Source: an uncultured Prochlorococcus sp. (GTDB lineage: Bacteria > Cyanobacteriota > Cyanobacteriia > PCC-6307 > Cyanobiaceae). Taken from it: a stretch of 64,000 nt of DNA. Shown here in pieces: positions 1 through 64,000 of the stretch; position 1 is the first letter of the stretch, and the number at the start of each line of letters is the position of its first letter. A model generated the notes under the pieces. The model saw nothing but the letters and a program-made list of their open reading frames with translations. It made no database searches and was not told the DNA's origin. Location: the NCBI GenBank assembly GCA_902521995.1, contig CABYTO010000004.1, positions 1 through 64,000 of the forward strand, read 5' to 3'. Both the position numbers and the translations under genes were made by a program.

Positions 1-260
1 CAGTTGAATATATTTCTACAAAAGGCATTCCTGAACCAATTTCATCTATTCTTCTAGTGGGAGCCATTATATGTCTTATCTTGGGTTCTGGATTTTTTAT
101 ATTTGGTGAAAAGCAAAGAATCGGTTCAGTCTTTTTATTACTATTTCTTATTCCAACAACAATAATTTTTCATGTATTTCCATTCCATCAAAGAGCAGTA
201 TTTATTGATCTTGGATTGATGGGTGGATTAATTATTGCTGCAATAAGGGAACCAAAATAA
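1..260 (+). CDS. DoxX-like small membrane protein (5' truncated by window)
   Basis: The reading frame is open from the window edge (first full codon at 3), so the 67-residue part beginning at the GTG at 57 is only the C-terminal portion. Three hydrophobic segments are visible, around the motifs ILLVGAIICLILGSGFF, FLLLFLIPTTIIFHVF and LGLMGGLIIAAI, separated by short charged turns. This pattern and the FHVFPF-type turn resemble DoxX-family four-helix inner-membrane proteins. The substrate is unknown. DoxX is a judgement from the overall pattern, not from a search. Confidence 0.6.
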   Translation, partial: VEYISTKGIPEPISSILLVGAIICLILGSGFFIFGEKQRIGSVFLLLFLIPTTIIFHVFPFHQRAVFIDLGLMGGLIIAAIREPK

Positions 261-288
261 ATAACTTAATAAAGAAACTTAAATTTTT

Positions 289-483
289 TCATTTTTTCTC
301 TCTTAATTCTGGGAAGCAACTCGCAATATGAATTAATTCATAAATCTCTTTGCTATCGTATTTTTTATTAGGAATTCCACTTCCTAACTCTATTCCTCTC
401 TCTTTCATCTTCTTTAATATCAATTCTTGTCTTTGCATACTTGACATAGACTTAAATTTTTTAATTCGTTCTTCTTTATTCAC
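289..483 (-). CDS. Small conserved-looking hypothetical protein
   Basis: A 64-residue soluble, highly charged protein (N-terminal MNKEERIKKFKSMSS) with ATG start. It has no membrane segment and one cysteine. The N-terminal half is predicted helical and rich in Lys, Glu and Met. It converges on the DoxX-like gene with a 28-bp gap. Function not recognised. Codon use is like its neighbours, so it is probably a real gene. Confidence 0.55.
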   Translation of the reverse strand: MNKEERIKKFKSMSSMQRQELILKKMKERGIELGSGIPNKKYDSKEIYELIHIASCFPELREKK

Positions 484-725
484 TAGATCTATATTTATTT
501 AAAATTTATTTTTAAGATTTATCAATTAGCGATTAATTAAATAAGTAAGAAATCCAGTAAATGTGAGTAATTTAAATCCAATAAAGAAAGGCAAATATTT
601 TTTGACCTTTTTGCCAACGGGCAATAATTTATTTAATGAATTGATCATTATTTACATTAAAATCTAATTCTTTAAAGCATTCTAACAAATTTTTTTTAGA
701 ATCATTCCATTTCGATTTGTACATT

Positions 726-769
726 TTAAACAGTAGCTCTAAACTAGTAGTGTTACGTCCCTTTTTTTT
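726..769 (+). promoter_or_regulatory. Promoter-leader module, divergent copy
   Basis: A degenerate copy (9 of 14 positions) of the box seen at 3821 and 17533 is followed by the -10-like TAAACT at 740-745. A 24-base leader then ends in eight T directly against the ATG at 770, with no Shine-Dalgarno. Unlike the other copies, the leader shows no clear hairpin. Spacing from the -10 element to ATG matches the better copies (23-25 bases). Confidence 0.45.
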
Positions 770-1156
770 ATGAATGATAAAGAAACAATAATTTCATTAT
801 TGAATGAGTTTGCCAATCCAAAAAAAATGGCCTCATTTTTTGTTAACAATGCGACTCCAGATTTCTTATTCATAAGACCCAGTGGTAATCCTATAGATGC
901 AAAAGGTTTCGAACAAATGATTACTGGTGATATAGTTCAAGAAAAGGCAGAAATAACCAAAATTCACCGATTCGAATTTTTAAGCGAAACTATAGTAATT
1001 TGCATTTTTACGCTAGGTTCAAAATTTACTTATAAAGGGACACCTAATGATGACTTACCAACAGTTACGTCAATTTTTAAAAAAGTAAATAATGTTTGGA
1101 AAATTCACTGGATGCAAAGATCTACAGGAAATTCAGATTTATCTTTATGGGACTAG
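770..1156 (+). CDS. NTF2-like fold protein (DUF3804-like)
   Basis: A 128-residue soluble protein. The order helix (ISLLNEFAN), short strands, FEQMITGDIV and a C-terminal strand set ending VWKIHWMQRS fits the SnoaL/NTF2-like cone fold. The NVWKIHWMQRS ending is typical of small stress-related members in marine picocyanobacteria (DUF3804 in my recollection). No catalytic residues can be assigned. It starts on an ATG immediately after a T8 tract. The last 10 bases overlap the start of the 29-codon gene at 1147, suggesting co-translation. Confidence 0.6.
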   Translation: MNDKETIISLLNEFANPKKMASFFVNNATPDFLFIRPSGNPIDAKGFEQMITGDIVQEKAEITKIHRFEFLSETIVICIFTLGSKFTYKGTPNDDLPTVTSIFKKVNNVWKIHWMQRSTGNSDLSLWD

Positions 1157-1236
1157 CAAAGTTAATAGCTCTTTTAATGGTGCTACTACTTGTAGGTAGT
1201 TCTTTTATAAGTTTAATTTTTTATTTTATAAAATAA
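1147..1236 (+). CDS. 29-residue single-span membrane peptide
   Basis: ATG at 1147 lies inside the end of the preceding gene (10-base overlap, different frame). The product is nearly all hydrophobic (LIALLMVLLLVGSSFISLIF) and ends in FIK. It resembles the many one-helix small proteins of this genome. Function unknown. The overlap and clean transmembrane composition support it; the short length limits confidence. Confidence 0.4.
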   Translation: MGLAKLIALLMVLLLVGSSFISLIFYFIK

Positions 1237-1313
1237 ATACATCAAATATAGAATATCCAGTAACTATTTCTTTTTTAGAAAACAATTGCTTCTTTTATTA
1301 AGTAATTTGATTT

Positions 1314-1388
1314 TTAGGTAAAAATAAAAACTTTAGACAGACTAACTCCTATATCTAAAGCTAATAAAGCGATTAGTAACTTACTCAT
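1314..1388 (-). CDS. 24-residue hydrophobic micro-ORF
   Basis: The product is hydrophobic (MSKLLIALLALDIGVSLS) and could span the membrane once. Its ATG overlaps the TGA of the 18-codon ORF at 1385-1441 (ATGA), the arrangement used by translationally coupled genes elsewhere in this window. Very short, so this is only a candidate. Confidence 0.25.
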   Translation of the reverse strand: MSKLLIALLALDIGVSLSKVFIFT

Positions 1389-1441
1389 TTTTTAGAACTC
1401 TCAACAATTTTTTTGTAAAGTTCTTCAGAAATAGGCTTCAT
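1385..1441 (-). CDS. 18-residue micro-ORF, coupled to the next
   Basis: Encodes MKPISEELYKKIVESSKK, an amphipathic charged helix, and ends in a TGA that overlaps the next ATG. It could be a leader peptide or a small protein. Evidence is only the overlap and composition. Confidence 0.22.
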   Translation of the reverse strand: MKPISEELYKKIVESSKK

Positions 1442-1734
1442 AACCTTGTAAAAATCTGATTACAAATTAGTCATTTTAAAATCAATTTCTCGTTACTAAA
1501 TATACGAATATATGAATTTTTAAATAGGTAAATAATATCTTCACAATAAGTTTTTCTTATAACGTATTAATAAATACTGAATTCAGAACTTTAACGAATG
1601 TCGAAAATTTTAAAAAAAGAAATTCGAAAACTTATTTCAAGTAAATAGATCCTCTATAAGTAAGCTTTATTATCTTTTCTTCCTGTTTTCTACAATATAC
1701 GAATGACTTTCCATTGAAATACATGTTTACCATG

Positions 1735-1821
1735 ATGCAGCTCCTGAACTTGCTCAAGTCCCCGTCCTATGGCTTGAGTCGTACTGCGGTCTATCAGATG
1801 GTAGATCGGACGATTTTGTAG
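1735..1821 (+). ncRNA. Candidate structured RNA with two hairpins (or 29-codon ORF)
   Basis: This segment is clearly more GC-rich than its surroundings. It holds stem 1, CTCAAG at 1753-1758 with CTTGAG at 1773-1778, and stem 2, CGGTCTATC at 1787-1795 with GGTAGATCG at 1800-1808 around an AGAT tetraloop (9 pairs including two G-T). Strand is uncertain because inverted repeats fold on both. The same bases also hold an ATG frame of 29-30 codons from 1732 to 1821, so a micro-gene is an alternative. The stretch 1442-1731 before it shows nothing else I can support. Confidence 0.4.
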
Positions 1822-1869
1822 TATTCACTACAATCTATTTATAAAGTATTTATACTTAGATGTCAACAA

Positions 1870-2016
1870 TTAATAGAAACTAAGCTTAAATTTAAAATTA
1901 GATTCTGCTCTCAGAAACTCCCTTAATAGAATATAGAACATATAGCTACGAGTAACTCCAATAAAAACTGAAACAAATGCTAGAACTACGCAAATAGGGC
2001 AATGTGGGAAACCCAT
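1870..2016 (-). CDS. 48-residue membrane protein with CPIC motif
   Basis: The protein begins MGFPHCPICVVLAFVSVFIG, that is, a CxxC pair directly before a transmembrane helix, followed by a basic tail. Its ATG overlaps the TAA of the upstream 38-codon gene by one base (TAATG), a classical coupling junction. The CPIC pair could bind metal or be redox-active, but no family is recognised. Confidence 0.45.
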   Translation of the reverse strand: MGFPHCPICVVLAFVSVFIGVTRSYMFYILLREFLRAESNFKFKLSFY

Positions 2017-2132
2017 TATTTATTTTCCAATATAAATTTCAATTCAGCCTCTGCATTGTGAATTTCAATTTTTCTCTTAATTAGTTTAAAAAATTTAATT
2101 ATTTTTTTCAAAATTAAACCTTCTTTAGGCAT
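2016..2132 (-). CDS. 38-residue basic helical micro-protein
   Basis: Begins MPKEGLILKKIIKFFKLIKR, an amphipathic Lys-rich helix, then an acidic-mixed tail. It forms a two-gene unit with the CPIC membrane protein through a TAATG overlap. Unknown function. The pair recalls other two-gene micro-operons in this stretch. Confidence 0.4.
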   Translation of the reverse strand: MPKEGLILKKIIKFFKLIKRKIEIHNAEAELKFILENK

Positions 2133-2345
2133 TAATAATAATATTATTCTAAGAATGAATATATCAATGAGCAAAAATACTGAATCCATTGATATAACTA
2201 AATTTTTGTAGCATAATTATACAATTAAAAACACCAAGATATGCTCAATACTCTTCATCAATTAATCAATGAAGGTTTATTCAGAATCAAATTTAATAAT
2301 TGGTAATCTAGTTACCTTGCAGTGCTATTTTTCTTTTGTTAAACA

Positions 2346-2410
2346 ATTGAGCGGGCTAAAGTCCAATACTCTACGAGGATTCAGTCCGCTGACTACAGCC
2401 TCAGAGTGTC
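2346..2410 (+). ncRNA. Candidate structured RNA, nested stem
   Basis: ACTCT at 2368-2372 pairs with AGAGT at 2403-2407. Inside it GAGG pairs with CCTC, and inside that TCAG pairs with CTGA around TCCG. A second possible pairing is AGCGG near 2350 with CCGCT at 2386-2390, so two alternative folds exist. The patch is GC-rich in an AT-rich spacer and contains no convincing ORF or T tract. Strand not determined. The preceding 2133-2345 holds only a 21-codon ORF at 2241-2306 that I do not trust. Confidence 0.4.
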
Positions 2411-2535
2411 AATATCTCAATTTATAATATGCACCTATGCTTTATAAGGTAAATATCTTGATTGCGCAATAAATTTATTTTGTATATTGCTATTACAAAA
2501 ATGATGAGTTTATTTAAATTAGTTACTAAATCCTC

Positions 2536-2655
2536 GTGGAGAAAGCTTTAGTAAATTTCTTTTACTGGTTACTAATAAGATCAGCCGAATCTCATTATGG
2601 AGAATCATTTGTATCTCTAGAAGTTCCATCTAATTCAATCAAAAGTTTTTCTTGA
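2536..2655 (+). CDS. 39-residue micro-protein, SAESxYGxS family (paralogue of 13366)
   Basis: GTG start chosen because the product then aligns end to end with the 35-residue protein at 13366. Shared residues are MEK, NF, YW, a Leu/Ile stretch, then SAES, YG and S. The N-terminal half is hydrophobic with aromatic residues and the C-terminal half is polar. Conservation of this pattern between two distant copies in the window is the main evidence that it is translated. Function unknown. Confidence 0.5.
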   Translation: MEKALVNFFYWLLIRSAESHYGESFVSLEVPSNSIKSFS

Positions 2656-2800
2656 TTTTAGAAAGTTTTTAATACTTAAATTCATAGCTTTCTGAAAATT
2701 GAATAACTAATTTGATTTAAGTTGGTTAATTATCTCTATTGCAAATAAAGATAAGGTTGTTAATCTTGCACTTAAAGAAGAAACTTAATTTCTTAAACTG

Positions 2801-3010
2801 ATGCAATTTGATCATTTAAATTTCAATGAAGATGATAGCCTATTGTCCATAGAAGATTTAAGGGCTTTACGTCTTCGAAAAAAGAAAATTGAAAGTGATA
2901 AGAAAGCTAGAAAGTATATCCTGGATATAAATCAAAGATATAGAAAAATGAGTAGCCTAAAAAGTAATAACTTTTTAAGGAATATGAACCCTTTTAAAAA
3001 GGCCGCATAA
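2801..3010 (+). CDS. Small basic hypothetical protein
   Basis: A 69-residue soluble protein. An acidic N-terminus (FNEDDSLLSIEDL) is followed by a long Lys/Arg-rich helix (ALRLRKKKIESDKKARKY) and a basic tail ending FKKAA. ATG start. A terminator-like hairpin lies 90 bp downstream. It could bind nucleic acid judging by charge, but no domain is recognised. Confidence 0.55.
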   Translation: MQFDHLNFNEDDSLLSIEDLRALRLRKKKIESDKKARKYILDINQRYRKMSSLKSNNFLRNMNPFKKAA

Positions 3011-3099
3011 ATTGTTAATCTTGATTTCGTTAATTTGTTTAACTTTGCAACTTTCAGAGTAAGATTTCAATGGTGTTTCTTTGGAAGAGTTTCACCAAG

Positions 3100-3125
3100 A
3101 GGGGTCGATTTTTAGGCCCCTTCTT
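3100..3125 (+). terminator. Rho-independent terminator
   Basis: AGGGGTC at 3100-3106 pairs with GGCCCCT at 3115-3121 (one G-T pair), followed by TTCTTT. It would end the transcript of the 69-residue gene. Confidence 0.55.
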
Positions 3126-3231
3126 TACGGAGATATTTTGAAATTGAAACTCGTTATAAAATTAAAGTAATACTTTCCTAGAAGACGAAAGTGATGTAAA
3201 TCTTTTGTTAAAAGTTTTTTATTACAAATTA

Positions 3232-3315
3232 ATGAAAACTCTATATCTTCGACTAAATGCTCTTATTAAAAAAACAAAAGTTTTAGCTTATGGACCATTT
3301 CCCATAATTTGTTGA
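3232..3315 (+). CDS. 27-residue micro-ORF
   Basis: Encodes MKTLYLRLNALIKKTKVLAY plus a short tail ending in Cys. The frame is clean and lies just upstream of the 67-residue gene at 3338. Basic and aromatic composition resembles other small Prochlorococcus peptides. Candidate only. Confidence 0.28.
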   Translation: MKTLYLRLNALIKKTKVLAYGPFPIIC

Positions 3316-3337
3316 ATTTTTTCATTTGCGATTTTTA

Positions 3338-3541
3338 ATGGCTTCACCTACAAGTTGGGAATTCTACAAAGAAGTTGAAACTAAAACTCTATGGGTCAAT
3401 ATTTGTACCCAAAATTTAGAAGGAGTAGCTATTTCGATCAATAAATGGTGGAAGACAAGATATCCAGCATACAAAATCATAATAGTTTCAAAAAAAGAAT
3501 TTGAGCTAATAAAAATGCAAGCGAAGAAAAAAGAGCAATAA
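3338..3541 (+). CDS. Small hypothetical protein
   Basis: A 67-residue protein beginning MASPTSWEFYKEVETKTLWV. ATG 3338 is preferred to the in-frame TTG at 3326. Alternating strands and a WWKTRYPAYKIIIVSKKEF segment suggest a small alpha/beta fold ending in a Lys-rich helix. Function not recognised. Codon use is normal for the window. Confidence 0.5.
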   Translation: MASPTSWEFYKEVETKTLWVNICTQNLEGVAISINKWWKTRYPAYKIIIVSKKEFELIKMQAKKKEQ

Positions 3542-3617
3542 AATTATTCTTTGGTAAATATTGATGCTAAATATTTAATTTTTGAAGCTAATATAGAAAC
3601 AATAAATTAAGGAACAA

Positions 3618-3773
3618 ATGAACTCTGCATTTGCAAAAATCTCAAATTTGAAAGTTAACAGGGCTTCAAAAATAGCTATTACTCTCGCATCATCAACCTT
3701 CTTTTTATATGCCTTGGGTCAAGCACCAATTTTTAAAAATATTCTTGCAGGTGCCTTCTCTTGCTCTGGCTGA
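3618..3773 (+). CDS. 51-residue membrane or exported peptide
   Basis: ATG at 3618 with a GGAAC-like site 4 bases upstream. The product has a basic N-terminus (KISNLKVNRASK), a hydrophobic core (IAITLASSTFFLYALG) and a short tail ending AFSCSG. It may be a signal-anchored or secreted small protein. The promoter module at 3821 follows, so it seems to end its own unit. Confidence 0.45.
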   Translation: MNSAFAKISNLKVNRASKIAITLASSTFFLYALGQAPIFKNILAGAFSCSG

Positions 3774-3820
3774 ATAAAATACTGTTTTTTAGAGAAGTTT
3801 AAAAGCTAAAATAGAATGTG

Positions 3821-3865
3821 ATTGACAGTCGATCTAAACTTAGAGGGATAAACCCCTCTTTTTTA
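3821..3865 (+). promoter_or_regulatory. Promoter-leader module, copy 1
   Basis: The 13-bp box ATTGACAGTCGAT (3821-3833, imperfect palindrome) is followed after one base by TAAACT (3835-3840). Then comes the hairpin AGAGGG (3842-3847) with CCCTCT (3854-3859) and a T tract, ending one base before the ATG at 3866. The hairpin plus T tract alone looks like a terminator. Its fixed position relative to a -10-like element and an ATG in several copies argues for a short 5' leader instead. The two readings are not exclusive (attenuation). Confidence 0.5.
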
Positions 3866-3925
3866 ATGATTAATAGATTTATTTATGAAAAGATAATGAC
3901 TCTTCTTATTTCTCTTTTCAGCTGA
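3866..3925 (+). CDS. 19-residue micro-ORF led by the promoter module
   Basis: ATG directly follows the module's T tract. The product (MINRFIYEKIMTLLISLFS) is a hydrophobic helix. Its TGA overlaps the next ATG (TGATG at 3923-3927), so it may serve to couple translation of the 41-residue gene. Short, hence modest confidence. Confidence 0.35.
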   Translation: MINRFIYEKIMTLLISLFS

Positions 3926-4050
3926 TGAACATTTCCCCGCATCTATTAATTGATGCTGTTATATTAAGCGCTGCCCTTACGATAACTTTGGTATTGAGAG
4001 CAAAAGGTAATGCTTACAGAAAAGAAAAAAAGAAAATAGATGATTACTAA
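3925..4050 (+). CDS. 41-residue single-span membrane protein
   Basis: One transmembrane helix (LLIDAVILSAALTITLVL) precedes a strongly basic tail (RKEKKKIDDY), consistent with a small inner- or thylakoid-membrane protein, tail in the cytoplasm. It is coupled upstream by TGATG and overlaps the next gene by 11 bases. No family recognised. Confidence 0.5.
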   Translation: MNISPHLLIDAVILSAALTITLVLRAKGNAYRKEKKKIDDY

Positions 4051-4180
4051 GGAAGAAGAAAAAGAATTTAAAAAACCTAATTTATATAGATTTTGGAACC
4101 TTCTTATTTATGGAAGTTCAATAGCTATTGGAGTTTTCTTAGTTTATTTATATTCTGCTTATGTCTTTATAAATAAATAA
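4040..4180 (+). CDS. 46-residue single-span membrane protein
   Basis: Begins inside the previous gene (11-base overlap). A charged N-terminus (MITKEEEKEFKKPNLYRFWN) is followed by one long helix (LLIYGSSIAIGVFLVYLYSA). The charged-Asn-Leu-Tyr lead-in slightly recalls high-light-inducible proteins, but the chlorophyll-binding ExxNGR motif is absent, so I do not call it Hli. Part of the micro-gene run 3866-4450. Confidence 0.5.
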   Translation: MITKEEEKEFKKPNLYRFWNLLIYGSSIAIGVFLVYLYSAYVFINK

Positions 4181-4185
4181 CTTAA

Positions 4186-4272
4186 ATGTACGGCATAGCA
4201 ATTACTTATGGGGTTGTGAGTCTTTTATTGCTTGATGGGTTTGCATACTTTACTTTTAAAATGAAACGCTAA
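4186..4272 (+). CDS. 28-residue single-span membrane peptide
   Basis: Five bases after the previous stop. The product is one hydrophobic helix (IAITYGVVSLLLLDGFAYF) ending FKMKR, matching the size and charge layout of small photosystem or cytochrome b6f-type subunits, though I cannot match it to a named one. Followed after 5 bases by the next gene. Confidence 0.42.
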   Translation: MYGIAITYGVVSLLLLDGFAYFTFKMKR

Positions 4273-4277
4273 TTTTT

Positions 4278-4403
4278 ATGTCATCTTCAATGAAAGATTT
4301 CTTAGATAAATTTTTTGATTTATGTAGAGAATATCAACAAGAAATTCCACCTCAAAAGATGGCTGAGATTTTAAGAGAATATGCAGATAGATTAGATGAA
4401 TGA
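4278..4403 (+). CDS. 41-residue soluble micro-protein
   Basis: A fully helical-looking acidic peptide (MKDFLDKFFDLCREYQQEIP then MAEILREYADRLDE). The pattern of hydrophobic positions suggests two short amphipathic helices joined by PPQK. It overlaps the next 16-codon frame by 4 bases (ATGA). Function unknown. Confidence 0.45.
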   Translation: MSSSMKDFLDKFFDLCREYQQEIPPQKMAEILREYADRLDE

Positions 4404-4450
4404 TAGAAAGTGGCAGACCTGAGGAAGTATTAAGAGAATATAATCTTTAA
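4400..4450 (+). CDS. 16-residue micro-ORF
   Basis: Encodes MIESGRPEEVLREYNL, overlapping the stop of the preceding gene as ATGA. Its ending (EVLREYNL) echoes the EILREYAD of the previous product, hinting at a small duplication. Too short to be sure it is a functional peptide. Confidence 0.25.
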   Translation: MIESGRPEEVLREYNL

Positions 4451-4553
4451 GCAAAATTTAAACAAATTTTTTTTAAAGTTAGAATAAACTTTTTGAAGAT
4501 ATTTTCCTTGCAATCATTTATAATTGGAGATTTTTTGTGATTGAAACTTTAAC

Positions 4554-4620
4554 TTTTAGGTATTCTTACGCTTGATTTTTACCTAATACCCGTACTAAAG
4601 AATAATTAGATAGAAAGGAG
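4554..4620 (+). promoter_or_regulatory. Shared 5' leader/promoter element, copy A
   Basis: TTTTAGGTATT, a CTTGATT loop and ATA-C-CGTACTAAA recur in order at 14167. In this copy TTAGGTA (4556-4562) pairs with TACCTAA (4580-4586) around a loop that contains CTTGATT. It ends about 10 bases before the strong ribosome site AAAGGAGG of the 33-residue gene. A conserved leader or regulated promoter is likely. Confidence 0.4.
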
Positions 4621-4629
4621 GCCAAGCAA

Positions 4630-4731
4630 ATGACTAATTTAGGTATAGAAATTTTATTTTGGACAATTTTAATTTCTTATTTAGGATTAAGGTTTTCTCA
4701 AACTTGGAATGGATTCAAAAAACAGTATTAA
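4630..4731 (+). CDS. 33-residue single-span membrane peptide
   Basis: A strong Shine-Dalgarno (AAAGGAGG) 8-10 bases before the ATG marks this as translated. The helix (IEILFWTILISYLGLRF) is followed by a polar tail (SQTWNGFKKQY). Probably co-transcribed with the Cys-rich gene 15 bp downstream. No family recognised. Confidence 0.5.
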   Translation: MTNLGIEILFWTILISYLGLRFSQTWNGFKKQY

Positions 4732-4746
4732 TTAGGAGAATAGAAA

Positions 4747-4893
4747 ATGAAACTACAAACTCAGTTCACGGTTCCAAACAAAGAATTAAAAAATCTTGAT
4801 TATGTTAAGAAAGTAAATTTCTTAGAAGAAACTTTGAACAAAGAATGTATAGATTATCCAAATCAAGAAGATTGCTTGGTTTGTTGTAATTAA
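4747..4893 (+). CDS. 48-residue Cys-rich small protein
   Basis: A soluble protein with Cys at 34, 43, 46 and 47 near the C-terminus (CIDYPNQEDCLVCCN), a spacing that could bind a metal or form disulfides. An AGGAG site precedes the ATG. It sits behind the shared leader element at 4554; the gene behind the second leader copy (14238) also encodes a small protein with two cysteines near its C-terminus. Confidence 0.48.
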   Translation: MKLQTQFTVPNKELKNLDYVKKVNFLEETLNKECIDYPNQEDCLVCCN

Positions 4894-4973
4894 AAATAAT
4901 AAAATAACTGTTTTTCAAAAGAAAATAAAATTTTTATTAGTATTTATAAATTTTCTAAAAGGGAGATAGCACT

Positions 4974-5492
4974 ATGGAATTAAGATTCTTCCCAATAAAT
5001 GTTTTTAGAGAAACTCCAAAAGTAACATTCTTCGATGCAGGCATAGACACTTCAAATGGTTCTGATGTTGTGATCCATTCTGGGGAAGCTATATCTCCTC
5101 CAGATGATTTAAAAGATGAGCAGTATTACGTTCACAATCATCAAATTGACCACAATTTAGTTATCACTGGGGAAAGGAAATTTGTTTTAATAAATCCTTC
5201 TTGGGATGAACCTCATCATGTGATTTATTTAAATAGATCTATGGGAGCATTAGAAATTCCTATAGGTACTTATCACAGATCAATCTCAGGGAAAGAAGGT
5301 AGTATTGTTTTAAACCAACCCAAAAGAGATAAATTTTTTGATCCTGCTAAAGAATTTATCCCTCAAAAATTAGAAAAAATTAATTTAATTAAGGCAAGAA
5401 AAAGACCGCCTGTTTATTGGATTTACGAAAATAACAAAATCAAAAGAGTATCTTTAAATCCTCTAGAAAAAAAAGTTAAATCTCTTGTTTAA
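4974..5492 (+). CDS. Cupin-like protein
   Basis: A 172-residue protein with a GGGAG ribosome site upstream. The central part reads YYVHNHQIDHNLVITGERKF, then ...HHVIYL..., then IPIGTYHRSISGKEG, which matches the two-motif beta-barrel layout of cupins (His cluster, then Pro-x-Gly-x-x-His). His residues in both motifs could hold a metal. The C-terminal 40 residues are a Lys/Pro-rich extension. It lies two bases ahead of the LOG-family gene, so they are probably one transcript. Substrate unknown. Confidence 0.6.
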   Translation: MELRFFPINVFRETPKVTFFDAGIDTSNGSDVVIHSGEAISPPDDLKDEQYYVHNHQIDHNLVITGERKFVLINPSWDEPHHVIYLNRSMGALEIPIGTYHRSISGKEGSIVLNQPKRDKFFDPAKEFIPQKLEKINLIKARKRPPVYWIYENNKIKRVSLNPLEKKVKSLV

Positions 5493-5493
5493 A

Positions 5494-6348
5494 ATGAAAA
5501 AACATACATCCCCTAATAATAATTTTAAAAACCTGAATTTAATTATTAATTCTGATACTTATAAATTAGCTCACGAAGATATTGATCTACTTAGTCGAAA
5601 TGAAATGCGTGGAGTTAGAATGCTTCTTGAAATTACTAAACCAGATTTAATCCTTGAAGAAAATAAAATTCTTTCTACCATAATTATTTTTGGAGGCGCA
5701 AGCATTACAGAAGAATCAAATACAAAAAAGAGAATTGAAAATATAAAAGCATTAATTAAAAAAAATCATAAATCGATACTTCTAAAACGAAATTTAAATA
5801 GATTAGAAAATTTGCTTCTAATGAGTAATTACTATCAATCTGCAAGGGAGTTTTCTAAAATTGCTTCAATTAATAATCAAAATAAAAAATGTAATTCTCA
5901 TGTGATTGTTACAGGTGGGGGGCCAGGAATTATGGAAGCTGCTAATAGAGGTGCATTTGAAGCAAATTGTAAGTCTATAGGGTTAAATATCAGTCTCCCA
6001 AATGAACAAATACCAAATGCTTTTATAACTCCCGGTCTTTGCTTTAAATTTAATTATTTTGCATTAAGAAAAATCCATTTTGTTATGCGATCAGTAGCTG
6101 CCGTATTTTTTCCTGGAGGGTTTGGAACACTAGATGAATTATTTGAACTATTGACACTTTGTCAAACAGGCATGAAAACTAAAATCCCAATCATACTTTT
6201 TGGTAAGCAGTATTGGAATAAGGTAATTAACTTTGATTATCTAACTGATCTTGGATTGATTGAAGATAAACATTTAAATCTTTTCCAATATGCAGACACT
6301 GCATCAGAAGCATGGAAAATTATCAAATCATCAAAAATCTCAGATTAA
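5494..6348 (+). CDS. LOG-family (TIGR00730-like) nucleotide phosphoribohydrolase-type protein
   Basis: The Rossmann-type motifs VTGGGPGIMEAANRGA and FFPGGFGTLDELFE (PGGxGTxxE) are diagnostic of the family formerly annotated lysine decarboxylase, which includes cytokinin-activating LOG and nucleotide 5'-monophosphate nucleosidases such as PpnN. ATG 5494 is preferred to TTG 5485, which would overlap the preceding stop. The product is 284 residues, longer than LOG (about 200) because of an N-terminal helical extension. Actual substrate not inferable. Confidence 0.85.
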   Translation: MKKHTSPNNNFKNLNLIINSDTYKLAHEDIDLLSRNEMRGVRMLLEITKPDLILEENKILSTIIIFGGASITEESNTKKRIENIKALIKKNHKSILLKRNLNRLENLLLMSNYYQSAREFSKIASINNQNKKCNSHVIVTGGGPGIMEAANRGAFEANCKSIGLNISLPNEQIPNAFITPGLCFKFNYFALRKIHFVMRSVAAVFFPGGFGTLDELFELLTLCQTGMKTKIPIILFGKQYWNKVINFDYLTDLGLIEDKHLNLFQYADTASEAWKIIKSSKISD

Positions 6349-6374
6349 AAGCAAACTAGTTATTTAAATAACAG

Positions 6375-6698
6375 TTAATTACTTAATTTATAATTTGTTT
6401 TAACAACTTTTATTATTGAATCTTGTGGCTCTTCACTTGGGAAACAATTAATAATACTATATTTTCCTCCTTTTTTATCAGTCTCAACAACTGTAAATTC
6501 AACGTATTTACCAATTCCATCTCTTAAATCCTTCACTTCAGTATTTATTATCTCTTCTTTATCATTTTCGATGATACGAGATTTGCCTCCGCAACTTAAC
6601 AAAGCATTCTCCTCAGTGAGAAAAAAATCTTTGTCATTACTGCAAGAAGATAGGAAAGATAAAGACACTAATGTTAGTATAAAATTTTTCATAATCAA
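6375..6698 (-). CDS. Predicted small lipoprotein
   Basis: A signal peptide with lipobox (LSFLSSC, Cys at 19) points to lipid attachment. The mature part of about 88 residues is polar, with one more Cys pair candidate (SCGG, NCFP) and a VEFTVVETDKKGGKYS beta-rich stretch. Either of two near N-terminal Met codons could start it (6698 or 6692). Convergent with the LOG gene, 26 bp apart. Function unknown. Confidence 0.6.
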   Translation of the reverse strand: MIMKNFILTLVSLSFLSSCSNDKDFFLTEENALLSCGGKSRIIENDKEEIINTEVKDLRDGIGKYVEFTVVETDKKGGKYSIINCFPSEEPQDSIIKVVKTNYKLSN

Positions 6699-6805
6699 CT
6701 TTTTGTATTTATCTACATTATAAATAAAGCATATTAAAGATAAAGTTTAACCCCTACTAAATTAAAATTTAATGCATAATTTCAGAGCAAAAAATAGAAG
6801 TTATC

Positions 6806-7828
6806 TTAGAAAGAAATGCACGATGCATTTAGAAAATCTTTATAAATATTTTGCCAGTGTATAATTCTTTGTTCAAGTCTATTAGGCGGACCAAGTTTAA
6901 AATTTTCCAGATAAGACTTATGAACTGATTCGACAATAACTTTATCTTCTCTAAGAAATTCTAATATACTTTTTTTCCAATTTTCTAAATCATTTTCACA
7001 TAAAGAAGCAGAGGCTAATTTAATTTCAATAATACACTGATCAATATTTTTAGGAAGATAATTTATTAAAACAAGCCCTTTACCAGGCCAGATTATTAGA
7101 TGGGTCCATGGGAGTAATCCAAAGGTATAAAGATTTCCTTCACTACTAAGAGGGGTAACAAGTAGATTACAAAATTCACTGAAGAAATATCTGTAGTTTT
7201 TAATTGGACCTTGTTCTTTATGTAGGGTATTTTTATGAGCTATTGCTACATGATAATCATCCAGTGTATTATCATGGGCAATTTTCCAATTGCAATTTAA
7301 GGTGTCAGAAAACTCAGAAAAAATGCTGTAATTCATATCCCATTGATCATTACATTTTCTCCCAACAAGCTCAATTTGATCATCTATAGATATTGGTTTT
7401 TTGCTGAAATTAATCCAAATTAAAGGTCCATTTATTAAAGAGTTAACTTTTTCTAAAAAATAATCCCTTGTTTCTATTTTTGTTTCAAAATTGTACTTTA
7501 ATGGCAAGGTTTTAAGATGCCCAAAACTATCAAAAGTCCAGCCATGGTAGGGACAAAAAATATTATTAGAAGGATTAAATTTTGTTTTTGGCAAACACAA
7601 TTTTGACCCACGATGAGGGCATCTATTTTTAAAAACAGTTATTAAATTATCTTCTGAACGCGAGATTAATAATGATTGATTAAAGAATTTTTTTTCCAAT
7701 ATTTCGCCAGGTTTGATTTCTCCTATGAAAATCAATGGGTGCCAATAATTTGTTGAATAGTTATCTAACTCAAGTTCAAAAATTTTTTGGTCTTTGTAAA
7801 GCCAAGTAGGCAAAAAACTAGTTGACAT
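6806..7828 (-). CDS. Rieske non-heme iron oxygenase, last gene of the guanidine-type cluster
   Basis: A 340-residue oxygenase large subunit. The Rieske [2Fe-2S] site is CPH at 70-72 with CPYH at 92-95. The catalytic mononuclear iron site is visible as NTLDDYHVAIAH (Asn187, bridging Asp190/191, His193, His198). Such enzymes hydroxylate or N/O-demethylate small substrates and need a reductase, which is not encoded next to it. It starts 3 bp after the importer ATPase gene on the same strand, so it is almost certainly in that operon. I infer action on an imported methylated or alkylated guanidino compound, releasing a substrate for the hydrolase. Pheophorbide-oxygenase-like chlorophyll function is an alternative. 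Confidence 0.75.
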   Translation of the reverse strand: MSTSFLPTWLYKDQKIFELELDNYSTNYWHPLIFIGEIKPGEILEKKFFNQSLLISRSEDNLITVFKNRCPHRGSKLCLPKTKFNPSNNIFCPYHGWTFDSFGHLKTLPLKYNFETKIETRDYFLEKVNSLINGPLIWINFSKKPISIDDQIELVGRKCNDQWDMNYSIFSEFSDTLNCNWKIAHDNTLDDYHVAIAHKNTLHKEQGPIKNYRYFFSEFCNLLVTPLSSEGNLYTFGLLPWTHLIIWPGKGLVLINYLPKNIDQCIIEIKLASASLCENDLENWKKSILEFLREDKVIVESVHKSYLENFKLGPPNRLEQRIIHWQNIYKDFLNASCISF

Positions 7829-7831
7829 TAT

Positions 7832-8593
7832 TTATTTTTTTTGGAGGCCTCTTAAAAAATCAGATAACTCATATCTTAATTTTGCAAAATCCGAATCAAG
7901 TTTCAATTTATCTAAATCTCCTTTTTGTAGATCTACCTTAACTTCTTTTATGATTCTTCCAGGATTAGGGGCCAAAATACATATTTGCTGAGAGAGAGCT
8001 AATGCTTCTTCAATATCATGGGTTATAAGTAAAACTGTTAATGAAGTTTTTTTCCATAATTCATAGAGAAATTTCTGCATAGATTCTCTTATCTGTAAGT
8101 CCAAGGCTCCAAAAGGTTCATCTAAAAGAAGAATTTTAGGATTAGTCGCTAGAGCTCTTGCAATTGCAATTCTTTGTTGCATTCCTCCAGATAATTCTTT
8201 TGGATACTTATTTGCCGAATCCTGAAGACCTACTACTTCTAATAAATAAGATGTCCTATATTTTATTTCTTTCAACTTATAAGAATTTAAATTCATTCCA
8301 AATGCAACATTCTCAGATGCTGTGAGCCAAGGGAAAAGACTATATTTCTGAAAAACCATTCCTCGATCCAATCCCGGTCCACTAACTATTTTCCCATCTA
8401 CTTTTATGTTCCCTTTAGATGGACTCTCAAGCCCAGCAATAATCCTCAATATAGTACTTTTACCTGATCCAGAGCTCCCAACAAGAGTTTTAAATTCGCC
8501 AGAACTTATTGAAAAGCTTATTCCCTCAATTGCCTTTTTTCTATTTGAACCTTCCCCAAAATATTTTGAAATATTATTAACATCTAATTTCAT
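7832..8593 (-). CDS. ABC importer ATP-binding protein (NrtD/SsuB/TauB type)
   Basis: A 253-residue cytoplasmic ATPase. Walker A GSSGSGKST, Q-loop near MVFQKYSLFPW, signature LSGGMQQRIAIARAL, Walker B ILLLDEPFGALD and H-loop LLITHDIEEAL are all intact. The GLDRGMVFQ and PFGALD forms are characteristic of the nitrate/sulfonate/taurine importer group. It directly abuts the permease gene upstream (stop and start adjacent). The neighbouring nickel-enzyme genes point to a guanidino-type nitrogen substrate rather than sulfonate. Confidence 0.88.
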   Translation of the reverse strand: MKLDVNNISKYFGEGSNRKKAIEGISFSISSGEFKTLVGSSGSGKSTILRIIAGLESPSKGNIKVDGKIVSGPGLDRGMVFQKYSLFPWLTASENVAFGMNLNSYKLKEIKYRTSYLLEVVGLQDSANKYPKELSGGMQQRIAIARALATNPKILLLDEPFGALDLQIRESMQKFLYELWKKTSLTVLLITHDIEEALALSQQICILAPNPGRIIKEVKVDLQKGDLDKLKLDSDFAKLRYELSDFLRGLQKK

Positions 8594-9412
8594 TTAAACA
8601 GCCCATTTACATGTACGTCTAAGTAACAATCTAAAACTCATATCCAAAGCAAATCCTATTAAACCAAGAACTATTAATTCTGCAAATATTTGATCTGTGC
8701 GAAAAAATCTTTGAGCCAGTTGAATCCTTTTACCTAAACCAACTTCTGCTGCAATTAACTCTGCAACAATTACTAAATTCCATGAAGTTGCGATATTAAT
8801 TCTTAAAGTATCAATAATACTTGGCAATGAATATCTGGCTATTACTCTGATCAATAAATCTTTTGAATTACCTCCTAAAGTAAGCGTTGTTTCAATGAGT
8901 TCTTTGGGTACAAATTTTACTGAATCCATAACCATCAAAACATTAAAGTAAACAGTACCAATGAAAATTAATGCGATTTTTGGTGCCTCTTCTATTCCTA
9001 AATAAATAATAAGCAAAGGAGAAAAAGCAGCGGCAGGCATATACCTAAGCATCGCAATTAATGGTTCACATAACGCACAAAAAGAAGGGAAAGAACCCAT
9101 TAAAATTCCTAAAGGAATTGAAAAAATTGTTGCAATTATAAAACCAGCAAATACCCTACCAGTACTTGCAAAAATATCTTCAAATAATATTCCACTTTCA
9201 GCCATATCCAAAAGAGAATAAAAGACCGCTAACGGAGATGGTAAAAACATTTCACTTACAAGTTTTAACTGACAAACTAATGTCCAAATTAAAAGGGGAA
9301 TCAAAAGTGAGGCTATTTGAAGAAATATTTTATTTAATTTTTTCGGTTCACTACCAAATGAAAAGAGGGATAAAAAATATTTATCCCTCTTGATTAATTT
9401 CGAACTGACCAT
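8594..9412 (-). CDS. ABC importer permease (NrtB/SsuC/TauC type)
   Basis: A 272-residue integral membrane protein with about six hydrophobic segments. The cytoplasmic EAA-like loop (ETTLTLGGNSKDLLIRVI) lies in the C-terminal half, where the ATPase docks. Family resemblance is to binding-protein-dependent permeases of the nitrate/sulfonate/taurine group. Placed between the ATPase and binding-protein genes with 0 and 16 bp spacing, so clearly one operon. Confidence 0.87.
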   Translation of the reverse strand: MVSSKLIKRDKYFLSLFSFGSEPKKLNKIFLQIASLLIPLLIWTLVCQLKLVSEMFLPSPLAVFYSLLDMAESGILFEDIFASTGRVFAGFIIATIFSIPLGILMGSFPSFCALCEPLIAMLRYMPAAAFSPLLIIYLGIEEAPKIALIFIGTVYFNVLMVMDSVKFVPKELIETTLTLGGNSKDLLIRVIARYSLPSIIDTLRINIATSWNLVIVAELIAAEVGLGKRIQLAQRFFRTDQIFAELIVLGLIGFALDMSFRLLLRRTCKWAV

Positions 9413-9428
9413 TTTAATTTTGTATTAA

Positions 9429-10427
9429 TTAACTGATGTTTTTAACGAACGAAGAGTCAAATAATTTACTCATATCTGGTTTTTCAGGAATAAATCCTAC
9501 TTTTACCATAAAGTCTGCCATTTGTTTCGCTGCATAAGGCATATGTTTCATACCGAACCCATCACTAAAAGCTTCTAAATTTTCTTCCAAAGAAAAGAAC
9601 CTAGTTCCACCTTTATATTGTTTGTATTCGCGTGTTGGGATTCCAGCTCGCTTTGCCATGATCTTTTCAGATTTTCTTGGATTTTTTTCCATGAATTCTC
9701 TAACATCCCACCATGTTTTAACAATTTTTTGAACATCATCTGGTCTTTCAGAAATCAAATCTCCGCTTACAGCTAATAAATCAGGGATTGCGCCAGGATA
9801 ATCTTTTGAACTAGCGATAACTCTTGCTCCAGGCCTCTTCATTGCAGTTCCTGTAAATGGAGGAAATGCTCCAACTGCATCAACTTTTCCTGCTGCGAAT
9901 GCAGTTGCAGCCTGATCAGTTGGAAGTCCTTTAATAATTACATCATCTCGAGTTAATCCAACATCATTCAGAGCTAAAACAAGTAAAAAATCATCCACAA
10001 CACCTTCTTCTACTGCTACTGTTTTACCTTTCAAATCAGCAACACTTTTAATTGATTTATCTGCAATTATTTGGTCATTCCCTGCAGAATTATCATTAAC
10101 TAAAACAACTACTTCCCCTCCATTCTCTCCTGGCAAGAACGAAATAGTATCATTAAGAGTCTGCGAATTTCCATCAATTTTACCAGCAGCAAAAGTTTCC
10201 ATGGATTGAACATATCCATCAAACCATTTCATCTGAACATTAACTCCATTTTTTTCAAACATTTTTTGATCAACAGCTATAGCCCAGGGCCACCATCCTG
10301 CCCAGTTACTGTATCCCAAAGTGATTGGTTCACCTTTTGGAGCTGCAGGACTTGATAGTGTACTTAATGAAATCGCTAATATTAGAGCCAGCAAAGAGGC
10401 AACAAAAACTCTCAATTTTTTAAACAT
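9429..10427 (-). CDS. ABC importer substrate-binding protein (NMT1/SsuA-like), probable guanidine-type ligand
   Basis: A 332-residue protein with a cleavable signal peptide (hydrophobic core LLALILAISLSTLSS, cut near PAAPKGEP). The mature part is a two-lobe NMT1/THI5-like binding domain (GYSNWAGWWPWAIAVDQ, SVADLKGKTVAVEEG, TDQAATAFAAGKVDAVGAF). Trp- and Asp-rich N-terminal pocket residues (NWAGWWPW) would suit a planar cation by cation-pi contact; that is inference. A 112-bp spacer with a perfect NtcA-type site separates it from the chaperone genes upstream, so the importer may have its own nitrogen-controlled promoter. Confidence 0.82.
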   Translation of the reverse strand: MFKKLRVFVASLLALILAISLSTLSSPAAPKGEPITLGYSNWAGWWPWAIAVDQKMFEKNGVNVQMKWFDGYVQSMETFAAGKIDGNSQTLNDTISFLPGENGGEVVVLVNDNSAGNDQIIADKSIKSVADLKGKTVAVEEGVVDDFLLVLALNDVGLTRDDVIIKGLPTDQAATAFAAGKVDAVGAFPPFTGTAMKRPGARVIASSKDYPGAIPDLLAVSGDLISERPDDVQKIVKTWWDVREFMEKNPRKSEKIMAKRAGIPTREYKQYKGGTRFFSLEENLEAFSDGFGMKHMPYAAKQMADFMVKVGFIPEKPDMSKLFDSSFVKNIS

Positions 10428-10483
10428 TTTTGAAAAAAAATATTACGTACTATCAATACTCAAGAAAAAGCAAATCTAAAGTT

Positions 10484-10497
10484 GTAATGACTGATAC
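10484..10497 (-). promoter_or_regulatory. Putative NtcA-binding site
   Basis: Exact GTA-N8-TAC palindrome (GTAATGACTGATAC on the plus strand), 57 bp upstream of the binding-protein ATG. NtcA is the global nitrogen activator of cyanobacteria. A TATTGAT-like -10 lies 25 bases downstream of the site on the minus strand, close to the usual spacing. The motif is short and would occur about twenty times by chance in 64 kb, so position and context carry the weight. Confidence 0.5.
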
Positions 10498-10539
10498 TTT
10501 TAAGAGATTACTCTTACTTAATCAATATTAAAATCAATA

Positions 10540-11223
10540 TTAAATATTTTTAAATTTCAGAATCTTTTTACTAATCCAATCTTGCCATAAATCAAATCCA
10601 GACTTGGTTATTGAAGAAATTTCTATCACATCTGCCTTCGGATTAGTTGAAGCTATGTTCGATTTTAATTCGTTAATATCAAAATTCAAATGGGGTAACA
10701 AATCAACCTTAGTTATCAAAATTAAATCTGCTTCTCTAAACATTATGGGATATTTTAAAGGTTTATCCTCACCTTCGGTAATACTTAAAAGTGCAACTTT
10801 AAAATGTTCTCCAATCTCAAATTCTGCAGGACACACTAAATTTCCTACATTTTCCACTAACAAAATATCTAGTAAATCAGGATTTATTTTTTTTTCTAGT
10901 AATTTCAAACCTCCACTAACCATATTTGCATCGAGATGGCATGCTCTTCCAGTTGTAATTGGTACTACTGGAATATTTAATTTTTCTAATCTTGCCGCAT
11001 CAAGATTAGTGGTCATATCACCCTCTAAAACAGCACTGTAAAATTTTTTTGAAAGATCTTCTAAAGTTATTTCAAGTAATCTCGTTTTTCCTGCACCTGG
11101 ACTGCTCATTATGTTCAAGCAAAGTAAATTATAATTATTAAACTTAACTTTATTTTTCTCTGCTTGATGACTATTTTGATGAAGAATATTTAATTCAATT
11201 TTGTCTGAAATTGGTAAATGCAT
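10540..11223 (-). CDS. hypB: HypB-like nickel GTPase, probable guanidine-hydrolase chaperone (GhaB-type)
   Basis: A 227-residue SIMIBI GTPase: P-loop SSPGAGKT at 40-47, switch/metal site with Cys95-His96 (GRACHLD) and Cys131 (NLVCPAEF), and a guanine-specificity motif TKVD at 171-174. It lacks the His-rich N-terminus of some HypB proteins. HypB delivers nickel. No hydrogenase gene is present in the window, and HypA/HypB-like pairs (GhaA/GhaB) are known to activate the nickel-dependent guanidine hydrolase of Synechocystis. The position next to the ureohydrolase supports that role here. Confidence 0.83.
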   Translation of the reverse strand: MHLPISDKIELNILHQNSHQAEKNKVKFNNYNLLCLNIMSSPGAGKTRLLEITLEDLSKKFYSAVLEGDMTTNLDAARLEKLNIPVVPITTGRACHLDANMVSGGLKLLEKKINPDLLDILLVENVGNLVCPAEFEIGEHFKVALLSITEGEDKPLKYPIMFREADLILITKVDLLPHLNFDINELKSNIASTNPKADVIEISSITKSGFDLWQDWISKKILKFKNI

Positions 11224-11263
11224 TTATATTTGAAAATACGTTTTTATTCTAGATACTAAATTT

Positions 11264-11620
11264 CTACTTTTCTTTAAAATCAATAGATGCGATTTTTAAT
11301 TCCCTCCCACTAATAATTTCCTCTAAATTAAAATTACAACATGGAGATTTATATCCATTCTCTTTCTTTGGAAAATATAATCTATCGCATTTAGAGCATT
11401 TCCCTTCAAAAGGTATTGTCTCAATAGTAATCTGAGAGGAATCTAACCAAGAACCTAAGACTGCCGCATTAAAAGTATTTATTAATGATATTGGTTCTAC
11501 GCAAGTAAACTCCCCAATTTTAAGATTAATCTTTTCAACAACTATTTTTTTTTTATTTTTTTTCTCTGCCCACTCTTCCATGGAAAGAATAAGGCATTTT
11601 GTCATATCTACTTCATGCAC
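11264..11620 (-). CDS. hypA: HypA-like nickel metallochaperone (GhaA-type)
   Basis: 118 residues with the defining nickel-binding N-terminus Met-His-Glu (MHEVD). A zinc site is built from Cys75, Cys78 (CSKC) and Cys94, Cys95 (SPCCNF); the second pair is adjacent rather than the usual CxxC, a small deviation. It works with the HypB-like GTPase (40 bp downstream) to load nickel. The gene starts 6 bp after the stop of the ureohydrolase gene, so enzyme and chaperones are co-expressed. Confidence 0.83.
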   Translation of the reverse strand: MHEVDMTKCLILSMEEWAEKKNKKKIVVEKINLKIGEFTCVEPISLINTFNAAVLGSWLDSSQITIETIPFEGKCSKCDRLYFPKKENGYKSPCCNFNLEEIISGRELKIASIDFKEK

Positions 11621-11626
11621 GAAAAT

Positions 11627-12817
11627 CTATCTCCATTTTTGATCAACTGACATATTACATTTATCTGAAATCCATTCTGGTTTAGATTGTCTTGGGAGCT
11701 GACCACTTACTACAAGATGTGCAATTGAATCACAAATAACTCTAGTAGCTAATAGAGCTGTCATATCGCTTACATCATATGGAGGCGAAACCTCAACAAG
11801 CTCAATTCCACATACATTAACTTTTCTGATAATGTACTCCAAAAGTTTTAATGCCTCTCGAGGTAATAAACCCCCAGGTTCAGGCCAACCAGTTCCAGGG
11901 ACAAATCCAGCATCAATGCAATCAATATCAAAAGAAATATATACACAGTCAGTTCCATCCGTAGCTTTTTCAATCGCAAAATTAGCGGCCTCTTTTAATC
12001 CCATTTCACAGATATCAGTAACTGTTAAAACATTTGTACTTCGTTCCCTGCAAATTTTCACTCCTTCTCTTGGTACTTGCCAACCTCCAATTCCTAATTG
12101 AACAAGATTTTTTGCAGGTGCATTTTTCATATTAGTGGCATGAAACCATGGACAGGTATGCATTCTTTCATCTAAATCTGTTTCTTGAGTATCTACATGT
12201 CTATCAAAGTGAATGATCCCTACTTTTTTATCTCCTAAGTGGCGACAAACTCCTCTAACTGTAGGAAAACCTATTGAATGATCTCCACCTAAAATAATTG
12301 GAAATGCACCACTAGCAAAAATATGAGCAACCCCCTTTGAAATTTGATCAAAACTTTTTTCATTATTAGCTGGAATTGTAAAAATATCTCCTACATCACA
12401 AATAGATATCTGCTCTCTCAGATCCACTCCCATTTCGTAATTGTAAGGAGTATAGAGTGCAGAAATTTTTCTAATTCCTTGAGGTCCGAATCTTGTCCCT
12501 GGTCTATAAGTAGTTCCAGAATCATGAGGAACACCAACGATCGCAACATCATAACTTCCCACTTCATTTACATTTTCAACATATGGAGCTTTCATGAAAG
12601 TATTGATACCTGCAAAATGGGGTAATTCTCCTCTTGAAAATGTAGATATATTTCTATCGACAATACTTTTTGCTCCTTCTAAACCATATTCCTTTGCTCG
12701 GGCAACCTCCTTTTCCCACCCTTTAAGAGGTAATTTTGATTCTTTGTCTAAAGCATCCATTCCTTCGCTGGGATGCCTCCTTATAAAGTTTTGATTTTTA
12801 GATGATTCAGTAGTCAC
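11627..12817 (-). CDS. gdmH: Ureohydrolase-family enzyme, probable Ni-dependent guanidine hydrolase
   Basis: 396 residues, clearly longer than agmatinase/SpeB (about 300) because of an 85-residue N-terminal extension. Binuclear metal ligands are all present: His180 (LGGDHSIG), Asp205-x-His207-x-Asp209 (HFDRHVDT) and Asp297/Asp299 (SFDIDCID). DRHVD instead of DAHxD and the GFVPGTGWPEPGG loop set it apart from agmatinases. From memory, the order hydrolase-HypA-HypB-importer matches the Synechocystis guanidine hydrolase locus (sll1077 and following). The predicted reaction is guanidine + water to urea + ammonium. The start codon is GTG at 12817; an AAGAAG site lies rather far upstream. First gene of the seven-gene cluster. 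Confidence 0.8.
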   Translation of the reverse strand: MTTESSKNQNFIRRHPSEGMDALDKESKLPLKGWEKEVARAKEYGLEGAKSIVDRNISTFSRGELPHFAGINTFMKAPYVENVNEVGSYDVAIVGVPHDSGTTYRPGTRFGPQGIRKISALYTPYNYEMGVDLREQISICDVGDIFTIPANNEKSFDQISKGVAHIFASGAFPIILGGDHSIGFPTVRGVCRHLGDKKVGIIHFDRHVDTQETDLDERMHTCPWFHATNMKNAPAKNLVQLGIGGWQVPREGVKICRERSTNVLTVTDICEMGLKEAANFAIEKATDGTDCVYISFDIDCIDAGFVPGTGWPEPGGLLPREALKLLEYIIRKVNVCGIELVEVSPPYDVSDMTALLATRVICDSIAHLVVSGQLPRQSKPEWISDKCNMSVDQKWR

Positions 12818-12952
12818 AAATTAAAAATTCTTCTTACACTTATTTCAATATTGTCAATAAAAATAAAAATGAACCATAAACTTGCTTAAAAGATTCTCAT
12901 TTAAACATTGTTAAATAACTATTTGCAAAATTAAAATATATAACTCTATTAA

Positions 12953-12966
12953 AAGCCAGCTGGCTT
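12953..12966. promoter_or_regulatory. Perfect 14-bp palindrome upstream of the guanidine-type operon
   Basis: AAGCCAGCTGGCTT lies 135 bp before the GTG start of the hydrolase gene and is the most GC-rich patch of an otherwise AT-only spacer. A TATATT -10-like sequence follows about 14 bases downstream on the minus strand, so the palindrome would overlap a -35 region, as expected of an operator. I see none of the conserved GC-rich core of a guanidine-I riboswitch here. Confidence 0.4.
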
Positions 12967-13024
12967 AATTACAAAAGTATTTAAAATATTTAATAACAGA
13001 ATAAATGATAGAAGAAGTAATAAG

Positions 13025-13141
13025 TTAAAAAGTATTAGATATTTTATTTTTCATATTTTCAATTTTATTAATTAATTCATCTAACCATTCTGTATTATTT
13101 TGCTCTTGTCTTTTATGGCTTTGACTTTTTTGAGTACTCAT
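13025..13141 (-). CDS. 38-residue micro-protein, NNTxWLDxLI family (paralogue of 13944)
   Basis: Polar N-terminus (MSTQKSQSHKRQEQNNTEWL), then a helix DELINKIENMKNKISN. It shares MST at the start, the NNT-W-LD-LIN core and an acidic helix with the 35-residue product at 13944-14051, suggesting a small duplicated family. Soluble, no Cys. Function unknown. Confidence 0.45.
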   Translation of the reverse strand: MSTQKSQSHKRQEQNNTEWLDELINKIENMKNKISNTF

Positions 13142-13270
13142 AAATTTCTTTTATTAAGATTGTCCATTTAATATATCTGTTGAACTTACAGGCATCAATA
13201 AGCAATATTACCAAATCAATAGATAAGACAAGCTTTAGTAGCATTTCATACAAACCTTATCAACACAAAT

Positions 13271-13300
13271 TAACTAAGAAGATCTAAATCTCTTCAGTTA
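13271..13300. other. Inverted repeat / hairpin
   Basis: TAACT (13271-13275) pairs with AGTTA (13296-13300) and GAAGA (13278-13282) with TCTTC (13291-13295), with an AA bulge and an 8-base loop. No T run follows, so it is a weak terminator at best. It lies in the 220-bp spacer 13142-13365, which otherwise shows nothing. Confidence 0.35.
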
Positions 13301-13365
13301 AGTATTTTCTACGATGTTTTTATTTTAAATTCTGATTTGAATTAGAAAAGGATACAGATATTCCT

Positions 13366-13473
13366 ATGGAAAAATCATTTCTAAATTTCATTTATTGGAT
13401 CTTGGTAAAGTCAGCTGAAAGTTACTACGGAGATTCATTAAAAACAGAAGTACCATATACACCTTATTTTTAG
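13366..13473 (+). CDS. 35-residue micro-protein, SAESxYGxS family (paralogue of 2536)
   Basis: ATG start. Begins MEKSFLNFIYWILVKSAESY and continues YGDSLKTEVPYTPYF. The MEK...NF-YW...SAES-YG-S skeleton is shared with the product at 2536-2655, while the tails differ. The hydrophobic, aromatic first half could insert in or lie along a membrane. Two copies in separate accessory stretches argue for a real, mobile or duplicated micro-gene. Confidence 0.5.
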   Translation: MEKSFLNFIYWILVKSAESYYGDSLKTEVPYTPYF

Positions 13474-13540
13474 TTTTGGTAGTCTTTAACTTTTAATAAT
13501 AGATCTCTAGTTTGAGATGTATAAGTTTGGAAGTAATTTA

Positions 13541-13699
13541 TCAAAAAACACAATATGGGTTACTTATAGATTCACTACAAAATAATCTCTTATGTTGAAT
13601 TTCTTTTACTGATTGTGAATAAATTTTAGCGGTAAGGATCGCTCCAAAATTTACTAAAACTACAATTATAAGTAGTAGCTCAATTGCGAGGTTGGTCAT
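13541..13699 (-). CDS. 52-residue single-span membrane protein
   Basis: N-terminal helix (IELLLIIVVLVNFGAIL) then a polar tail with two Cys (RLFCSESISNPYC). The topology suggests a small membrane-anchored protein with a cytoplasmic C-terminus. It follows the terminator of the twin-CX3C gene on the same strand, so it likely has its own promoter. Not recognised. Confidence 0.45.
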   Translation of the reverse strand: MTNLAIELLLIIVVLVNFGAILTAKIYSQSVKEIQHKRLFCSESISNPYCVF

Positions 13700-13741
13700 A
13701 AGATTACCCTGCTTAAATCTATATAAAAACTCTATAAGGTC

Positions 13742-13778
13742 AAAATAGGTATTGAATAGAGTTTAAATTCCTATTTTT
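13742..13778 (-). terminator. Terminator hairpin after the twin-CX3C gene
   Basis: AAAATAGG (13742-13749) pairs with CCTATTTT (13770-13777), with T runs on both strands, so it could act in either direction. The stop codon of the gene at 13777-13941 lies at the base of the stem. Confidence 0.55.
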
Positions 13779-13941
13779 AGCCATCGAGATTCTCTGGTAA
13801 TAATCTAGGTTCACAATTTTCGACGCATTCTTCTAGAGACTTTTCAGTATTACTCTTAATTTCGCAACTACGAAGACAATCGTAAAAGGCATACTTGGGA
13901 TCTAATTCATTTTTGAATTGTTTATTTCTAAATGTATTCAT
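13777..13941 (-). CDS. 54-residue protein with twin CX3C motif
   Basis: Two CxxxC pairs separated by 12 residues (DCLRSC ... ECVENC, Cys 22, 26, 39 and 43) within predicted helices give a helical-hairpin, twin-CX3C layout like that of disulfide-linked CHCH/small-Tim proteins, here in a bacterium. The acidic surface and absence of a signal peptide make metal binding an alternative. It starts 3 bases after the stop of the NNTxWLD gene (TGATCATG), so the two are translated together. Confidence 0.5.
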   Translation of the reverse strand: MNTFRNKQFKNELDPKYAFYDCLRSCEIKSNTEKSLEECVENCEPRLLPENLDG

Positions 13942-13943
13942 GA

Positions 13944-14051
13944 TCAAACTCCCTTTGATTTTTTTTCAAGTTGATTGATTAATTTATCCAACCAAAGAGT
14001 GTTGTTGATCTTTTTTGTGTCTTTAAAGTATTTCATTTTGAACGTACTCAT
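13944..14051 (-). CDS. 35-residue micro-protein, NNTxWLDxLI family (paralogue of 13025)
   Basis: Encodes MSTFKMKYFKDTKKINNTLW followed by LDKLINQLEKKSKGV, with basic ends and a central NNT-WLD-LIN core shared with 13025-13141. An AGTGGGAC-type purine run lies farther upstream, but no clear ribosome site. Probably translated together with the twin-CX3C gene that follows it. Confidence 0.45.
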   Translation of the reverse strand: MSTFKMKYFKDTKKINNTLWLDKLINQLEKKSKGV

Positions 14052-14166
14052 GTAGTTTCTCTCAATCAGTGGGACCAACATAGGTGTGCTTATTGAAATT
14101 TCCTAGAGCAAAAATACTGATTGTGAATATAGTGAAATATTAAAAACTGATTAATTCATAGTTTAT

Positions 14167-14230
14167 ATTTTAGGTATTACAACTCTTGATTCTTGTATAT
14201 AACTCGTACTAAATAATTTCTAAAAAGAAG
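14167..14230 (+). promoter_or_regulatory. Shared 5' leader/promoter element, copy B
   Basis: Same order of blocks as at 4554: TTTTAGGTATT, a CTTGATT core and ATA-C-CGTACTAAA. The arms around CTTGATT differ in sequence but still can pair weakly (ACAA with TTGT). It lies just upstream of the ATG at 14238. Confidence 0.38.
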
Positions 14231-14237
14231 GTTAATT

Positions 14238-14408
14238 ATGACTTACAGAAATCTAATTAAAAATAAAATTCAACATGTATTTGGTAGTTTGTTTGATTCG
14301 TTATCAATTGAGAGAAAACTAACTGATGCTCAAATGGAATGTATGCAATACGGCATTTGTGATTATGCTCCAAGACAAGTTGAGGAAGTTCCCTTTTTTC
14401 ATTATTAA
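14238..14408 (+). CDS. 56-residue small hypothetical protein
   Basis: ATG preceded by AAGAAGG. The protein is soluble, with a basic N-terminus (MTYRNLIKNKIQHVFGSLFD) and a CMQYGIC segment (Cys 36 and 42) near the end. It shares the upstream leader element with the small-protein genes at 4630 and 4747. Function unknown. Confidence 0.5.
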   Translation: MTYRNLIKNKIQHVFGSLFDSLSIERKLTDAQMECMQYGICDYAPRQVEEVPFFHY

Positions 14409-14434
14409 TTTAAATCCATTTTAAAGTAGGGTAA

Positions 14435-14749
14435 TTAGCTCCTCCTCACCCAATCAGGAGATCCACTAAACCAATCAGCAAGATCATCATTTTTGGGATC
14501 AAAATGATTTTCAGTTTCTAAGCCATCAAGGCCTAGATTCTGGATGAGTCCATTTATTCCATCTGATTTTTGCTTGCCATATCTCCTCAAGCTATTAGCT
14601 TTCTTAAGCCATGTCCATATAGTTGAATTATGTTTTGCAAGCTTTTCTAAATAAATTCTTTCTTCCAATGCTACGGGTTCATCTAATGAAATCCTCTTTA
14701 CAATATCCTTAATTTTTAAACGAGTCTTGTTGGTTAGAAACATATTCAT
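14435..14749 (-). CDS. Conserved-type hypothetical protein
   Basis: A 104-residue soluble, helical protein (RISLDEPVALEERIYLEKLA; TIWTWLKKANSLRRYGK) ending in the distinctive FSGSPDWVRRS. The charged composition and lack of Cys or a membrane span fit a cytoplasmic protein. I recall the SGSPDWVRRS-type ending from marine picocyanobacterial hypotheticals but know no function. Confidence 0.55.
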   Translation of the reverse strand: MNMFLTNKTRLKIKDIVKRISLDEPVALEERIYLEKLAKHNSTIWTWLKKANSLRRYGKQKSDGINGLIQNLGLDGLETENHFDPKNDDLADWFSGSPDWVRRS

Positions 14750-14989
14750 AAAAGAAGTTAATGATTTATAAAAGTTTTTTTTATGAATGTCTTGTCAATC
14801 TTTATTTCAAGAAAAAGTATTTTTTAGTGGCTTTTTAAGGACAAATATATGTATTTAGCAACAGGTACATTTATTTGGTAAAAAAGACTACTTAATTTGA
14901 TTTATATAACTTATAGATAAACAACTCCTATATAAGTTTCTCTATTTAATTTAAGATTTAATTTATAAAATTAAATAAGGAAATTTTAC
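14750..14989. other. Intergenic, nothing assigned
   Basis: AT-rich spacer between the divergent genes at 14749 and 15062. Only scattered A/T runs and a 10-codon frame near 14848 are visible. The promoter module copy at 14990 ends the spacer. Confidence 0.5.
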
Positions 14990-15033
14990 ATTTACAATCA
15001 ATCTAAACTAAGAGGAACATAACCCTCTTTTTT
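14990..15033 (+). promoter_or_regulatory. Promoter-leader module, divergent copy
   Basis: The box is degenerate (ATTTACAATCAATC, 14990-15003), but TAAACT (15004-15009) and the hairpin AAGAGG (15010-15015) with CCTCTT (15024-15029) plus T6 are intact. At the position where other copies have ATG this copy has CTG (15034), and the downstream gene starts 28 bases later in another frame. Confidence 0.42.
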
Positions 15034-15061
15034 CTGACAAAAACTTTTTATTTAATCACTA

Positions 15062-15778
15062 ATGAAAGGTCAATGGACAAAAGTTTATAGTGGTAATTTA
15101 CCTCTTAGATCATGGTGGGTAGATTCAGGTAGTGACTGTAAATATATATCTATAGTTTTACCAGAGGTGTTTGGGATAAATCACTGGATAAGAAGTTTTT
15201 CTGAAAAATTAGCCTCACAAAATGTACCTGTATTAGCATTACCTCTTTACGGAAGAACAGCTCCAAAATTAGACTTGGGATATAGCGAAAAAGAATTGAA
15301 ATTAGGAAGGCACCATAAAAATTTAACCACTTTAAAACATATTATTGAAGACGTTTCTGCAGCCATAAATTGGGTTCAAGAAAAATATCCAAAAAAGAGA
15401 ATCTCAATTATTGGATTTTGTTTTGGGGGTCATGCAGCACTTATAGCTTCTTCGTTAAAAGGAATAGAAAGTACATTTTGTTTTTATGGAGCTGGAGTCA
15501 CAGTACCAAGAACCGATACTAATTTTGCTCCTATAGACTTGCTTGAAAAAGTTTCTGGAAAATTAAATTTCATTTGTGGTTCCTCAGATGATTTAATTCC
15601 CTTACAAGATAGATTAGAAATTAAAAAAAGATTTAAAAAACTAGATCCTTTAGAAGAGAGATTTATTTACGTCGAAGTTAAAGGAGCTGATCATGGTTTT
15701 ATGTGCGAGAAAAGAGAATCCTTCCATAAGGATGCATCATCAATTGGTTGGAATTTATTGATGAAAGAATTAAATTAA
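15062..15778 (+). CDS. Dienelactone-hydrolase-family protein
   Basis: A 238-residue alpha/beta hydrolase. The nucleophile motif is GFCFGGHAAL with Cys (about residue 119) in place of Ser, as in dienelactone hydrolases. The acid is in CGSSDDLIP and the His in GADHGFMCEKR. Length matches the family. Cytoplasmic, no signal peptide. It is led by a divergent copy of the promoter module. Physiological ester or lactone substrate unknown. Confidence 0.83.
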   Translation: MKGQWTKVYSGNLPLRSWWVDSGSDCKYISIVLPEVFGINHWIRSFSEKLASQNVPVLALPLYGRTAPKLDLGYSEKELKLGRHHKNLTTLKHIIEDVSAAINWVQEKYPKKRISIIGFCFGGHAALIASSLKGIESTFCFYGAGVTVPRTDTNFAPIDLLEKVSGKLNFICGSSDDLIPLQDRLEIKKRFKKLDPLEERFIYVEVKGADHGFMCEKRESFHKDASSIGWNLLMKELN

Positions 15779-15910
15779 TAAATTTCATGAGAATGATTTT
15801 GATCAGTGTCTGCATTAATAATTTATAAAAATTCAATACCTTTATAAAAACTTTTAAAAAATGATTTTTAGATTAAATCACTTGAAAAGTAAAATCAAGT
15901 ACTGTCAAAA

Positions 15911-16390
15911 ATGAAAAAAATAAATACTATAAGTCTAAATAATTTTCTAGAAATTCAAATTCATGATGAAAAATTTATTATTAGCATTTGTTTTTCATTA
16001 ATGCTTATCAACCCTAATATTTCTATAGCTGCAGAGTCTCCCGTTGATGTACAAGAAGTCTTTGTAGGTTCTGAGACTATGGATGGAGATGCTCTTAAAT
16101 ATCCAAAATGAAAAGCAGAAATAAGATTACAAAGAGTCGAGTTAGCTGAAGGGGGGATAGTTCCGCTCCACTCTCATCCAATTCCATTATTAGGCAATGT
16201 TGAACAAGGAACGATAGTTGTCAAAAGACAAGGGATGGAAGATCTTATCTATACAGCAGGTGATACTTTTATAGTTGGTCCAAAGACACCAAAACATACA
16301 ATGGGTAATGCAAAAACTGATAATGCAATAGTTTGGTTTGCAGCAATAGGAGCAAAAGATGTTCCAATTTTAATTCCCGCTAAGGGATAA
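15911..16390 (+). pseudogene. Cupin-domain exported protein broken by in-frame TGA
   Basis: An N-terminal part with signal-like hydrophobic segment (FIISICFSLMLINPNISIAA) runs to YPK, then TGA at 16109-16111. The same frame then continues without interruption to 16390 as KAEIRLQRVELAEGGIVPLH and a complete cupin barrel (His-Ser-His, GTIVVKRQGME, GDTFIVGPKTPKH). One base change (GGA to TGA) would explain the stop. Either a recent nonsense mutation, a sequencing error, or the second part alone is expressed. No shift of frame is involved. Confidence 0.7.
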
Positions 16391-16457
16391 ATTTGAACCT
16401 TGAATCAATTTTTTTTGATTTTCAGTCAAACTACAATAATGAGCAATGAGCTCCTTT

Positions 16458-16835
16458 TTAATAGCAGAGTACGCTATCCGCTTTAATTGATTCTTCAACT
16501 AGAACATCTGGCATAACAAACTCCGCAGTATATCCATCTAGAAGCTTCTCATCGTAACCCCTAGATTTAGCAGACATTCCTGAGACATATATGGTAATTT
16601 TTGAACTTTTTAAATTTTGAAGATGTTCGTATAAATCTCCAGTACCTTGACCAACTATTTCACCAGCTTCTTTGCAATTTAATATTTGTACTCCGTCTCC
16701 TGCTAGAAAAAGTGTTACTTTATGATCGTTTTTTTCTGCAGTAAGGGCAACCAATAAACCTAAAGTTATTTTATTTTTGGATTCTAAACCGCTGTAAATA
16801 TGTACTAACACTGTATTGTCGGTAATGATAGACAT
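16458..16835 (-). CDS. DsrE-family protein
   Basis: A 125-residue alpha/beta protein: NTVLVHIYSGLESKNKITLG, KVTLFLAGDGVQIL and KITIYVSGMSAKSRGYDEK match the DsrE/DsrF-like fold used in sulfur-transfer relays and related small proteins. A GGGAGGA ribosome site lies before the ATG. The usual catalytic Cys position appears to be Ser/Met in the SGMSAKSRG loop, so sulfur transfer is doubtful. One Cys remains at residue 54 and one near the C-terminus. Confidence 0.7.
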   Translation of the reverse strand: MSIITDNTVLVHIYSGLESKNKITLGLLVALTAEKNDHKVTLFLAGDGVQILNCKEAGEIVGQGTGDLYEHLQNLKSSKITIYVSGMSAKSRGYDEKLLDGYTAEFVMPDVLVEESIKADSVLCY

Positions 16836-16899
16836 TTAATCCTCCCTAAATTTTGTTTTTATATCCTAAATAAAATCTATTTTCATTAGCTGTTTTTTT

Positions 16900-16956
16900 A
16901 TGAAACGCTTACTACTTGCACCTTTTTCTTATTGGCAGATGGCTATTAAGTATTAA
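16900..16956 (+). repeat. Dispersed MKRLLLAP repeat, copy R1 (decayed gene start)
   Basis: ATG plus the 22-bp repeat (16901-16922) begins an 18-codon frame, MKRLLLAPFSYWQMAIKY. The ATG is preceded by a T tract, and a TANNNT element (TAAAAT, 16871-16876) lies 23 bases upstream, the same layout as the promoter modules but without their 13-bp box. It looks like the start of a secreted-protein gene whose body was lost. The rest of 16836-17134 shows nothing else. Confidence 0.5.
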
Positions 16957-17134
16957 AAATAGCTCCAAAATATAGAAGTCTTCTTCCAACCTTTTTCCAT
17001 AAATGATTGCGAATACAAGATTTATACACCTCGATTTTTTGCCAATTTTCTTGCTTTTTCCTTTTTTTTTCGTAAGTATGCGCATATAGGCTCTAATTTT
17101 CTCTAAAAAAACTGTCACATGGGGGGTTACGATT

Positions 17135-17335
17135 ATGGAAATTCCAGACGAAATGTTGAAAGAAATTAGAGAAAGTGGGTACGATCAAGAGCTTGTATGT
17201 AACTACATAAGAGAACTATTAAACAGCGATAAACAAATTAATGAAAATAACAATCTAGAGCTTATAGACAATTACTTATTAGATAAAAGATTTATGAGAG
17301 AGCTTGAAGATAATAAAGAATATGATGCTGCTTAA
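17135..17335 (+). CDS. Small acidic hypothetical protein
   Basis: A 66-residue soluble protein, acidic and helical (MEIPDEMLKEIRESGYDQEL; LELIDNYLLDKRFMRELED). A GGGGGG run lies 11 bases upstream of the ATG as a possible ribosome site. No Cys cluster, no membrane span. Function unknown. Confidence 0.5.
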   Translation: MEIPDEMLKEIRESGYDQELVCNYIRELLNSDKQINENNNLELIDNYLLDKRFMRELEDNKEYDAA

Positions 17336-17406
17336 TTAGATAAAGTACCTATTTTTTCCTATTTATTTAAAGGTTATTCTTTTGAGCAAATAACAGGATT
17401 AAAACA

Positions 17407-17529
17407 ATGATAAAACTTGCAATCATTTTTTTACCAATTTTATTTGCAGTTATTTGGGCTGCTTTTATAGGTTTAAGAATAAATAAACTAGAAACTAGAG
17501 ATGGAAAAAGAAAATTAATTAATTACTAA
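17407..17529 (+). CDS. 40-residue single-span membrane protein
   Basis: An N-terminal transmembrane helix (LAIIFLPILFAVIWAAFIGL) is followed by a basic tail (RINKLETRDGKRKLINY), the layout of small photosynthetic-complex subunits, though I cannot match it to a known Psb, Psa or Pet peptide. It ends four bases before the promoter module at 17533. Confidence 0.48.
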   Translation: MIKLAIIFLPILFAVIWAAFIGLRINKLETRDGKRKLINY

Positions 17530-17532
17530 TAG

Positions 17533-17575
17533 ATTGACAGTCGATTTAATATAGAGGGATAAAACCCTCTTTTTT
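17533..17575 (+). promoter_or_regulatory. Promoter-leader module, copy 2
   Basis: Exact 13-bp box (17533-17545), TAATAT (17547-17552), hairpin AGAGGG (17553-17558) with CCCTCT (17565-17570), T tract to 17575, ATG at 17576. If transcription begins 6-7 bases after the -10 element, the mRNA leader is only about 18 bases, starts in the hairpin and has no Shine-Dalgarno. Confidence 0.55.
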
Positions 17576-17884
17576 ATGACTGCTCAAAATTTTATGAATG
17601 TTGTTCGATTTAAATTAAAATCTGATTGTGTAGATAAGTATTTCGAAGTAATAGATAAAACAAGTTTTGAGGGGATGACTCAAAGATATATCGCTAAAAC
17701 TGGAGATTATGATTACTGTTTTGTTGGGATCTGGAAAAGTGCAGAAGCTATTGCAGCTCAAAGACCAGCTATGATTGCTCACCTTGATGAGGTTAGAGGA
17801 TTTATGGAAGAGTTGTCTCCAGAACTTGGAGTTACTGACCCTGTTTCAGGAAATATTGTTTCTAAAGTTGGTTATCATGATTAA
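17576..17884 (+). CDS. Ferredoxin-like-fold protein (ABM/dimeric alpha-beta barrel type)
   Basis: 102 residues: strand NFMNVVRFKLKSDCV, helix DKYFEVIDKT, strand DYDYCFVGIWKSAEAIAAQR, helix IAHLDEVRGFMEEL. This fits the dimeric alpha/beta-barrel superfamily that includes antibiotic-biosynthesis monooxygenases and many small stress proteins. No catalytic residues can be assigned. Expression would come from the promoter module whose T tract touches its ATG. The next gene (17986) has a similar fold and size. Confidence 0.6.
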   Translation: MTAQNFMNVVRFKLKSDCVDKYFEVIDKTSFEGMTQRYIAKTGDYDYCFVGIWKSAEAIAAQRPAMIAHLDEVRGFMEELSPELGVTDPVSGNIVSKVGYHD

Positions 17885-17985
17885 TTGTCGATTTTAAAAG
17901 TTCCATAGTCCAAGTATTCAATTCAAGATCCTTAACTCAATTTTAAATAATATATCCTAGAAATAATTTTAGATTTATTAATTAA

Positions 17986-18324
17986 ATGAATACTTATTTT
18001 GTAACTGCAACTTTTAAAAATGTTGCTCTCATGGGTGCAGCTTACGATCTTTTTTTAAAGGTTGTTGAAGATGGAACTTTGAATGATGAGTTTGAAGGAT
18101 TTAAAGTTTTGGGGAGGTATCATGCCTCTTACTCAAATAATGTTTATATTATTGTCCAGGCTTCAGCAGGTATAAAAATGACAGAACACTTCGCTCCTTG
18201 GAAAGTTAAGTTTGATATAGATTTTGATATCAAGCCAGTTATGACTGACGATGAAAAAGTTGCTGAGCATAAGCTTGTTGGTTCATTAATGGCAGCAGAA
18301 CAGAAAATGGGATTCTCAGGGTAA
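17986..18324 (+). CDS. Small alpha/beta protein, possibly dimeric barrel
   Basis: A 112-residue soluble protein: TYFVTATFKNVALMGAAYDL, a conserved-looking GRYHASYSNNVYIIVQAS strand pair and HFAPWKVKFDIDFDIKPVM. The alternation suggests a ferredoxin-like or dimeric alpha/beta barrel fold, as for its upstream neighbour. The FAPW-F-I-IKPV segment recalls DUF3303-type proteins, with low certainty. ATG start. Confidence 0.5.
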   Translation: MNTYFVTATFKNVALMGAAYDLFLKVVEDGTLNDEFEGFKVLGRYHASYSNNVYIIVQASAGIKMTEHFAPWKVKFDIDFDIKPVMTDDEKVAEHKLVGSLMAAEQKMGFSG

Positions 18325-18400
18325 TTATTTTTTAGAGATTTAGATTATGAATATATAATCCTATCTTGAAAGAGACTTGGGAAATAGCATGCACAAAAGA

Positions 18401-19369
18401 ATGAAACGCTTACTACTTCCACTACTAGCTGCTCTCGCTATAAATTCTCAACCTGTTCTTACGAATGAAGATAGAGCGAACTTTTCAGAGGCTGAAATAA
18501 TTAAAGTAAATAATAAAAATATAGAAGTAATTAAATTTAAAGTGCCTGATAAGAAGTTTCCAGATAGAAATGATGTTTTAGCTCAAATTCATTTTCCAAA
18601 ATATTACAAGAATAAAAAATTATCCCTAATTATTCACCAACATGGAAGTAATAGAGATGGTTTAAGGTTCGAGAAATGGGGAGGTAGAACAGACGAATGG
18701 GGGAGAAGGTTAGTAGAAAAAGCTTTAGAAAGAGGTTATGCGATAGCTTTGCTTGATTCTTTTTATAAAAGAAAGTTAAAACCTTCAGATAAAGGAAAGT
18801 TTCCAAACGGTATTTTGATTAGTGAAAAACTTAACTCCATACTATCTAAGGATGAAAGATTTGATAAATCAAAAATTTTTTACTCTGGTTTTAGTTATGG
18901 TGCAAGTCAAGTATTGAAGCTTCAAGACAAAAGGGCAAACAGCGATTTATTTAAAGCAGCAGTGGCTGCAGAACCTGGATGTAACAAAGTTTCTTTTCCA
19001 TTCAAATCTAATATAAAAACTTTAATAATTAAAGGTGAGGACAGCCATTATAACCCCATCGCATGCGAATATTATTATAATCTTGTTAAAGAAACAGGAA
19101 ATCAAATTGAATATGTATCTATACCGAAAGTAAATCATTTCTTCAGCTTAAACGGATCAATTGGAAAAGGAATAGCAGTTAATGGATGCTCAGAAAATAT
19201 AGTAATACAGTATCCAGATCGAACATTCAAACTTGCAGATGGAACATCAATCAATAAAAAAGAAGCTCAAAGAAGGTGTTTAACAAAGGAGTCGGGTGAA
19301 GGTACGACAAGAGAGAAATTGGATGAAGCAATAAATATATCGCTTAATTATTTTGATAAGTACAAATAA
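18401..19369 (+). CDS. Exported alpha/beta hydrolase (dienelactone-hydrolase/esterase-like)
   Basis: ATG 18401 gives a clean signal peptide (MKRLLLPLLAALAINSQPVL); in-frame TTG 18377 and ATG 18389 are alternatives. The mature 300-residue enzyme has an oxyanion-type HQHGSNRDG loop, nucleophile GFSYGAS and a late VNHFFSLNG His. Six Cys residues suggest periplasmic disulfides. The signal-peptide start is a near-copy of the dispersed repeat at 16901, 19594 and 20162. Substrate unknown; organic-ester scavenging is plausible. Confidence 0.7.
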   Translation: MKRLLLPLLAALAINSQPVLTNEDRANFSEAEIIKVNNKNIEVIKFKVPDKKFPDRNDVLAQIHFPKYYKNKKLSLIIHQHGSNRDGLRFEKWGGRTDEWGRRLVEKALERGYAIALLDSFYKRKLKPSDKGKFPNGILISEKLNSILSKDERFDKSKIFYSGFSYGASQVLKLQDKRANSDLFKAAVAAEPGCNKVSFPFKSNIKTLIIKGEDSHYNPIACEYYYNLVKETGNQIEYVSIPKVNHFFSLNGSIGKGIAVNGCSENIVIQYPDRTFKLADGTSINKKEAQRRCLTKESGEGTTREKLDEAINISLNYFDKYK

Positions 19370-19593
19370 AAAGCTTGTTACTTGCCTATCTATTTTTGTT
19401 GTCACCTTTTTGACATGAATTTATTGATCCCATATCAATACAGAAAGGATCTAAATCAACCCCATACCACCCATCACTTTCCTAAATAAGAACTTTGATG
19501 GATAATAAATTTATAACCGAAAAAGTTTAAATAACACTTCCTCCAAGCTTCAAAAATCACCAAGGTCCCTTGATATGACTGAAGAAAAGTTTT

Positions 19594-19615
19594 GGTGCAA
19601 GTAGTAAGCGTTTCA
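19594..19615 (-). repeat. Dispersed MKRLLLAP repeat, copy R3 at a gene stop
   Basis: Read on the minus strand this 22-bp element begins with the TGA stop of the gene at 19613 and is identical to R1 (16901-16922). ATGA at the junction opens a 19-codon frame starting MKRLLLAP. The spacer 19370-19593 before it holds nothing I can assign. Confidence 0.6.
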
Positions 19616-20017
19616 TCTAGGAAGTATTCTATTTAATTCGGGATATTCAATTCTTAATTCTTCTATAAATGCATCAACGGTCTTTGATATCTCGTCAGTA
19701 GTATTCAAAATAGAATTTTTATATTTTAGATATTCGGAAACTTGAAATAATTTCATAGTTGATTTTGTTAAAAGTAATGTTGCAAGAGGAGATTTATCTG
19801 CCAATTTAGTTGAAGGAAAATATTTTATAGTTTCAGGATAAGTTTTTTCCATATCCTCAATATAGTCTTCTATCTTTTCATTTAATTCATCATATTTTGA
19901 TGATAAAAACTTTTTGGTATTTAAATATTCAAAACCTGCGAATAAAAAACCAATAGGAAAACTTAAAAATAATATTGAAAGAGAAAGCCTAAGAAGATTT
20001 TGGGAAAATTTTTCCAT
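19613..20017 (-). CDS. Membrane-anchored coiled-coil-like protein
   Basis: 134 residues from the Met at 20017 (an upstream in-frame Met at 20029 is less likely). An N-terminal transmembrane segment (LLRLSLSILFLSFPIGFLFAGF) is followed by a helical, charged body (KYDELNEKIEDYIEDMEKTY). TYPE/EYPEL repeats near the middle and end suggest an internal duplication. Bounded upstream by a promoter-module box and downstream by repeat R3. Function unknown. Confidence 0.5.
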   Translation of the reverse strand: MEKFSQNLLRLSLSILFLSFPIGFLFAGFEYLNTKKFLSSKYDELNEKIEDYIEDMEKTYPETIKYFPSTKLADKSPLATLLLTKSTMKLFQVSEYLKYKNSILNTTDEISKTVDAFIEELRIEYPELNRILPR

Positions 20018-20126
20018 AGAAATAATCAATTAAAATTATTTAAAACATATCAAGGTTAAAAGTAAGTAAAGCATGTAATATTTTTGCTTTCTTCTTCCGA
20101 TCTACTGAAATATTTAATTTTTATAA

Positions 20127-20146
20127 TTTCTATATCGACTGTCAAT
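20127..20146 (-). promoter_or_regulatory. Promoter-module box, copy without hairpin
   Basis: Exact 13-bp box on the minus strand (20134-20146) followed after one base by TAGAAA (20127-20132), about 97 bases upstream of the transcript's gene. No hairpin or T tract follows, so this copy is either decayed or uses only the box. Confidence 0.4.
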
Positions 20147-20161
20147 CGTATTTAATATAGC

Positions 20162-20183
20162 GGTGCAATTAGTAAGCGTTTCA
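20162..20183 (-). repeat. Dispersed MKRLLLAP repeat, copy R4 at a gene stop
   Basis: On the minus strand it begins with the TGA stop of the gene at 20181 and matches R1/R3 at 21 of 22 positions. It would encode KRLLIAP after a TTG. Fifteen bases further on lies the box at 20134-20146. Confidence 0.55.
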
Positions 20184-20576
20184 ATTTTTATTGTTAACTA
20201 ATCCATAGATACATAAAAGAGGATTCACTATCAAAACAATCCAGAAAGGAGGAGGGGGTCCTCCATCAACAATTGTCCCAGCGTTAAAAGTATTAAATAG
20301 AGCTACTGCCAAAAAACAAAACATCAAAGCTAATTCACCTGATAAAACTTTTCTTAAGGAGGCTTTATCTTTAATGGAACTACAAATAATCAATAAAAAA
20401 CCTATTCCTAAATTACTAGCAGCTACAACATCTGCAGTACCTCTAACAAGAAGCAATGTTTCACTTGAAGCGTTGCCTGCAATAGTTTCCACTGAAAAAA
20501 TTAGTAGAGAAATAATTAACAACCCCAACAGGATATGAAGCGCTCCAGTAGTTTTTAAAATATTTTTTAACTTCAT
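20181..20576 (-). CDS. Four-span membrane protein of unknown function
   Basis: 131 residues with four hydrophobic helices: ILLGLLIISLLIFSVET, NLGIGFLLIICS, LALMFCFLAVALF and PFWIVLIVNPLLCIYGLV. The size and layout recall DUF4345-like or other small four-helix membrane proteins. A GGPPPPFW turn precedes the last helix. Its ATG abuts the T tract of the promoter module at 20577-20621, and its stop is the first codon of repeat R4, so gene and flanking elements form a compact cassette. Confidence 0.55.
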   Translation of the reverse strand: MKLKNILKTTGALHILLGLLIISLLIFSVETIAGNASSETLLLVRGTADVVAASNLGIGFLLIICSSIKDKASLRKVLSGELALMFCFLAVALFNTFNAGTIVDGGPPPPFWIVLIVNPLLCIYGLVNNKN

Positions 20577-20621
20577 AAAAAAAGGAGCTTATTTCCCCCT
20601 TATTGTAGATCGACTGTCAAT
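20577..20621 (-). promoter_or_regulatory. Promoter-leader module, copy 4
   Basis: Minus strand: exact box (20609-20621), TACAAT (20602-20607, a good -10), hairpin AAGGGG with CTCCTT (one G-T pair), seven T, then ATG at 20576. The hairpin bases differ from copies 1 and 2 while pairing is kept, which suggests the fold is selected. Confidence 0.55.
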
Positions 20622-20639
20622 TATTCAATAAATAACGAC

Positions 20640-20939
20640 CACCAGCTATTAGGTGGAAAGAATCGAGTTCATCCTATTAGGGGAACACAACAAATCTTAT
20701 TTAACACAACAAGCTTAGCTGGATATCCCTTAGAGATATCACTTCTAAGTACTACCACTAACTCTTTAACTAAACTTAAAAGTAATACTATTACTGGGTT
20801 TAAAAGCGATAGTCCCCTTCAGAGGAGGAACGATGGCACCCTATAAGGGGGAGGGGGAGAGGAAGACAACAAATACATAAAATCCCCTTTATTAATATCC
20901 ACTTAATGGATATTCATCAAGCACCTCCACTAACAAGTT
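20640..20939. other. GC-richer foreign-looking patch with G runs and inverted repeats
   Basis: Composition and the run AAGGGGGAGGGGGAGAGG (20848-20865) differ strongly from the AT-rich neighbours. Visible pieces are AATATCC-7-GGATATT (20893-20913), and a tiny frame 20833-20880 (MAPYKGEGERKTTNT) with a strong AGGAGG site 4 bases before its ATG. It could be a remnant of phage or other mobile DNA, or a regulatory leader. No larger ORF covers it. Confidence 0.4.
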
Positions 20940-21002
20940 AAATAGTATTAATAGTGTTAATAGTATTAATAGTGTTAATAGTGTTAATGGTGTTAATAGT
21001 GT
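20940..21002. repeat. Tandem 9-bp repeat, seven copies
   Basis: Seven head-to-tail units of TAATAGTRT with only A/G changes (one unit TAATGGTGT). A slippage-prone minisatellite just after the G-rich patch. No reading frame uses it, and 21003-21190 contains no other feature. Confidence 0.85.
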
Positions 21003-21190
21003 AATTAAGTAATTAAGACGTGGTGGTAAGAGTGATAGTAATTATTAGGGAACATAAGGAAAAATAGAATAGCTCTAAACTTTTGGGGAAAATTTGTGAG
21101 TGTCTTATTTACATGTAGGAATACACGATTGACCCCATGCCACTCCACGAAAACCACTCATAGATAACTAACAATCAAAACTTAAAACAA

Positions 21191-21511
21191 ATGGACAGAA
21201 TACAACAAATAAAAGAAGCACACCCTTGGCTTGACTATGAAGATTTAGTAAAGGTTCTTATCTACCATCACCAAGGTTCCTCATGGATCCATAACCTACA
21301 AAGAGACAAGCTACAGCAGTCTATGGATGACTTCAGCAAGCTTGTTATATCAAAGAGTAGGAAAGCCCTTGAGCCCTTTGTAGAGTACGTTCTAGACGTG
21401 TACTACAACGGTGTAGATCAGTACGGCAATCAGATAGAAGAATCGAGTAGAGAAGAGTCTTTTGAGTATAGATGGTATAAAGCAAGAGCTATCCTTTTGA
21501 AGAGCAAATAA
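21191..21511 (+). CDS. Hypothetical protein, possibly of foreign origin
   Basis: A 106-residue soluble helical protein (AHPWLDYEDLVKVLIYHHQG; LEPFVEYVLDVYYNGVDQYG). Codon use is less AT-biased than neighbours (CTACAGCAG, GACGTG, TACAACGG), in line with the GC-richer patch just upstream. ATG start without obvious ribosome site. No domain recognised. The composition suggests acquisition, perhaps from a phage. Confidence 0.5.
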   Translation: MDRIQQIKEAHPWLDYEDLVKVLIYHHQGSSWIHNLQRDKLQQSMDDFSKLVISKSRKALEPFVEYVLDVYYNGVDQYGNQIEESSREESFEYRWYKARAILLKSK

Positions 21512-21561
21512 ACTTGTCGTTTTCTATTGCTAAAGTCAAATTTCAGGTAAAGTACCTATCC

Positions 21562-23367
21562 TCAGCCAATTGTTTTGCCATCATTTCTGCTGATTGCAAC
21601 AATAGCCGATCTGGGTACTGAGCTCCCACCATCAGGAAAGTGACATTTGTCAGGATTATTTTCACCTGGATGCTGGACTCCTACAAACATAGTCTTTTTA
21701 TCACTACTCCATGTGATACCAGTGATTTCACACTCTTTAGGACCTACTAAAAATCTGTCAATTTTACCTGTCCTAGGATTTGCGCATAACATTTGGTTAT
21801 TACCCATTCCTTCAAAGGCTCCTTGATTAGTATATTTACCATCAGTTTGTATCCATAAGTTACCTTTTGAATCAAATGCGATTCCATCAGGTGAATTAAA
21901 CATATTATCCTTCGTAATATTTTCAGAGCCCTTCATTAAACCTTCACCAACAACAGGATTACCAGCCATTGCAAATAAATCCCATTTAAACCCGTCAGCG
22001 GCATGTTCATTATTGTCAGGAGTCCATCGAACTATTTGACCATATGGATTTTCGACTCTTGGGTTAACTGCATTAACAGGTTGATTAGGTTTAACACCTC
22101 TATTTTTATTATTAGTTAAGGCACAATACGCCTCCACTTTATTAGGATTTGCAGCCACCCATTCAGGTCGATCCATAGTTGTTGCACCAACTTGGGTTGC
22201 CGCCATCCTTGTGAAAATACTAATATCTGAATCGCTCATTCCCGATTCTTTTAAATTAACCCATCTCCCGGTTCCATTCTCATTAAAAATCGCCACAAAT
22301 AAATCACCTTCCGTTAATAGATCATAATTTGATGCAGCTCCTTTTATGTACTTTCCTTTTGAAACGAATTTGTATAGATGCTCTCCTCTTTCATCATCTC
22401 CCATATAGGCAACAACTTGACCATTCTTGGAGACAACAACTTCACAGTTTTCATGTTTAAATCTACCCATTGCCGTATGTTTCCTTGGCATTGATTGTGG
22501 CTTAGAGGGATCAATTTCAGTAATATAACCATGCCTATTAATTTCATTCGGATTTTTTACAACATCAAATCTATCCTGATTCATAACCCAGTTGTAACCC
22601 CAATCTTTAGTTTTAACCCCATATCTTTTCAAATCTGCTGACAGATTTGCATTAGGGTCTGATGGAGATGAGAAATAACCGTGAAAATTCTCTTCACAAG
22701 CTAAATAAGTTCCCCAGGGAGTTCTGCCATTACCACAATTATTAAATGTACCTCTTGCTAATTTGCCTGTTTGATCCTCATCTGTTTTAAGTAATGGATG
22801 ACCTGCAGCCGGTCCGTCTATAGCCACTTTCGTATCTGCAGTAATTTTTCTGTTATAAAGAGAATCTTTAACTATTTCCCACTTCCTACCTTTTTGTGCA
22901 ACTTCAAAAATCGATACTCCATGTGCAGCCATGCCTTTTCTAACATCATCAGGTGTTTCAGGAAGCCCACTAGCACGGTTACCATAAATTATTTTTCTAT
23001 TACAGTATTCATTATTGACTGCAAGTACTGACTTGCCATTAACCTCAAAAAGACTCATTCCATCATTGTTATCTCCAAATGATAGTTCTTGCGACTCCCC
23101 AGTTCCTCTTGTTTGCTGATCAAATTCAGGGGCTCCGCTCCATAATGGATCACCCCAAGCTGCAACCGTATGCCAACTAAAACCTTTTGGGACAGTAATT
23201 GTATCTTTACTATTGGCTGCTAAAGGTGTAAAACTAATGCCATTAAAGTCTGAACCAAATCCAATTGCTTTGCTTGGAATAGTGGCAGCAGCAAAAGCAC
23301 CTATTCCTATAGCAAATGAACCCTGAAGAAATTTTCTTCTTGAAACAACTTCGTTAAAATCAGACAC
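21562..23367 (-). CDS. phoX: PhoX-family alkaline phosphatase
   Basis: 601 residues with a twin-arginine signal (SRRKFLQGSFAIGIGAFAAA), so exported folded by Tat, as PhoX requires because it assembles Fe and Ca cofactors in the cytoplasm. Family blocks are visible: FNNCGNGRTPWGTYLACEEN, RHGYITEIDPSKPQ, GRFKHENCEVVV, YMGDDERGEHLYKFVS, NSPDGIAFDSKGNLWIQTDG and VGVQHPGE. It releases phosphate from organic esters. A Pho-box-like pair of octamers lies 39 bp upstream. Confidence 0.88.
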   Translation of the reverse strand: MSDFNEVVSRRKFLQGSFAIGIGAFAAATIPSKAIGFGSDFNGISFTPLAANSKDTITVPKGFSWHTVAAWGDPLWSGAPEFDQQTRGTGESQELSFGDNNDGMSLFEVNGKSVLAVNNEYCNRKIIYGNRASGLPETPDDVRKGMAAHGVSIFEVAQKGRKWEIVKDSLYNRKITADTKVAIDGPAAGHPLLKTDEDQTGKLARGTFNNCGNGRTPWGTYLACEENFHGYFSSPSDPNANLSADLKRYGVKTKDWGYNWVMNQDRFDVVKNPNEINRHGYITEIDPSKPQSMPRKHTAMGRFKHENCEVVVSKNGQVVAYMGDDERGEHLYKFVSKGKYIKGAASNYDLLTEGDLFVAIFNENGTGRWVNLKESGMSDSDISIFTRMAATQVGATTMDRPEWVAANPNKVEAYCALTNNKNRGVKPNQPVNAVNPRVENPYGQIVRWTPDNNEHAADGFKWDLFAMAGNPVVGEGLMKGSENITKDNMFNSPDGIAFDSKGNLWIQTDGKYTNQGAFEGMGNNQMLCANPRTGKIDRFLVGPKECEITGITWSSDKKTMFVGVQHPGENNPDKCHFPDGGSSVPRSAIVAISRNDGKTIG

Positions 23368-23405
23368 AACATAAAAGTGATAACTAATTTAAAAATCTAT
23401 CTCTA

Positions 23406-23424
23406 AAGTTAAATTTAATTTAAG
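23406..23424 (-). promoter_or_regulatory. Putative Pho box
   Basis: On the minus strand CTTAAATT (23417-23424) and TTTAACTT (23406-23413) are spaced by three bases, the 11-bp tandem-octamer layout of cyanobacterial PhoB boxes (consensus near CTTAACCT). AT-rich background makes chance matches possible. Confidence 0.45.
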
Positions 23425-23493
23425 GAGTTTCTAAAGTTTAAAATCAGCTCGAAAAGAGCATAAGAGTTTAGTTGCTTTCTAATAAAAAACTTG

Positions 23494-23541
23494 TTGACTC
23501 ATACCCTTTTCAGTTGCTATAAATATTAGTACACTTGTACT
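23494..23541 (+). promoter_or_regulatory. Promoter with perfect LexA box
   Basis: TTGACT (23494-23499), 18-base spacer, TATAAA (23518-23523), then AGTACACTTGTACT (23528-23541), which fits the cyanobacterial LexA consensus (RGTAC-N3-DGTWCB; AGTACWNWTGTACT) at every position. The operator would cover the start of transcription, ideal for repression. Confidence 0.68.
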
Positions 23542-23549
23542 ATTTAGTT

Positions 23550-23777
23550 ATGGAGGACTGGCAGGAATGGGATTATCTAGAGGACGAAATATTAGTAAGA
23601 AAACGACGGAAGATTTGTATTACTTGCAATCACTTCAGGTACAGCACGACAAGTTCTTGTGTCACCATCCTTACCTGTCCATTTCATCAAAAGCTTATTC
23701 CTCAAGGAGATCATCTAATTAAAGGATGTAGATATTGGAGAGAGAACAGCAGAATATTTGCTCCAGAAGCAGCTTGA
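23550..23777 (+). CDS. Small Cys-rich protein, predicted LexA-controlled
   Basis: 75 residues from ATG 23550 (a TTG at 23535 would lie inside the operator). An acidic start (MEDWQEWDYLEDE) is followed by a basic stretch and Cys at CITC, SC, TC and GCRYW, a possible zinc-ribbon layout with HFRYS and FHQK. No domain is named with confidence. Its LexA box predicts induction by DNA damage. No ribosome site is visible in the roughly 20-base leader. Confidence 0.6.
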   Translation: MEDWQEWDYLEDEILVRKRRKICITCNHFRYSTTSSCVTILTCPFHQKLIPQGDHLIKGCRYWRENSRIFAPEAA

Positions 23778-23843
23778 GGATCTGGTACGTAGTTCTATAG
23801 AGAGAGCATTCAACCTAGTCTATGAAAGGGTTTTACATGCCTA

Positions 23844-24073
23844 GCTGGTATAGATTTGACAATCTGCTGGTATAAAAGACTCTCTCATTCCCTGAAAAGC
23901 ATTGCAAATACAAGGTTTGTTAATTTCAAAAAAAGTTTACTTCAAGCGATCTGTTTCTATATTTTTCTAAACTTTCTTAGACCAAATATCTTCGATAAAC
24001 TAAACAAAACGCTTTGGATTTAGCTGACTTTCTAAAAAAGTTAACAAAATGCCATACCAGCACCATACCAGCA
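23844..24073. repeat. Phased direct and inverted repeats of GCTGGTAT
   Basis: GCTGGTAT occurs at 23844 and 23866 (22 bp apart). Its complement ATACCAGC occurs at 24054 and 24065, within two perfect tandem copies of CCATACCAGCA (24052-24062, 24063-24073). Spacing of one and two helical turns suggests protein-binding sites. The rest of spacer 23778-24099 shows no gene; a 15-codon frame at 24049 coincides with the tandem copies. Confidence 0.5.
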
Positions 24074-24099
24074 GCCCTATTTCCCGCAAATTATAGACT

Positions 24100-24558
24100 A
24101 TGACTGAACCTAACTACTGGCTAATGAAAAGTGAGCCTGATGCTTATAGCATTGATACTTTAAAAAATGACGGTTTAACTTTATGGGACGGAATAAGAAA
24201 TTATCAGGCTCGAAATTTTATGAGAAAAATGAATAAAGGTGATAAAGTTTTTTTCTATCATTCGAATTGTAAACCCCCAGGTATTGTGGGACTTATGGAG
24301 GTAATTGATCTAAATATTGTTGATCCTACTCAATTTGATCAAAATTCAAAATATTTTGATCCAAAATCGAAATCTGATAATCCGAGATGGGATTGTGTAA
24401 AAGTAAAATACATTTCTAAATCAAATAAGATTTTAAGTTTACCTGAATTAAAGATTTTATTTAATGAGGATGAGTTATTAGTCGTAAAAAAAGGAAATAG
24501 GTTATCTATAATACCTGTCAGTAATGACATTGCAAAAATACTACTTGAAAAAATATAA
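24100..24558 (+). CDS. EVE-domain protein
   Basis: 152 residues spanning a single EVE (PUA-like) domain. The diagnostic start NYWLMKSEPDAYSIDTL, then LWDGIRNYQARNFMRKM and GDKVFFYHSNCKPPGIVGLM, match thymocyte-nuclear-protein-1-like proteins. EVE domains bind modified bases in nucleic acids; cellular role in cyanobacteria is unclear. The usual C-terminal repeat ELKILFNEDELLVVKKGNRL is intact. It converges on the DUF2811-like gene, 6 bp apart. Confidence 0.88.
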   Translation: MTEPNYWLMKSEPDAYSIDTLKNDGLTLWDGIRNYQARNFMRKMNKGDKVFFYHSNCKPPGIVGLMEVIDLNIVDPTQFDQNSKYFDPKSKSDNPRWDCVKVKYISKSNKILSLPELKILFNEDELLVVKKGNRLSIIPVSNDIAKILLEKI

Positions 24559-24564
24559 AAATTT

Positions 24565-24816
24565 TTAATCCTCAAAATTCATTGAAAACATATTACCAAT
24601 ATAGAGTCTCGTTAAATCCCTATTTTGAAATCCTTTTTGCATCAAAAATCCTGCAATTGCAGCTTGTAATATCCTGTATTGATCCCAGTTAGGATGCTCT
24701 TCAACAAATTCTTTCATAGCCTTTTGAAGATTTTCTTGAAGTTCACATTTGAAACTTATTACTTCATCTTTATGATTTAATACTTTTGAATTTTCGTCGT
24801 AATTTAACTTTTGCAT
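24565..24816 (-). CDS. DUF2811-like protein
   Basis: 83 residues. The segment FKCELQENLQKAMKEFVEEH-PNWDQYRILQAAIAGFLMQKG matches the compact helix-turn-helix-like pattern of cyanobacterial DUF2811 proteins (PxWDQ..ILxAAIAxFLxQ). Soluble. Function unknown; the fold suggests a small regulatory or DNA-binding protein. ATG start. Confidence 0.65.
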   Translation of the reverse strand: MQKLNYDENSKVLNHKDEVISFKCELQENLQKAMKEFVEEHPNWDQYRILQAAIAGFLMQKGFQNRDLTRLYIGNMFSMNFED

Positions 24817-25012
24817 ATTGAAAAATTTTATTGGAATTAAAATCTACAAGATGTAGTTTTCTCCAAAATTACTGAATCGTCAACAAGCATAATTAATAGA
24901 CTGTCTCAGGTTATAGAATAATGAGAATCTTGTCATAAAAAGGGGATTCATGGAAATGAATTTTGTAAATTTAAATCTTACTTAAATATAAAGATTTATA
25001 TAAAATCAGAAG

Positions 25013-25076
25013 TTTTCCACATGCTTTAGATCATTAGATATTTTTTTTTAAAAAGCTGTGGAAAAGTTGTGAAAAA
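25013..25076. promoter_or_regulatory. Cluster of DnaA-box-like sites
   Basis: TTTTCCACA at 25013-25021, its inverse TGTGGAAAA at 25057-25065, and a degenerate TGTGAAAAA at 25068-25076. TTTTCCACA is the cyanobacterial DnaA box. It lies in spacer 24817-25128 just downstream of the rpoZ-DUF1818 unit. No dnaN or dnaA is nearby, so chromosomal origin is unlikely; nothing else is seen in the spacer. Confidence 0.4.
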
Positions 25077-25128
25077 TTTTTTTTGGGAAGGGGAAATTTT
25101 TTCTAAAATTTCCAATTTTATTTATCTT

Positions 25129-25500
25129 TTAATCCATTGATTCCCACATGTTTTTTATTTCATAAAATAAATTTTGTGCTATTGGTATCGGCCAATACAT
25201 TTCAAAGGATCTAGTTTGGTCTTGACTTTCAAAAACAAGCCTTAAACTCCATTCATTTTTTTTCCCCTCTAAGTGAATATACCAAGGCAATTGTTCCAAT
25301 TCTAAAGTAATAGATTCTTCATCCATTAGTTCATCTTTGATAACTAATAGTTGTTGATTAATTTTTAAGAGTAGAAGATAAAGTGAGTAAAATTCACTTT
25401 TTTGTAACTCGATTGACCAATTGTCTACACCAATCAAAAAGCAAAATTTGCCTTTTTTAAAATCTTTAAGTAATCTCCATCTTTTTTGGTCTTCTACCAA
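25129..25500 (-). CDS. DUF1818-like cyanobacterial protein
   Basis: A 123-residue soluble protein: RWRLLKDFKKGKFCFLIGVD, WSIELQKSEFYSLYLLLLKI, LELEQLPWYIHLEGKK and YWPIPIAQNLFYEIKNM. The pattern and its place two bases after rpoZ match the DUF1818 family, known structurally to be a two-domain alpha/beta fold with unknown function. Co-transcription with rpoZ is evident from the spacing. Confidence 0.7.
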   Translation of the reverse strand: MVEDQKRWRLLKDFKKGKFCFLIGVDNWSIELQKSEFYSLYLLLLKINQQLLVIKDELMDEESITLELEQLPWYIHLEGKKNEWSLRLVFESQDQTRSFEMYWPIPIAQNLFYEIKNMWESMD

Positions 25501-25502
25501 GA

Positions 25503-25739
25503 TTAGCCTGGAAGTAAATCTGGTTGATCTTGCTCGTCACTTAGTTCAATAATTGACCTTTGAACCGGTTTAATAGTTGATTCTTCTAATAAGCCATCAA
25601 AATCATCAAAACGTCTTTGTTTAGCTCTGAAAGCAATTTTCACGGTAGTTAAATATCTATTAGTTGATTTTCTTATTAAGCTTTCACCTCTCTTTGCAAG
25701 ATCATTAGAATCAACTCCCGCACTATTTGATATTTTCAT
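25503..25739 (-). CDS. rpoZ: RNA polymerase omega subunit
   Basis: A 78-residue protein with the omega signature: [20 protein letters not shown] then [14 protein letters not shown], followed by an acidic tail. Cyanobacterial omega promotes assembly and primary sigma recruitment of RNA polymerase. It is the first gene of a short unit with the DUF1818-like gene and is divergent from the Hsp70-like gene (96 bp apart). Confidence 0.85.
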
Positions 25740-25835
25740 TAAAATAAATTTTTACTATAAAATATATCTTACATTTAATTCGACCGTTTCAAAACATAAT
25801 TTACAAAAAGAACTTAATTGATTCATTAATTTCAT

Positions 25836-27404
25836 ATGGAAGAAAATTTATCTGGAACACTTGCTATTGATTTAGGTAACACTAATACTGTAATAGCTTT
25901 TCAGGATCAAAAAGATATAAATTCTGTATTAGTTGAAATACCAAATATTACATCATCTCCAGGAGTTGTTCCTACAGCACTTTGGTTCGAGGGGCCTTCA
26001 AAGATTCCTAAAATTGGTAATAGTGCTCTAAAGATGAAGAATAATTCAAATGCTGATTCGTTTTTTCATTCGAATTTTAAAAGATTGATTGGAAAATCTA
26101 TTGAAAAAATTAACCAAAAAAATATTTTAAATCCTTATGAATGTGGCGAAAAGTTTTTTCAAATTTTGTGGGCAAACATTCCTCACAAATATGAGATCAA
26201 AAGACTCGTTTTAACTGCTCCAATAGATACGTATAAGGGTTACAGAGAATGGTTAGTTAATCTCTGCGGGGCAATATCTGTAGATGAAATAGCCCTTGTT
26301 GATGAGCCTACTGCGGCAAGTTTAGGAATAAATTTACCATTTGGCTCAAAAATTATGACATTAGATATTGGAGGAAGTACAGTCGATATGAATATAGTCA
26401 AAATAGAAGGGGGAGAAGGAAAGTCTGGTCCAATAGCTGAACTTTTAAAATTTAAAGGTAATGATGTAAGCTCAATATCAAAACAAAAGATAAGGTGTGC
26501 TGAGATAATTGGAAAAACAGGCTCAAAAATTGGTGGAAAAGATTTTGATCAATGGATAGTTAATTATTTTATTCCTGGTAATAATTATGTTTCTAATCTT
26601 TTAAAGGCAGAATCATTAAAATGTAAACTCAGTTCATCTGCAATCAAATATGAAAATAAATATCCACTAAAATTATTTACTGAACAAAATCAAGAAAAAG
26701 AATTTTACCTAAGTAAAGAAATATTTGAGAAAATACTCATTGAAAACAATCTTCTAAATCACCTTAATTCTTTACTCAAAGATTTATTAAATCAAGCAAG
26801 AGGCAAATTTTGCACTGTTGACGACTTAAATTCAATTGTTTTAGTTGGTGGAGGAACTCAAATACCATTGATTAAAGAATGGATAACAAAAAAAATTTCA
26901 AAGATTCAAATAAAGTCACCGCCTCCCGTCGAATCAATAGCTTTGGGAGCTTTAGCAATGACCCCTGGAGTAAAAATTAAAGACATATTAAACAAAGGAT
27001 TATCTATAAGATTATTTAATAAAAGAGAACAAAAACACTTTTGGCATCCTATTTTTTGTAGAGGGCAAACATGGCCGACAGAAAACCCATTTAAACTAAT
27101 CCTTCAAGCCAGTCATGAGAAGCAGAAAATATTCGAAATAATAATTGGAGAGACACAAAAAGAAAGATCATATGATGTTATTTTTGAAAATGGATTACCA
27201 AAGTTATCAGAGGTTCAAAGTGAAGAAGAAATTATAAAATGGGAAAAAAAACCACTCAAAATAGTATTAGAAAATGAATCAAATTTTGGAGAAGACAACT
27301 TAAAACTTTTTTTTAAAATTACAAAAAGTGCTGATTTATTAGTAAATTGTTTTGATATTAAGGATGAATTTTTAGGGGAGTATAATTTAGGAAATATTTT
27401 CTGA
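25836..27404 (+). CDS. Hsp70-family (DnaK-like) protein
   Basis: 522 residues, shorter than DnaK (about 630). ATPase motifs are intact: phosphate-1 LAIDLGNTNTVIAF, VDEPTAASLG, phosphate-2 TLDIGGSTVDMNIVK and adenosine VLVGGGTQIPLI. The substrate-binding part is a reduced beta region (residues about 370-520) without the helical lid, so it is an atypical Hsp70. Convergent with pyrR, 7 bp apart. Confidence 0.83.
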   Translation: MEENLSGTLAIDLGNTNTVIAFQDQKDINSVLVEIPNITSSPGVVPTALWFEGPSKIPKIGNSALKMKNNSNADSFFHSNFKRLIGKSIEKINQKNILNPYECGEKFFQILWANIPHKYEIKRLVLTAPIDTYKGYREWLVNLCGAISVDEIALVDEPTAASLGINLPFGSKIMTLDIGGSTVDMNIVKIEGGEGKSGPIAELLKFKGNDVSSISKQKIRCAEIIGKTGSKIGGKDFDQWIVNYFIPGNNYVSNLLKAESLKCKLSSSAIKYENKYPLKLFTEQNQEKEFYLSKEIFEKILIENNLLNHLNSLLKDLLNQARGKFCTVDDLNSIVLVGGGTQIPLIKEWITKKISKIQIKSPPPVESIALGALAMTPGVKIKDILNKGLSIRLFNKREQKHFWHPIFCRGQTWPTENPFKLILQASHEKQKIFEIIIGETQKERSYDVIFENGLPKLSEVQSEEEIIKWEKKPLKIVLENESNFGEDNLKLFFKITKSADLLVNCFDIKDEFLGEYNLGNIF

Positions 27405-27411
27405 AAGCAAA

Positions 27412-27948
27412 CTATTCAAGAAAAACTCCTTCCTCATTATCAACATTCTTTAAACGTAAACTAATACTTTCAATTTTACTAGTTGGCACTTTTTTACCAC
27501 AAAAATCTGGTTGAATAGGCAATTCTCTATGACCTCTATCTACCATTACTAACAACATTACTCTTTGGGGTCTGCCCCATGAATATAAAGCATCCATTGC
27601 AGCTCTAATTGTTCTTCCTGTATAAATCACATCATCTATTAAAAGAATTTCTTGTTTCTCAATTGGAGTTGGAATATCTGCAGCTTGTATCAGGCGAGTT
27701 CCAACTCTATTTTGATCATCTCTATAAAAAGTTGGATCAATTGTTCCTTTTTTAACTCTTAAACCTGTCCTACAAAATAATTCCTCTTCTAAAACTTCGG
27801 TCAGCTCAATTCCTCTAGTTGGGATACCAACCAATAAAAGGTTATCCAGTTTTTTGACTTTTTCAATAATTTCGGAAGTTAAACGTGAAATAGTTTTTCT
27901 AAGCTCAAATTCATTAAGTATTACAATCTTTTTTGTTTTCTTGGACAT
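27412..27948 (-). CDS. pyrR: Bifunctional PyrR (pyr regulator / uracil phosphoribosyltransferase)
   Basis: 178 residues, the family length. The PRPP-binding loop ILLIDDVIYTGRTIRAAMDA and flanking PTRGIEL and DRGHRELPIQPDF blocks are typical of PyrR, which in some bacteria attenuates pyr operons by binding RNA and also makes UMP from uracil and PRPP. No pyr genes are adjacent, so the enzymatic (salvage) role may dominate here. Confidence 0.88.
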   Translation of the reverse strand: MSKKTKKIVILNEFELRKTISRLTSEIIEKVKKLDNLLLVGIPTRGIELTEVLEEELFCRTGLRVKKGTIDPTFYRDDQNRVGTRLIQAADIPTPIEKQEILLIDDVIYTGRTIRAAMDALYSWGRPQRVMLLVMVDRGHRELPIQPDFCGKKVPTSKIESISLRLKNVDNEEGVFLE

Positions 27949-28087
27949 TATTTATCAAAAAATAAAAGTCGTCTTACTATTTTCTTAAATTAGCAAAAGC
28001 TAACTATGTTAATCATAAATTGTTAAAAAGTAACGTTTGAGGCTAAATTTAAGGTTGGATCAGTTAAAAATGAATTTGATCTAAAGT

Positions 28088-29710
28088 ATGTCAAAGATTA
28101 GCAGCAAAAATATAAAAAGATTAAGTGTTCCTCAGAGCCCTGTAGTTCTCGCAATCCTAGATGGATGGGGATATCGAGAAGAAAAATCAGATAATGCTAT
28201 AAATAGTGCCCACACTCCAATTATGGATTCATTGTGGCATGCTTATCCACACACCCTAATAAGTGCCAGTGGATCTGATGTAGGCCTCCCAGATGGTCAA
28301 ATGGGGAATTCAGAAGTAGGGCACCTTACCATTGGTTCGGGAAGAATAATACAACAAGAACTTGTAAGGATCTCAAATATTGTAAAAAATAATCAATTAG
28401 GCTTGGTAAATGAGTTAGAAGAGATGGCTGATTCATTAAAGAAAAATAATTCTACTTTGCATATCACGGGATTATGTTCTGATGGAGGAGTTCATAGTCA
28501 TATCGATCATTTATTAGGTTTAATAAAATGGGCATCTGATAATGAAATCAAAAAAGTTGCAATACATATTATTACCGATGGAAGAGACACTCCTGCGAAA
28601 AGTGCCTCTAAATATCTAAATCAAATAGAATCCTGTATTAAAAAATTTAATACAGGAGAAATAGCTTCCATATGTGGAAGATACTGGATAATGGATAGAA
28701 ATCAATTATGGGATAGGACACAAAAAGCATATTCTAATTTAACTGATCCAGATATTCCAATATCAAGTATTTCTCCTCAGGATTATATAGAAAAAAGTTA
28801 TGCCAAAAACATAACCGATGAATTTATAGATCCCATACGAATGTCTGAAAACTATCTTAAAGATGGTGATAGTTTAATTTGCTTTAACTTTCGTCCAGAC
28901 AGAGCAAGACAAATAATCAAATCTCTTTCAATGAAGGAATTCTCAGACTTTGAAAGAAAAAATTATCCAAATCTAGATTTAATCACTTTTACTCAATATG
29001 ATCCAAGCTTTCCAGTTAAAGTTGTGTTTCCTCCCGAATCGCTTAATAATTTTATAGGTCAGATAATATCAGAAAACGGACTTAAACAATACAGAACCGC
29101 GGAAACTGAAAAATATCCTCACGTAACATACTTTTTCAATGGAGGAGTTGAAATTCCGTTACCTGGAGAAAAGAGACATTTGATCCCATCTCCAAGAGTT
29201 GCAACTTATGATATGGAACCCGAAATGTCTGCGGAGGAATTAACTATTAGTTGCTCTAAAGCCATTAAAAGTGGGAATTATGCTTTTGTTGTAATTAATT
29301 TTGCCAATCCTGATATGGTTGGTCACACAGGCAACATGGATGCAACTGTTAAAGCTATAGAAAAAGTAGATAAGTGCGTAGGTCAAATAGTTAATGCAAC
29401 TGGAGAAATGGGTGGAAGCATTCTTATTACAGCCGATCATGGTAATGCAGAGGTAATGAAAGGAGCTGAAGGAGAACCATGGACAGCACATACAACAAAT
29501 AAAGTTCCACTAATTTTGATTGAGGGAGAAAAAAGAAAAATACCAAATATGGGAAATGAAATTAATTTAAGAGATAATGCCGGTTTAGCAGATATTGCTC
29601 CCACTTTATTGCAATTATTAAATCTCCCTATACCAATAGAAATGACAGGCAAATCTCTTATTCAAGAAATTGAATTAAAAGGTTATAATAAAGTCATCCA
29701 ACACGTTTAA
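28088..29710 (+). CDS. gpmI: 2,3-bisphosphoglycerate-independent phosphoglycerate mutase
   Basis: 540 residues, slightly longer than the usual 510. The metal-binding start [13 protein letters not shown], catalytic Ser75 in [13 protein letters not shown], the [10 protein letters not shown] loop, [18 protein letters not shown] and the C-terminal [11 protein letters not shown] metal site are all present. It interconverts 3- and 2-phosphoglycerate in glycolysis, using two Mn ions. secG follows 22 bp downstream, likely the same transcript. Confidence 0.95.
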
Positions 29711-29732
29711 ATTTAATAAAAGTTTTTGAGCA

Positions 29733-29960
29733 ATGATTGAAATTATAAGTTGGATATGGGTTTTTTCTGGAGTTCTCCTCATTCTCTTAGTTTTACTTCA
29801 TAGTCCTAAAGGTGATGGAATGGGAGGGATAGCTGCAAGTGGAAGTTCTATGTTCAATAGCGCAAGTAGTGCAGAGTCCTCACTAAACAAAATAACTTGG
29901 ACTTTTTTAGTAATATTTTTATCTCTCGCAATTATTCTTAGCGCTGGTTGGATTTCATAA
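29733..29960 (+). CDS. secG: Preprotein translocase subunit SecG
   Basis: 75 residues with two transmembrane helices (ISWIWVFSGVLLILLVLLHS; ITWTFLVIFLSLAIILSAGW) flanking the SecG loop PKGDGMGGIAASGSSMFNSA. It is the accessory subunit of the SecYEG channel. Located after gpmI and before a strong hairpin terminator. Confidence 0.92.
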   Translation: MIEIISWIWVFSGVLLILLVLLHSPKGDGMGGIAASGSSMFNSASSAESSLNKITWTFLVIFLSLAIILSAGWIS

Positions 29961-29967
29961 AAATTAA

Positions 29968-29996
29968 AAAAAGGACCATTTTTGTATGATCCTTTT
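29968..29996. terminator. Bidirectional terminator between secG and groEL
   Basis: AAAAAGGACCAT (29968-29979) and ATGATCCTTTTT (29985-29996) form a 12-base stem with one mismatch, with T run on the plus strand and A run (T on the minus strand) on the other side. It serves both convergent genes. Confidence 0.75.
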
Positions 29997-30025
29997 TAAG
30001 AAATTTATTAAAAACTATTTTTTAG

Positions 30026-31690
<1,665 letters not shown>

Positions 31691-31714
31691 TTAATAATTT
31701 TTGAAAAAAAAATT

Positions 31715-32026
31715 TTAGCTTACTACAGCTAAAATATCCTTTTCTGAGAGTAAGACATATTCATCTCCTCCCAATTTTATGTCTGTGCCAGCATATTTGC
31801 TGTACAAGACTTTGTCGCCAATACTCACTTCCGGAGTTTGTCGAGAACCATCATCATTAAGTTTGCCAGGACCAACCTGTGCAACTTCTCCAACCTGTGG
31901 TTTTTCTTTGGCTGAATCAGGCAAAAGTATGCCCCCAGCAGTTTTTTCCTCAGATGCGGAAACTTTGATAAATATTCTATCTCCCAGTGGTTTTACTGTA
32001 GAGACTGTAAGTGAAACAGCTGCCAT
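31715..32026 (-). CDS. groS: Co-chaperonin GroES
   Basis: 103 residues, standard length. The mobile loop region [20 protein letters not shown] and [10 protein letters not shown] start are intact. It caps the GroEL ring. First gene of the groESL unit, divergent from atpD. I see no CIRCE inverted repeat (TTAGCACTC pair) upstream, so HrcA control is not evident. Confidence 0.94.
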
Positions 32027-33706
<1,680 letters not shown>

Positions 33707-33746
33707 ATATCTGAATATATATCAAACCTTCAATAATTTTAAATTA

Positions 33747-34151
33747 ATGGCAATTTCTCTAAAAGTTTTAGCTCCTAATAAAAATGTTTATCAAGGTGAA
33801 GCTGAAGAAGTTATCCTTCCTAGTACTACTGGTCAACTTGGTATATTACCTGGACATATCTCTTTAGTTACTGCTATAGATATTGGCGTTTTAAGGCTAA
33901 GAATAAATTCCCAATGGAAATCTATAGCCCTAATGGGGGGCTTCGCTGAAATTGAATCAGATGAAGTCATAGTTTTAGTAAATAATGCTGAAATTGGTTC
34001 TGAAATTAACGTTCAAAATGCTGAACAAGATCTCAAGGAAGCAAAATTAGCAATTAGCAAATTTTCTGAAAATGAAAAGAATCCAGAAAAAATTAAGGCC
34101 TTGAAAGAGGTTTCTAAGGCTGAGGCTAGAATTCAAGCTGCAAAGAACTAA
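33747..34151 (+). CDS. atpC: ATP synthase F1 epsilon subunit
   Basis: 134 residues: the beta-barrel N-terminal part ([39 protein letters not shown]) and a C-terminal helical hairpin rich in Ala, Lys and Glu. It couples rotation and limits ATP hydrolysis. 40 bp after atpD, same transcript; ends 3 bp from the convergent ycf65 gene. Confidence 0.94.
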
Positions 34152-34154
34152 TAT

Positions 34155-34631
34155 TTAAGCGGTTCCACAAAAAGTTACTTCGGGAAACTTTAATTTTGCT
34201 TCTTCTAATTTTTTTGTTTTGCCTTCTTCTTGCCAATAATTTATTACTTCAGTAGCTTTATTCAATATCTCTACTCTTTCGTTATCTGTAATCCAGCCTT
34301 TATTCTCTAACTCACTTTTTAATTTTTCCCAAGCATCATCTCTTGGCCAAAAATAATAAGCAGTTAAAGGACTTGAACCTCCACCAACTATCTGATCCAC
34401 TGCTAAAGCCACATTATCAGGTAACCACAATACTTTAATTATGAACCTTCCTTCATCAGGCTTAGGGGTATAACCAGTAGGCACTCCATCTTCATCAATT
34501 GTGGCAGCAGCTAATACAGCTGTGGCACCCAACATTCCTGAATTAGGAGAAGAATTTTTAGACTTTAGTGAATCACTGTTTTTTTCCTTTTTTTCTGTTG
34601 AATTTTGATTTAACTTATCTGATGAGGTCAT
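34155..34631 (-). CDS. ycf65: Ribosomal protein PSRP-3 / Ycf65 (cS23)
   Basis: 158 residues. A Ser/Lys/Asn-rich variable N-terminus of about 55 residues precedes the conserved domain: [40 protein letters not shown] and [16 protein letters not shown]. This is the small-subunit protein shared by cyanobacteria and plastids. The family domain is about 100 residues, so the N-terminal tail is an extension. It converges on atpC. Confidence 0.88.
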
Positions 34632-34737
34632 TCATTTATTTGTGTTTAATAAATAATTTATCAGTTTATGGTCACATTTTGATTGATTTATTCAAAATTT
34701 CTTGATTTTAATCATTGATACCTTCTAAACAGAATTT

Positions 34738-34896
34738 TTATCTATCATGAGATACTTCATAAAAGTCATAAATAGTAGCTTCTAATGAATCCCAAAGATC
34801 TTTGGGGATATCGTTTTCTTCTGCGAACATGCCAAGCTGACTAGCTAAGCCTCTTGCTTGAGAGAGTTTCGAATCATATGAATCGGACTTATTCAT
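34738..34896 (-). CDS. 52-residue hypothetical protein
   Basis: ATG start. A soluble acidic protein: MNKSDSYDSKLSQARGLASQ, LGMFAEENDIPKDLWDSLE, then ATIYDFYEVSHDR. The LGMFAEENDIPKDLWDSLEA segment looks well constrained. It lies between pepP (upstream on the same strand) and ycf65. Not recognised. Confidence 0.5.
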   Translation of the reverse strand: MNKSDSYDSKLSQARGLASQLGMFAEENDIPKDLWDSLEATIYDFYEVSHDR

Positions 34897-34950
34897 TTTT
34901 GAGCTTTAAACTTAATAAAAAATAAATCTATTAATAAGATAAGTCAAATT

Positions 34951-36276
34951 TTAAAATTCTAAATCAGAAATTTCTTTTTTTGCGGCAATGCTTAAAACTT
35001 CAGGGTTTGCATCTTTGACCAAAACATCATCTTCAATTCTTATCCCTATACCTTTCCATTTATCTTCTATGAGAGGTTGTCCCTTAGGGACTGGAATCCT
35101 ATCACTTATATAAATCCCAGGTTCTACCGTAAGGATCATTCCATTCTGTAATGGCACTTCATAGTCTCCCATTCTGTATGCTCCAACATCATGAACATCT
35201 AAGCCGAGCCAATGTCCAGTTCTATGCATGTAAAGATGTTTATAAGATTGATTCTCAATTATCTCCTCAGTACTGCCCGACAATAACCCAATTTCTTTTA
35301 ATCCTTCTATCAGCATTATTAAGGCAACATTATGAACAGCACTAGAATTTGATCCCCTTACAGCACTTTTAATTGCATTTTTCTGAGCACTCAATACAAT
35401 TTCATAGATAATTTTTTGCTCATTAGAAAATTTGCCACCTATTGGAATAGTTCTTGTTATGTCTCCGTTGTAATAATCAGTTAGTGAGCAGCCAGCATCC
35501 ACTAACAATAAATCGTCCTTCTTCAAGGGTGAATTATTTAAAGTGTAATGCAAAATACATGCATTATCTCCTGAGGCAACGATAGAGTTATAAGCTGGCC
35601 CTCTCGCCCCTTTTTCCAAAAAGAATCCCTCTAAAAGCCCCTGAATTTGTCTTTCATTATTCTTTGATGAGATAGATTTTCTAACTAATTCATGAGCTTC
35701 GGCTGAAATATGTATAGCCTCTCTCATTCTTTTAATTTCAAATTCACTTTTTATTAATCTCATCTCATTTAAATAAATTTCTGGAGATTTTATAGAATTT
35801 GCTCCAACCCCTAATCTTGAACGATTATCAAGTTGTTGTGAAAATATCTCAAGTACTAGTTTCTCAATTAATGGATGCTTACCAATTGAAAAAACAAGCT
35901 CATCAGAACCATTTATGTAAGCTGGGAGTAAATCTTTTAATTCGTTTATTGAGTGAGCCTTATCAGCATTAAATTCTTTTTCAGCGCCTTCTAAACCCCA
36001 TCTAAAGCCGTGCCAGACTTCGCTAATAACATCTTTAGGAGCAACAAACATAATGAATCTCTCACCTTTAGGCTTATGCGATAAGAAGAGAGCGATTGCA
36101 TCTGGCTCATCAAAACCGGTTAAATACCAGAAATTACTATCTTGTCTAAAAGGATATTCACAATCAGCATGATGCTTTACAAGATTAGCCCCCGGGATGA
36201 TAGCAGCTTTTCCACCTAATTTATTTAGGAAAATTTCTCTTCTTTCTTCAAAAACTTTATTGTCGGGTTTAAACAT
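34951..36276 (-). CDS. pepP: Xaa-Pro aminopeptidase (M24B)
   Basis: 441 residues, the AMP family length. An N-terminal creatinase-like domain (DCEYPFRQDSNFWYLTGFDE) precedes the pita-bread catalytic domain with metal ligands in LLVDAGCSLTDYYNGDITRT (two Asp), HRTGHWLGLDVHD (His), LTVEPGIYI (Glu) and IGIRIEDDVLV (Glu). It removes N-terminal residues before proline using two Mn ions. Confidence 0.92.
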   Translation of the reverse strand: MFKPDNKVFEERREIFLNKLGGKAAIIPGANLVKHHADCEYPFRQDSNFWYLTGFDEPDAIALFLSHKPKGERFIMFVAPKDVISEVWHGFRWGLEGAEKEFNADKAHSINELKDLLPAYINGSDELVFSIGKHPLIEKLVLEIFSQQLDNRSRLGVGANSIKSPEIYLNEMRLIKSEFEIKRMREAIHISAEAHELVRKSISSKNNERQIQGLLEGFFLEKGARGPAYNSIVASGDNACILHYTLNNSPLKKDDLLLVDAGCSLTDYYNGDITRTIPIGGKFSNEQKIIYEIVLSAQKNAIKSAVRGSNSSAVHNVALIMLIEGLKEIGLLSGSTEEIIENQSYKHLYMHRTGHWLGLDVHDVGAYRMGDYEVPLQNGMILTVEPGIYISDRIPVPKGQPLIEDKWKGIGIRIEDDVLVKDANPEVLSIAAKKEISDLEF

Positions 36277-36350
36277 AAATTGTGTATTGGCGTGTTTTTA
36301 AAAAAAATGGAAGAATGAATTAAAACAGATTCTATATTTAATCTATTTTA

Positions 36351-37334
36351 ATGGAACCAAGTGTTTACGGCTTAATTTTACTCATCATTATCATTTTAAT
36401 TGGATCAGCATGTTGTTCGGGAGTAGAGGCTGCTTTTTTAGCTGTGAATTCAATAAGAATTTTAGAAATAGCCTCTAGACAAAAGCCAAAAAGTTCTGCA
36501 AATCAACTTCTAAAGCTGCGAAAACATCTTGGTAGGACACTAACTGTAATTACTATTACTAATAATGGATTTAATATAATTGGCAGTCTTATTTTAGGTG
36601 TATACGGAGCATTGGTAATTAATAGTAGTTTTGGCTTAACCATTTTTTCGATAGCTTTTTACATACTAGTTGTTTTAGTAGGAGAAGTACTACCCAAAGC
36701 TCTTGGTACAAGATTTTCGGCTCAAATAGCATTGTTATCCGTTCCTATCTTGAGAATATTAAATAATTTAATGAGGCCATTCTTAATATTAATAGAACAA
36801 ATATTTCCTGTTATTACAGCAGAAAATGAAATTTCAACAGATGAAGAAGAAATTAGACAAATGGCAAAAATTGGAAGTCAAAAAGGTTTAATAGAAGCAG
36901 ATGAGGCGGCAATGATATTTAAGGTTTTTCAATTAAATGATTTAAAAGCTAAAGACTTAATGACCCCTAGAGTATCGGCACCTTGTCTTGATGGGTCTTC
37001 AAATCTTGATGAAATTTCAAAAGTTATAATGTCTAACAGCTCTCCATGGTGGGTTATTTTAGGAGATAAAGTTGACAAAATACAAGGGGTAGTAAAACGT
37101 GAAAAAATGTTGGCAGAATTAATTAATGGGGAAAATAAAAAATTATTATCAGAAATTTGCGAACCTGTGGACTACATTCCGGAAATGATTAAAGCAGATC
37201 AATTATTAACTAAATTTGACAAGAATCATAAAGGAGTAAAAGTAGTAGTAGATGAATTCGGGGGATTCGTGGGAATTATTGGTGCAGAAGCTGTGTTATC
37301 TGTGTTAGCTGGTTGGTGGAAAAATAAATTATGA
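36351..37334 (+). CDS. CNNM/CorC-family membrane protein with CBS domains
   Basis: 327 residues. The N-terminal DUF21 region has three to four helices (LILLIIIILIGSACCSGVEA; LTVITITNNGFNIIGSLILG; LGLTIFSIAFYILVVLVGEVLP), then an acidic linker (ENEISTDEEEIRQMAKIGSQ) and a CBS pair (KDLMTPRVSAPCL; VVVDEFGGFVGIIGAEAVLS). The family is linked to Mg or Co transport. It lacks the C-terminal CorC/HlyC domain of longer members. Overlaps the GTPase gene by 4 bases. Confidence 0.83.
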   Translation: MEPSVYGLILLIIIILIGSACCSGVEAAFLAVNSIRILEIASRQKPKSSANQLLKLRKHLGRTLTVITITNNGFNIIGSLILGVYGALVINSSFGLTIFSIAFYILVVLVGEVLPKALGTRFSAQIALLSVPILRILNNLMRPFLILIEQIFPVITAENEISTDEEEIRQMAKIGSQKGLIEADEAAMIFKVFQLNDLKAKDLMTPRVSAPCLDGSSNLDEISKVIMSNSSPWWVILGDKVDKIQGVVKREKMLAELINGENKKLLSEICEPVDYIPEMIKADQLLTKFDKNHKGVKVVVDEFGGFVGIIGAEAVLSVLAGWWKNKL

Positions 37335-38572
37335 AAAAATTGCAAACTAATAAAAATTATTTACTTTTAAAAAATTGGTGGGAGACGATAGACCTTACCA
37401 ACTATGAAAAAAGTTTTCTTAATAGTGAAATAATTGCTTTTAATCAACAACTTTTAAGACTCAAAGAAAAAAAAATTAGAATTGGCACATATGGCAAATC
37501 AGGCGTAGGAAAATCTTCTATATTAAATTCATTATTAAAAAAAGACATATTCAAAACAGATGTTATTAATGGGACCACAAGAGAAATACAATCGGAAACT
37601 TGGACTCTTAAACATCAAACACTCAATAGCTTAGAGTTGCTAGATTCTCCAGGATTTGATTTCTGCAATATTAAATTCCCAGATAAAGTGTACTCTTGTA
37701 TAAATCATTCAGACCTTATTTTATTTATAGTTTCGGGAGATTTAAATAGAAATGAGTTAAGCGAAATCAGTTCATTTATAAAAGATGGGAAAAAAATTAT
37801 TGTAATTTTAAACAAAATCAATCAATTTAATAACGATGAATTAAAAGAAATAATTGAAAATATAAAGTTTAAACTTCCAAAAGATTTAAATATTCCAATA
37901 ATTATTAATCGTGAAAACAATCTTAAAAATTACATAACAAAAATAATAAATCAATATGGTGACATATTATTAACACTAAATTCTATTCAATCAGCTGACA
38001 AATTATTTTTGCGAATTAAAGAGCAAAGATTAAAAAGAAGGAAGAAATTAGCTCAATCAACTATTGGTAAATTTTCGACTATAAAGGCATCAGCGGTAGC
38101 TCTTAATCCTTTTATTTTATTTGATGTTGCTGGTAGTTTCGCACTAGATACTGCATTAATTAGCGAATTAAGTAAGATTTATGGCTTAAAATTGAAAGGG
38201 GAATCTACAAGAAAAATATTTAAAAATATATCCATAAATAATTTATTTTTGGGAGTTACTCAAGTTAGCATCAACACATCTTTAAACCTTGTTAAGAAAG
38301 TAATACTATTAACAGCACCTTTTACTAACGGTCTTTCATTATTACCCTATGGACCCATTGCAATAATTCAAGCAGCAATGGCTGTATATTCTACTAGAAC
38401 CTTAGGGAAGTTGGCAGCAAAAGAGATATTTATAAGAAGCAAAGCTTCTTTTTTAGAACCCGCAATTATGATCCAAAATATGACTGTTAATGACCCTGAG
38501 ATTTATAACCACATAAATATTTATTTTTCTAATAGAAATTTAAATAATAATTTTATTAGTATTCTGCCATAA
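37331..38572 (+). CDS. Membrane-associated GTPase of the Era/DUF697-like type
   Basis: 413 residues. The G domain has G1 GKSGVGKSSILN, G3 LLDSPGFDF (DxxG variant DSPG) and G4 LNKI. The C-terminal half is Ala/Gly-rich and amphipathic (LNPFILFDVAGSFALDTALI; VILLTAPFTNGLSLLPYGPI), resembling the DUF697/EcsC-like region of cyanobacterial slr1462-type GTPases. It starts within the stop of the CNNM-type gene (ATGA), so both are translated together. Role unknown. Confidence 0.73.
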   Translation: MKKLQTNKNYLLLKNWWETIDLTNYEKSFLNSEIIAFNQQLLRLKEKKIRIGTYGKSGVGKSSILNSLLKKDIFKTDVINGTTREIQSETWTLKHQTLNSLELLDSPGFDFCNIKFPDKVYSCINHSDLILFIVSGDLNRNELSEISSFIKDGKKIIVILNKINQFNNDELKEIIENIKFKLPKDLNIPIIINRENNLKNYITKIINQYGDILLTLNSIQSADKLFLRIKEQRLKRRKKLAQSTIGKFSTIKASAVALNPFILFDVAGSFALDTALISELSKIYGLKLKGESTRKIFKNISINNLFLGVTQVSINTSLNLVKKVILLTAPFTNGLSLLPYGPIAIIQAAMAVYSTRTLGKLAAKEIFIRSKASFLEPAIMIQNMTVNDPEIYNHINIYFSNRNLNNNFISILP

Positions 38573-38579
38573 AACTCAA

Positions 38580-39158
38580 ATGGAAAATAGCATTGCATTA
38601 TTTGGTACCAGCGCAGATCCACCTACAATTGGTCATAAAAAAATACTTGAAGAATTATCCAAAATTTATCCTTTTACGGTTAGTTATGTAAGCAATAACC
38701 CAAACAAAAATCACAAAGAGGATATTTCTATTCGTAGCCATTTATTAAAAACTCTTATTGAAGATTTAGATAATCCAAAAATTTTATTTAATCAAAGTAT
38801 TAGTAGCCAATGGGCAGTAGAATCAATTAAAAAATGTAAAAGAATTTATGAATTTAATAATTTAGATTTTGTTATTGGGAGTGATTTAATTAAAGATATT
38901 TTGCATTGGAAAAATTTTGATAAAATTATTAAGGAGGTAAGTTTTTTTATAATTTTAAGAGACGGATATCCTGTTGAATCAGATACTCTTAAAATGTTTG
39001 AAAATTATAATTTGAAATTTAAGATTTCAACCATAAAAGTCCCCAACATTTCAAGTTCTAAGTTAAGGTCAAATTTTAATTATTCTAATTTACCAACTTC
39101 ATTAATAAGTATTGTTAAAAAGAATAATTTATATGAATCCACTAAATTAGTTGAATGA
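38580..39158 (+). CDS. nadD: Nicotinate-nucleotide adenylyltransferase
   Basis: 192 residues. HxGH-type start ALFGTSADPPTIGHKKIL, and a C-terminal ISSSKLRSNF (ISSTxxR type) nucleotide-binding motif. It makes deamido-NAD from nicotinate mononucleotide. It overlaps nadE by 4 bases, so the last two steps of NAD synthesis are coupled. Confidence 0.88.
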   Translation: MENSIALFGTSADPPTIGHKKILEELSKIYPFTVSYVSNNPNKNHKEDISIRSHLLKTLIEDLDNPKILFNQSISSQWAVESIKKCKRIYEFNNLDFVIGSDLIKDILHWKNFDKIIKEVSFFIILRDGYPVESDTLKMFENYNLKFKISTIKVPNISSSKLRSNFNYSNLPTSLISIVKKNNLYESTKLVE

Positions 39159-40852
39159 AGTTTTTACTTGCTCAAATCAATCCAGTAGTTGGAGACTTAG
39201 AGGGCAATGCAAAAAAAATACTTTATGTTGCATCGAAAGCTGGCTCAGATTCTGCTGATTTAGTTCTTACTCCAGAATTATCATTATGGGGATATCCAGC
39301 AAATGACCTACTTCTAAAACAAAATTTAATCAAAAATCAATATCAAATTCTTGATCGATTAGCTTCAGATATTAATCAAAAATATGGAAACTTGAGTATC
39401 ACAGTGGGGATAGCTGAGATAATAAATGATTCTTTTTTCCCAAATCTCTATAATTCTATTGCATTGCTTGAGCGCGGTGAATGGAAAATAATTGCTCGTA
39501 AAATTATTCTTCCTACTTATGAAGTATTTGATGAGAAAAGATACTTTAGATCAGGAGAAGAAGTTTCCGTATTATTAAAAGAAATAAATAATAAAACTTG
39601 GCGACTTGGATTTACGATATGTGAGGATTTATGGGTGAACAAAAATATAGAAGGTAGGGGAATTCATAAAAAGAATCCTATTTTTGATTTAAAGAAAAAA
39701 AAAGTTGATATTTTAGTGAATTTATCAGCTTCCCCTTATACCTTCAAAAAGTTAGAGCTAAGATACAAAGTTTCCAATTTTGCTGCTAAATATCTTCAAG
39801 TACCGCTGATATATGTAAACCAGATTGGAGCAAATGATAATTTAATTTTTGATGGAAATAGTTTTATTCTTGATAAAAATGGAGCTAAAATTAAGCAATT
39901 AAAATCTTTTTCAGAAGACCTCTCAAGTTGGGATATTGAACAAACAAACCCTCAAAAAAATAAATTTGAAAAGTCTGAGATGTCATCGATTTTTGATGCA
40001 TTAGTACTAGGTGTAAAGGATTATGCTCAAAAATGCGGTTTTAAAACAGCTTTAATTGGACTAAGTGGTGGCATTGATTCAGCACTAGTTTCAGCAATTG
40101 CGACAGCTGCTCTTGGCAGTAATAATATTTATTGCGTCTCAATGCCCTCTAAGTGGAGTTCATCCCATTCAAAAAGTGATGCAAAAGATTTAGCGAGAAG
40201 ACTAAAGATTCATTATGACACTATTCCAATTGAAAACTTGATGAGCTCTTTTGAAGAATCTTTTGTAAAAACCATATCTGTCGAGATGGCTGAAATAACA
40301 AATCAAAATATTCAATCAAGAATCAGAGGCACGCTTCTGATGGCTTTAGCAAATCAAGAAAAGCATTTATTACTTTCAACAGGAAATAAATCAGAACTAG
40401 CTGTAGGATATTGCACACTTTATGGTGATATGAATGGGGGATTATCGGTAATTGGGGATTTATATAAAACTAATGTTTTTAAATTATGCAATTGGCTTGA
40501 TAGTGAAGATTCAATTAATCATAGAAAATCATATATGTTAGATACTAATGTAGATTTAATTGGAAAAAATATACGTACGAAAGCTCCAAGTGCCGAACTA
40601 GGACCTGATCAATTAGATACTGATTCTCTCCCACCTTATTCTATTTTAGATAATATTCTTAAAGGAATTATTGAAGAGAAAAAAGATTTAGTACAACTAG
40701 AAGAAGATGGTTATAAAAAAGATTTAATTTTAAAAATTATCTCACTCATAAAAAAAGCGGAATTTAAAAGAAAGCAGGCTCCTCCTATCCTAAAACTAAG
40801 CAGTCAATCATTAGGAAATGACTGGAGAGTTCCCATAGCAATATCTTATTAA
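39155..40852 (+). CDS. nadE: Glutamine-dependent NAD synthetase
   Basis: 565 residues in two domains. An N-terminal nitrilase-type glutaminase (Glu41 in LTPELSLWGYP, a Lys in the ARKIILPTYEVFDE region, nucleophile Cys in GFTICEDLW) feeds ammonia to the C-terminal synthetase (PP-loop IGLSGGIDSAL, STGNKSELAVGYCTLYGD). It amidates deamido-NAD. Overlaps nadD at the start and the convergent DUF3326-like gene by 4 bases at the end. Confidence 0.95.
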   Translation: MKFLLAQINPVVGDLEGNAKKILYVASKAGSDSADLVLTPELSLWGYPANDLLLKQNLIKNQYQILDRLASDINQKYGNLSITVGIAEIINDSFFPNLYNSIALLERGEWKIIARKIILPTYEVFDEKRYFRSGEEVSVLLKEINNKTWRLGFTICEDLWVNKNIEGRGIHKKNPIFDLKKKKVDILVNLSASPYTFKKLELRYKVSNFAAKYLQVPLIYVNQIGANDNLIFDGNSFILDKNGAKIKQLKSFSEDLSSWDIEQTNPQKNKFEKSEMSSIFDALVLGVKDYAQKCGFKTALIGLSGGIDSALVSAIATAALGSNNIYCVSMPSKWSSSHSKSDAKDLARRLKIHYDTIPIENLMSSFEESFVKTISVEMAEITNQNIQSRIRGTLLMALANQEKHLLLSTGNKSELAVGYCTLYGDMNGGLSVIGDLYKTNVFKLCNWLDSEDSINHRKSYMLDTNVDLIGKNIRTKAPSAELGPDQLDTDSLPPYSILDNILKGIIEEKKDLVQLEEDGYKKDLILKIISLIKKAEFKRKQAPPILKLSSQSLGNDWRVPIAISY

Positions 40853-41907
40853 TTACTATAAGAACTCTCTTGGATTTTTTTTAAAGGCCGTCTAACTGAA
40901 TCAAGGTTGATACCTTTTTTGATAGCAAGAATTATGCCTGCGGCTTCTAAATAATTATCCACTTCAAAAAGATTGGGATAATCATAAAACTCATTTGTCA
41001 CTTTTAATGTATTTTGATTTTTTACAGAGATAATATTTAAACCTTTTTCAAGCCCTGCTAGTACTGCTTCTCCACCTAGTGCCCCATTTGGAACAACAAT
41101 AGATTCAATCTGATCAGGGTGTAGTGAGATTAATTCATTTTTAGCGGGCAATTCAACAATATCAGGAGCATTACTTAATCCAATCAGTACGGAGGGTAAA
41201 AAGGTGAATCCTATTTCTTCTGCAGATGCACGAGGATCTAAATTTTCATTTAATTCAATTGGATTTAAAGCAGGTGCGTGAGCACAGGGAACTTTCAAAA
41301 ACTTGCTAATTAAATGACTTATAACTGCTTCGACTCCAGAAATAGGATCAATCCCTTTCCCCTCTCTATAGATATTTGTCTCTAAAGAATCTGAATCATC
41401 TGGAAATTTTGCCACAATTGCTATTGCCGTAACTCCTTTTTCTATTAAACATTCTCCAGCTTCAATTAGAGTATCAGGATTTTCAATTATACCACCACTT
41501 ATTTTTGAAGAATCAGAATCAATAACTATGTTTAATGGTTTTTTTGTAATCACATAAGAATGAACATTAATCCCTAATGTAGAAACACATGCATCAGCAA
41601 CCTGTAAATGTCTTACTAATATTTCTTTTTCAATGGCTGAATCAAAAATTATCCCAATTTTCTGTTGCTTTACCCTTTTTAGAGCGATTTCTCCTTTGGC
41701 AAGTCGGTCTAAACTATAACCCTCAACATAAAAAATATTTTTATCTTTTTCAGAAAGAGTACCGCCATTCATAACATTTGGATGAGTAATTAAACATCCA
41801 CTTGCCGATGCTAATAATTTAGCGGTAGGAAGTGCATCCCCAGCAAAACCTCCAACTTCACAACCAATACCTGTTGGAACAATGAATATTGTTGGTGAAT
41901 TTTCCAT
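40849..41907 (-). CDS. DUF3326-family protein
   Basis: 352 residues, beginning SPTIFIVPTGIGCEVGGFAG-DALPTAKLLASASGCLITHP. Glycine-rich blocks VPNGALGGEAVLAGLEKGLN and ISGGIIENPDTLIEAGECLI are the hallmarks of this cyanobacterial/plant family of unknown biochemistry. Cytoplasmic. On the minus strand downstream of the ferredoxin gene and possibly the last gene of the ATP synthase transcript. Confidence 0.78.
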   Translation of the reverse strand: MENSPTIFIVPTGIGCEVGGFAGDALPTAKLLASASGCLITHPNVMNGGTLSEKDKNIFYVEGYSLDRLAKGEIALKRVKQQKIGIIFDSAIEKEILVRHLQVADACVSTLGINVHSYVITKKPLNIVIDSDSSKISGGIIENPDTLIEAGECLIEKGVTAIAIVAKFPDDSDSLETNIYREGKGIDPISGVEAVISHLISKFLKVPCAHAPALNPIELNENLDPRASAEEIGFTFLPSVLIGLSNAPDIVELPAKNELISLHPDQIESIVVPNGALGGEAVLAGLEKGLNIISVKNQNTLKVTNEFYDYPNLFEVDNYLEAAGIILAIKKGINLDSVRRPLKKIQESSYSN

Positions 41908-41934
41908 TATTCAAAATATTTCAATTTATATTTT

Positions 41935-42126
41935 TTAATTAGCTAAGACAGCTTTAATTTTAAGTTTTTTTGTTCCAAAAGAGTCAATAGATTTTTGAAT
42001 ATCAACAATTGACCATCGAATCAAATCACCTTTTTTTTCTAAATTTGCAATGATAAATTCCCGTAAATTTTTTGATTTTATTGAAACTGGCCAATCTAGA
42101 TAATAATCAATTGAACTTAATTTCAT
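41935..42126 (-). CDS. 63-residue hypothetical protein coupled to ferredoxin gene
   Basis: A small soluble protein (MKLSSIDYYLDWPVSIKSKN; LREFIIANLEKKGDLIRWSI; then VDIQKSIDSFGTKKLKIKAVL). Its ATG overlaps the ferredoxin stop by 4 bases, so translation is coupled. The strand-helix-strand layout ending in KKLKIKAVL is compact. Not recognised; a ferredoxin partner or assembly role is only a guess from position. Confidence 0.6.
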   Translation of the reverse strand: MKLSSIDYYLDWPVSIKSKNLREFIIANLEKKGDLIRWSIVDIQKSIDSFGTKKLKIKAVLAN

Positions 42127-42449
42127 TTTTGATATTTACCAAATTGATCATTATATAAATCATCTTCGACTTCTTTACCAATAACTATATTCAAATCTGA
42201 CCTAGGATATGCCACACATAAAAGTGCAAAGCCCTTTTCCCTTAAATCATCATTTAATCCCATAGCATCTTCTTGATCTACAGATCCTTCCAATATCATG
42301 GATGCACAATCTGTACAAACTCCTGAACAACAACTACTTGGTAAATCTATTCCATTCATTTTTGCCGCTGAAATAAGATCTTGATCTTCAGAACATGAAA
42401 AACAAAAAGTCTTTTGCTCAAATTGAACTTTAATATTGTATTCAGGCAT
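42123..42449 (-). CDS. Plant-type [2Fe-2S] ferredoxin
   Basis: 108 residues with cluster ligands Cys40, Cys45, Cys48 and Cys78 (C-x4-C-x2-C-x29-C; CCSGVCTDCASM and LLCVAYPRSD). An extra Cys41 and two N-terminal Cys (CFSC) are unusual. It is not the main photosynthetic PetF judging by sequence. It sits 16 bp after atpG and overlaps the 63-residue gene, so may be co-expressed with ATP synthase. Confidence 0.87.
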   Translation of the reverse strand: MPEYNIKVQFEQKTFCFSCSEDQDLISAAKMNGIDLPSSCCSGVCTDCASMILEGSVDQEDAMGLNDDLREKGFALLCVAYPRSDLNIVIGKEVEDDLYNDQFGKYQK

Positions 42450-42465
42450 ATCCTAAATTATATTG

Positions 42466-43416
42466 CTAGACTGCTGAGCCTCCTACAACTTCTAATATTT
42501 CTTGAGTAATAGCTGCTTGTCTTGCTTTGTTATAAGTTAGATTCAAAGTACTTGCTAATTCTTTAGCATTATCACTTGCATTATTCATAGCAGTCATTCT
42601 GCATGCTAGTTCTGAAGCTGCCGACTCTTGAAGAGCTCTTAGTACCTGATTCTGTAAATATAATGGTAATAACGAATCCAATAGTTGATCAGGACTTTGT
42701 TCAAAAACAATATCTGATGGCAACTTCTCAGAATCACTTTTTTCCATATTTGATTTTTCTACAAGTAACTTACTATCTTTTGTAGTCAACCTAAAAATTT
42801 CATCGTTTTCCTCAGCAATTCCTTGGGGGTCAAGTGGCAAAAGTGTTTGAACTACAGGGGCACAGCTAACTAGAGTGATGAATTTCGTATAAATAATTTC
42901 CACCCTATCTGAATTTTCTGAAAGAAATTCAGCTAAAATCTCATTTGTAATTCCTTCAGAGTCCTTGACTGTGGGTACCTGTTCTAGTTCTTTGAAAGTA
43001 CTTTTAATTAAATATCTATCCTTTCTATTTTGAAAATATCCAATAGCTTTCTTCCCAACCAAAATTAAATTTGGCTGAAACCCCTGTTTCAGTAATTCGG
43101 CATATCTTATTTCTACCTTTTTTATTATATTTGTGTTGTAACCACCGCATAAACCTCTATCAGCAGTTATGCACACCAAATCGATGCTCTTTACTTCTCT
43201 CTTGGATAATAGAGGAGAATCGACAGCCTCAAATTGTACTCTAGATTGAATATTTTCTAAAACACGTGCAAGTTTATCTGCAAAAGGTCTACTTTTAAGA
43301 ACTTGATCTTGAGCTCTCCTAACTTTTGCAGCTGCAACAAGTCTCATGGCTTCCGTTATTTTTCTTGTATTTTTAACAGAAACGATTCGATCTCTAATCT
43401 CTTTAAGATTTGCCAT
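42466..43416 (-). CDS. atpG: ATP synthase F1 gamma subunit
   Basis: 316 residues, the cyanobacterial length. The N-terminal helix MANLKEIRDRIVSVKNTRKI and C-terminal helix ARQAAITQEILEVVGGSAV form the rotor coiled coil. The insert around VEKSNMEKSDSEKLPSD is in the position of the phototroph-specific regulatory insertion but lacks the Cys pair of chloroplast gamma, as in other cyanobacteria. 19 bp after atpA. Confidence 0.95.
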   Translation of the reverse strand: MANLKEIRDRIVSVKNTRKITEAMRLVAAAKVRRAQDQVLKSRPFADKLARVLENIQSRVQFEAVDSPLLSKREVKSIDLVCITADRGLCGGYNTNIIKKVEIRYAELLKQGFQPNLILVGKKAIGYFQNRKDRYLIKSTFKELEQVPTVKDSEGITNEILAEFLSENSDRVEIIYTKFITLVSCAPVVQTLLPLDPQGIAEENDEIFRLTTKDSKLLVEKSNMEKSDSEKLPSDIVFEQSPDQLLDSLLPLYLQNQVLRALQESAASELACRMTAMNNASDNAKELASTLNLTYNKARQAAITQEILEVVGGSAV

Positions 43417-43435
43417 GGTATCTCCTTAAATAAAT

Positions 43436-44965
<1,530 letters not shown>

Positions 44966-44983
44966 TTAAGGTTGATTTAAAAG

Positions 44984-45526
44984 TTACTTGGAAAGGGATA
45001 AGCCAAGTTTTCTTATTTGTGAAGCAAGGGAAGCATCAATTACTTTTGATCCTACACTGGCGACGAAACCACCAATAAGAGATGGGTCGATTTTAGTTAC
45101 AAGTTCTAATTTTTCTGTTCCAGCAATATTGATGATCTTTTTGGTGATTAAACCTTTTTGTTCATCAGTAAGCTCGACTGCAGAAGTAACAGTTGCCAAA
45201 GCAATATTACTATTTTCTCTGTAAATCTCTAAAAACCTATCAAGAATTGAAGTAAGGATTCCAATTCTTTGCCTATCGGCCAATAGTTTTAAGAAATTCA
45301 GTAAAGAAGAATTAACCTTATTTGAAAAAATTTCAGTGATGATTTTCTTCTTAGCATCTGTCTCTAAAATGGGGGAGGATAGTGCCTTCTCCAATTCAGG
45401 GGAATCATTTATTAATTCCAAGAGTTGTTTAACCTCAGAAACCATCTCTTCAGTTTGAGAATTTTCATTCACAACTTGAAGTAATGCCTCTGCGTATGGT
45501 GTTGTAACTGAATTTAAAAGTGGCAT
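44984..45526 (-). CDS. atpH: ATP synthase delta subunit
   Basis: 180 residues. The N-terminal helical bundle (VTTPYAEALLQVVNENSQ) and C-terminal TSAVELTDEQKGLITKKI ... IGGFVASVGSKVIDASL are family hallmarks. Connects F1 to the peripheral stalk. Its ATG shares one base with the atpF stop. Confidence 0.93.
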   Translation of the reverse strand: MPLLNSVTTPYAEALLQVVNENSQTEEMVSEVKQLLELINDSPELEKALSSPILETDAKKKIITEIFSNKVNSSLLNFLKLLADRQRIGILTSILDRFLEIYRENSNIALATVTSAVELTDEQKGLITKKIINIAGTEKLELVTKIDPSLIGGFVASVGSKVIDASLASQIRKLGLSLSK

Positions 45527-46038
45527 TAGTTCACCTCAATATTATTAATTGATTGAGTAACCAAATTTTCTTGTGTTGTTTTATCAAGTCTATTTGGGAG
45601 AGAATCTAAAGCTTTCTTTATTGCCAGTTGAACAGCTTCTTTTCGAAGTTGAGAAATTGCTCTGGATGCTTCAGAGCTCTCATCAGAGATTGCACTTTGT
45701 TTAATTCGTGCCATCTCCTCTATCGCTTTTTTCTCACTTTCCATTCTGATAGATTCAGATCTTTTGAGGGAATCTGCTTTTATTTGAGAAGCTTTTTCTT
45801 CTGCTGAAGATAAATCTTTCTTCGCCTTTTCTAAAGCTTGAGTTGCATTTAGGAGTCGATCTTCAGCATCTTTTAATTCAAGAAGGATCCCTTCCCTCCT
45901 TTTTTGTAGCATTTTACCTAGGAAACCAGGCAAAAATTTATAAAGGCCGAAAACTACTACAGCCCAATTAAGGATATTAGTTTCAAATAAATTGAAATTC
46001 AATCCAAAACCTTCTGTAGCAAAAAGAGTTAAATTCAT
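45526..46038 (-). CDS. atpF: ATP synthase F0 b subunit
   Basis: 170 residues: one N-terminal membrane helix ([20 protein letters not shown]) then a long charged helix ([20 protein letters not shown]). Forms the peripheral stalk together with b'. Overlaps the b' gene by 4 bases. Confidence 0.93.
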
Positions 46039-46496
46039 TTTTCTAGAATCAATCTATTAACAATAAGTTCGCTTAGATCATCAGCCTGTTTAGAAAGTTG
46101 ATCACGAGCGGCAGAAGTCTGACTTTCAATTTCTAGCCTTGTTTTTTCTTTTGAAGCGTTTGCTTCATTGTTAGCAAGTTCTAGTGCTTCTTTATAGAGT
46201 TTGTCAGACTCATCCTCAGCTTCGCTCACAATTCTTTGGGCTTCCGTACGAGCACTTTGAAGCTGAGTTAATAAATCAGCTTCTAATTTTTTAACCTCAG
46301 AAAGTTTATTTTTGGCTTCAATAATATTGTTACTTACAAACTTTTCTCTTTTTTCTACAACATTGCCTACAGGCTTAAAAAAGAGAGAATTTAATATGTA
46401 AGTAAGAGCAACTACTTGTATCGCCATTAGTGGCAAAGTGGCATTTATATCAAATAATCCACCTTCTGTAGCACCAAAAAAATTAAAGGCCAACAT
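46035..46496 (-). CDS. atpF2: ATP synthase F0 b' subunit
   Basis: 153 residues. A membrane helix ([20 protein letters not shown]) then a long coiled-coil-forming region ([20 protein letters not shown]). Phototrophs use two different b-type subunits; this is the b' form (often named atpG in cyanobacteria). Lies 68 bp after atpE. Confidence 0.92.
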
Positions 46497-46564
46497 ATGA
46501 TTCAGTTGAAATTAAAAAATTAAATTTAAATATTGCTAATAAAGATTAGAAGCAATATTAACTT

Positions 46565-46828
<264 letters not shown>

Positions 46829-46888
46829 TTAATGCTTGTGATAATCTTTGTTGTCATACACGCTTGGACATTCTTTATTTTAAGAATG

Positions 46889-46907
46889 GGTCTGATATTT
46901 TCAGACC
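46889..46907 (-). promoter_or_regulatory. Intercistronic hairpin between atpB and atpE
   Basis: GGTCTGA-5-TCAGACC forms a perfect 7-pair stem in the unusually long 164-bp gap before the c-subunit gene. No T tract follows, so an RNA processing or stability element is more likely than a terminator; it may help give the high c-subunit dosage. Confidence 0.45.
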
Positions 46908-46974
46908 TACGCGATTAGATATTTTGCCAGATTACAGACCCTTTGTAAAAGCGTCTGAATGTATTGGAAGACAG

Positions 46975-47700
46975 CTAATGATGTTCTTCAACAGCTTCTC
47001 CAATGTAGTAGGCCGCTAAAGTAGCGAAAATCAATGCCTGAATTGCACTCGTAAATAATCCTAGGAACATAACAGGTATTGGAAGAATTAGAGGAACTAA
47101 AAAAACTAGAACACCAACAACAAGTTCATCAGCCAAAATATTTCCAAATAGCCTGAAAGAAAGTGATAAAGGTTTCGTAAAGTCCTCTAGAATTTTGAAA
47201 GGAAGCATAATAGGAGTTGGGTGGACATAATATTCGAAGTATCTCCAACCCTTATTGCTTAAGCCTGCATAGAAATAAGAAAGTGAAACCAATAAAGCCA
47301 AGGCAATAGTTGTATTAATATCTGCGGTAGGTGCTCCTAATTCTCCACTTGGTAACTTAATCAATCTCCAAGGAATTAAAGCTCCTCCCCAATTACTAAC
47401 AAAGACGAATAAAAATAAAGTACCTATAAATGGCATCCAATCTCTATATACTTTTTCACCTATTTGCGTCCTAGCAAGATCTCTTATGTAATCCCAGAGG
47501 AACTCAAGCAAGTTTTGAAGGCCTTTAGGATCATTTTCCATTTTTTTAGTTCCTAAAGAAATAAAAACTAATAACGATCCTAATAAAATCCAAGATGTCA
47601 AAAATACCTGCCCATGCAGTCTGATATTTCCAATTTGCCAATAAAGATGTTGACCAACTTCTAATGCTGCAAAATTTGTTAGCAAGGAATTAAAAAACAT
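46975..47700 (-). CDS. atpB: ATP synthase F0 a subunit
   Basis: 241 residues, five to six helices. The essential Arg is in [20 protein letters not shown], with [22 protein letters not shown] at the C-terminus. Forms the proton half-channels. Second gene of the operon, 23 bp after atp1. Confidence 0.95.
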
Positions 47701-47723
47701 TTGTTTTGAATAAAAAAATTTAC

Positions 47724-48200
47724 TTAGGAACGTGAAAAATAAAGAATGAGTGAAGGCTTATAAATGAAAAAGCCTATCATCGCAGGAAAAATATCCAAAG
47801 ATCCTAGCTTGCTCGCAAAAATAAAGAGGCAAACTGGAACTAATAGTTGCAATTTTGATACACCTGAGGATTCTTTACCAAGTTTCCCTATACTTTTGGA
47901 AAGCAAACGTAAGTAAAAAATGCCGGCAATTGCACCCATAAAAATACTAAAACCAAAAGTAAAGCCCAGAAAAATTCCTGTTATTGATGCTAATAAAATA
48001 GAAACAATCAAAGAAATTCCAAAAATTGTTAATTGCAATTTTGTGTATTCATCATATTGAGAAAGCAAATTATCTATTTGATTGGCAATGCCAGATTTAC
48101 TATCTTTGATGATCGAATTATTCAGGGATTGAGGAAATTGAACATTCTCATTGGAAGGATGCTCAAGTTTTTTTCTATTTGAGTCCACTGATGTGAACAT
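47724..48200 (-). CDS. atpI: ATP synthase accessory protein I (Atp1/AtpI)
   Basis: 158 residues: a polar N-terminal half and four hydrophobic segments in the C-terminal part ([76 protein letters not shown]). It matches the small membrane protein found first in cyanobacterial atp operons, which helps c-ring assembly. Confidence 0.83.
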
Positions 48201-48465
48201 AGTTTAGAAACCCCTCTGAATGGTTTGAAGTAAGTATATAAACTCACGGAATCTATCACGGAGAGGTGCCTTTTAGCTAGTTTTTTTTTATAAAAAATTA
48301 ATTCTTAAGATTTAGAATGAATCTCTAGACCATTTTTTACTTCATTCTTAGAAAAAAAGTTTATGAAAAGTCATCTTTTTAATTGCTTTAACACTTTAAA
48401 ACGTTAATAATAGACTTGGCAAAATCTTAATTAAACGTCTCAATAGTACATATACATCTAAAAAA
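48201..48465. promoter_or_regulatory. Divergent control region atp operon / ftsW
   Basis: TCACGGA is directly repeated at 48244-48250 and 48256-48262 (12-bp period), 44-62 bp upstream of atpI, in a GC-richer patch. The rest is AT-rich with poly-T at 48280-48290 and no ORF. The repeat could be a regulator site for the ATP synthase operon. Confidence 0.4.
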
Positions 48466-49701
48466 TTGGAGATAAGTCAAGGAAAAATAAAATATAAAAG
48501 AACTTCTACAAGAAAAAAAACCTTTAGTTCTAATTACAAAAAAAATTTAAGCAATTTAAAAGAGTCTATATTTCCTTTACCTTGGATGATATGGCCTTAT
48601 GAAGCAAAAATCCTCATTATCATCATTGGAATTTGGTCAATATTAGGAATATGCATACTAGGATCATCAAGTTGGTGGGTGGCTAGTAGGGAAATGGGAA
48701 ATTGGGCTTACTTTTTAAAAAAACAAATCATTTGGACAATTCCAGGAATTGGTGTATTTTATTTAGTTCTTAATACAAACATTAGAAATCTTTTAAAGTT
48801 TTCAAGAATTATTTTTTATATTTTATTCTTTTTGATTTTCCTTACAAATTTTACTGGGATTACAGTTAATGGCTCTTCAAGATGGCTAGTACTTGGCAAT
48901 TTACGTTTGCAGCCATCTGAATTAATTAAACCTTTTCTAATTCTAGAAGCTTCTAATCTTTTCGCACATTGGAATCTGATAAAGAATGATAAAAAACTAA
49001 TTTCACTAATAACCTTTGGTTTATTAATTTTATTTATACTTAAACAGCCTAATTTAAGTACTGCATCATTAACAGGAATTCTTCTTTGGGTAATGGGTTT
49101 ATGTGGAGGAGTAAAACTTAGCACTCTTTGCTCATTTGCTTCAATAGGATTCATTACTGGATGTATTAGCATCCTTAATAACGAATATCAAAAACTGAGA
49201 GTTACTTCATTTATAAATCCTTGGAAAGATCAACAAGAAAATGGATTTCAATTGGTTCAGAGTTTATTAGCTATAGGTTCAGGTGGTCTTTTTGGCCAAG
49301 GTTTTGGACTGTCTATACAAAAATTACAGTATCTACCGTTCATGTATACAGATTTTATTTTTGCCATTTTTGCGGAAGAATTTGGTTTGTTGGGGTGTAC
49401 TCTTTTCTTAGGATTTTTAGCAGTATTCTCTTATATTTGCCTAAGAATTAGTCTTAAGTGCAGGAACAACTACACAAAATTAGTTGCTATCGGATGTGGC
49501 GTATTGTTAACAGGACAATCAATAATGCATATTGCTGTAGCAACAGGTTCAATGCCTACTACAGGCTTACCACTACCTTTTATTAGTTATGGAGGCAATT
49601 CATTAATAGCCTCTTTTTTTATTGCAGGGATGTTAGTGAGATGTTCATTAGAGTCAACAGGATTCATTGGTATAATTAGTACACGAAAGACTCTTAATTA
49701 G
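48466..49701 (+). CDS. ftsW: Septal peptidoglycan glycosyltransferase FtsW
   Basis: 411 residues from a TTG start with a basic 40-residue N-terminus. An internal Met at 48587 would remove this tail. Ten hydrophobic helices and SEDS motifs SSRWLVLGNLRLQPSELIKP, FQLVQSLLAIGSGGLFGQGF, DFIFAIFAEEFGLLG and TTGLPLPFISYGGNSLIASF are present. Acts in division wall synthesis. Confidence 0.92.
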   Translation: MEISQGKIKYKRTSTRKKTFSSNYKKNLSNLKESIFPLPWMIWPYEAKILIIIIGIWSILGICILGSSSWWVASREMGNWAYFLKKQIIWTIPGIGVFYLVLNTNIRNLLKFSRIIFYILFFLIFLTNFTGITVNGSSRWLVLGNLRLQPSELIKPFLILEASNLFAHWNLIKNDKKLISLITFGLLILFILKQPNLSTASLTGILLWVMGLCGGVKLSTLCSFASIGFITGCISILNNEYQKLRVTSFINPWKDQQENGFQLVQSLLAIGSGGLFGQGFGLSIQKLQYLPFMYTDFIFAIFAEEFGLLGCTLFLGFLAVFSYICLRISLKCRNNYTKLVAIGCGVLLTGQSIMHIAVATGSMPTTGLPLPFISYGGNSLIASFFIAGMLVRCSLESTGFIGIISTRKTLN

Positions 49702-49783
49702 TTAGAATTTAAAGGATTTAATTCAAGCTATCGAATCATTTAATTTAGTTATTTCAGAATTATCTCAAAAGGGTAATCTGCTT

Positions 49784-50440
49784 ATGCAGAATGGTCTTAA
49801 TAGTCCTGGTCCATTTACTATATTTTTGGTTTTCAGCGCAGGACTTTTAACAAGTCTTGGGCCATGCTCATTATCATTACTTCCAGTAACAATTGCTTAT
49901 ATAGGAGGGACAGAGAAAAATAAATTTAAACTTATTAGTTTTTCAGGAGGTGTAGTTTTTTCGCTTGTTGCACTTGGGGCTGCGAGTGGTTTCTTAGGTA
50001 AAATATATGGGCAAATTCCATCTTATTACACTTCATTTGTTGCCCTAATAGCAATAATAATGGGTTTAAATTTATTAGGAATTTTAAAGTTTCAGTTTCC
50101 GAATGGACCTGATATAAAAAAAATTGAAGATAAAATACCAACATTTATAGCTCCTTTTGCCATAGGGACAACTTTTGGACTAGCTTCTTCACCTTGCATT
50201 ACTCCAGTTTTAGCAACTCTTCTGGCTTGGGTATCGCAAGCTAAAAACCCTGTAATATCTATTATTGTTTTATTTTTCTTTGGAATAGGCCAAGTAACCC
50301 CATTAGTCATTGCAGGAGCTACTGCAGAAAATTTAAAACATTTTTTAGCACTTAGAAAATTTAGTCAAATAATTCCGACTTTAAGTGGGATATTTTTAGT
50401 ATCCCTAGGGTTATTAAATTTATTTTCAAATTGGATTTAA
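49784..50440 (+). CDS. ccdA: Cytochrome c biogenesis protein CcdA
   Basis: 218 residues, six helices. Two redox Cys in LGPCSLSLLPVT and SSPCITPVLATLLA carry electrons across the membrane to reduce apocytochrome c thiols. Ends directly against the ccs1 ATG (0-bp gap), so both are part of the System II maturation operon. Confidence 0.9.
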   Translation: MQNGLNSPGPFTIFLVFSAGLLTSLGPCSLSLLPVTIAYIGGTEKNKFKLISFSGGVVFSLVALGAASGFLGKIYGQIPSYYTSFVALIAIIMGLNLLGILKFQFPNGPDIKKIEDKIPTFIAPFAIGTTFGLASSPCITPVLATLLAWVSQAKNPVISIIVLFFFGIGQVTPLVIAGATAENLKHFLALRKFSQIIPTLSGIFLVSLGLLNLFSNWI

Positions 50441-51727
50441 ATGATAATTTTTAAGAATTTAATTTTAAAAATATCAAGTTTAAGATTCTCTATATCGCTG
50501 ATAATCTTCATTGCTATTTCCAGTGGAATAGGTACTTTTATACCTCAAGGTAGTAATAATAAATTCTATATTGATAATTTCGATAGAGCTCCCATTTTTG
50601 GATTTTTAGATGGAGAAAAAGTCTTAAAACTTCAATTGGATCATATATATACAAGCTTTTGGTTTTTATTTACATTAATTCTTCTTTGCATTTCTCTGGC
50701 AGCTTGTAGTTTCAGGAGGCAAATTCCTTCATTAAAAGCCTCATTAAAATGGATTGAATATAAGAGCGAAAAAAAATTTAGCAAACTGCAACTATCTACA
50801 AGTCATCCAATCAATCAAGATGGAGAACACATATCAAAAGTAGATTTATTACTTAAAAAAAAAGGATGGAAAACATACAAATTTAATAGTCATATTTCTG
50901 CAAGAAAGGGTTTAATTGGGAAAATCGGTCCTTTAGTTGTACATATCGGATTAATAGTCTTACTTATAGGTTCAGCATATGGAAGTTTTACAAGTCAATC
51001 AAAAGAACAATATTTACTGCCTGGAGAAACTTTAGATCTTGTTAATGAGAGCACAAACTCAAAAGCCAATGTAAAATTAATCGATTTTTCTATAGAACGT
51101 GAAAGTGATGGTGTGCCCAAACAGTTTATTTCAAAATTAAATTTTTCTTCTAAAGATCTAAATTTAAATGAAATAAAAACAACCAAAGTTAATCACCCAA
51201 TAAGGTTTAAAGGATTAACTATTTATCAAGCAGATTGGGCAATATCGAATGTTGTTTTAGAAATAGATAATATCCTTTATCAATTACAATTAAAGGAGAT
51301 TCCAGAAATAGGTAATCAAGTTTGGGGAGTTTTAGTTGAATTAGGATCGGAGACTAAAAAAAATTTCCTTTTAACAATAGATAATGAAAATGGTCCACTT
51401 AAAATTTCGAATATAGAAAATTTTTCCGGGAATAATCTCTATATCAATGACGATACTTTAGAAGTTAACTCTTCAAAAGTATCACTGAAAAAAATAATCC
51501 CCAGCAGTGGATTAATAATTAAAAATGATCCGTCTATACCATTTATTTACTTTTCTTTTATCTTAATAATTTTTGGAACAATAATAAGTCTTATACCAAC
51601 TAACCAATTATGGATTCTGGTAAATAAAGAATCACAAAAGTTATCTATTGGAGGCCTTAGTAATAAAAATCTAGTTGGTTTTAAAAAAGAATTTTTTAAA
51701 TTAGCAGACGAAATAAAAAATTTTTAA
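50441..51727 (+). CDS. ccs1: Cytochrome c maturation protein Ccs1 (ResB-like)
   Basis: 428 residues. N-terminal helices ([40 protein letters not shown]), a central helix ([19 protein letters not shown] with the conserved His), a large lumenal domain and a last helix. Ccs1/CcsB with CcsA transfers heme to apocytochromes. Overlaps the convergent queF gene by 4 bases. Confidence 0.9.
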
Positions 51728-52134
51728 TTTCTTTTCTGCCCACTAAAAATATTTAACTGCATAGAAACATTGCCTCTTGGGTTAAATGCAGCATTTAAAT
51801 GTATCCAGTGAGGTGAACCTTCATTCACTAAATCATCCATAATTCTATTCACAACTTCCTCATGTGATATTTTTATATCCCTAAAATTATTAATATAAAG
51901 TTTTAAAGACTTCAACTCAAAGACTTTCAAATTAGGTTGATAAATAATATTTAGCTTTGCAAAATCTGGATAACCAGAAAAGGGGCACTTACATGTAAAT
52001 TCAGGTAACTGAATTGAAATTTCATAAATTCTTTCCTTATTTGGATTATCGAAACAAATTATTTTTGATTCTTCAATAATTCTTTCACCATATAGCGGTC
52101 TTTGAGTCGAATCTTCTAATTTAGCTGTACTCAT
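51724..52134 (-). CDS. queF: NADPH-dependent preQ0 reductase
   Basis: 136 residues, short type I form. Catalytic Cys50 and Asp57 in [15 protein letters not shown]; substrate Glu/His in [17 protein letters not shown]. Reduces preQ0 nitrile to preQ1 for queuosine tRNA modification. Monocistronic-looking. Confidence 0.93.
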
Positions 52135-52256
52135 TTTTAGTAGAACTTTTTATTTAAACCTATATAAAAAATATATATAAAGATAAAAATTCGCAAAAGT
52201 ATCAACAAATCTAAGTATTACAATTGACTAAGTCAAAAGATGTTAAATCTTATTTT

Positions 52257-52272
52257 TGTATCAATAATAACA
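52257..52272 (+). promoter_or_regulatory. Near-match NtcA site upstream of the glnB unit
   Basis: TGTA-8-AACA differs from TGTA-N8-TACA by one base, 52 bp upstream of the 81-residue gene that precedes glnB. The -10 element is unclear (TAGTGT or TATATG). Confidence 0.35.
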
Positions 52273-52323
52273 TTCATAGTGTCCGCCGAAAGGTTTATAT
52301 GTGAATAGTTCAATGAAAAATTA

Positions 52324-52569
52324 ATGGACATTTGTTTAATAACTATCGATAACAACTTAAATAAATCCCTTCAACCAAAAACTGCAATTGGAATGTTATG
52401 GCTTCAAACACATTTTGAGAATGATCAGTGGGAAGCGTTGTCAAATAGTACAGTAATAATTTCTGAAAAAAATTCGCAACTATTAATTGAAGATGCCAAG
52501 AATGCAGGACTTAATGTTGAATGTTTTTCTGATATTTCAATGTTGGATGTTTTCCCAAAAAACAATTAA
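52324..52569 (+). CDS. 81-residue hypothetical protein upstream of glnB
   Basis: A soluble alpha/beta protein: MDICLITIDNNLNKSLQPKT, AIGMLWLQTHFENDQWEAL, then NSTVIISEKNSQLLIEDAKN. The MLWLQTHF segment and strand-helix pattern look constrained. Only 24 bp before glnB on the same strand, so the two are probably co-transcribed, suggesting a nitrogen/carbon-balance link. No family recognised. Confidence 0.6.
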   Translation: MDICLITIDNNLNKSLQPKTAIGMLWLQTHFENDQWEALSNSTVIISEKNSQLLIEDAKNAGLNVECFSDISMLDVFPKNN

Positions 52570-52932
<363 letters not shown>

Positions 52933-52933
52933 T

Positions 52934-53746
52934 TCAAAGAGTTTCTCTTACTAAATTTTGTATATATTCACTATTAATTTTTTTATTTGATTGACTTCCT
53001 AAGGTCATCCAGGCTAGATATTCATGATTTCCAGCAGGCCCTACTAGCGGAGAAGCTATCAAATTCTTTATATTCCATTGGAAATTCTTAGCAGCGTAAA
53101 TAACAGACTCTATAGCATCAATATGGAATTTAGGATTGCGAACAACCCCACCTTTACTGACTTTTTCTTTACCCACCTCAAATTGGGGTTTAATTAAAAA
53201 TATTCCCTCAATACAATCACCTTCTAATAAATTACTAATAGATTTAAAAACTAACTTTAATGAAATAAAAGACAAATCAGCAACAACAAAATTTGGTAAT
53301 TCATTACTTCTAGATAAAAGATCATTAGGTTTTAAATTTCGAATATTAGTTCGTTCAAAAAGTATAACTTTTGGGTTATTTCTAATCTTCCATGCAGTCT
53401 GTCCATAACCAACATCTATCCCATAAACTAACTTTGCTCCTTGTTGCAATAAGCAATCAGTAAATCCCCCAGTAGAGATTCCTGCGTCAATACATATTTT
53501 ATCTTTTACTTTAATTTCAAGTTTTTTAAATGCCTCCAATAATTTTTCGCCACCCCTAGATACAAACATAGGTTGGGAATCAATAAAAAATTCAGATCCT
53601 ATTAATACTTGTTGTCCAGGTTTATCCAATACTTTTCCATTTATATCTCTAACCTTGCCCGCAAGAATTAAACCCTGGGCTTTTTGACGAGTTTCACATA
53701 AACCTTTATTTAGAAGATAAAGGTCTAATCTACTTTTTTTAATCAT
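52934..53746 (-). CDS. tlyA: TlyA-family rRNA 2'-O-methyltransferase
   Basis: 270 residues. An N-terminal S4 RNA-binding domain (LDLYLLNKGLCETRQKAQGL) and an FtsJ-like SAM domain (DAGISTGGFTDCLLQQGAKL, YGIDVGYGQTAW, FVVADLSFISLKLVF, LIKPQFEVG) are clear. Such proteins were first annotated hemolysins but methylate rRNA cytidines. Confidence 0.88.
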   Translation of the reverse strand: MIKKSRLDLYLLNKGLCETRQKAQGLILAGKVRDINGKVLDKPGQQVLIGSEFFIDSQPMFVSRGGEKLLEAFKKLEIKVKDKICIDAGISTGGFTDCLLQQGAKLVYGIDVGYGQTAWKIRNNPKVILFERTNIRNLKPNDLLSRSNELPNFVVADLSFISLKLVFKSISNLLEGDCIEGIFLIKPQFEVGKEKVSKGGVVRNPKFHIDAIESVIYAAKNFQWNIKNLIASPLVGPAGNHEYLAWMTLGSQSNKKINSEYIQNLVRETL

Positions 53747-54027
53747 CTATTAATCAATAAAAAAAGACTGAATAATGAACTTCTACAAGATTAAGATCCA
53801 AATTCTTTAATACCTTCCAATTTTAAATTAGAACTAAAAAATTACCCATTATTAATTAAAGGAGTAAATACAAACATTTTTATATTTAAGCTTTCTTTAT
53901 TAGCCAGAAAAATGTTACATAAGAAAATAATAATCATACAAATATGTTCAATATCAAGTACATCTTTAAGGTATAGGGCAATAATTCGATTTTGTTATAA
54001 AGTTTAAATTGATAATAAATAAAAATT

Positions 54028-55323
54028 GTGATCGAGCGTTACACATTACCCGAAATGGGGAAAATCTGGACAGAAAGCGCAAAATTCCAGAGTTGGCTTA
54101 AGGTTGAAATAGCTGCATGTGAAGCAAATTTTTCCCTCGGAAAAATTCCTGAGAATGCCATGAAAGATATACGTTCAAATGCAAAGTTTGATGAATCTAG
54201 AATTGCAGAAATTGAGAAAGAAGTTAAACATGATGTCATAGCATTTCTTACAAGCGTTAATGAATTTGTAGGAGATTCTGGAAGATTCATACATGTTGGT
54301 ATGACCAGTAGTGATGTACTTGATACTGGCTTATCTCTTCAGTTAAAAGACTCTTGCGAATTGTTATTAGAAGAAATTGAGAAATTAGAAAATGAAGTCA
54401 GATTATTAGCACGTAAGCATAAAAATACATTAATGATTGGCAGATCACATGCAATTCATGGGGAGCCAATTTCATTCGGTTTTAAACTTGCTGGATGGTT
54501 AGCAGAAATAATAAGAAACAAAAAAAGATTGTTAACACTGCAAGAATCTGTAGCAATTGGACAAATAAGTGGTGCAATGGGGACTTACGCTAATACGAAT
54601 CCCAAAGTAGAACAAATTACTTGTGATTTACTAGGCTTAAAACCAGATACAGCGAGTACGCAGGTTATATCAAGAGACAGACATGCAGAATATGTGCAAA
54701 CTATTGCACTAGTTGGCGCTTCTTTAGATAGATTCGCAACTGAAATAAGAAATTTACAAAGAACTGATGTTTTAGAAGTTGAGGAGGGCTTTACAAAAGG
54801 GCAAAAAGGAAGTTCTGCCATGCCTCATAAAAGAAATCCTATTCGAAGTGAAAGAGTAAGCGGTTTAGCCAGAATTTTGAGGAGTTACGTCTTAACAGCA
54901 CTGGAAAATGTTCCACTTTGGCACGAAAGAGATATAAGCCATAGTTCAAATGAACGTATCATGTTACCTGATGTATCAATCTGCTTGCATTTTATGCTCA
55001 GGGAAATGAAAGATATAGTAAGCAATTTGGAAGTTTATCCAAAAAATATGCTCAAAAATTTAAATATATATGGTGGCGTAATCTTCAGTCAGAAAGTTTT
55101 ACTTTTGCTTGTAGAGAAGGGCCTGTCTAGAGAAAAGGCTTATAGCTTAGTACAAAAAAATGCGCATCAGGCTTGGAACACTCAGAATGGGAATTTCAAA
55201 CAAAATATAGAGAGAGATAATGAAATAATGGATTTTATTGATCACAGTGACTTAGAAGAATGTTTTAATCCTTCAATTCATCTCAATAATTTAAGTGTAA
55301 TATGGGAGAAGTTAGGTATCTAG
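54028..55323 (+). CDS. purB: Adenylosuccinate lyase
   Basis: 431 residues from a GTG start (MIERYTLPEMGKIW, the family N-terminus). Motifs: HVGMTSSDVLDTGLSL, GRSHAIHGEPISFG (catalytic His) and KGSSAMPHKRNPIRSE (mobile catalytic loop). Acts twice in purine synthesis. 48 bp ahead of fumC, its superfamily relative. Confidence 0.95.
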   Translation: MIERYTLPEMGKIWTESAKFQSWLKVEIAACEANFSLGKIPENAMKDIRSNAKFDESRIAEIEKEVKHDVIAFLTSVNEFVGDSGRFIHVGMTSSDVLDTGLSLQLKDSCELLLEEIEKLENEVRLLARKHKNTLMIGRSHAIHGEPISFGFKLAGWLAEIIRNKKRLLTLQESVAIGQISGAMGTYANTNPKVEQITCDLLGLKPDTASTQVISRDRHAEYVQTIALVGASLDRFATEIRNLQRTDVLEVEEGFTKGQKGSSAMPHKRNPIRSERVSGLARILRSYVLTALENVPLWHERDISHSSNERIMLPDVSICLHFMLREMKDIVSNLEVYPKNMLKNLNIYGGVIFSQKVLLLLVEKGLSREKAYSLVQKNAHQAWNTQNGNFKQNIERDNEIMDFIDHSDLEECFNPSIHLNNLSVIWEKLGI

Positions 55324-55371
55324 GATTACTGAAAACCTTATCTAAGTTAAACCAGTGTTTTCAGAGGAATA

Positions 55372-56757
55372 ATGACAAAAAAATTTAGGATTGAAAAAGA
55401 TAGTATGGGAACAATAGAGGTTCCTATTGAAGCTTTGTGGGGTGCTCAAACACAAAGATCGATAATAAATTTTTCTATTGGAGAAGAATTAATTCCAATT
55501 GAATTAATTTATTCACTCACCCTCATAAAAAAAGCTGCTTCAATTGCGAATTTCAATTTAGGTTTAATAGATAAAAGGAAAAAAGATTTAATTGTAGAGG
55601 CATGTACGGAAATACTTGATGGGCTTCACGATTCACAGTTTCCCTTAAAGGTTTGGCAAACAGGTAGCGGTACTCAAACAAATATGAATGTTAATGAGGT
55701 GATTTCAAATATTGCAGCTTTAAAAACTAATTCAGAACTTGGTAGTCATAAACCAATTCATCCGAATGATGATGTCAATAAATCTCAGTCAACTAATGAC
55801 ACTTTTCCTGCTGCTATTCAAATATCTGTTGTTAATGAAATAATCAAAAATTTAGTACCATCGATCAGAGAACTTACTAAGATCCTTGATAAAAAAAGTG
55901 AAGAATGGAAAGACCTTATAAAAATAGGAAGAACCCATTTTCAAGATGCAGTTCCCCTTACTTTTGGGCAAGAAATATCAGGATGGTCAGAGCAACTTAA
56001 AGATGCTGAGAATGCAATTATTATGAGTCTGAATGAATTGTATTTCTTACCTCTGGGAGGAACTGCAGTTGGTACAGGGATTAATTGTCCAAAAGGATTT
56101 TGTGAAGAATCTATAAAATTAATTTCCGATGATACTAATCTAATGTTTTATAAATCAAAAAATAATTTTTCTATCATGGCATCGCATGATCGTCTAGCTC
56201 AAGTAATGAGTCAGATAAAAATATTAGCAAGTGCATTATTTAAAATTTCAAATGATATAAAAATTCTATCTTCTGGTCCAAGATCAGGAATATATGAACT
56301 AATTATTCCTCAAAATGAACCAGGAAGTTCTATCATGCCGGGTAAAGTGAATCCAACTCAATGCGAAGCCTTATCAATGGTTTGCACTCAGATAATGGGT
56401 CTTGAATATGCAGTTTCAATGGCTAATTCTAGCGGCACTTTACAGATGAATGAATATAAGCCTCTTATTGGATTTAATATTCTCACAAGTTTAAAATTAC
56501 TTAAAAATGTAATAAAAAACTTCAGAATAAAATTAGTTAATGGGATGGAACCTAATCAAAAAAAAATGAAATTAAATTTAGAAAATTCACTAATGTTGGT
56601 TACAGCCATAGTGCCAAAGGTTGGTTATGAAAAAGCAGCTGAAATTGCAAACCTTGCCTTTAAAGAATCATTAAATTTAAAAGAAGCAACACTTAAATTA
56701 GGTTATTTAAACGAAGATGAATTTGATGAAGCAATGAATATCAATTCAATGATTTGA
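55372..56757 (+). CDS. fumC: Class II fumarase
   Basis: 461 residues. Signature blocks: TGSGTQTNMNVNEVISN, IHPNDDVNKSQSTNDTFPAA, KIGRTHFQDAVPLTFGQE and PGSSIMPGKVNPTQCEA are intact. Converts fumarate to malate. Same strand as purB, convergent with the helicase gene 10 bp away. Confidence 0.94.
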   Translation: MTKKFRIEKDSMGTIEVPIEALWGAQTQRSIINFSIGEELIPIELIYSLTLIKKAASIANFNLGLIDKRKKDLIVEACTEILDGLHDSQFPLKVWQTGSGTQTNMNVNEVISNIAALKTNSELGSHKPIHPNDDVNKSQSTNDTFPAAIQISVVNEIIKNLVPSIRELTKILDKKSEEWKDLIKIGRTHFQDAVPLTFGQEISGWSEQLKDAENAIIMSLNELYFLPLGGTAVGTGINCPKGFCEESIKLISDDTNLMFYKSKNNFSIMASHDRLAQVMSQIKILASALFKISNDIKILSSGPRSGIYELIIPQNEPGSSIMPGKVNPTQCEALSMVCTQIMGLEYAVSMANSSGTLQMNEYKPLIGFNILTSLKLLKNVIKNFRIKLVNGMEPNQKKMKLNLENSLMLVTAIVPKVGYEKAAEIANLAFKESLNLKEATLKLGYLNEDEFDEAMNINSMI

Positions 56758-56767
56758 TTAAAAAAAT

Positions 56768-59494
56768 TTAAAAACTATTGTCTATTCTTTTTGTTGCAGG
56801 ATTAATATCTTCAGAGACTTTTATAAGATCATTAGATTCAGAAACAGGAAAACGATTTATAGCTTTTAATGCTAACTTTGCTTTGCTTTTTAATTTATCA
56901 CTTACACCAATACAGTATTGCACTTGAGAAAGCACATCAATTGATCTTCTAATAATCCGCACTACATCACCTTCGTCTAATGAAGTATTAAAAACCAAAT
57001 CTTTCCATTTTTTTCCTCTAGCCCATTCAAAAATAATTCCAGTCAACTCCGTTTCTAAATAGATAGGAATTTCAATATGAAACTTATTTTGTTGAAAAGA
57101 GACTAATTTTCTTAAACCATCTAATTCATTAAAAACATCTATTACCTTTAAGGAAGGCTTAAAATTACACCAAAGATTAGGCCTCCTTACATCAACACAT
57201 ATAGCTTGAATAATTGCAGCTAATTCAGGAGGATCTAAATCGTCTAAATAACCACTTACTAAAACAAGGCCAATCCATAATTCATTTTCACTTCTTATTG
57301 CACCAACTGTTTGTCCAACTTCTGTCAATTCCAAATCATTTAAACAACCAAAATGATTCAAAATTTTAATCAAATCGGTAAAAGTTCTCCAGTTATGATT
57401 TTCCTTATCCTCAAGTAGTTTTCTTCTAATATTTATTTCTTGTTCAACTTCAATAATTCTTTTTCTATATTTCTTTAATTTCTTGGAGTCTCCAAATCTA
57501 TGTGCGGGATGATCAGTAACTGATTCTTCTAAATTATTGATTTGTTGCTGTTGTGCCAAAACTTCCGTTGTCAAATCATATTGTGGAGTTTGTAAATCAT
57601 TTTTTTTAGAAACTTCTAAAATTCGATCCGCATAACACTGCGATATATCATCTCCCCTAAATACCTCTCCAGAAAAATACATCTTTGGTAGTTCAAGTCC
57701 TAAGACATCAATTACATCCAAATCATTAAAAATACTTACTATGAATGAGGGTTTTATCAGAATAAATAAATTATCAATTGTCAAGCACAATAAACTCTTA
57801 ATTTTTTGGGATTCATATATTTTCTTGCAAATTAATCCTGGAACAATTTTTCTTTTAATTTGAGGAGCCTTGATTGAAATTAAGCTTCCATCTTTAATAT
57901 ATGGGAGTGCATTAGTTATCTCTTCTGATAATTTTTCTGCTGCTTGTTTTTCTAAAATTTTCAAGAGTCTTCTCTCTTCTTTAAGACGATTTTTTAACTT
58001 TTCGTATGCATCAAAATCTTTCCATGAAATGTTAGATGTAATTTTTTTTAATTCAATTAAATCTTTATCTAAATTTTCAAGAATTATATTCTCACCTGAT
58101 GATTGACCTAAATATAAAAAACTACCAAAACTTCTTTTAATTAATTCTTTAGACTTCTCTAAAGAATAACTTTGTAAAAGATTAAGTACCATTCCATAGC
58201 TAGGAGTGAATTGACTTTCTAAAGAATTTGGTTTGCTAATAGCCAGTGCACTTGCTTCTTTGGCACCTTCGAATCTTGTTTGTAATGTAACAACATATCC
58301 TTGGGTATCTTTTCCTCTTCTTCCAGCTCTTCCTGACATTTGCAAAAATTCACTGCTAAATAATAATCTATGACCATCTTCTGTCCTTTTTGATAAAGAA
58401 GAAATAACAGTTGTTCTTGCCGGCATATTTATTCCTGCAGCAAGAGTTTCAGTCGCAAAAACAACTTTGATTAAACCTTGCTGAAATAATTCCTCAACCA
58501 ATTCTTTCCATGCAGGCAATAATCCAGCATGATGAGATGCAATACCGCGTTTTAATGCCTCGAATTGAGATTTATCTTTAATTGCTTCTTGATTATTTTT
58601 AAGATAAACATCTAATTTTTTGGATATCATACTTGCTTCTGAATAACTTACTAAAGTTAAATCTTTTATATTCTCAATAGCCTTATCACATCCTCTTCTA
58701 CTAAAAATAAAATAAATAGCTGGCAGCATATTTCTTTCGGCTAGTTTCGAGATCACAAAGCCAATTGAGGGAGACTTTGGTTGTGTTATCCTGCCCACTT
58801 TTCCTCTTATTTTCTGCCCTTTAGGAGCTCTCCAGATCTTACAGTTTGGATGAATTCCATTACCCTTATTATTTAAAAGTGGATGGAGGCCTTTAACACT
58901 ACAAAAAATAAAATTAAGTGGAACAGGTCTCTTATTACTATTAATTAGTACTGTGGGCCCATGAACTTTTTCTATCCAATTTTGTAGTTGATCTGCATTG
59001 GCTATTGTTGCTGATAAAGCTATTATTTGAGTTCTAGTAGGGCAATGAATTATAGTTTCTTCCCAAACTGTGCCTCTTTGGGGGTCATTCATATAATGAC
59101 ATTCATCAAGAATCACAGATTCTAAATTTTCTAAGGGATCATCAAATTCATCAAATTCGCCATAAAGCATGTTCCTAAAAATCTCAGTCGTCATGACTAA
59201 GATTGGTGCTTCTCTATTTATACTTATATCTCCAGTTAAAAGACCAACTTTATTCTCACCATATTGATTAGTAAAATCTCTAAACTTTTGGTTTGATAGT
59301 GCTTTTAAAGGTGTTGTATAAAAAACTCTGCTGTCATGAGATAAGCCTCTATATATAGCAAATTCACCTATCAATGTTTTGCCAGAGCCTGTTGGTGCTG
59401 TTAAAACAACAGAATTTCCGCTATTAATAGCTCGTATTGCTTCTAATTGGAAATCATCTAGCGGAAAGGGGAAATATTCCTCTAAATTAAGCAA
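56768..59494 (-). CDS. Ski2/Mtr4-like DExH-box helicase
   Basis: 908 residues. Motif I APTGSGKTLIGE, II LDECHYMND, III ALSATIAN, V FATETLAAGINMPARTTV and VI LQMSGRAGRRGKD define a superfamily-2 helicase. The C-terminal third includes a DSHCT-like helical domain (YLDDLDPPELAAIIQAICVD; NTSLDEGDVVRIIRRSIDVL). In eukaryotes relatives feed RNA to the exosome; the cyanobacterial role is probably RNA metabolism. Divergent from bioF. Confidence 0.86.
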   Translation of the reverse strand: MLNLEEYFPFPLDDFQLEAIRAINSGNSVVLTAPTGSGKTLIGEFAIYRGLSHDSRVFYTTPLKALSNQKFRDFTNQYGENKVGLLTGDISINREAPILVMTTEIFRNMLYGEFDEFDDPLENLESVILDECHYMNDPQRGTVWEETIIHCPTRTQIIALSATIANADQLQNWIEKVHGPTVLINSNKRPVPLNFIFCSVKGLHPLLNNKGNGIHPNCKIWRAPKGQKIRGKVGRITQPKSPSIGFVISKLAERNMLPAIYFIFSRRGCDKAIENIKDLTLVSYSEASMISKKLDVYLKNNQEAIKDKSQFEALKRGIASHHAGLLPAWKELVEELFQQGLIKVVFATETLAAGINMPARTTVISSLSKRTEDGHRLLFSSEFLQMSGRAGRRGKDTQGYVVTLQTRFEGAKEASALAISKPNSLESQFTPSYGMVLNLLQSYSLEKSKELIKRSFGSFLYLGQSSGENIILENLDKDLIELKKITSNISWKDFDAYEKLKNRLKEERRLLKILEKQAAEKLSEEITNALPYIKDGSLISIKAPQIKRKIVPGLICKKIYESQKIKSLLCLTIDNLFILIKPSFIVSIFNDLDVIDVLGLELPKMYFSGEVFRGDDISQCYADRILEVSKKNDLQTPQYDLTTEVLAQQQQINNLEESVTDHPAHRFGDSKKLKKYRKRIIEVEQEINIRRKLLEDKENHNWRTFTDLIKILNHFGCLNDLELTEVGQTVGAIRSENELWIGLVLVSGYLDDLDPPELAAIIQAICVDVRRPNLWCNFKPSLKVIDVFNELDGLRKLVSFQQNKFHIEIPIYLETELTGIIFEWARGKKWKDLVFNTSLDEGDVVRIIRRSIDVLSQVQYCIGVSDKLKSKAKLALKAINRFPVSESNDLIKVSEDINPATKRIDNSF

Positions 59495-59633
59495 TAATTG
59501 TGATTGAAGAGAGGATGAGTTAACTTCTTAATATATGATCTATATAGATATTAATAAACAAAAAATACCTTGCAAACTTTAATAGTAAATCTAAATCTTT
59601 TTAATTAAATCCACTATATTTTATTTTGCCAAA

Positions 59634-60773
59634 ATGAAAAAAGTAAAAATTCCAAAAAATAGAATCCGTAAATTAAAAACATTTTCTTTAGGTAAAAAAT
59701 CATTCGAACTTCTTAGTTTAAATTCGCAAAATAAAAAACTTATAGACTTATGCAGTAATGATTATTTTGGATTAAGTAGGGACAAGGATTTAATAAAAGC
59801 TGCTTACGAAATAAGCTTGTTAGAAGGCATTGGTTCAGGAAGCTCTAGGTTTATTACAGGTTCAAGACCAATACATAAATTATTAGAAACAGAACTTGCC
59901 AAGTGGCTTGATCAAGAGAAAGTATTACTTTTCCCAAGCGGATTTCAAGCAAATATAGCCGCTATCCAGGCTTTAGCAAACAGAAATAGTATCGTAATAG
60001 CAGATAAATTGATCCATAACTCTTTATTGGTTGGAGTCAAAGCTGCTCAAGCGAAACTAGTTCGATTCTCACACAATAATTTAAAAGATTTAGAAGATAA
60101 AATTATTAAATCTAACCCCACAAAAAATTCCATTTTAGTTGTTGTAGAATCTCTTTATAGCATGGAGGGATCTATTGCTCCGCTCAGAGAAATAACGGAA
60201 ATTTGCAAAAATAATTGTGTTCAATTATTAGTTGACGAAGCTCATGCAATTGGGATCTTAGGCCCTGAAGGCAGGGGTTTAAGTTTTAATTGTCGTTCAG
60301 ATATAACTATGATTACTGGAACTTTTGGAAAAGCATTTGGAAGCGGTGGAGCTTTCATAGCTTCCAATTCAGAAATTGGAGAATACCTTATCCAAACAAG
60401 TGGTGCATTTAGGTATACAACCGCACTTGCGCCATCTTTAGCTGCTGGGGCACTGGAAGGTTTAAAGAAAATTTTAGAAAATAAAGAATGGGGTAATGAT
60501 TTGTTATCTTCTGCGAATGTATGGAAAGATGAAATTATTAAAAATTTTAGTTTTCCAGTTCAGGGAGATTCTCACATTTTATCAATTATTGTTGGCCAAG
60601 AAGAGAAAGCAAATTATTTACAAAAATATCTCGAAGAAAATGGGTTTTTAGCAATTGCGATAAGACCGCCAACTGTTCCAGTGGGGCAATCAAGAATCAG
60701 AATAACAATACGAAGAAACTTAGATTTTAATCTACTAAATAATTTCATCGCAGTATTAAAAGAGTTTAAATGA
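59634..60773 (+). CDS. bioF: 8-amino-7-oxononanoate synthase
   Basis: 379 residues. PLP-lysine in TGTFGKAFGSGGAFI, substrate-binding IDLCSNDYFGLSRD and GIGSGSSRFITGSRPIH loop, and VDEAHAIGILGPEGRG are typical. Joins pimeloyl-ACP and alanine. First gene of bioF-bioK-bioC-bioD-bioA; overlaps the next gene by 4 bases. Confidence 0.94.
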   Translation: MKKVKIPKNRIRKLKTFSLGKKSFELLSLNSQNKKLIDLCSNDYFGLSRDKDLIKAAYEISLLEGIGSGSSRFITGSRPIHKLLETELAKWLDQEKVLLFPSGFQANIAAIQALANRNSIVIADKLIHNSLLVGVKAAQAKLVRFSHNNLKDLEDKIIKSNPTKNSILVVVESLYSMEGSIAPLREITEICKNNCVQLLVDEAHAIGILGPEGRGLSFNCRSDITMITGTFGKAFGSGGAFIASNSEIGEYLIQTSGAFRYTTALAPSLAAGALEGLKKILENKEWGNDLLSSANVWKDEIIKNFSFPVQGDSHILSIIVGQEEKANYLQKYLEENGFLAIAIRPPTVPVGQSRIRITIRRNLDFNLLNNFIAVLKEFK

Positions 60774-61474
60774 AACAAATTATTACTCAACATGGGTGGG
60801 GACTAAATAAATATTTCTGGGATGATTATAAAGTTGATTTTTTAAAAAATAATTGGCATTGGCAAGATAATGAAAGGGGCTATTTTTCGACAAATAATTA
60901 TCAAGCAAAATGGGTTAAAAGCGAATCTAAAAAAGAAATCAGAATGATTTTATGCCATTCATTTGGTTTTCATTTAATGCCAAAAAAAATTTTAAAAGAA
61001 GCAACTCATATTGTTCTTATAAATTCTTTCAATAATTTTCTTCCTTTAAGTAATAAGAGAAACTTTATTTTGAGGTCTCTAAAAAGAATGGAGACAAAAA
61101 TCATAAAAGATGAACCTAAGGAAATGTTGAAAGAATTTATACATAGATCATTTATGCCAAATCATATGAATAATAGTTTTAAAAATATCTTTTATAAAAG
61201 TCTAGAGAGTTTAAATAAAACTCTTCTTTTAAGTGATTTAAAAGAACTTTACATCAATAGAGATTTTCCAGTATTTTTAAGAAAAAATTGCAAAATTATT
61301 TTTATAAAATCGGAAAATGACTTGATTCTTGACAACGAATCAAATAATAACTTTTTAGATTCCTTAAATAAAACACTTAAAAGGAAGCCAATTTTAATTA
61401 AATTAGCTCAACAAGGTCATTGCTTGAATAATTTAAATTTTTACGAGATCTTACGTAATACTCTTAACGATTGA
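60770..61474 (+). CDS. bioK: Pimeloyl-ACP methyl ester esterase, BioK-type
   Basis: A 234-residue alpha/beta hydrolase with nucleophile LCHSFGFHLM and late His in QQGHCLNNLNFYE. N-terminal QHGWGLNKYFWDD supplies an HGW oxyanion motif as in BioH. Its place between bioF and bioC fills the BioH step, which cyanobacteria are known to perform with the non-homologous-in-sequence BioK. It releases pimeloyl-ACP from its methyl ester. Overlaps bioF by 4 bases and lies 1 bp before bioC. Confidence 0.8.
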   Translation: MKQIITQHGWGLNKYFWDDYKVDFLKNNWHWQDNERGYFSTNNYQAKWVKSESKKEIRMILCHSFGFHLMPKKILKEATHIVLINSFNNFLPLSNKRNFILRSLKRMETKIIKDEPKEMLKEFIHRSFMPNHMNNSFKNIFYKSLESLNKTLLLSDLKELYINRDFPVFLRKNCKIIFIKSENDLILDNESNNNFLDSLNKTLKRKPILIKLAQQGHCLNNLNFYEILRNTLND

Positions 61475-61475
61475 A

Positions 61476-62234
61476 ATGACTAGTAAACAGTGGAATGAGA
61501 AAGTAAAAAATAATTTCAATGATGCTGCATACCGGTATTTAGAGCATTCAAATATTCAAAAATTTTTTGCAAAAAAGATAGTTCATCTTATCGAAGAATT
61601 AAATCTCCAAAAAAAAGGTGAATGGATAGATCTAGGATCAGGACCAGGACTGTTAGCAGATGAAATAGAAAAAATTTATTCCAAAAAAGTATCCAGAATT
61701 GATTTCAGCAAGAAAATGCTTCTTGAGAATAAATTATCTAGAAAAAAAATTTTATGGGATTTGAATAATGATTTACCTTCTGAAATAAATAACTGTTCTC
61801 TATTAACATCTAACTTTTGCATACATTGGTTAAACAACCCAGAAAAGATAATAAAAAATTGGTTTAGCAAATTAACACCTGGAGGTTTTTTAATCATTTC
61901 ATATCCATCAAAAGATTGTTTTCCTGAATGGAAAGATACTTGTAAAAAAATTGATATTGAATATAGTGGTCTTAATTTCCTTTGCTCTAAAGAATTATTA
62001 AAAGATTTCAAATCAACTGAAATACATTATTCAAAACAGTTTAATTATCTTGAAAATTTTGAAGATATATATAAACTTTTTAGAAGCATTAAAAATGTAG
62101 GAGCACAATCAACAAACTGTAAACGCAAAACAGTGAAAGAGTTAAAGGAAATGCAAAAGTTTTGGCCAAAGAATTACAATAATACAGTGAACCTTTCATG
62201 GCAAATTGAGATTCAAATCATAAAGAAATTATGA
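61476..62234 (+). CDS. bioC: Malonyl-ACP O-methyltransferase
   Basis: 252 residues. SAM-binding motif I WIDLGSGPGLLADEI, then SRIDFSKKMLLENK and LLTSNFCIHWLNNPEKI, match BioC. It methylates malonyl-ACP to disguise it for fatty-acid elongation to pimelate. Overlaps bioD by 4 bases. Confidence 0.9.
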   Translation: MTSKQWNEKVKNNFNDAAYRYLEHSNIQKFFAKKIVHLIEELNLQKKGEWIDLGSGPGLLADEIEKIYSKKVSRIDFSKKMLLENKLSRKKILWDLNNDLPSEINNCSLLTSNFCIHWLNNPEKIIKNWFSKLTPGGFLIISYPSKDCFPEWKDTCKKIDIEYSGLNFLCSKELLKDFKSTEIHYSKQFNYLENFEDIYKLFRSIKNVGAQSTNCKRKTVKELKEMQKFWPKNYNNTVNLSWQIEIQIIKKL

Positions 62235-62896
62235 GTATTCATAAAAATATTTTCAAATTTATAATTTGTGGAACAGATACTGATATTGGGAAAACTTTAA
62301 TAAGCTCTTTTTTTGTTAAAGGATTAAATTCCTTTTATTGGAAACCTATTCAAAGTGGGATTGAATCGCAAACTGATAGTCAAACTGTTGAAAAACTTGC
62401 ACAAGTAAGTAAAGAAAAAATAATCAAAGAAGCTTATGTCTTTACAAAACCTCTATCTCCGCATTGGGCTGCTGAAATAGATCAAAAAGCCATTAACTTT
62501 GACAAGTTGAGATTGCCAAAAGTGCAAGGATCACTAATTATAGAAACTGCAGGTGGATTAATGGTTCCAATAACTCGCAATTTTTTGCAAATAGATCAAA
62601 TAAAAGAATGGAATCTTCCGGTAATACTTGTATGTAAGAGCTCACTTGGCACTCTTAACCATACCCTGCTTAGTGTTGAGGCCTTAAAACGAAGAAATAT
62701 TGAAATTTTAGGTTTAGTAGTTAATGGCGAAAAACACCTAGATAATCCAAAAACTCTAGTTGATTTCAGTGGTATTCCTTTAATTGCTGAATTTCCTTAC
62801 ATCCAAAAAATGGACTCAAATAATTTAGATATACTATGGAAAGATCTAGACATCAAGAATAAGTTGATCTCACTATTAAACTCAAAAATAAGTTAA
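62231..62896 (+). CDS. bioD: Dethiobiotin synthetase
   Basis: 221 residues. P-loop FIICGTDTDIGKTLISSF, substrate lysine region FYWKPIQSGI, and VEGAGG-equivalent ETAGGLMVPITRNFLQID (one Gly fewer but same role). Closes the ureido ring using CO2 and ATP. Stop directly abuts the bioA ATG. Confidence 0.92.
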   Translation: MSIHKNIFKFIICGTDTDIGKTLISSFFVKGLNSFYWKPIQSGIESQTDSQTVEKLAQVSKEKIIKEAYVFTKPLSPHWAAEIDQKAINFDKLRLPKVQGSLIIETAGGLMVPITRNFLQIDQIKEWNLPVILVCKSSLGTLNHTLLSVEALKRRNIEILGLVVNGEKHLDNPKTLVDFSGIPLIAEFPYIQKMDSNNLDILWKDLDIKNKLISLLNSKIS

Positions 62897-64000
62897 ATGA
62901 AATCTTTGGATTCAAAAACTCCAAATCAAGATTGGCACCCAAATATTTGGCCACCTTTTACGCAAATCAATAACAGCAAACCGCAGATAGAAGTAACTCA
63001 TGGTAAAGATGCTCTCCTATTTACTAAAGATCCTGAAAAAGAACTAATAGATGCAATTAGTAGTTGGTGGGTAACTCTTCATGGTCATAGTAACGAATAT
63101 ATTGCGGATGCTATTTTTGATCAATCAAAAAAACTTGAGCAAGTTATATTTGCTGATTTCTTACATCCACAGGCAAAAAAATTAGCGGAAAGACTTAGTA
63201 AATTAACAAAACTAGAAAGGTTATTCTTTTCTGATAACGGTTCTACTGCAGTGGAAGTCGCTTTAAAAATCGCCTTCCAATCATGGCAAAACAGAGGAGA
63301 GACAAGAACTCAAATAGTAGCTTTTGATGGCGCCTATCATGGTGATACATTTGGAGCAATGGCTTTAGGTGAAAGAAATATTTTTAATGAGAATTTCGAT
63401 AATCTTATGTTCCCAGTTAGAAGAGTCCCATGGCCTTCAACTTGGATGAACGATGAAGAAGTAGAAAATAAAGAGAATAAGGCGATCCAAAAATTAGAAA
63501 CTCTACTTAAAAATCCCACAGTTGCAGTAATCCTTGAGCCACTTGTTCAAGGAGCAGGAGGGATGAATATGGTTAGGCCTCAGTTTATAAAAAAAGTTTC
63601 AGAAATTATAAAAAATAATAATTCTTTGTTAATTGCCGATGAAGTATTGACTGGGTTTGGAAGATGTGGAACCCTTTTTGCTTTTCAAAAGGCAAAAATC
63701 ATTCCTGATTTAATAAGTATTTCTAAAGGTTTAACTGGTGGATTTTTACCGATGGGAATAACTTTATGTAAAGAAAAAATTTTTCAATCCTTTATTGATG
63801 ATTCCCCAAGAAAAACTTTTTGGCATGGACATAGTTTTACTGCTAATCCTTTAGGTTGTGCTGCAGCAAACGCTAGCCTTGATTTATTAGAAAAAGAACC
63901 ACAAAAATACCTTTCATTTGAAGAAAAACATTTATCTCATCTAATTAAATTTAAAAACTTACCTAACATAAAGAAGGTAAGGGTATCCGGCACAATTGCT
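62897..64000 (+). CDS. bioA: Adenosylmethionine-8-amino-7-oxononanoate aminotransferase (3' truncated by window)
   Basis: 368 codons are visible from ATG 62897, and the frame is still open at the window end; full BioA is about 425-430. N-terminal HPNIWPPFTQ, AISSWWVTLHGHSNEYIADA, the DNGSTAVEVALKIAFQ block, PLP Asp in ADEVLTGFGRCGTLFAFQ and PLP Lys in ISISKGLTGGFLPMG are intact. Transfers an amino group from SAM. Last visible gene of the biotin operon. Confidence 0.95.
   Translation, partial: MKSLDSKTPNQDWHPNIWPPFTQINNSKPQIEVTHGKDALLFTKDPEKELIDAISSWWVTLHGHSNEYIADAIFDQSKKLEQVIFADFLHPQAKKLAERLSKLTKLERLFFSDNGSTAVEVALKIAFQSWQNRGETRTQIVAFDGAYHGDTFGAMALGERNIFNENFDNLMFPVRRVPWPSTWMNDEEVENKENKAIQKLETLLKNPTVAVILEPLVQGAGGMNMVRPQFIKKVSEIIKNNNSLLIADEVLTGFGRCGTLFAFQKAKIIPDLISISKGLTGGFLPMGITLCKEKIFQSFIDDSPRKTFWHGHSFTANPLGCAAANASLDLLEKEPQKYLSFEEKHLSHLIKFKNLPNIKKVRVSGTIA

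Follow-up and report, generated by a model that had tools for sequence, protein, structure and literature searches.

The DNA studied here raises the question of whether a row of six very small, closely spaced frames in Prochlorococcus is an operon of genes, and what kind of signal stands in front of it. The stretch that was analysed (the window, 64,000 bases) is a 64-kb piece of genome G000, which comprises 1,441,653 bases.

Codon constraint and overlaps in the array

The initial annotation had described six frames of 19, 41, 46, 28, 41 and 16 codons, and all six were recovered in the window:

3866-3925, + strand: o1, 19 aa, MINRFIYEKIMTLLISLFS; candidate leader peptide, whose stop overlaps the start of o2 (TGATG)
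3925-4050, + strand: o2, 41 aa in the window and 38 aa in most aligned rows; predicted single-span membrane peptide
4040-4180, + strand: o3, 46 aa; predicted single-span membrane peptide with a charged N-terminal side
4186-4272, + strand: o4, 28 aa in the window; predicted single-span membrane peptide; ancestral 31-aa start at 4177
4278-4403, + strand: o5, 41 aa; hydrophilic, acidic; decaying at the o2 locus in many strains
4400-4450, + strand: o6, 16 codons; unsupported as a gene

A chain was defined as a series of frames that begin with ATG, comprise 15 or more codons and are separated by gaps of -11 to +5. By this definition, a chain of six was found in none of 2000 dinucleotide shuffles, the maximum being four, which was reached once. 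When the whole window was divided into 721-base tiles, a chain of four occurred on the + strand in two tiles only (3611 and 3972), both of which cover the array; the longest chain on the - strand was two.

Codon constraint was deduced from an alignment of 70 rows, consisting of the window and 69 loci of the same genus (L004-L032 and L036-L075). The sample is non-random: 29 of these loci have the best scores, and 40 were picked across the similarity range. Pairwise dN/dS values, calculated from the rows that are ungapped over each frame, were 0.125 for o2 (69 rows, first 29 codons), 0.30 for o3 (60 rows), 0.36 for o4 (70 rows), and 0.37 for o5 (41 rows; 0.30 in the 34 stop-free rows). Neither o6 (0.99, 54 rows) nor, in this 70-row set, o1 at the o2 locus (1.29, 67 rows) shows codon constraint. 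The other two same-strand frames gave values of 1.0-6.4 over o2, o3 and o4, and of 0.7-2.2 over o5. One reverse-strand frame was also low over o2, o3 and o4 (0.26-0.49), which was taken as the shadow of third positions in common. The pairwise values replaced an earlier count that considered each distinct codon once (o2, 0.35; o3, 0.51; o4, 0.53; o5, 0.99; o1, 1.17; o6, 1.32) and are kinder to o5.

The frames are intact in 60 (o1), 69 (o2), 62 (o3), 68 (o4), 30 (o5) and 21 (o6) of the 70 rows; with its ancestral start, o4 is intact in 64. Jointly intact are o2, o3 and o4 in 59 rows, and o1 through o5 in 20. The initial annotation had named breakage in sister strains as the case against the run: o2, o3 and o4 survive this test, o6 fails it, and o5 is non-intact in 40 of the 70 rows. 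Because their dN/dS is low in their own frame compared to the other same-strand frames, and because they are intact in most rows, o2, o3 and o4 are, as far as sequences can tell, real genes. The argument that o5 is unreal since it is broken in sisters was rejected, because intact copies stand behind an element of their own in genome G015 (L282) and in the phage contig L321. We judge that o5 is a real gene which is decaying at this site.

In relatives, the genes from o1 through o4 are usually joined by the overlap motifs TGATG, ATGA and ATGA. The majority spacing is -1 between o1 and o2 (62 of 70 rows), -4 between o2 and o3 (62 rows), and -4 between o3 and the ancestral o4 start (59 rows). The stop/start overlaps expected of a coupled operon are therefore kept in relatives, and the proposal that very small genes overlap here in a conserved run is borne out for o2-o4 by both constraint and overlaps. 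The window itself has spacings of -1, -11 and +5, the tail of o2 being shifted so that it overlaps o3 by 11 bases; by comparison with the other rows, this is a derived form. The ancestral o4 start at 4177 reads ATA in the window and is followed by an in-frame TAA; therefore, o4 must start three codons later. Near-cognate start codons of o4 were considered and rejected after an upstream ATG that overlaps the o3 stop had been found in relatives; the apparent starts ATC, ATT and ATA are mostly an internal codon.

Three observations concern the surroundings of the array. At window position 4528-4541, 27 of the 29 best-scoring sister loci (L006-L032) carry extra DNA, about 240 bases where measured (G040, G063), and L004 and L005 resemble the window. 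In L097 and L159 the extra DNA encodes a peptide without Pfam match that ends in ECAEHPSxNHCKIFCD, which we take to recall the C-terminal part of CP12. On the - strand of the window, positions 1753-1815 are a glutamine-II riboswitch aptamer (Rfam RF01704), and positions 7832-12817 contain a row of ABC transporter genes, HypA- and HypB-like genes and an agmatinase-like gene (names assigned by eye), presumably an operon for guanidine uptake and hydrolysis.

The dispersed element and the candidate leader o1

The array is preceded by an element that occurs repeatedly in the window:

3820-3868, + strand: copy before o1, consisting of the core TTGACAGTCGATCTAA, a hairpin, a T-run and the start of o1 (model R1, E 1.4e-10)
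3842-3859, + strand: hairpin of this copy, AGAGGG-ATAAAC-CCCTCT
17532-17579, + strand: second strong copy (E 1.2e-10), immediately before a 102-aa gene at 17576
14989-15037, + strand: weaker copy (E 8.9e-4)
20573-20622, - strand: further copy (E 3.5e-5)

A covariance model built from 19 element copies, applied at E<=0.01 with E-values that are rough, detected 4-16 copies in each of ten chosen genomes; these counts may be low, since 150 of the 1378-1741 candidates per genome were scored. Of 81 genomes, 43 contain the exact element pattern and none contains its reversed control. Outside the genus, weak matches occurred in five of six genomes of genus g56 (best E 1.4e-4) and none in five genomes of five other genera. 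The "one promoter module" of the initial annotation is therefore unsupported as a unit, because the element is dispersed and o1 recurs with it elsewhere. In genome G015, four of the 11 copies lie at 347-360 kb and another four at 1347-1361 kb. For MED4, the RNAs Yfr8-Yfr11 (340-359 kb) have been located in island 1 and Yfr20 (1336 kb) in island 5 (PMC2518516).

The genes directly behind the element are diverse; they include o5, a 75-aa gene and several genes for proteins of 81 to 134 aa, of which some have starts that look signal-peptide-like by eye. For the few genes that were compared with Pfam, DUF3804 was assigned to window positions 770-1153; the preceding element copy is degenerate in the window and was found in G050. 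DUF3303 was assigned to 17986-18321, the second gene behind the copy at 17532, and the 102-aa gene directly behind this copy has no Pfam match. Inspection by eye also revealed a recurrent signal-peptide-like start, MKRLLLPLLA..., at window position 18377 and in several loci, which stands at the beginning of various genes, some of which lie close to the element. It is as if N-terminal parts of genes were shuffled as well.

Between 3000 and 5000, four terminator-like sites were counted on both strands, compared to 0.9 expected. In the copy before o1, the stem is followed by a T-run, which is the form of an intrinsic terminator or attenuator. Among 120 element instances outside the o2-locus class, a set that still includes some o2-locus copies, a T-run follows the hairpin in 88; for folding, the median z was -1.65, with z < -1.5 in 68. 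The arms of the hairpin vary between these instances (AGAGGG in 34, AAGGGGC in eight, AAGGAGC in three, AGAAGG in two), and this difference suggests that the structure matters. The formal pair count is weak: in the 19 rows, two of six pairs show a double change, a result reached in 49 of 500 shuffles, and controls slid by +2 and +3 pair at least as well.

At E<=0.1, the o1 profile had 84 matches, spread over 63 of 81 genomes; 29 of them, in 24 genomes, have no adjoining o2 match. Of these 29 places, 20 were examined together with three more, the other six being mostly weak matches. A pattern search across all loci collected, in which instances with less than 60 bases upstream were dropped and L319 was missed, yielded 129 distinct instances, 106 before o2 and 23 elsewhere. 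The element lies within 75 bases upstream of 19 of the 23 dispersed instances. A frame of at least 24 aa that starts -1 to +3 from the o1 stop follows in 11 of them and in 12 it does not; at the o2 locus, o1 abuts such a frame in 103 of 106 instances. The followers of dispersed o1 copies comprise o4, a 31-aa membrane peptide, a SHOCT-domain membrane protein, and proteins of 101 to 250 aa. For 22 distinct dispersed copies, chosen by protein similarity, pN was 0.118 and pS 0.364 (ratio 0.26; other frames 0.85 and 1.39). For copies at the o2 locus (25 of 82), the ratio was 0.97. The choice of the dispersed copies by protein similarity lowers pN; the high pS is not accounted for thereby.

It is possible, if somewhat unlikely, that there is no special leader control at all. 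The hairpin and T-run would then terminate the transcription of upstream genes, the core would be an ordinary promoter, and o1 a spacer. Such an arrangement agrees with the terminator-like appearance of the hairpin, with a TAnnnT box that was seen by eye just 5' of the hairpin in the element copies compared, and with a dN/dS of o1 near 1 at the o2 locus. It does not lead one to expect that the element stands a few bases upstream of many unrelated genes, nor that o1 away from the o2 locus differs more at synonymous than at non-synonymous sites (0.36 versus 0.12, a comparison partly biased by the choice of the set).

The exact element core is also present in two IMG/VR contigs, L320 and L321, which are metagenome fragments and, by our own reading, probably both T4-like. 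L321 contains phoH and other phage DNA-metabolism genes; directly after phoH follows the element and then an intact o5, which is identical to o5 of G015 in 118 of 126 bases. In this one contig, o5 stands beside phage genes as a cyanophage auxiliary gene would. L320 contains UvsX-like and DnaB-like genes and three core copies within two edits, the first of them 43 bases before a DUF3764 gene (Pfam), the first gene of the contig. The three copies, in positions 1-1062, lie near genes of host-island type and the UvsX-like gene. Positions 581-1009 of L320 encode a full-length relative, with a Cupin_2 match, of a cupin-like gene that is in two pieces in the window (15911-16390).

In the viral collection, the o5 profile matched L321 only, and o2 and o4 were not found in viral contigs. 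A search of 50,697 isolate phage records gave no match for o2, o3 and o4, and five weak ones for o5 (E 0.4 or more). A phage origin of o2, o3 and o4 is therefore unsupported. BLAST searches of the isolate phages with 47-48 bases of the element returned 72 and 59 records, all of them partial; none covered 80% of the query or more, the E-values among the matches listed were at least 0.02, and these hits were taken as chance.

Membrane character and distribution of o2-o4

Kyte-Doolittle averages over 19 residues are 2.17 for o2, 1.91 for o3, and 1.92 and 1.76 for the ancestral and the window form of o4, respectively; o1 is weakly hydrophobic (1.04), and o5 and o6 are hydrophilic and acidic. Of the "three or four" one-helix membrane peptides with basic tails seen by the initial annotation, there are accordingly three and not four, and basic C-terminal tails are confined to o2 (+4) and o4 (+3), the charge of o3 being mostly on its N-terminal side. 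Pfam, NCBIfam and PHROGs contained nothing at E <0.01 for o2-o5, and PADLOC no family at E<=1 for o2, o3, o4 or o5. NDUF_B12, conantokin and a type III secretion model, which appeared as weak names for o2-o5, were rejected as chance. Among the PDB sequences there was no match at E<=1 for o2, o3 and o4; the short form of o2 had three weak, unrelated matches (E 0.07-0.9).

The o2 profile matched 150 of 200 genomes of the genus, 57 of 67 near-complete ones, and 27 of 300 genomes of the family. Among 80 of its 152 relatives, 76 are labelled Prochlorococcus, three Synechococcaceae and one Crocinitomicaceae. A short form of o2 (NYHLLIDI..LIS.ALSFVLI) occurs in 41 of 300 family genomes and four of 59 genera; its motif lies in a frame in seven of the 16 loci scanned. 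In genus g56, L190 and L195 contain a distant o2 form inside another run of close or overlapping small genes, which encodes peptides of 41 and 52/53 aa resembling membrane proteins and a longer hydrophilic one; the full run is absent from L191, L193 and L197. The o4 profile matched 61 of 81 genomes.

The genes do not always travel together. Genome G015 contains o1-o2-o3 followed by a 78-aa gene. It also has a separate run behind an element of its own, with o5 first, next a 61-aa gene, then an o4 homologue, and lastly two genes of 51 aa (cysteine-rich) and 37 aa. Since o2-o3 and o5-o4 lie at different places in this genome, a fixed o2-o3-o4 complex is not required. Another genome has, after o1, first a 31-aa membrane gene, then a 32-codon frame and finally an o4 homologue. 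Two further loci contain relatives of o2. L180 (G107:C5:302789-302898) is a second o2, split over two frames, that lies some 11 kb away from the first copy; o3 and the 78-aa gene come after it. In L179 (G022:C1:1381600-1384400), a 26-aa o2 relative stands behind a 42-aa peptide; the neighbouring gene on the opposite strand has a motif that we take to be that of high-light-inducible proteins.

What could the three peptides do? The known small subunits of photosynthetic and respiratory membrane complexes resemble them in size and single-span form, and the occurrence of the o2 family in four of 59 genera would fit such a role. That o2-o4 are subunits of this kind is nevertheless rather doubtful, given the missing PDB matches and the 50 of 200 genus genomes without an o2 match. 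Because ten of the 67 near-complete genomes are among those without one, o2 is probably dispensable.

A function as type I toxin-like or phage-inhibiting membrane peptides, instead of complex subunits, appears improbable. Single-span peptides, two of them basic-tailed, would suit it, as would an element upstream of o1-o4 that is also found in phage contigs; three overlapping membrane genes under purifying selection would not, the PADLOC models do not match o2-o5, and the sole Rfam match at gathering score in window positions 1-20000 is the glutamine-II riboswitch. The notion that the frames are chance ORFs in AT-rich DNA fits o6, is excluded for o2, o3 and o4 by the shuffle test and codon constraint, and has a negligible probability for the array.

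Proposed model and known systems

We consider it reasonably probable that the array is an operon of membrane micro-proteins, coupled in translation and controlled by an exchangeable leader cassette of islands and phages. Confidence is slightly lowered by the fact that the link between o1 and a follower was seen in only 11 of the 23 dispersed instances. What can be read directly from the sequences is the codon constraint of o2-o4, the overlap pattern, the dispersal of the element and o1, the different genes behind them, and the two phage contigs. In the model, the operon would belong to high-light-type Prochlorococcus, and its mRNA would start at the dispersed island element. The ribosome would first read the 19 residues of o1, whose stop overlaps the o2 start, and would re-initiate via the TGATG and ATGA overlaps. 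As a consequence, o2, o3 and o4 would be produced jointly and at nearly equal levels, inserted into the membrane, and might then assemble into a membrane complex. The separate small gene o5 would have landed downstream and is presumably disappearing from this site. Alone or together with o1, the element would act as an exchangeable 5' cassette that places unrelated island genes and some T4-like cyanophage genes under one shared control, possibly through a signal of stress or infection.

Prochlorococcus is poor in regulators, and islands that exchange with phages house many of its flexible genes. We put forward, tentatively and as a possibility that is doubtful in its full extent, a wider proposal. 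An insulated promoter/attenuator plus a 19-residue leader would form a portable cassette that has been copied in front of unrelated Prochlorococcus island genes, its element also into T4-like cyanophages. Together they would constitute a single regulon of islands and phages; the nascent leader would sense the state of the cell, and the membrane micro-operon would be one output. If true, a shared leader before island genes would account for the way in which incoming genes acquire regulation, and the island regulon could be tested directly. The array also shows that an operon overlooked by length cut-offs can consist largely of conserved genes of 28-46 codons.

In attenuator leaders such as trpL, a short first cistron stops where the next gene starts, and a terminator-like hairpin is close by. 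At the o2 locus, o1 is arranged similarly in most instances. Unlike in trpL-type leaders, one peptide recurs here before unrelated genes, and the hairpin precedes the leader peptide instead of following it. Exchange between host islands and phages is known from tycheposons and from cyanophage auxiliary genes; it is common to these systems and the present one, and what is shared here is a regulatory cassette. In the literature searched, mostly titles and abstracts, no description of the element or of such a leader was found, and the repeat name PRRE1 did not occur among the papers listed. In MED4, genes of 33-130 aa had been missed by the first annotation, and three new ORFs, one of them in island 5, have cyanophage homologues (Steglich et al. 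2008, PMC2518516). These ORFs are likewise tiny and overlooked, and some have homologues in cyanophages; a shared leader element and a 19-residue leader peptide are not described in the parts of that paper considered here. Cyanobacterial micro-proteins of less than 80 aa, found by conservation, have been reported as single small genes in Synechocystis (PMC5126843, 2016). The products of the array are also small and conserved; here, several of their genes overlap in one run.
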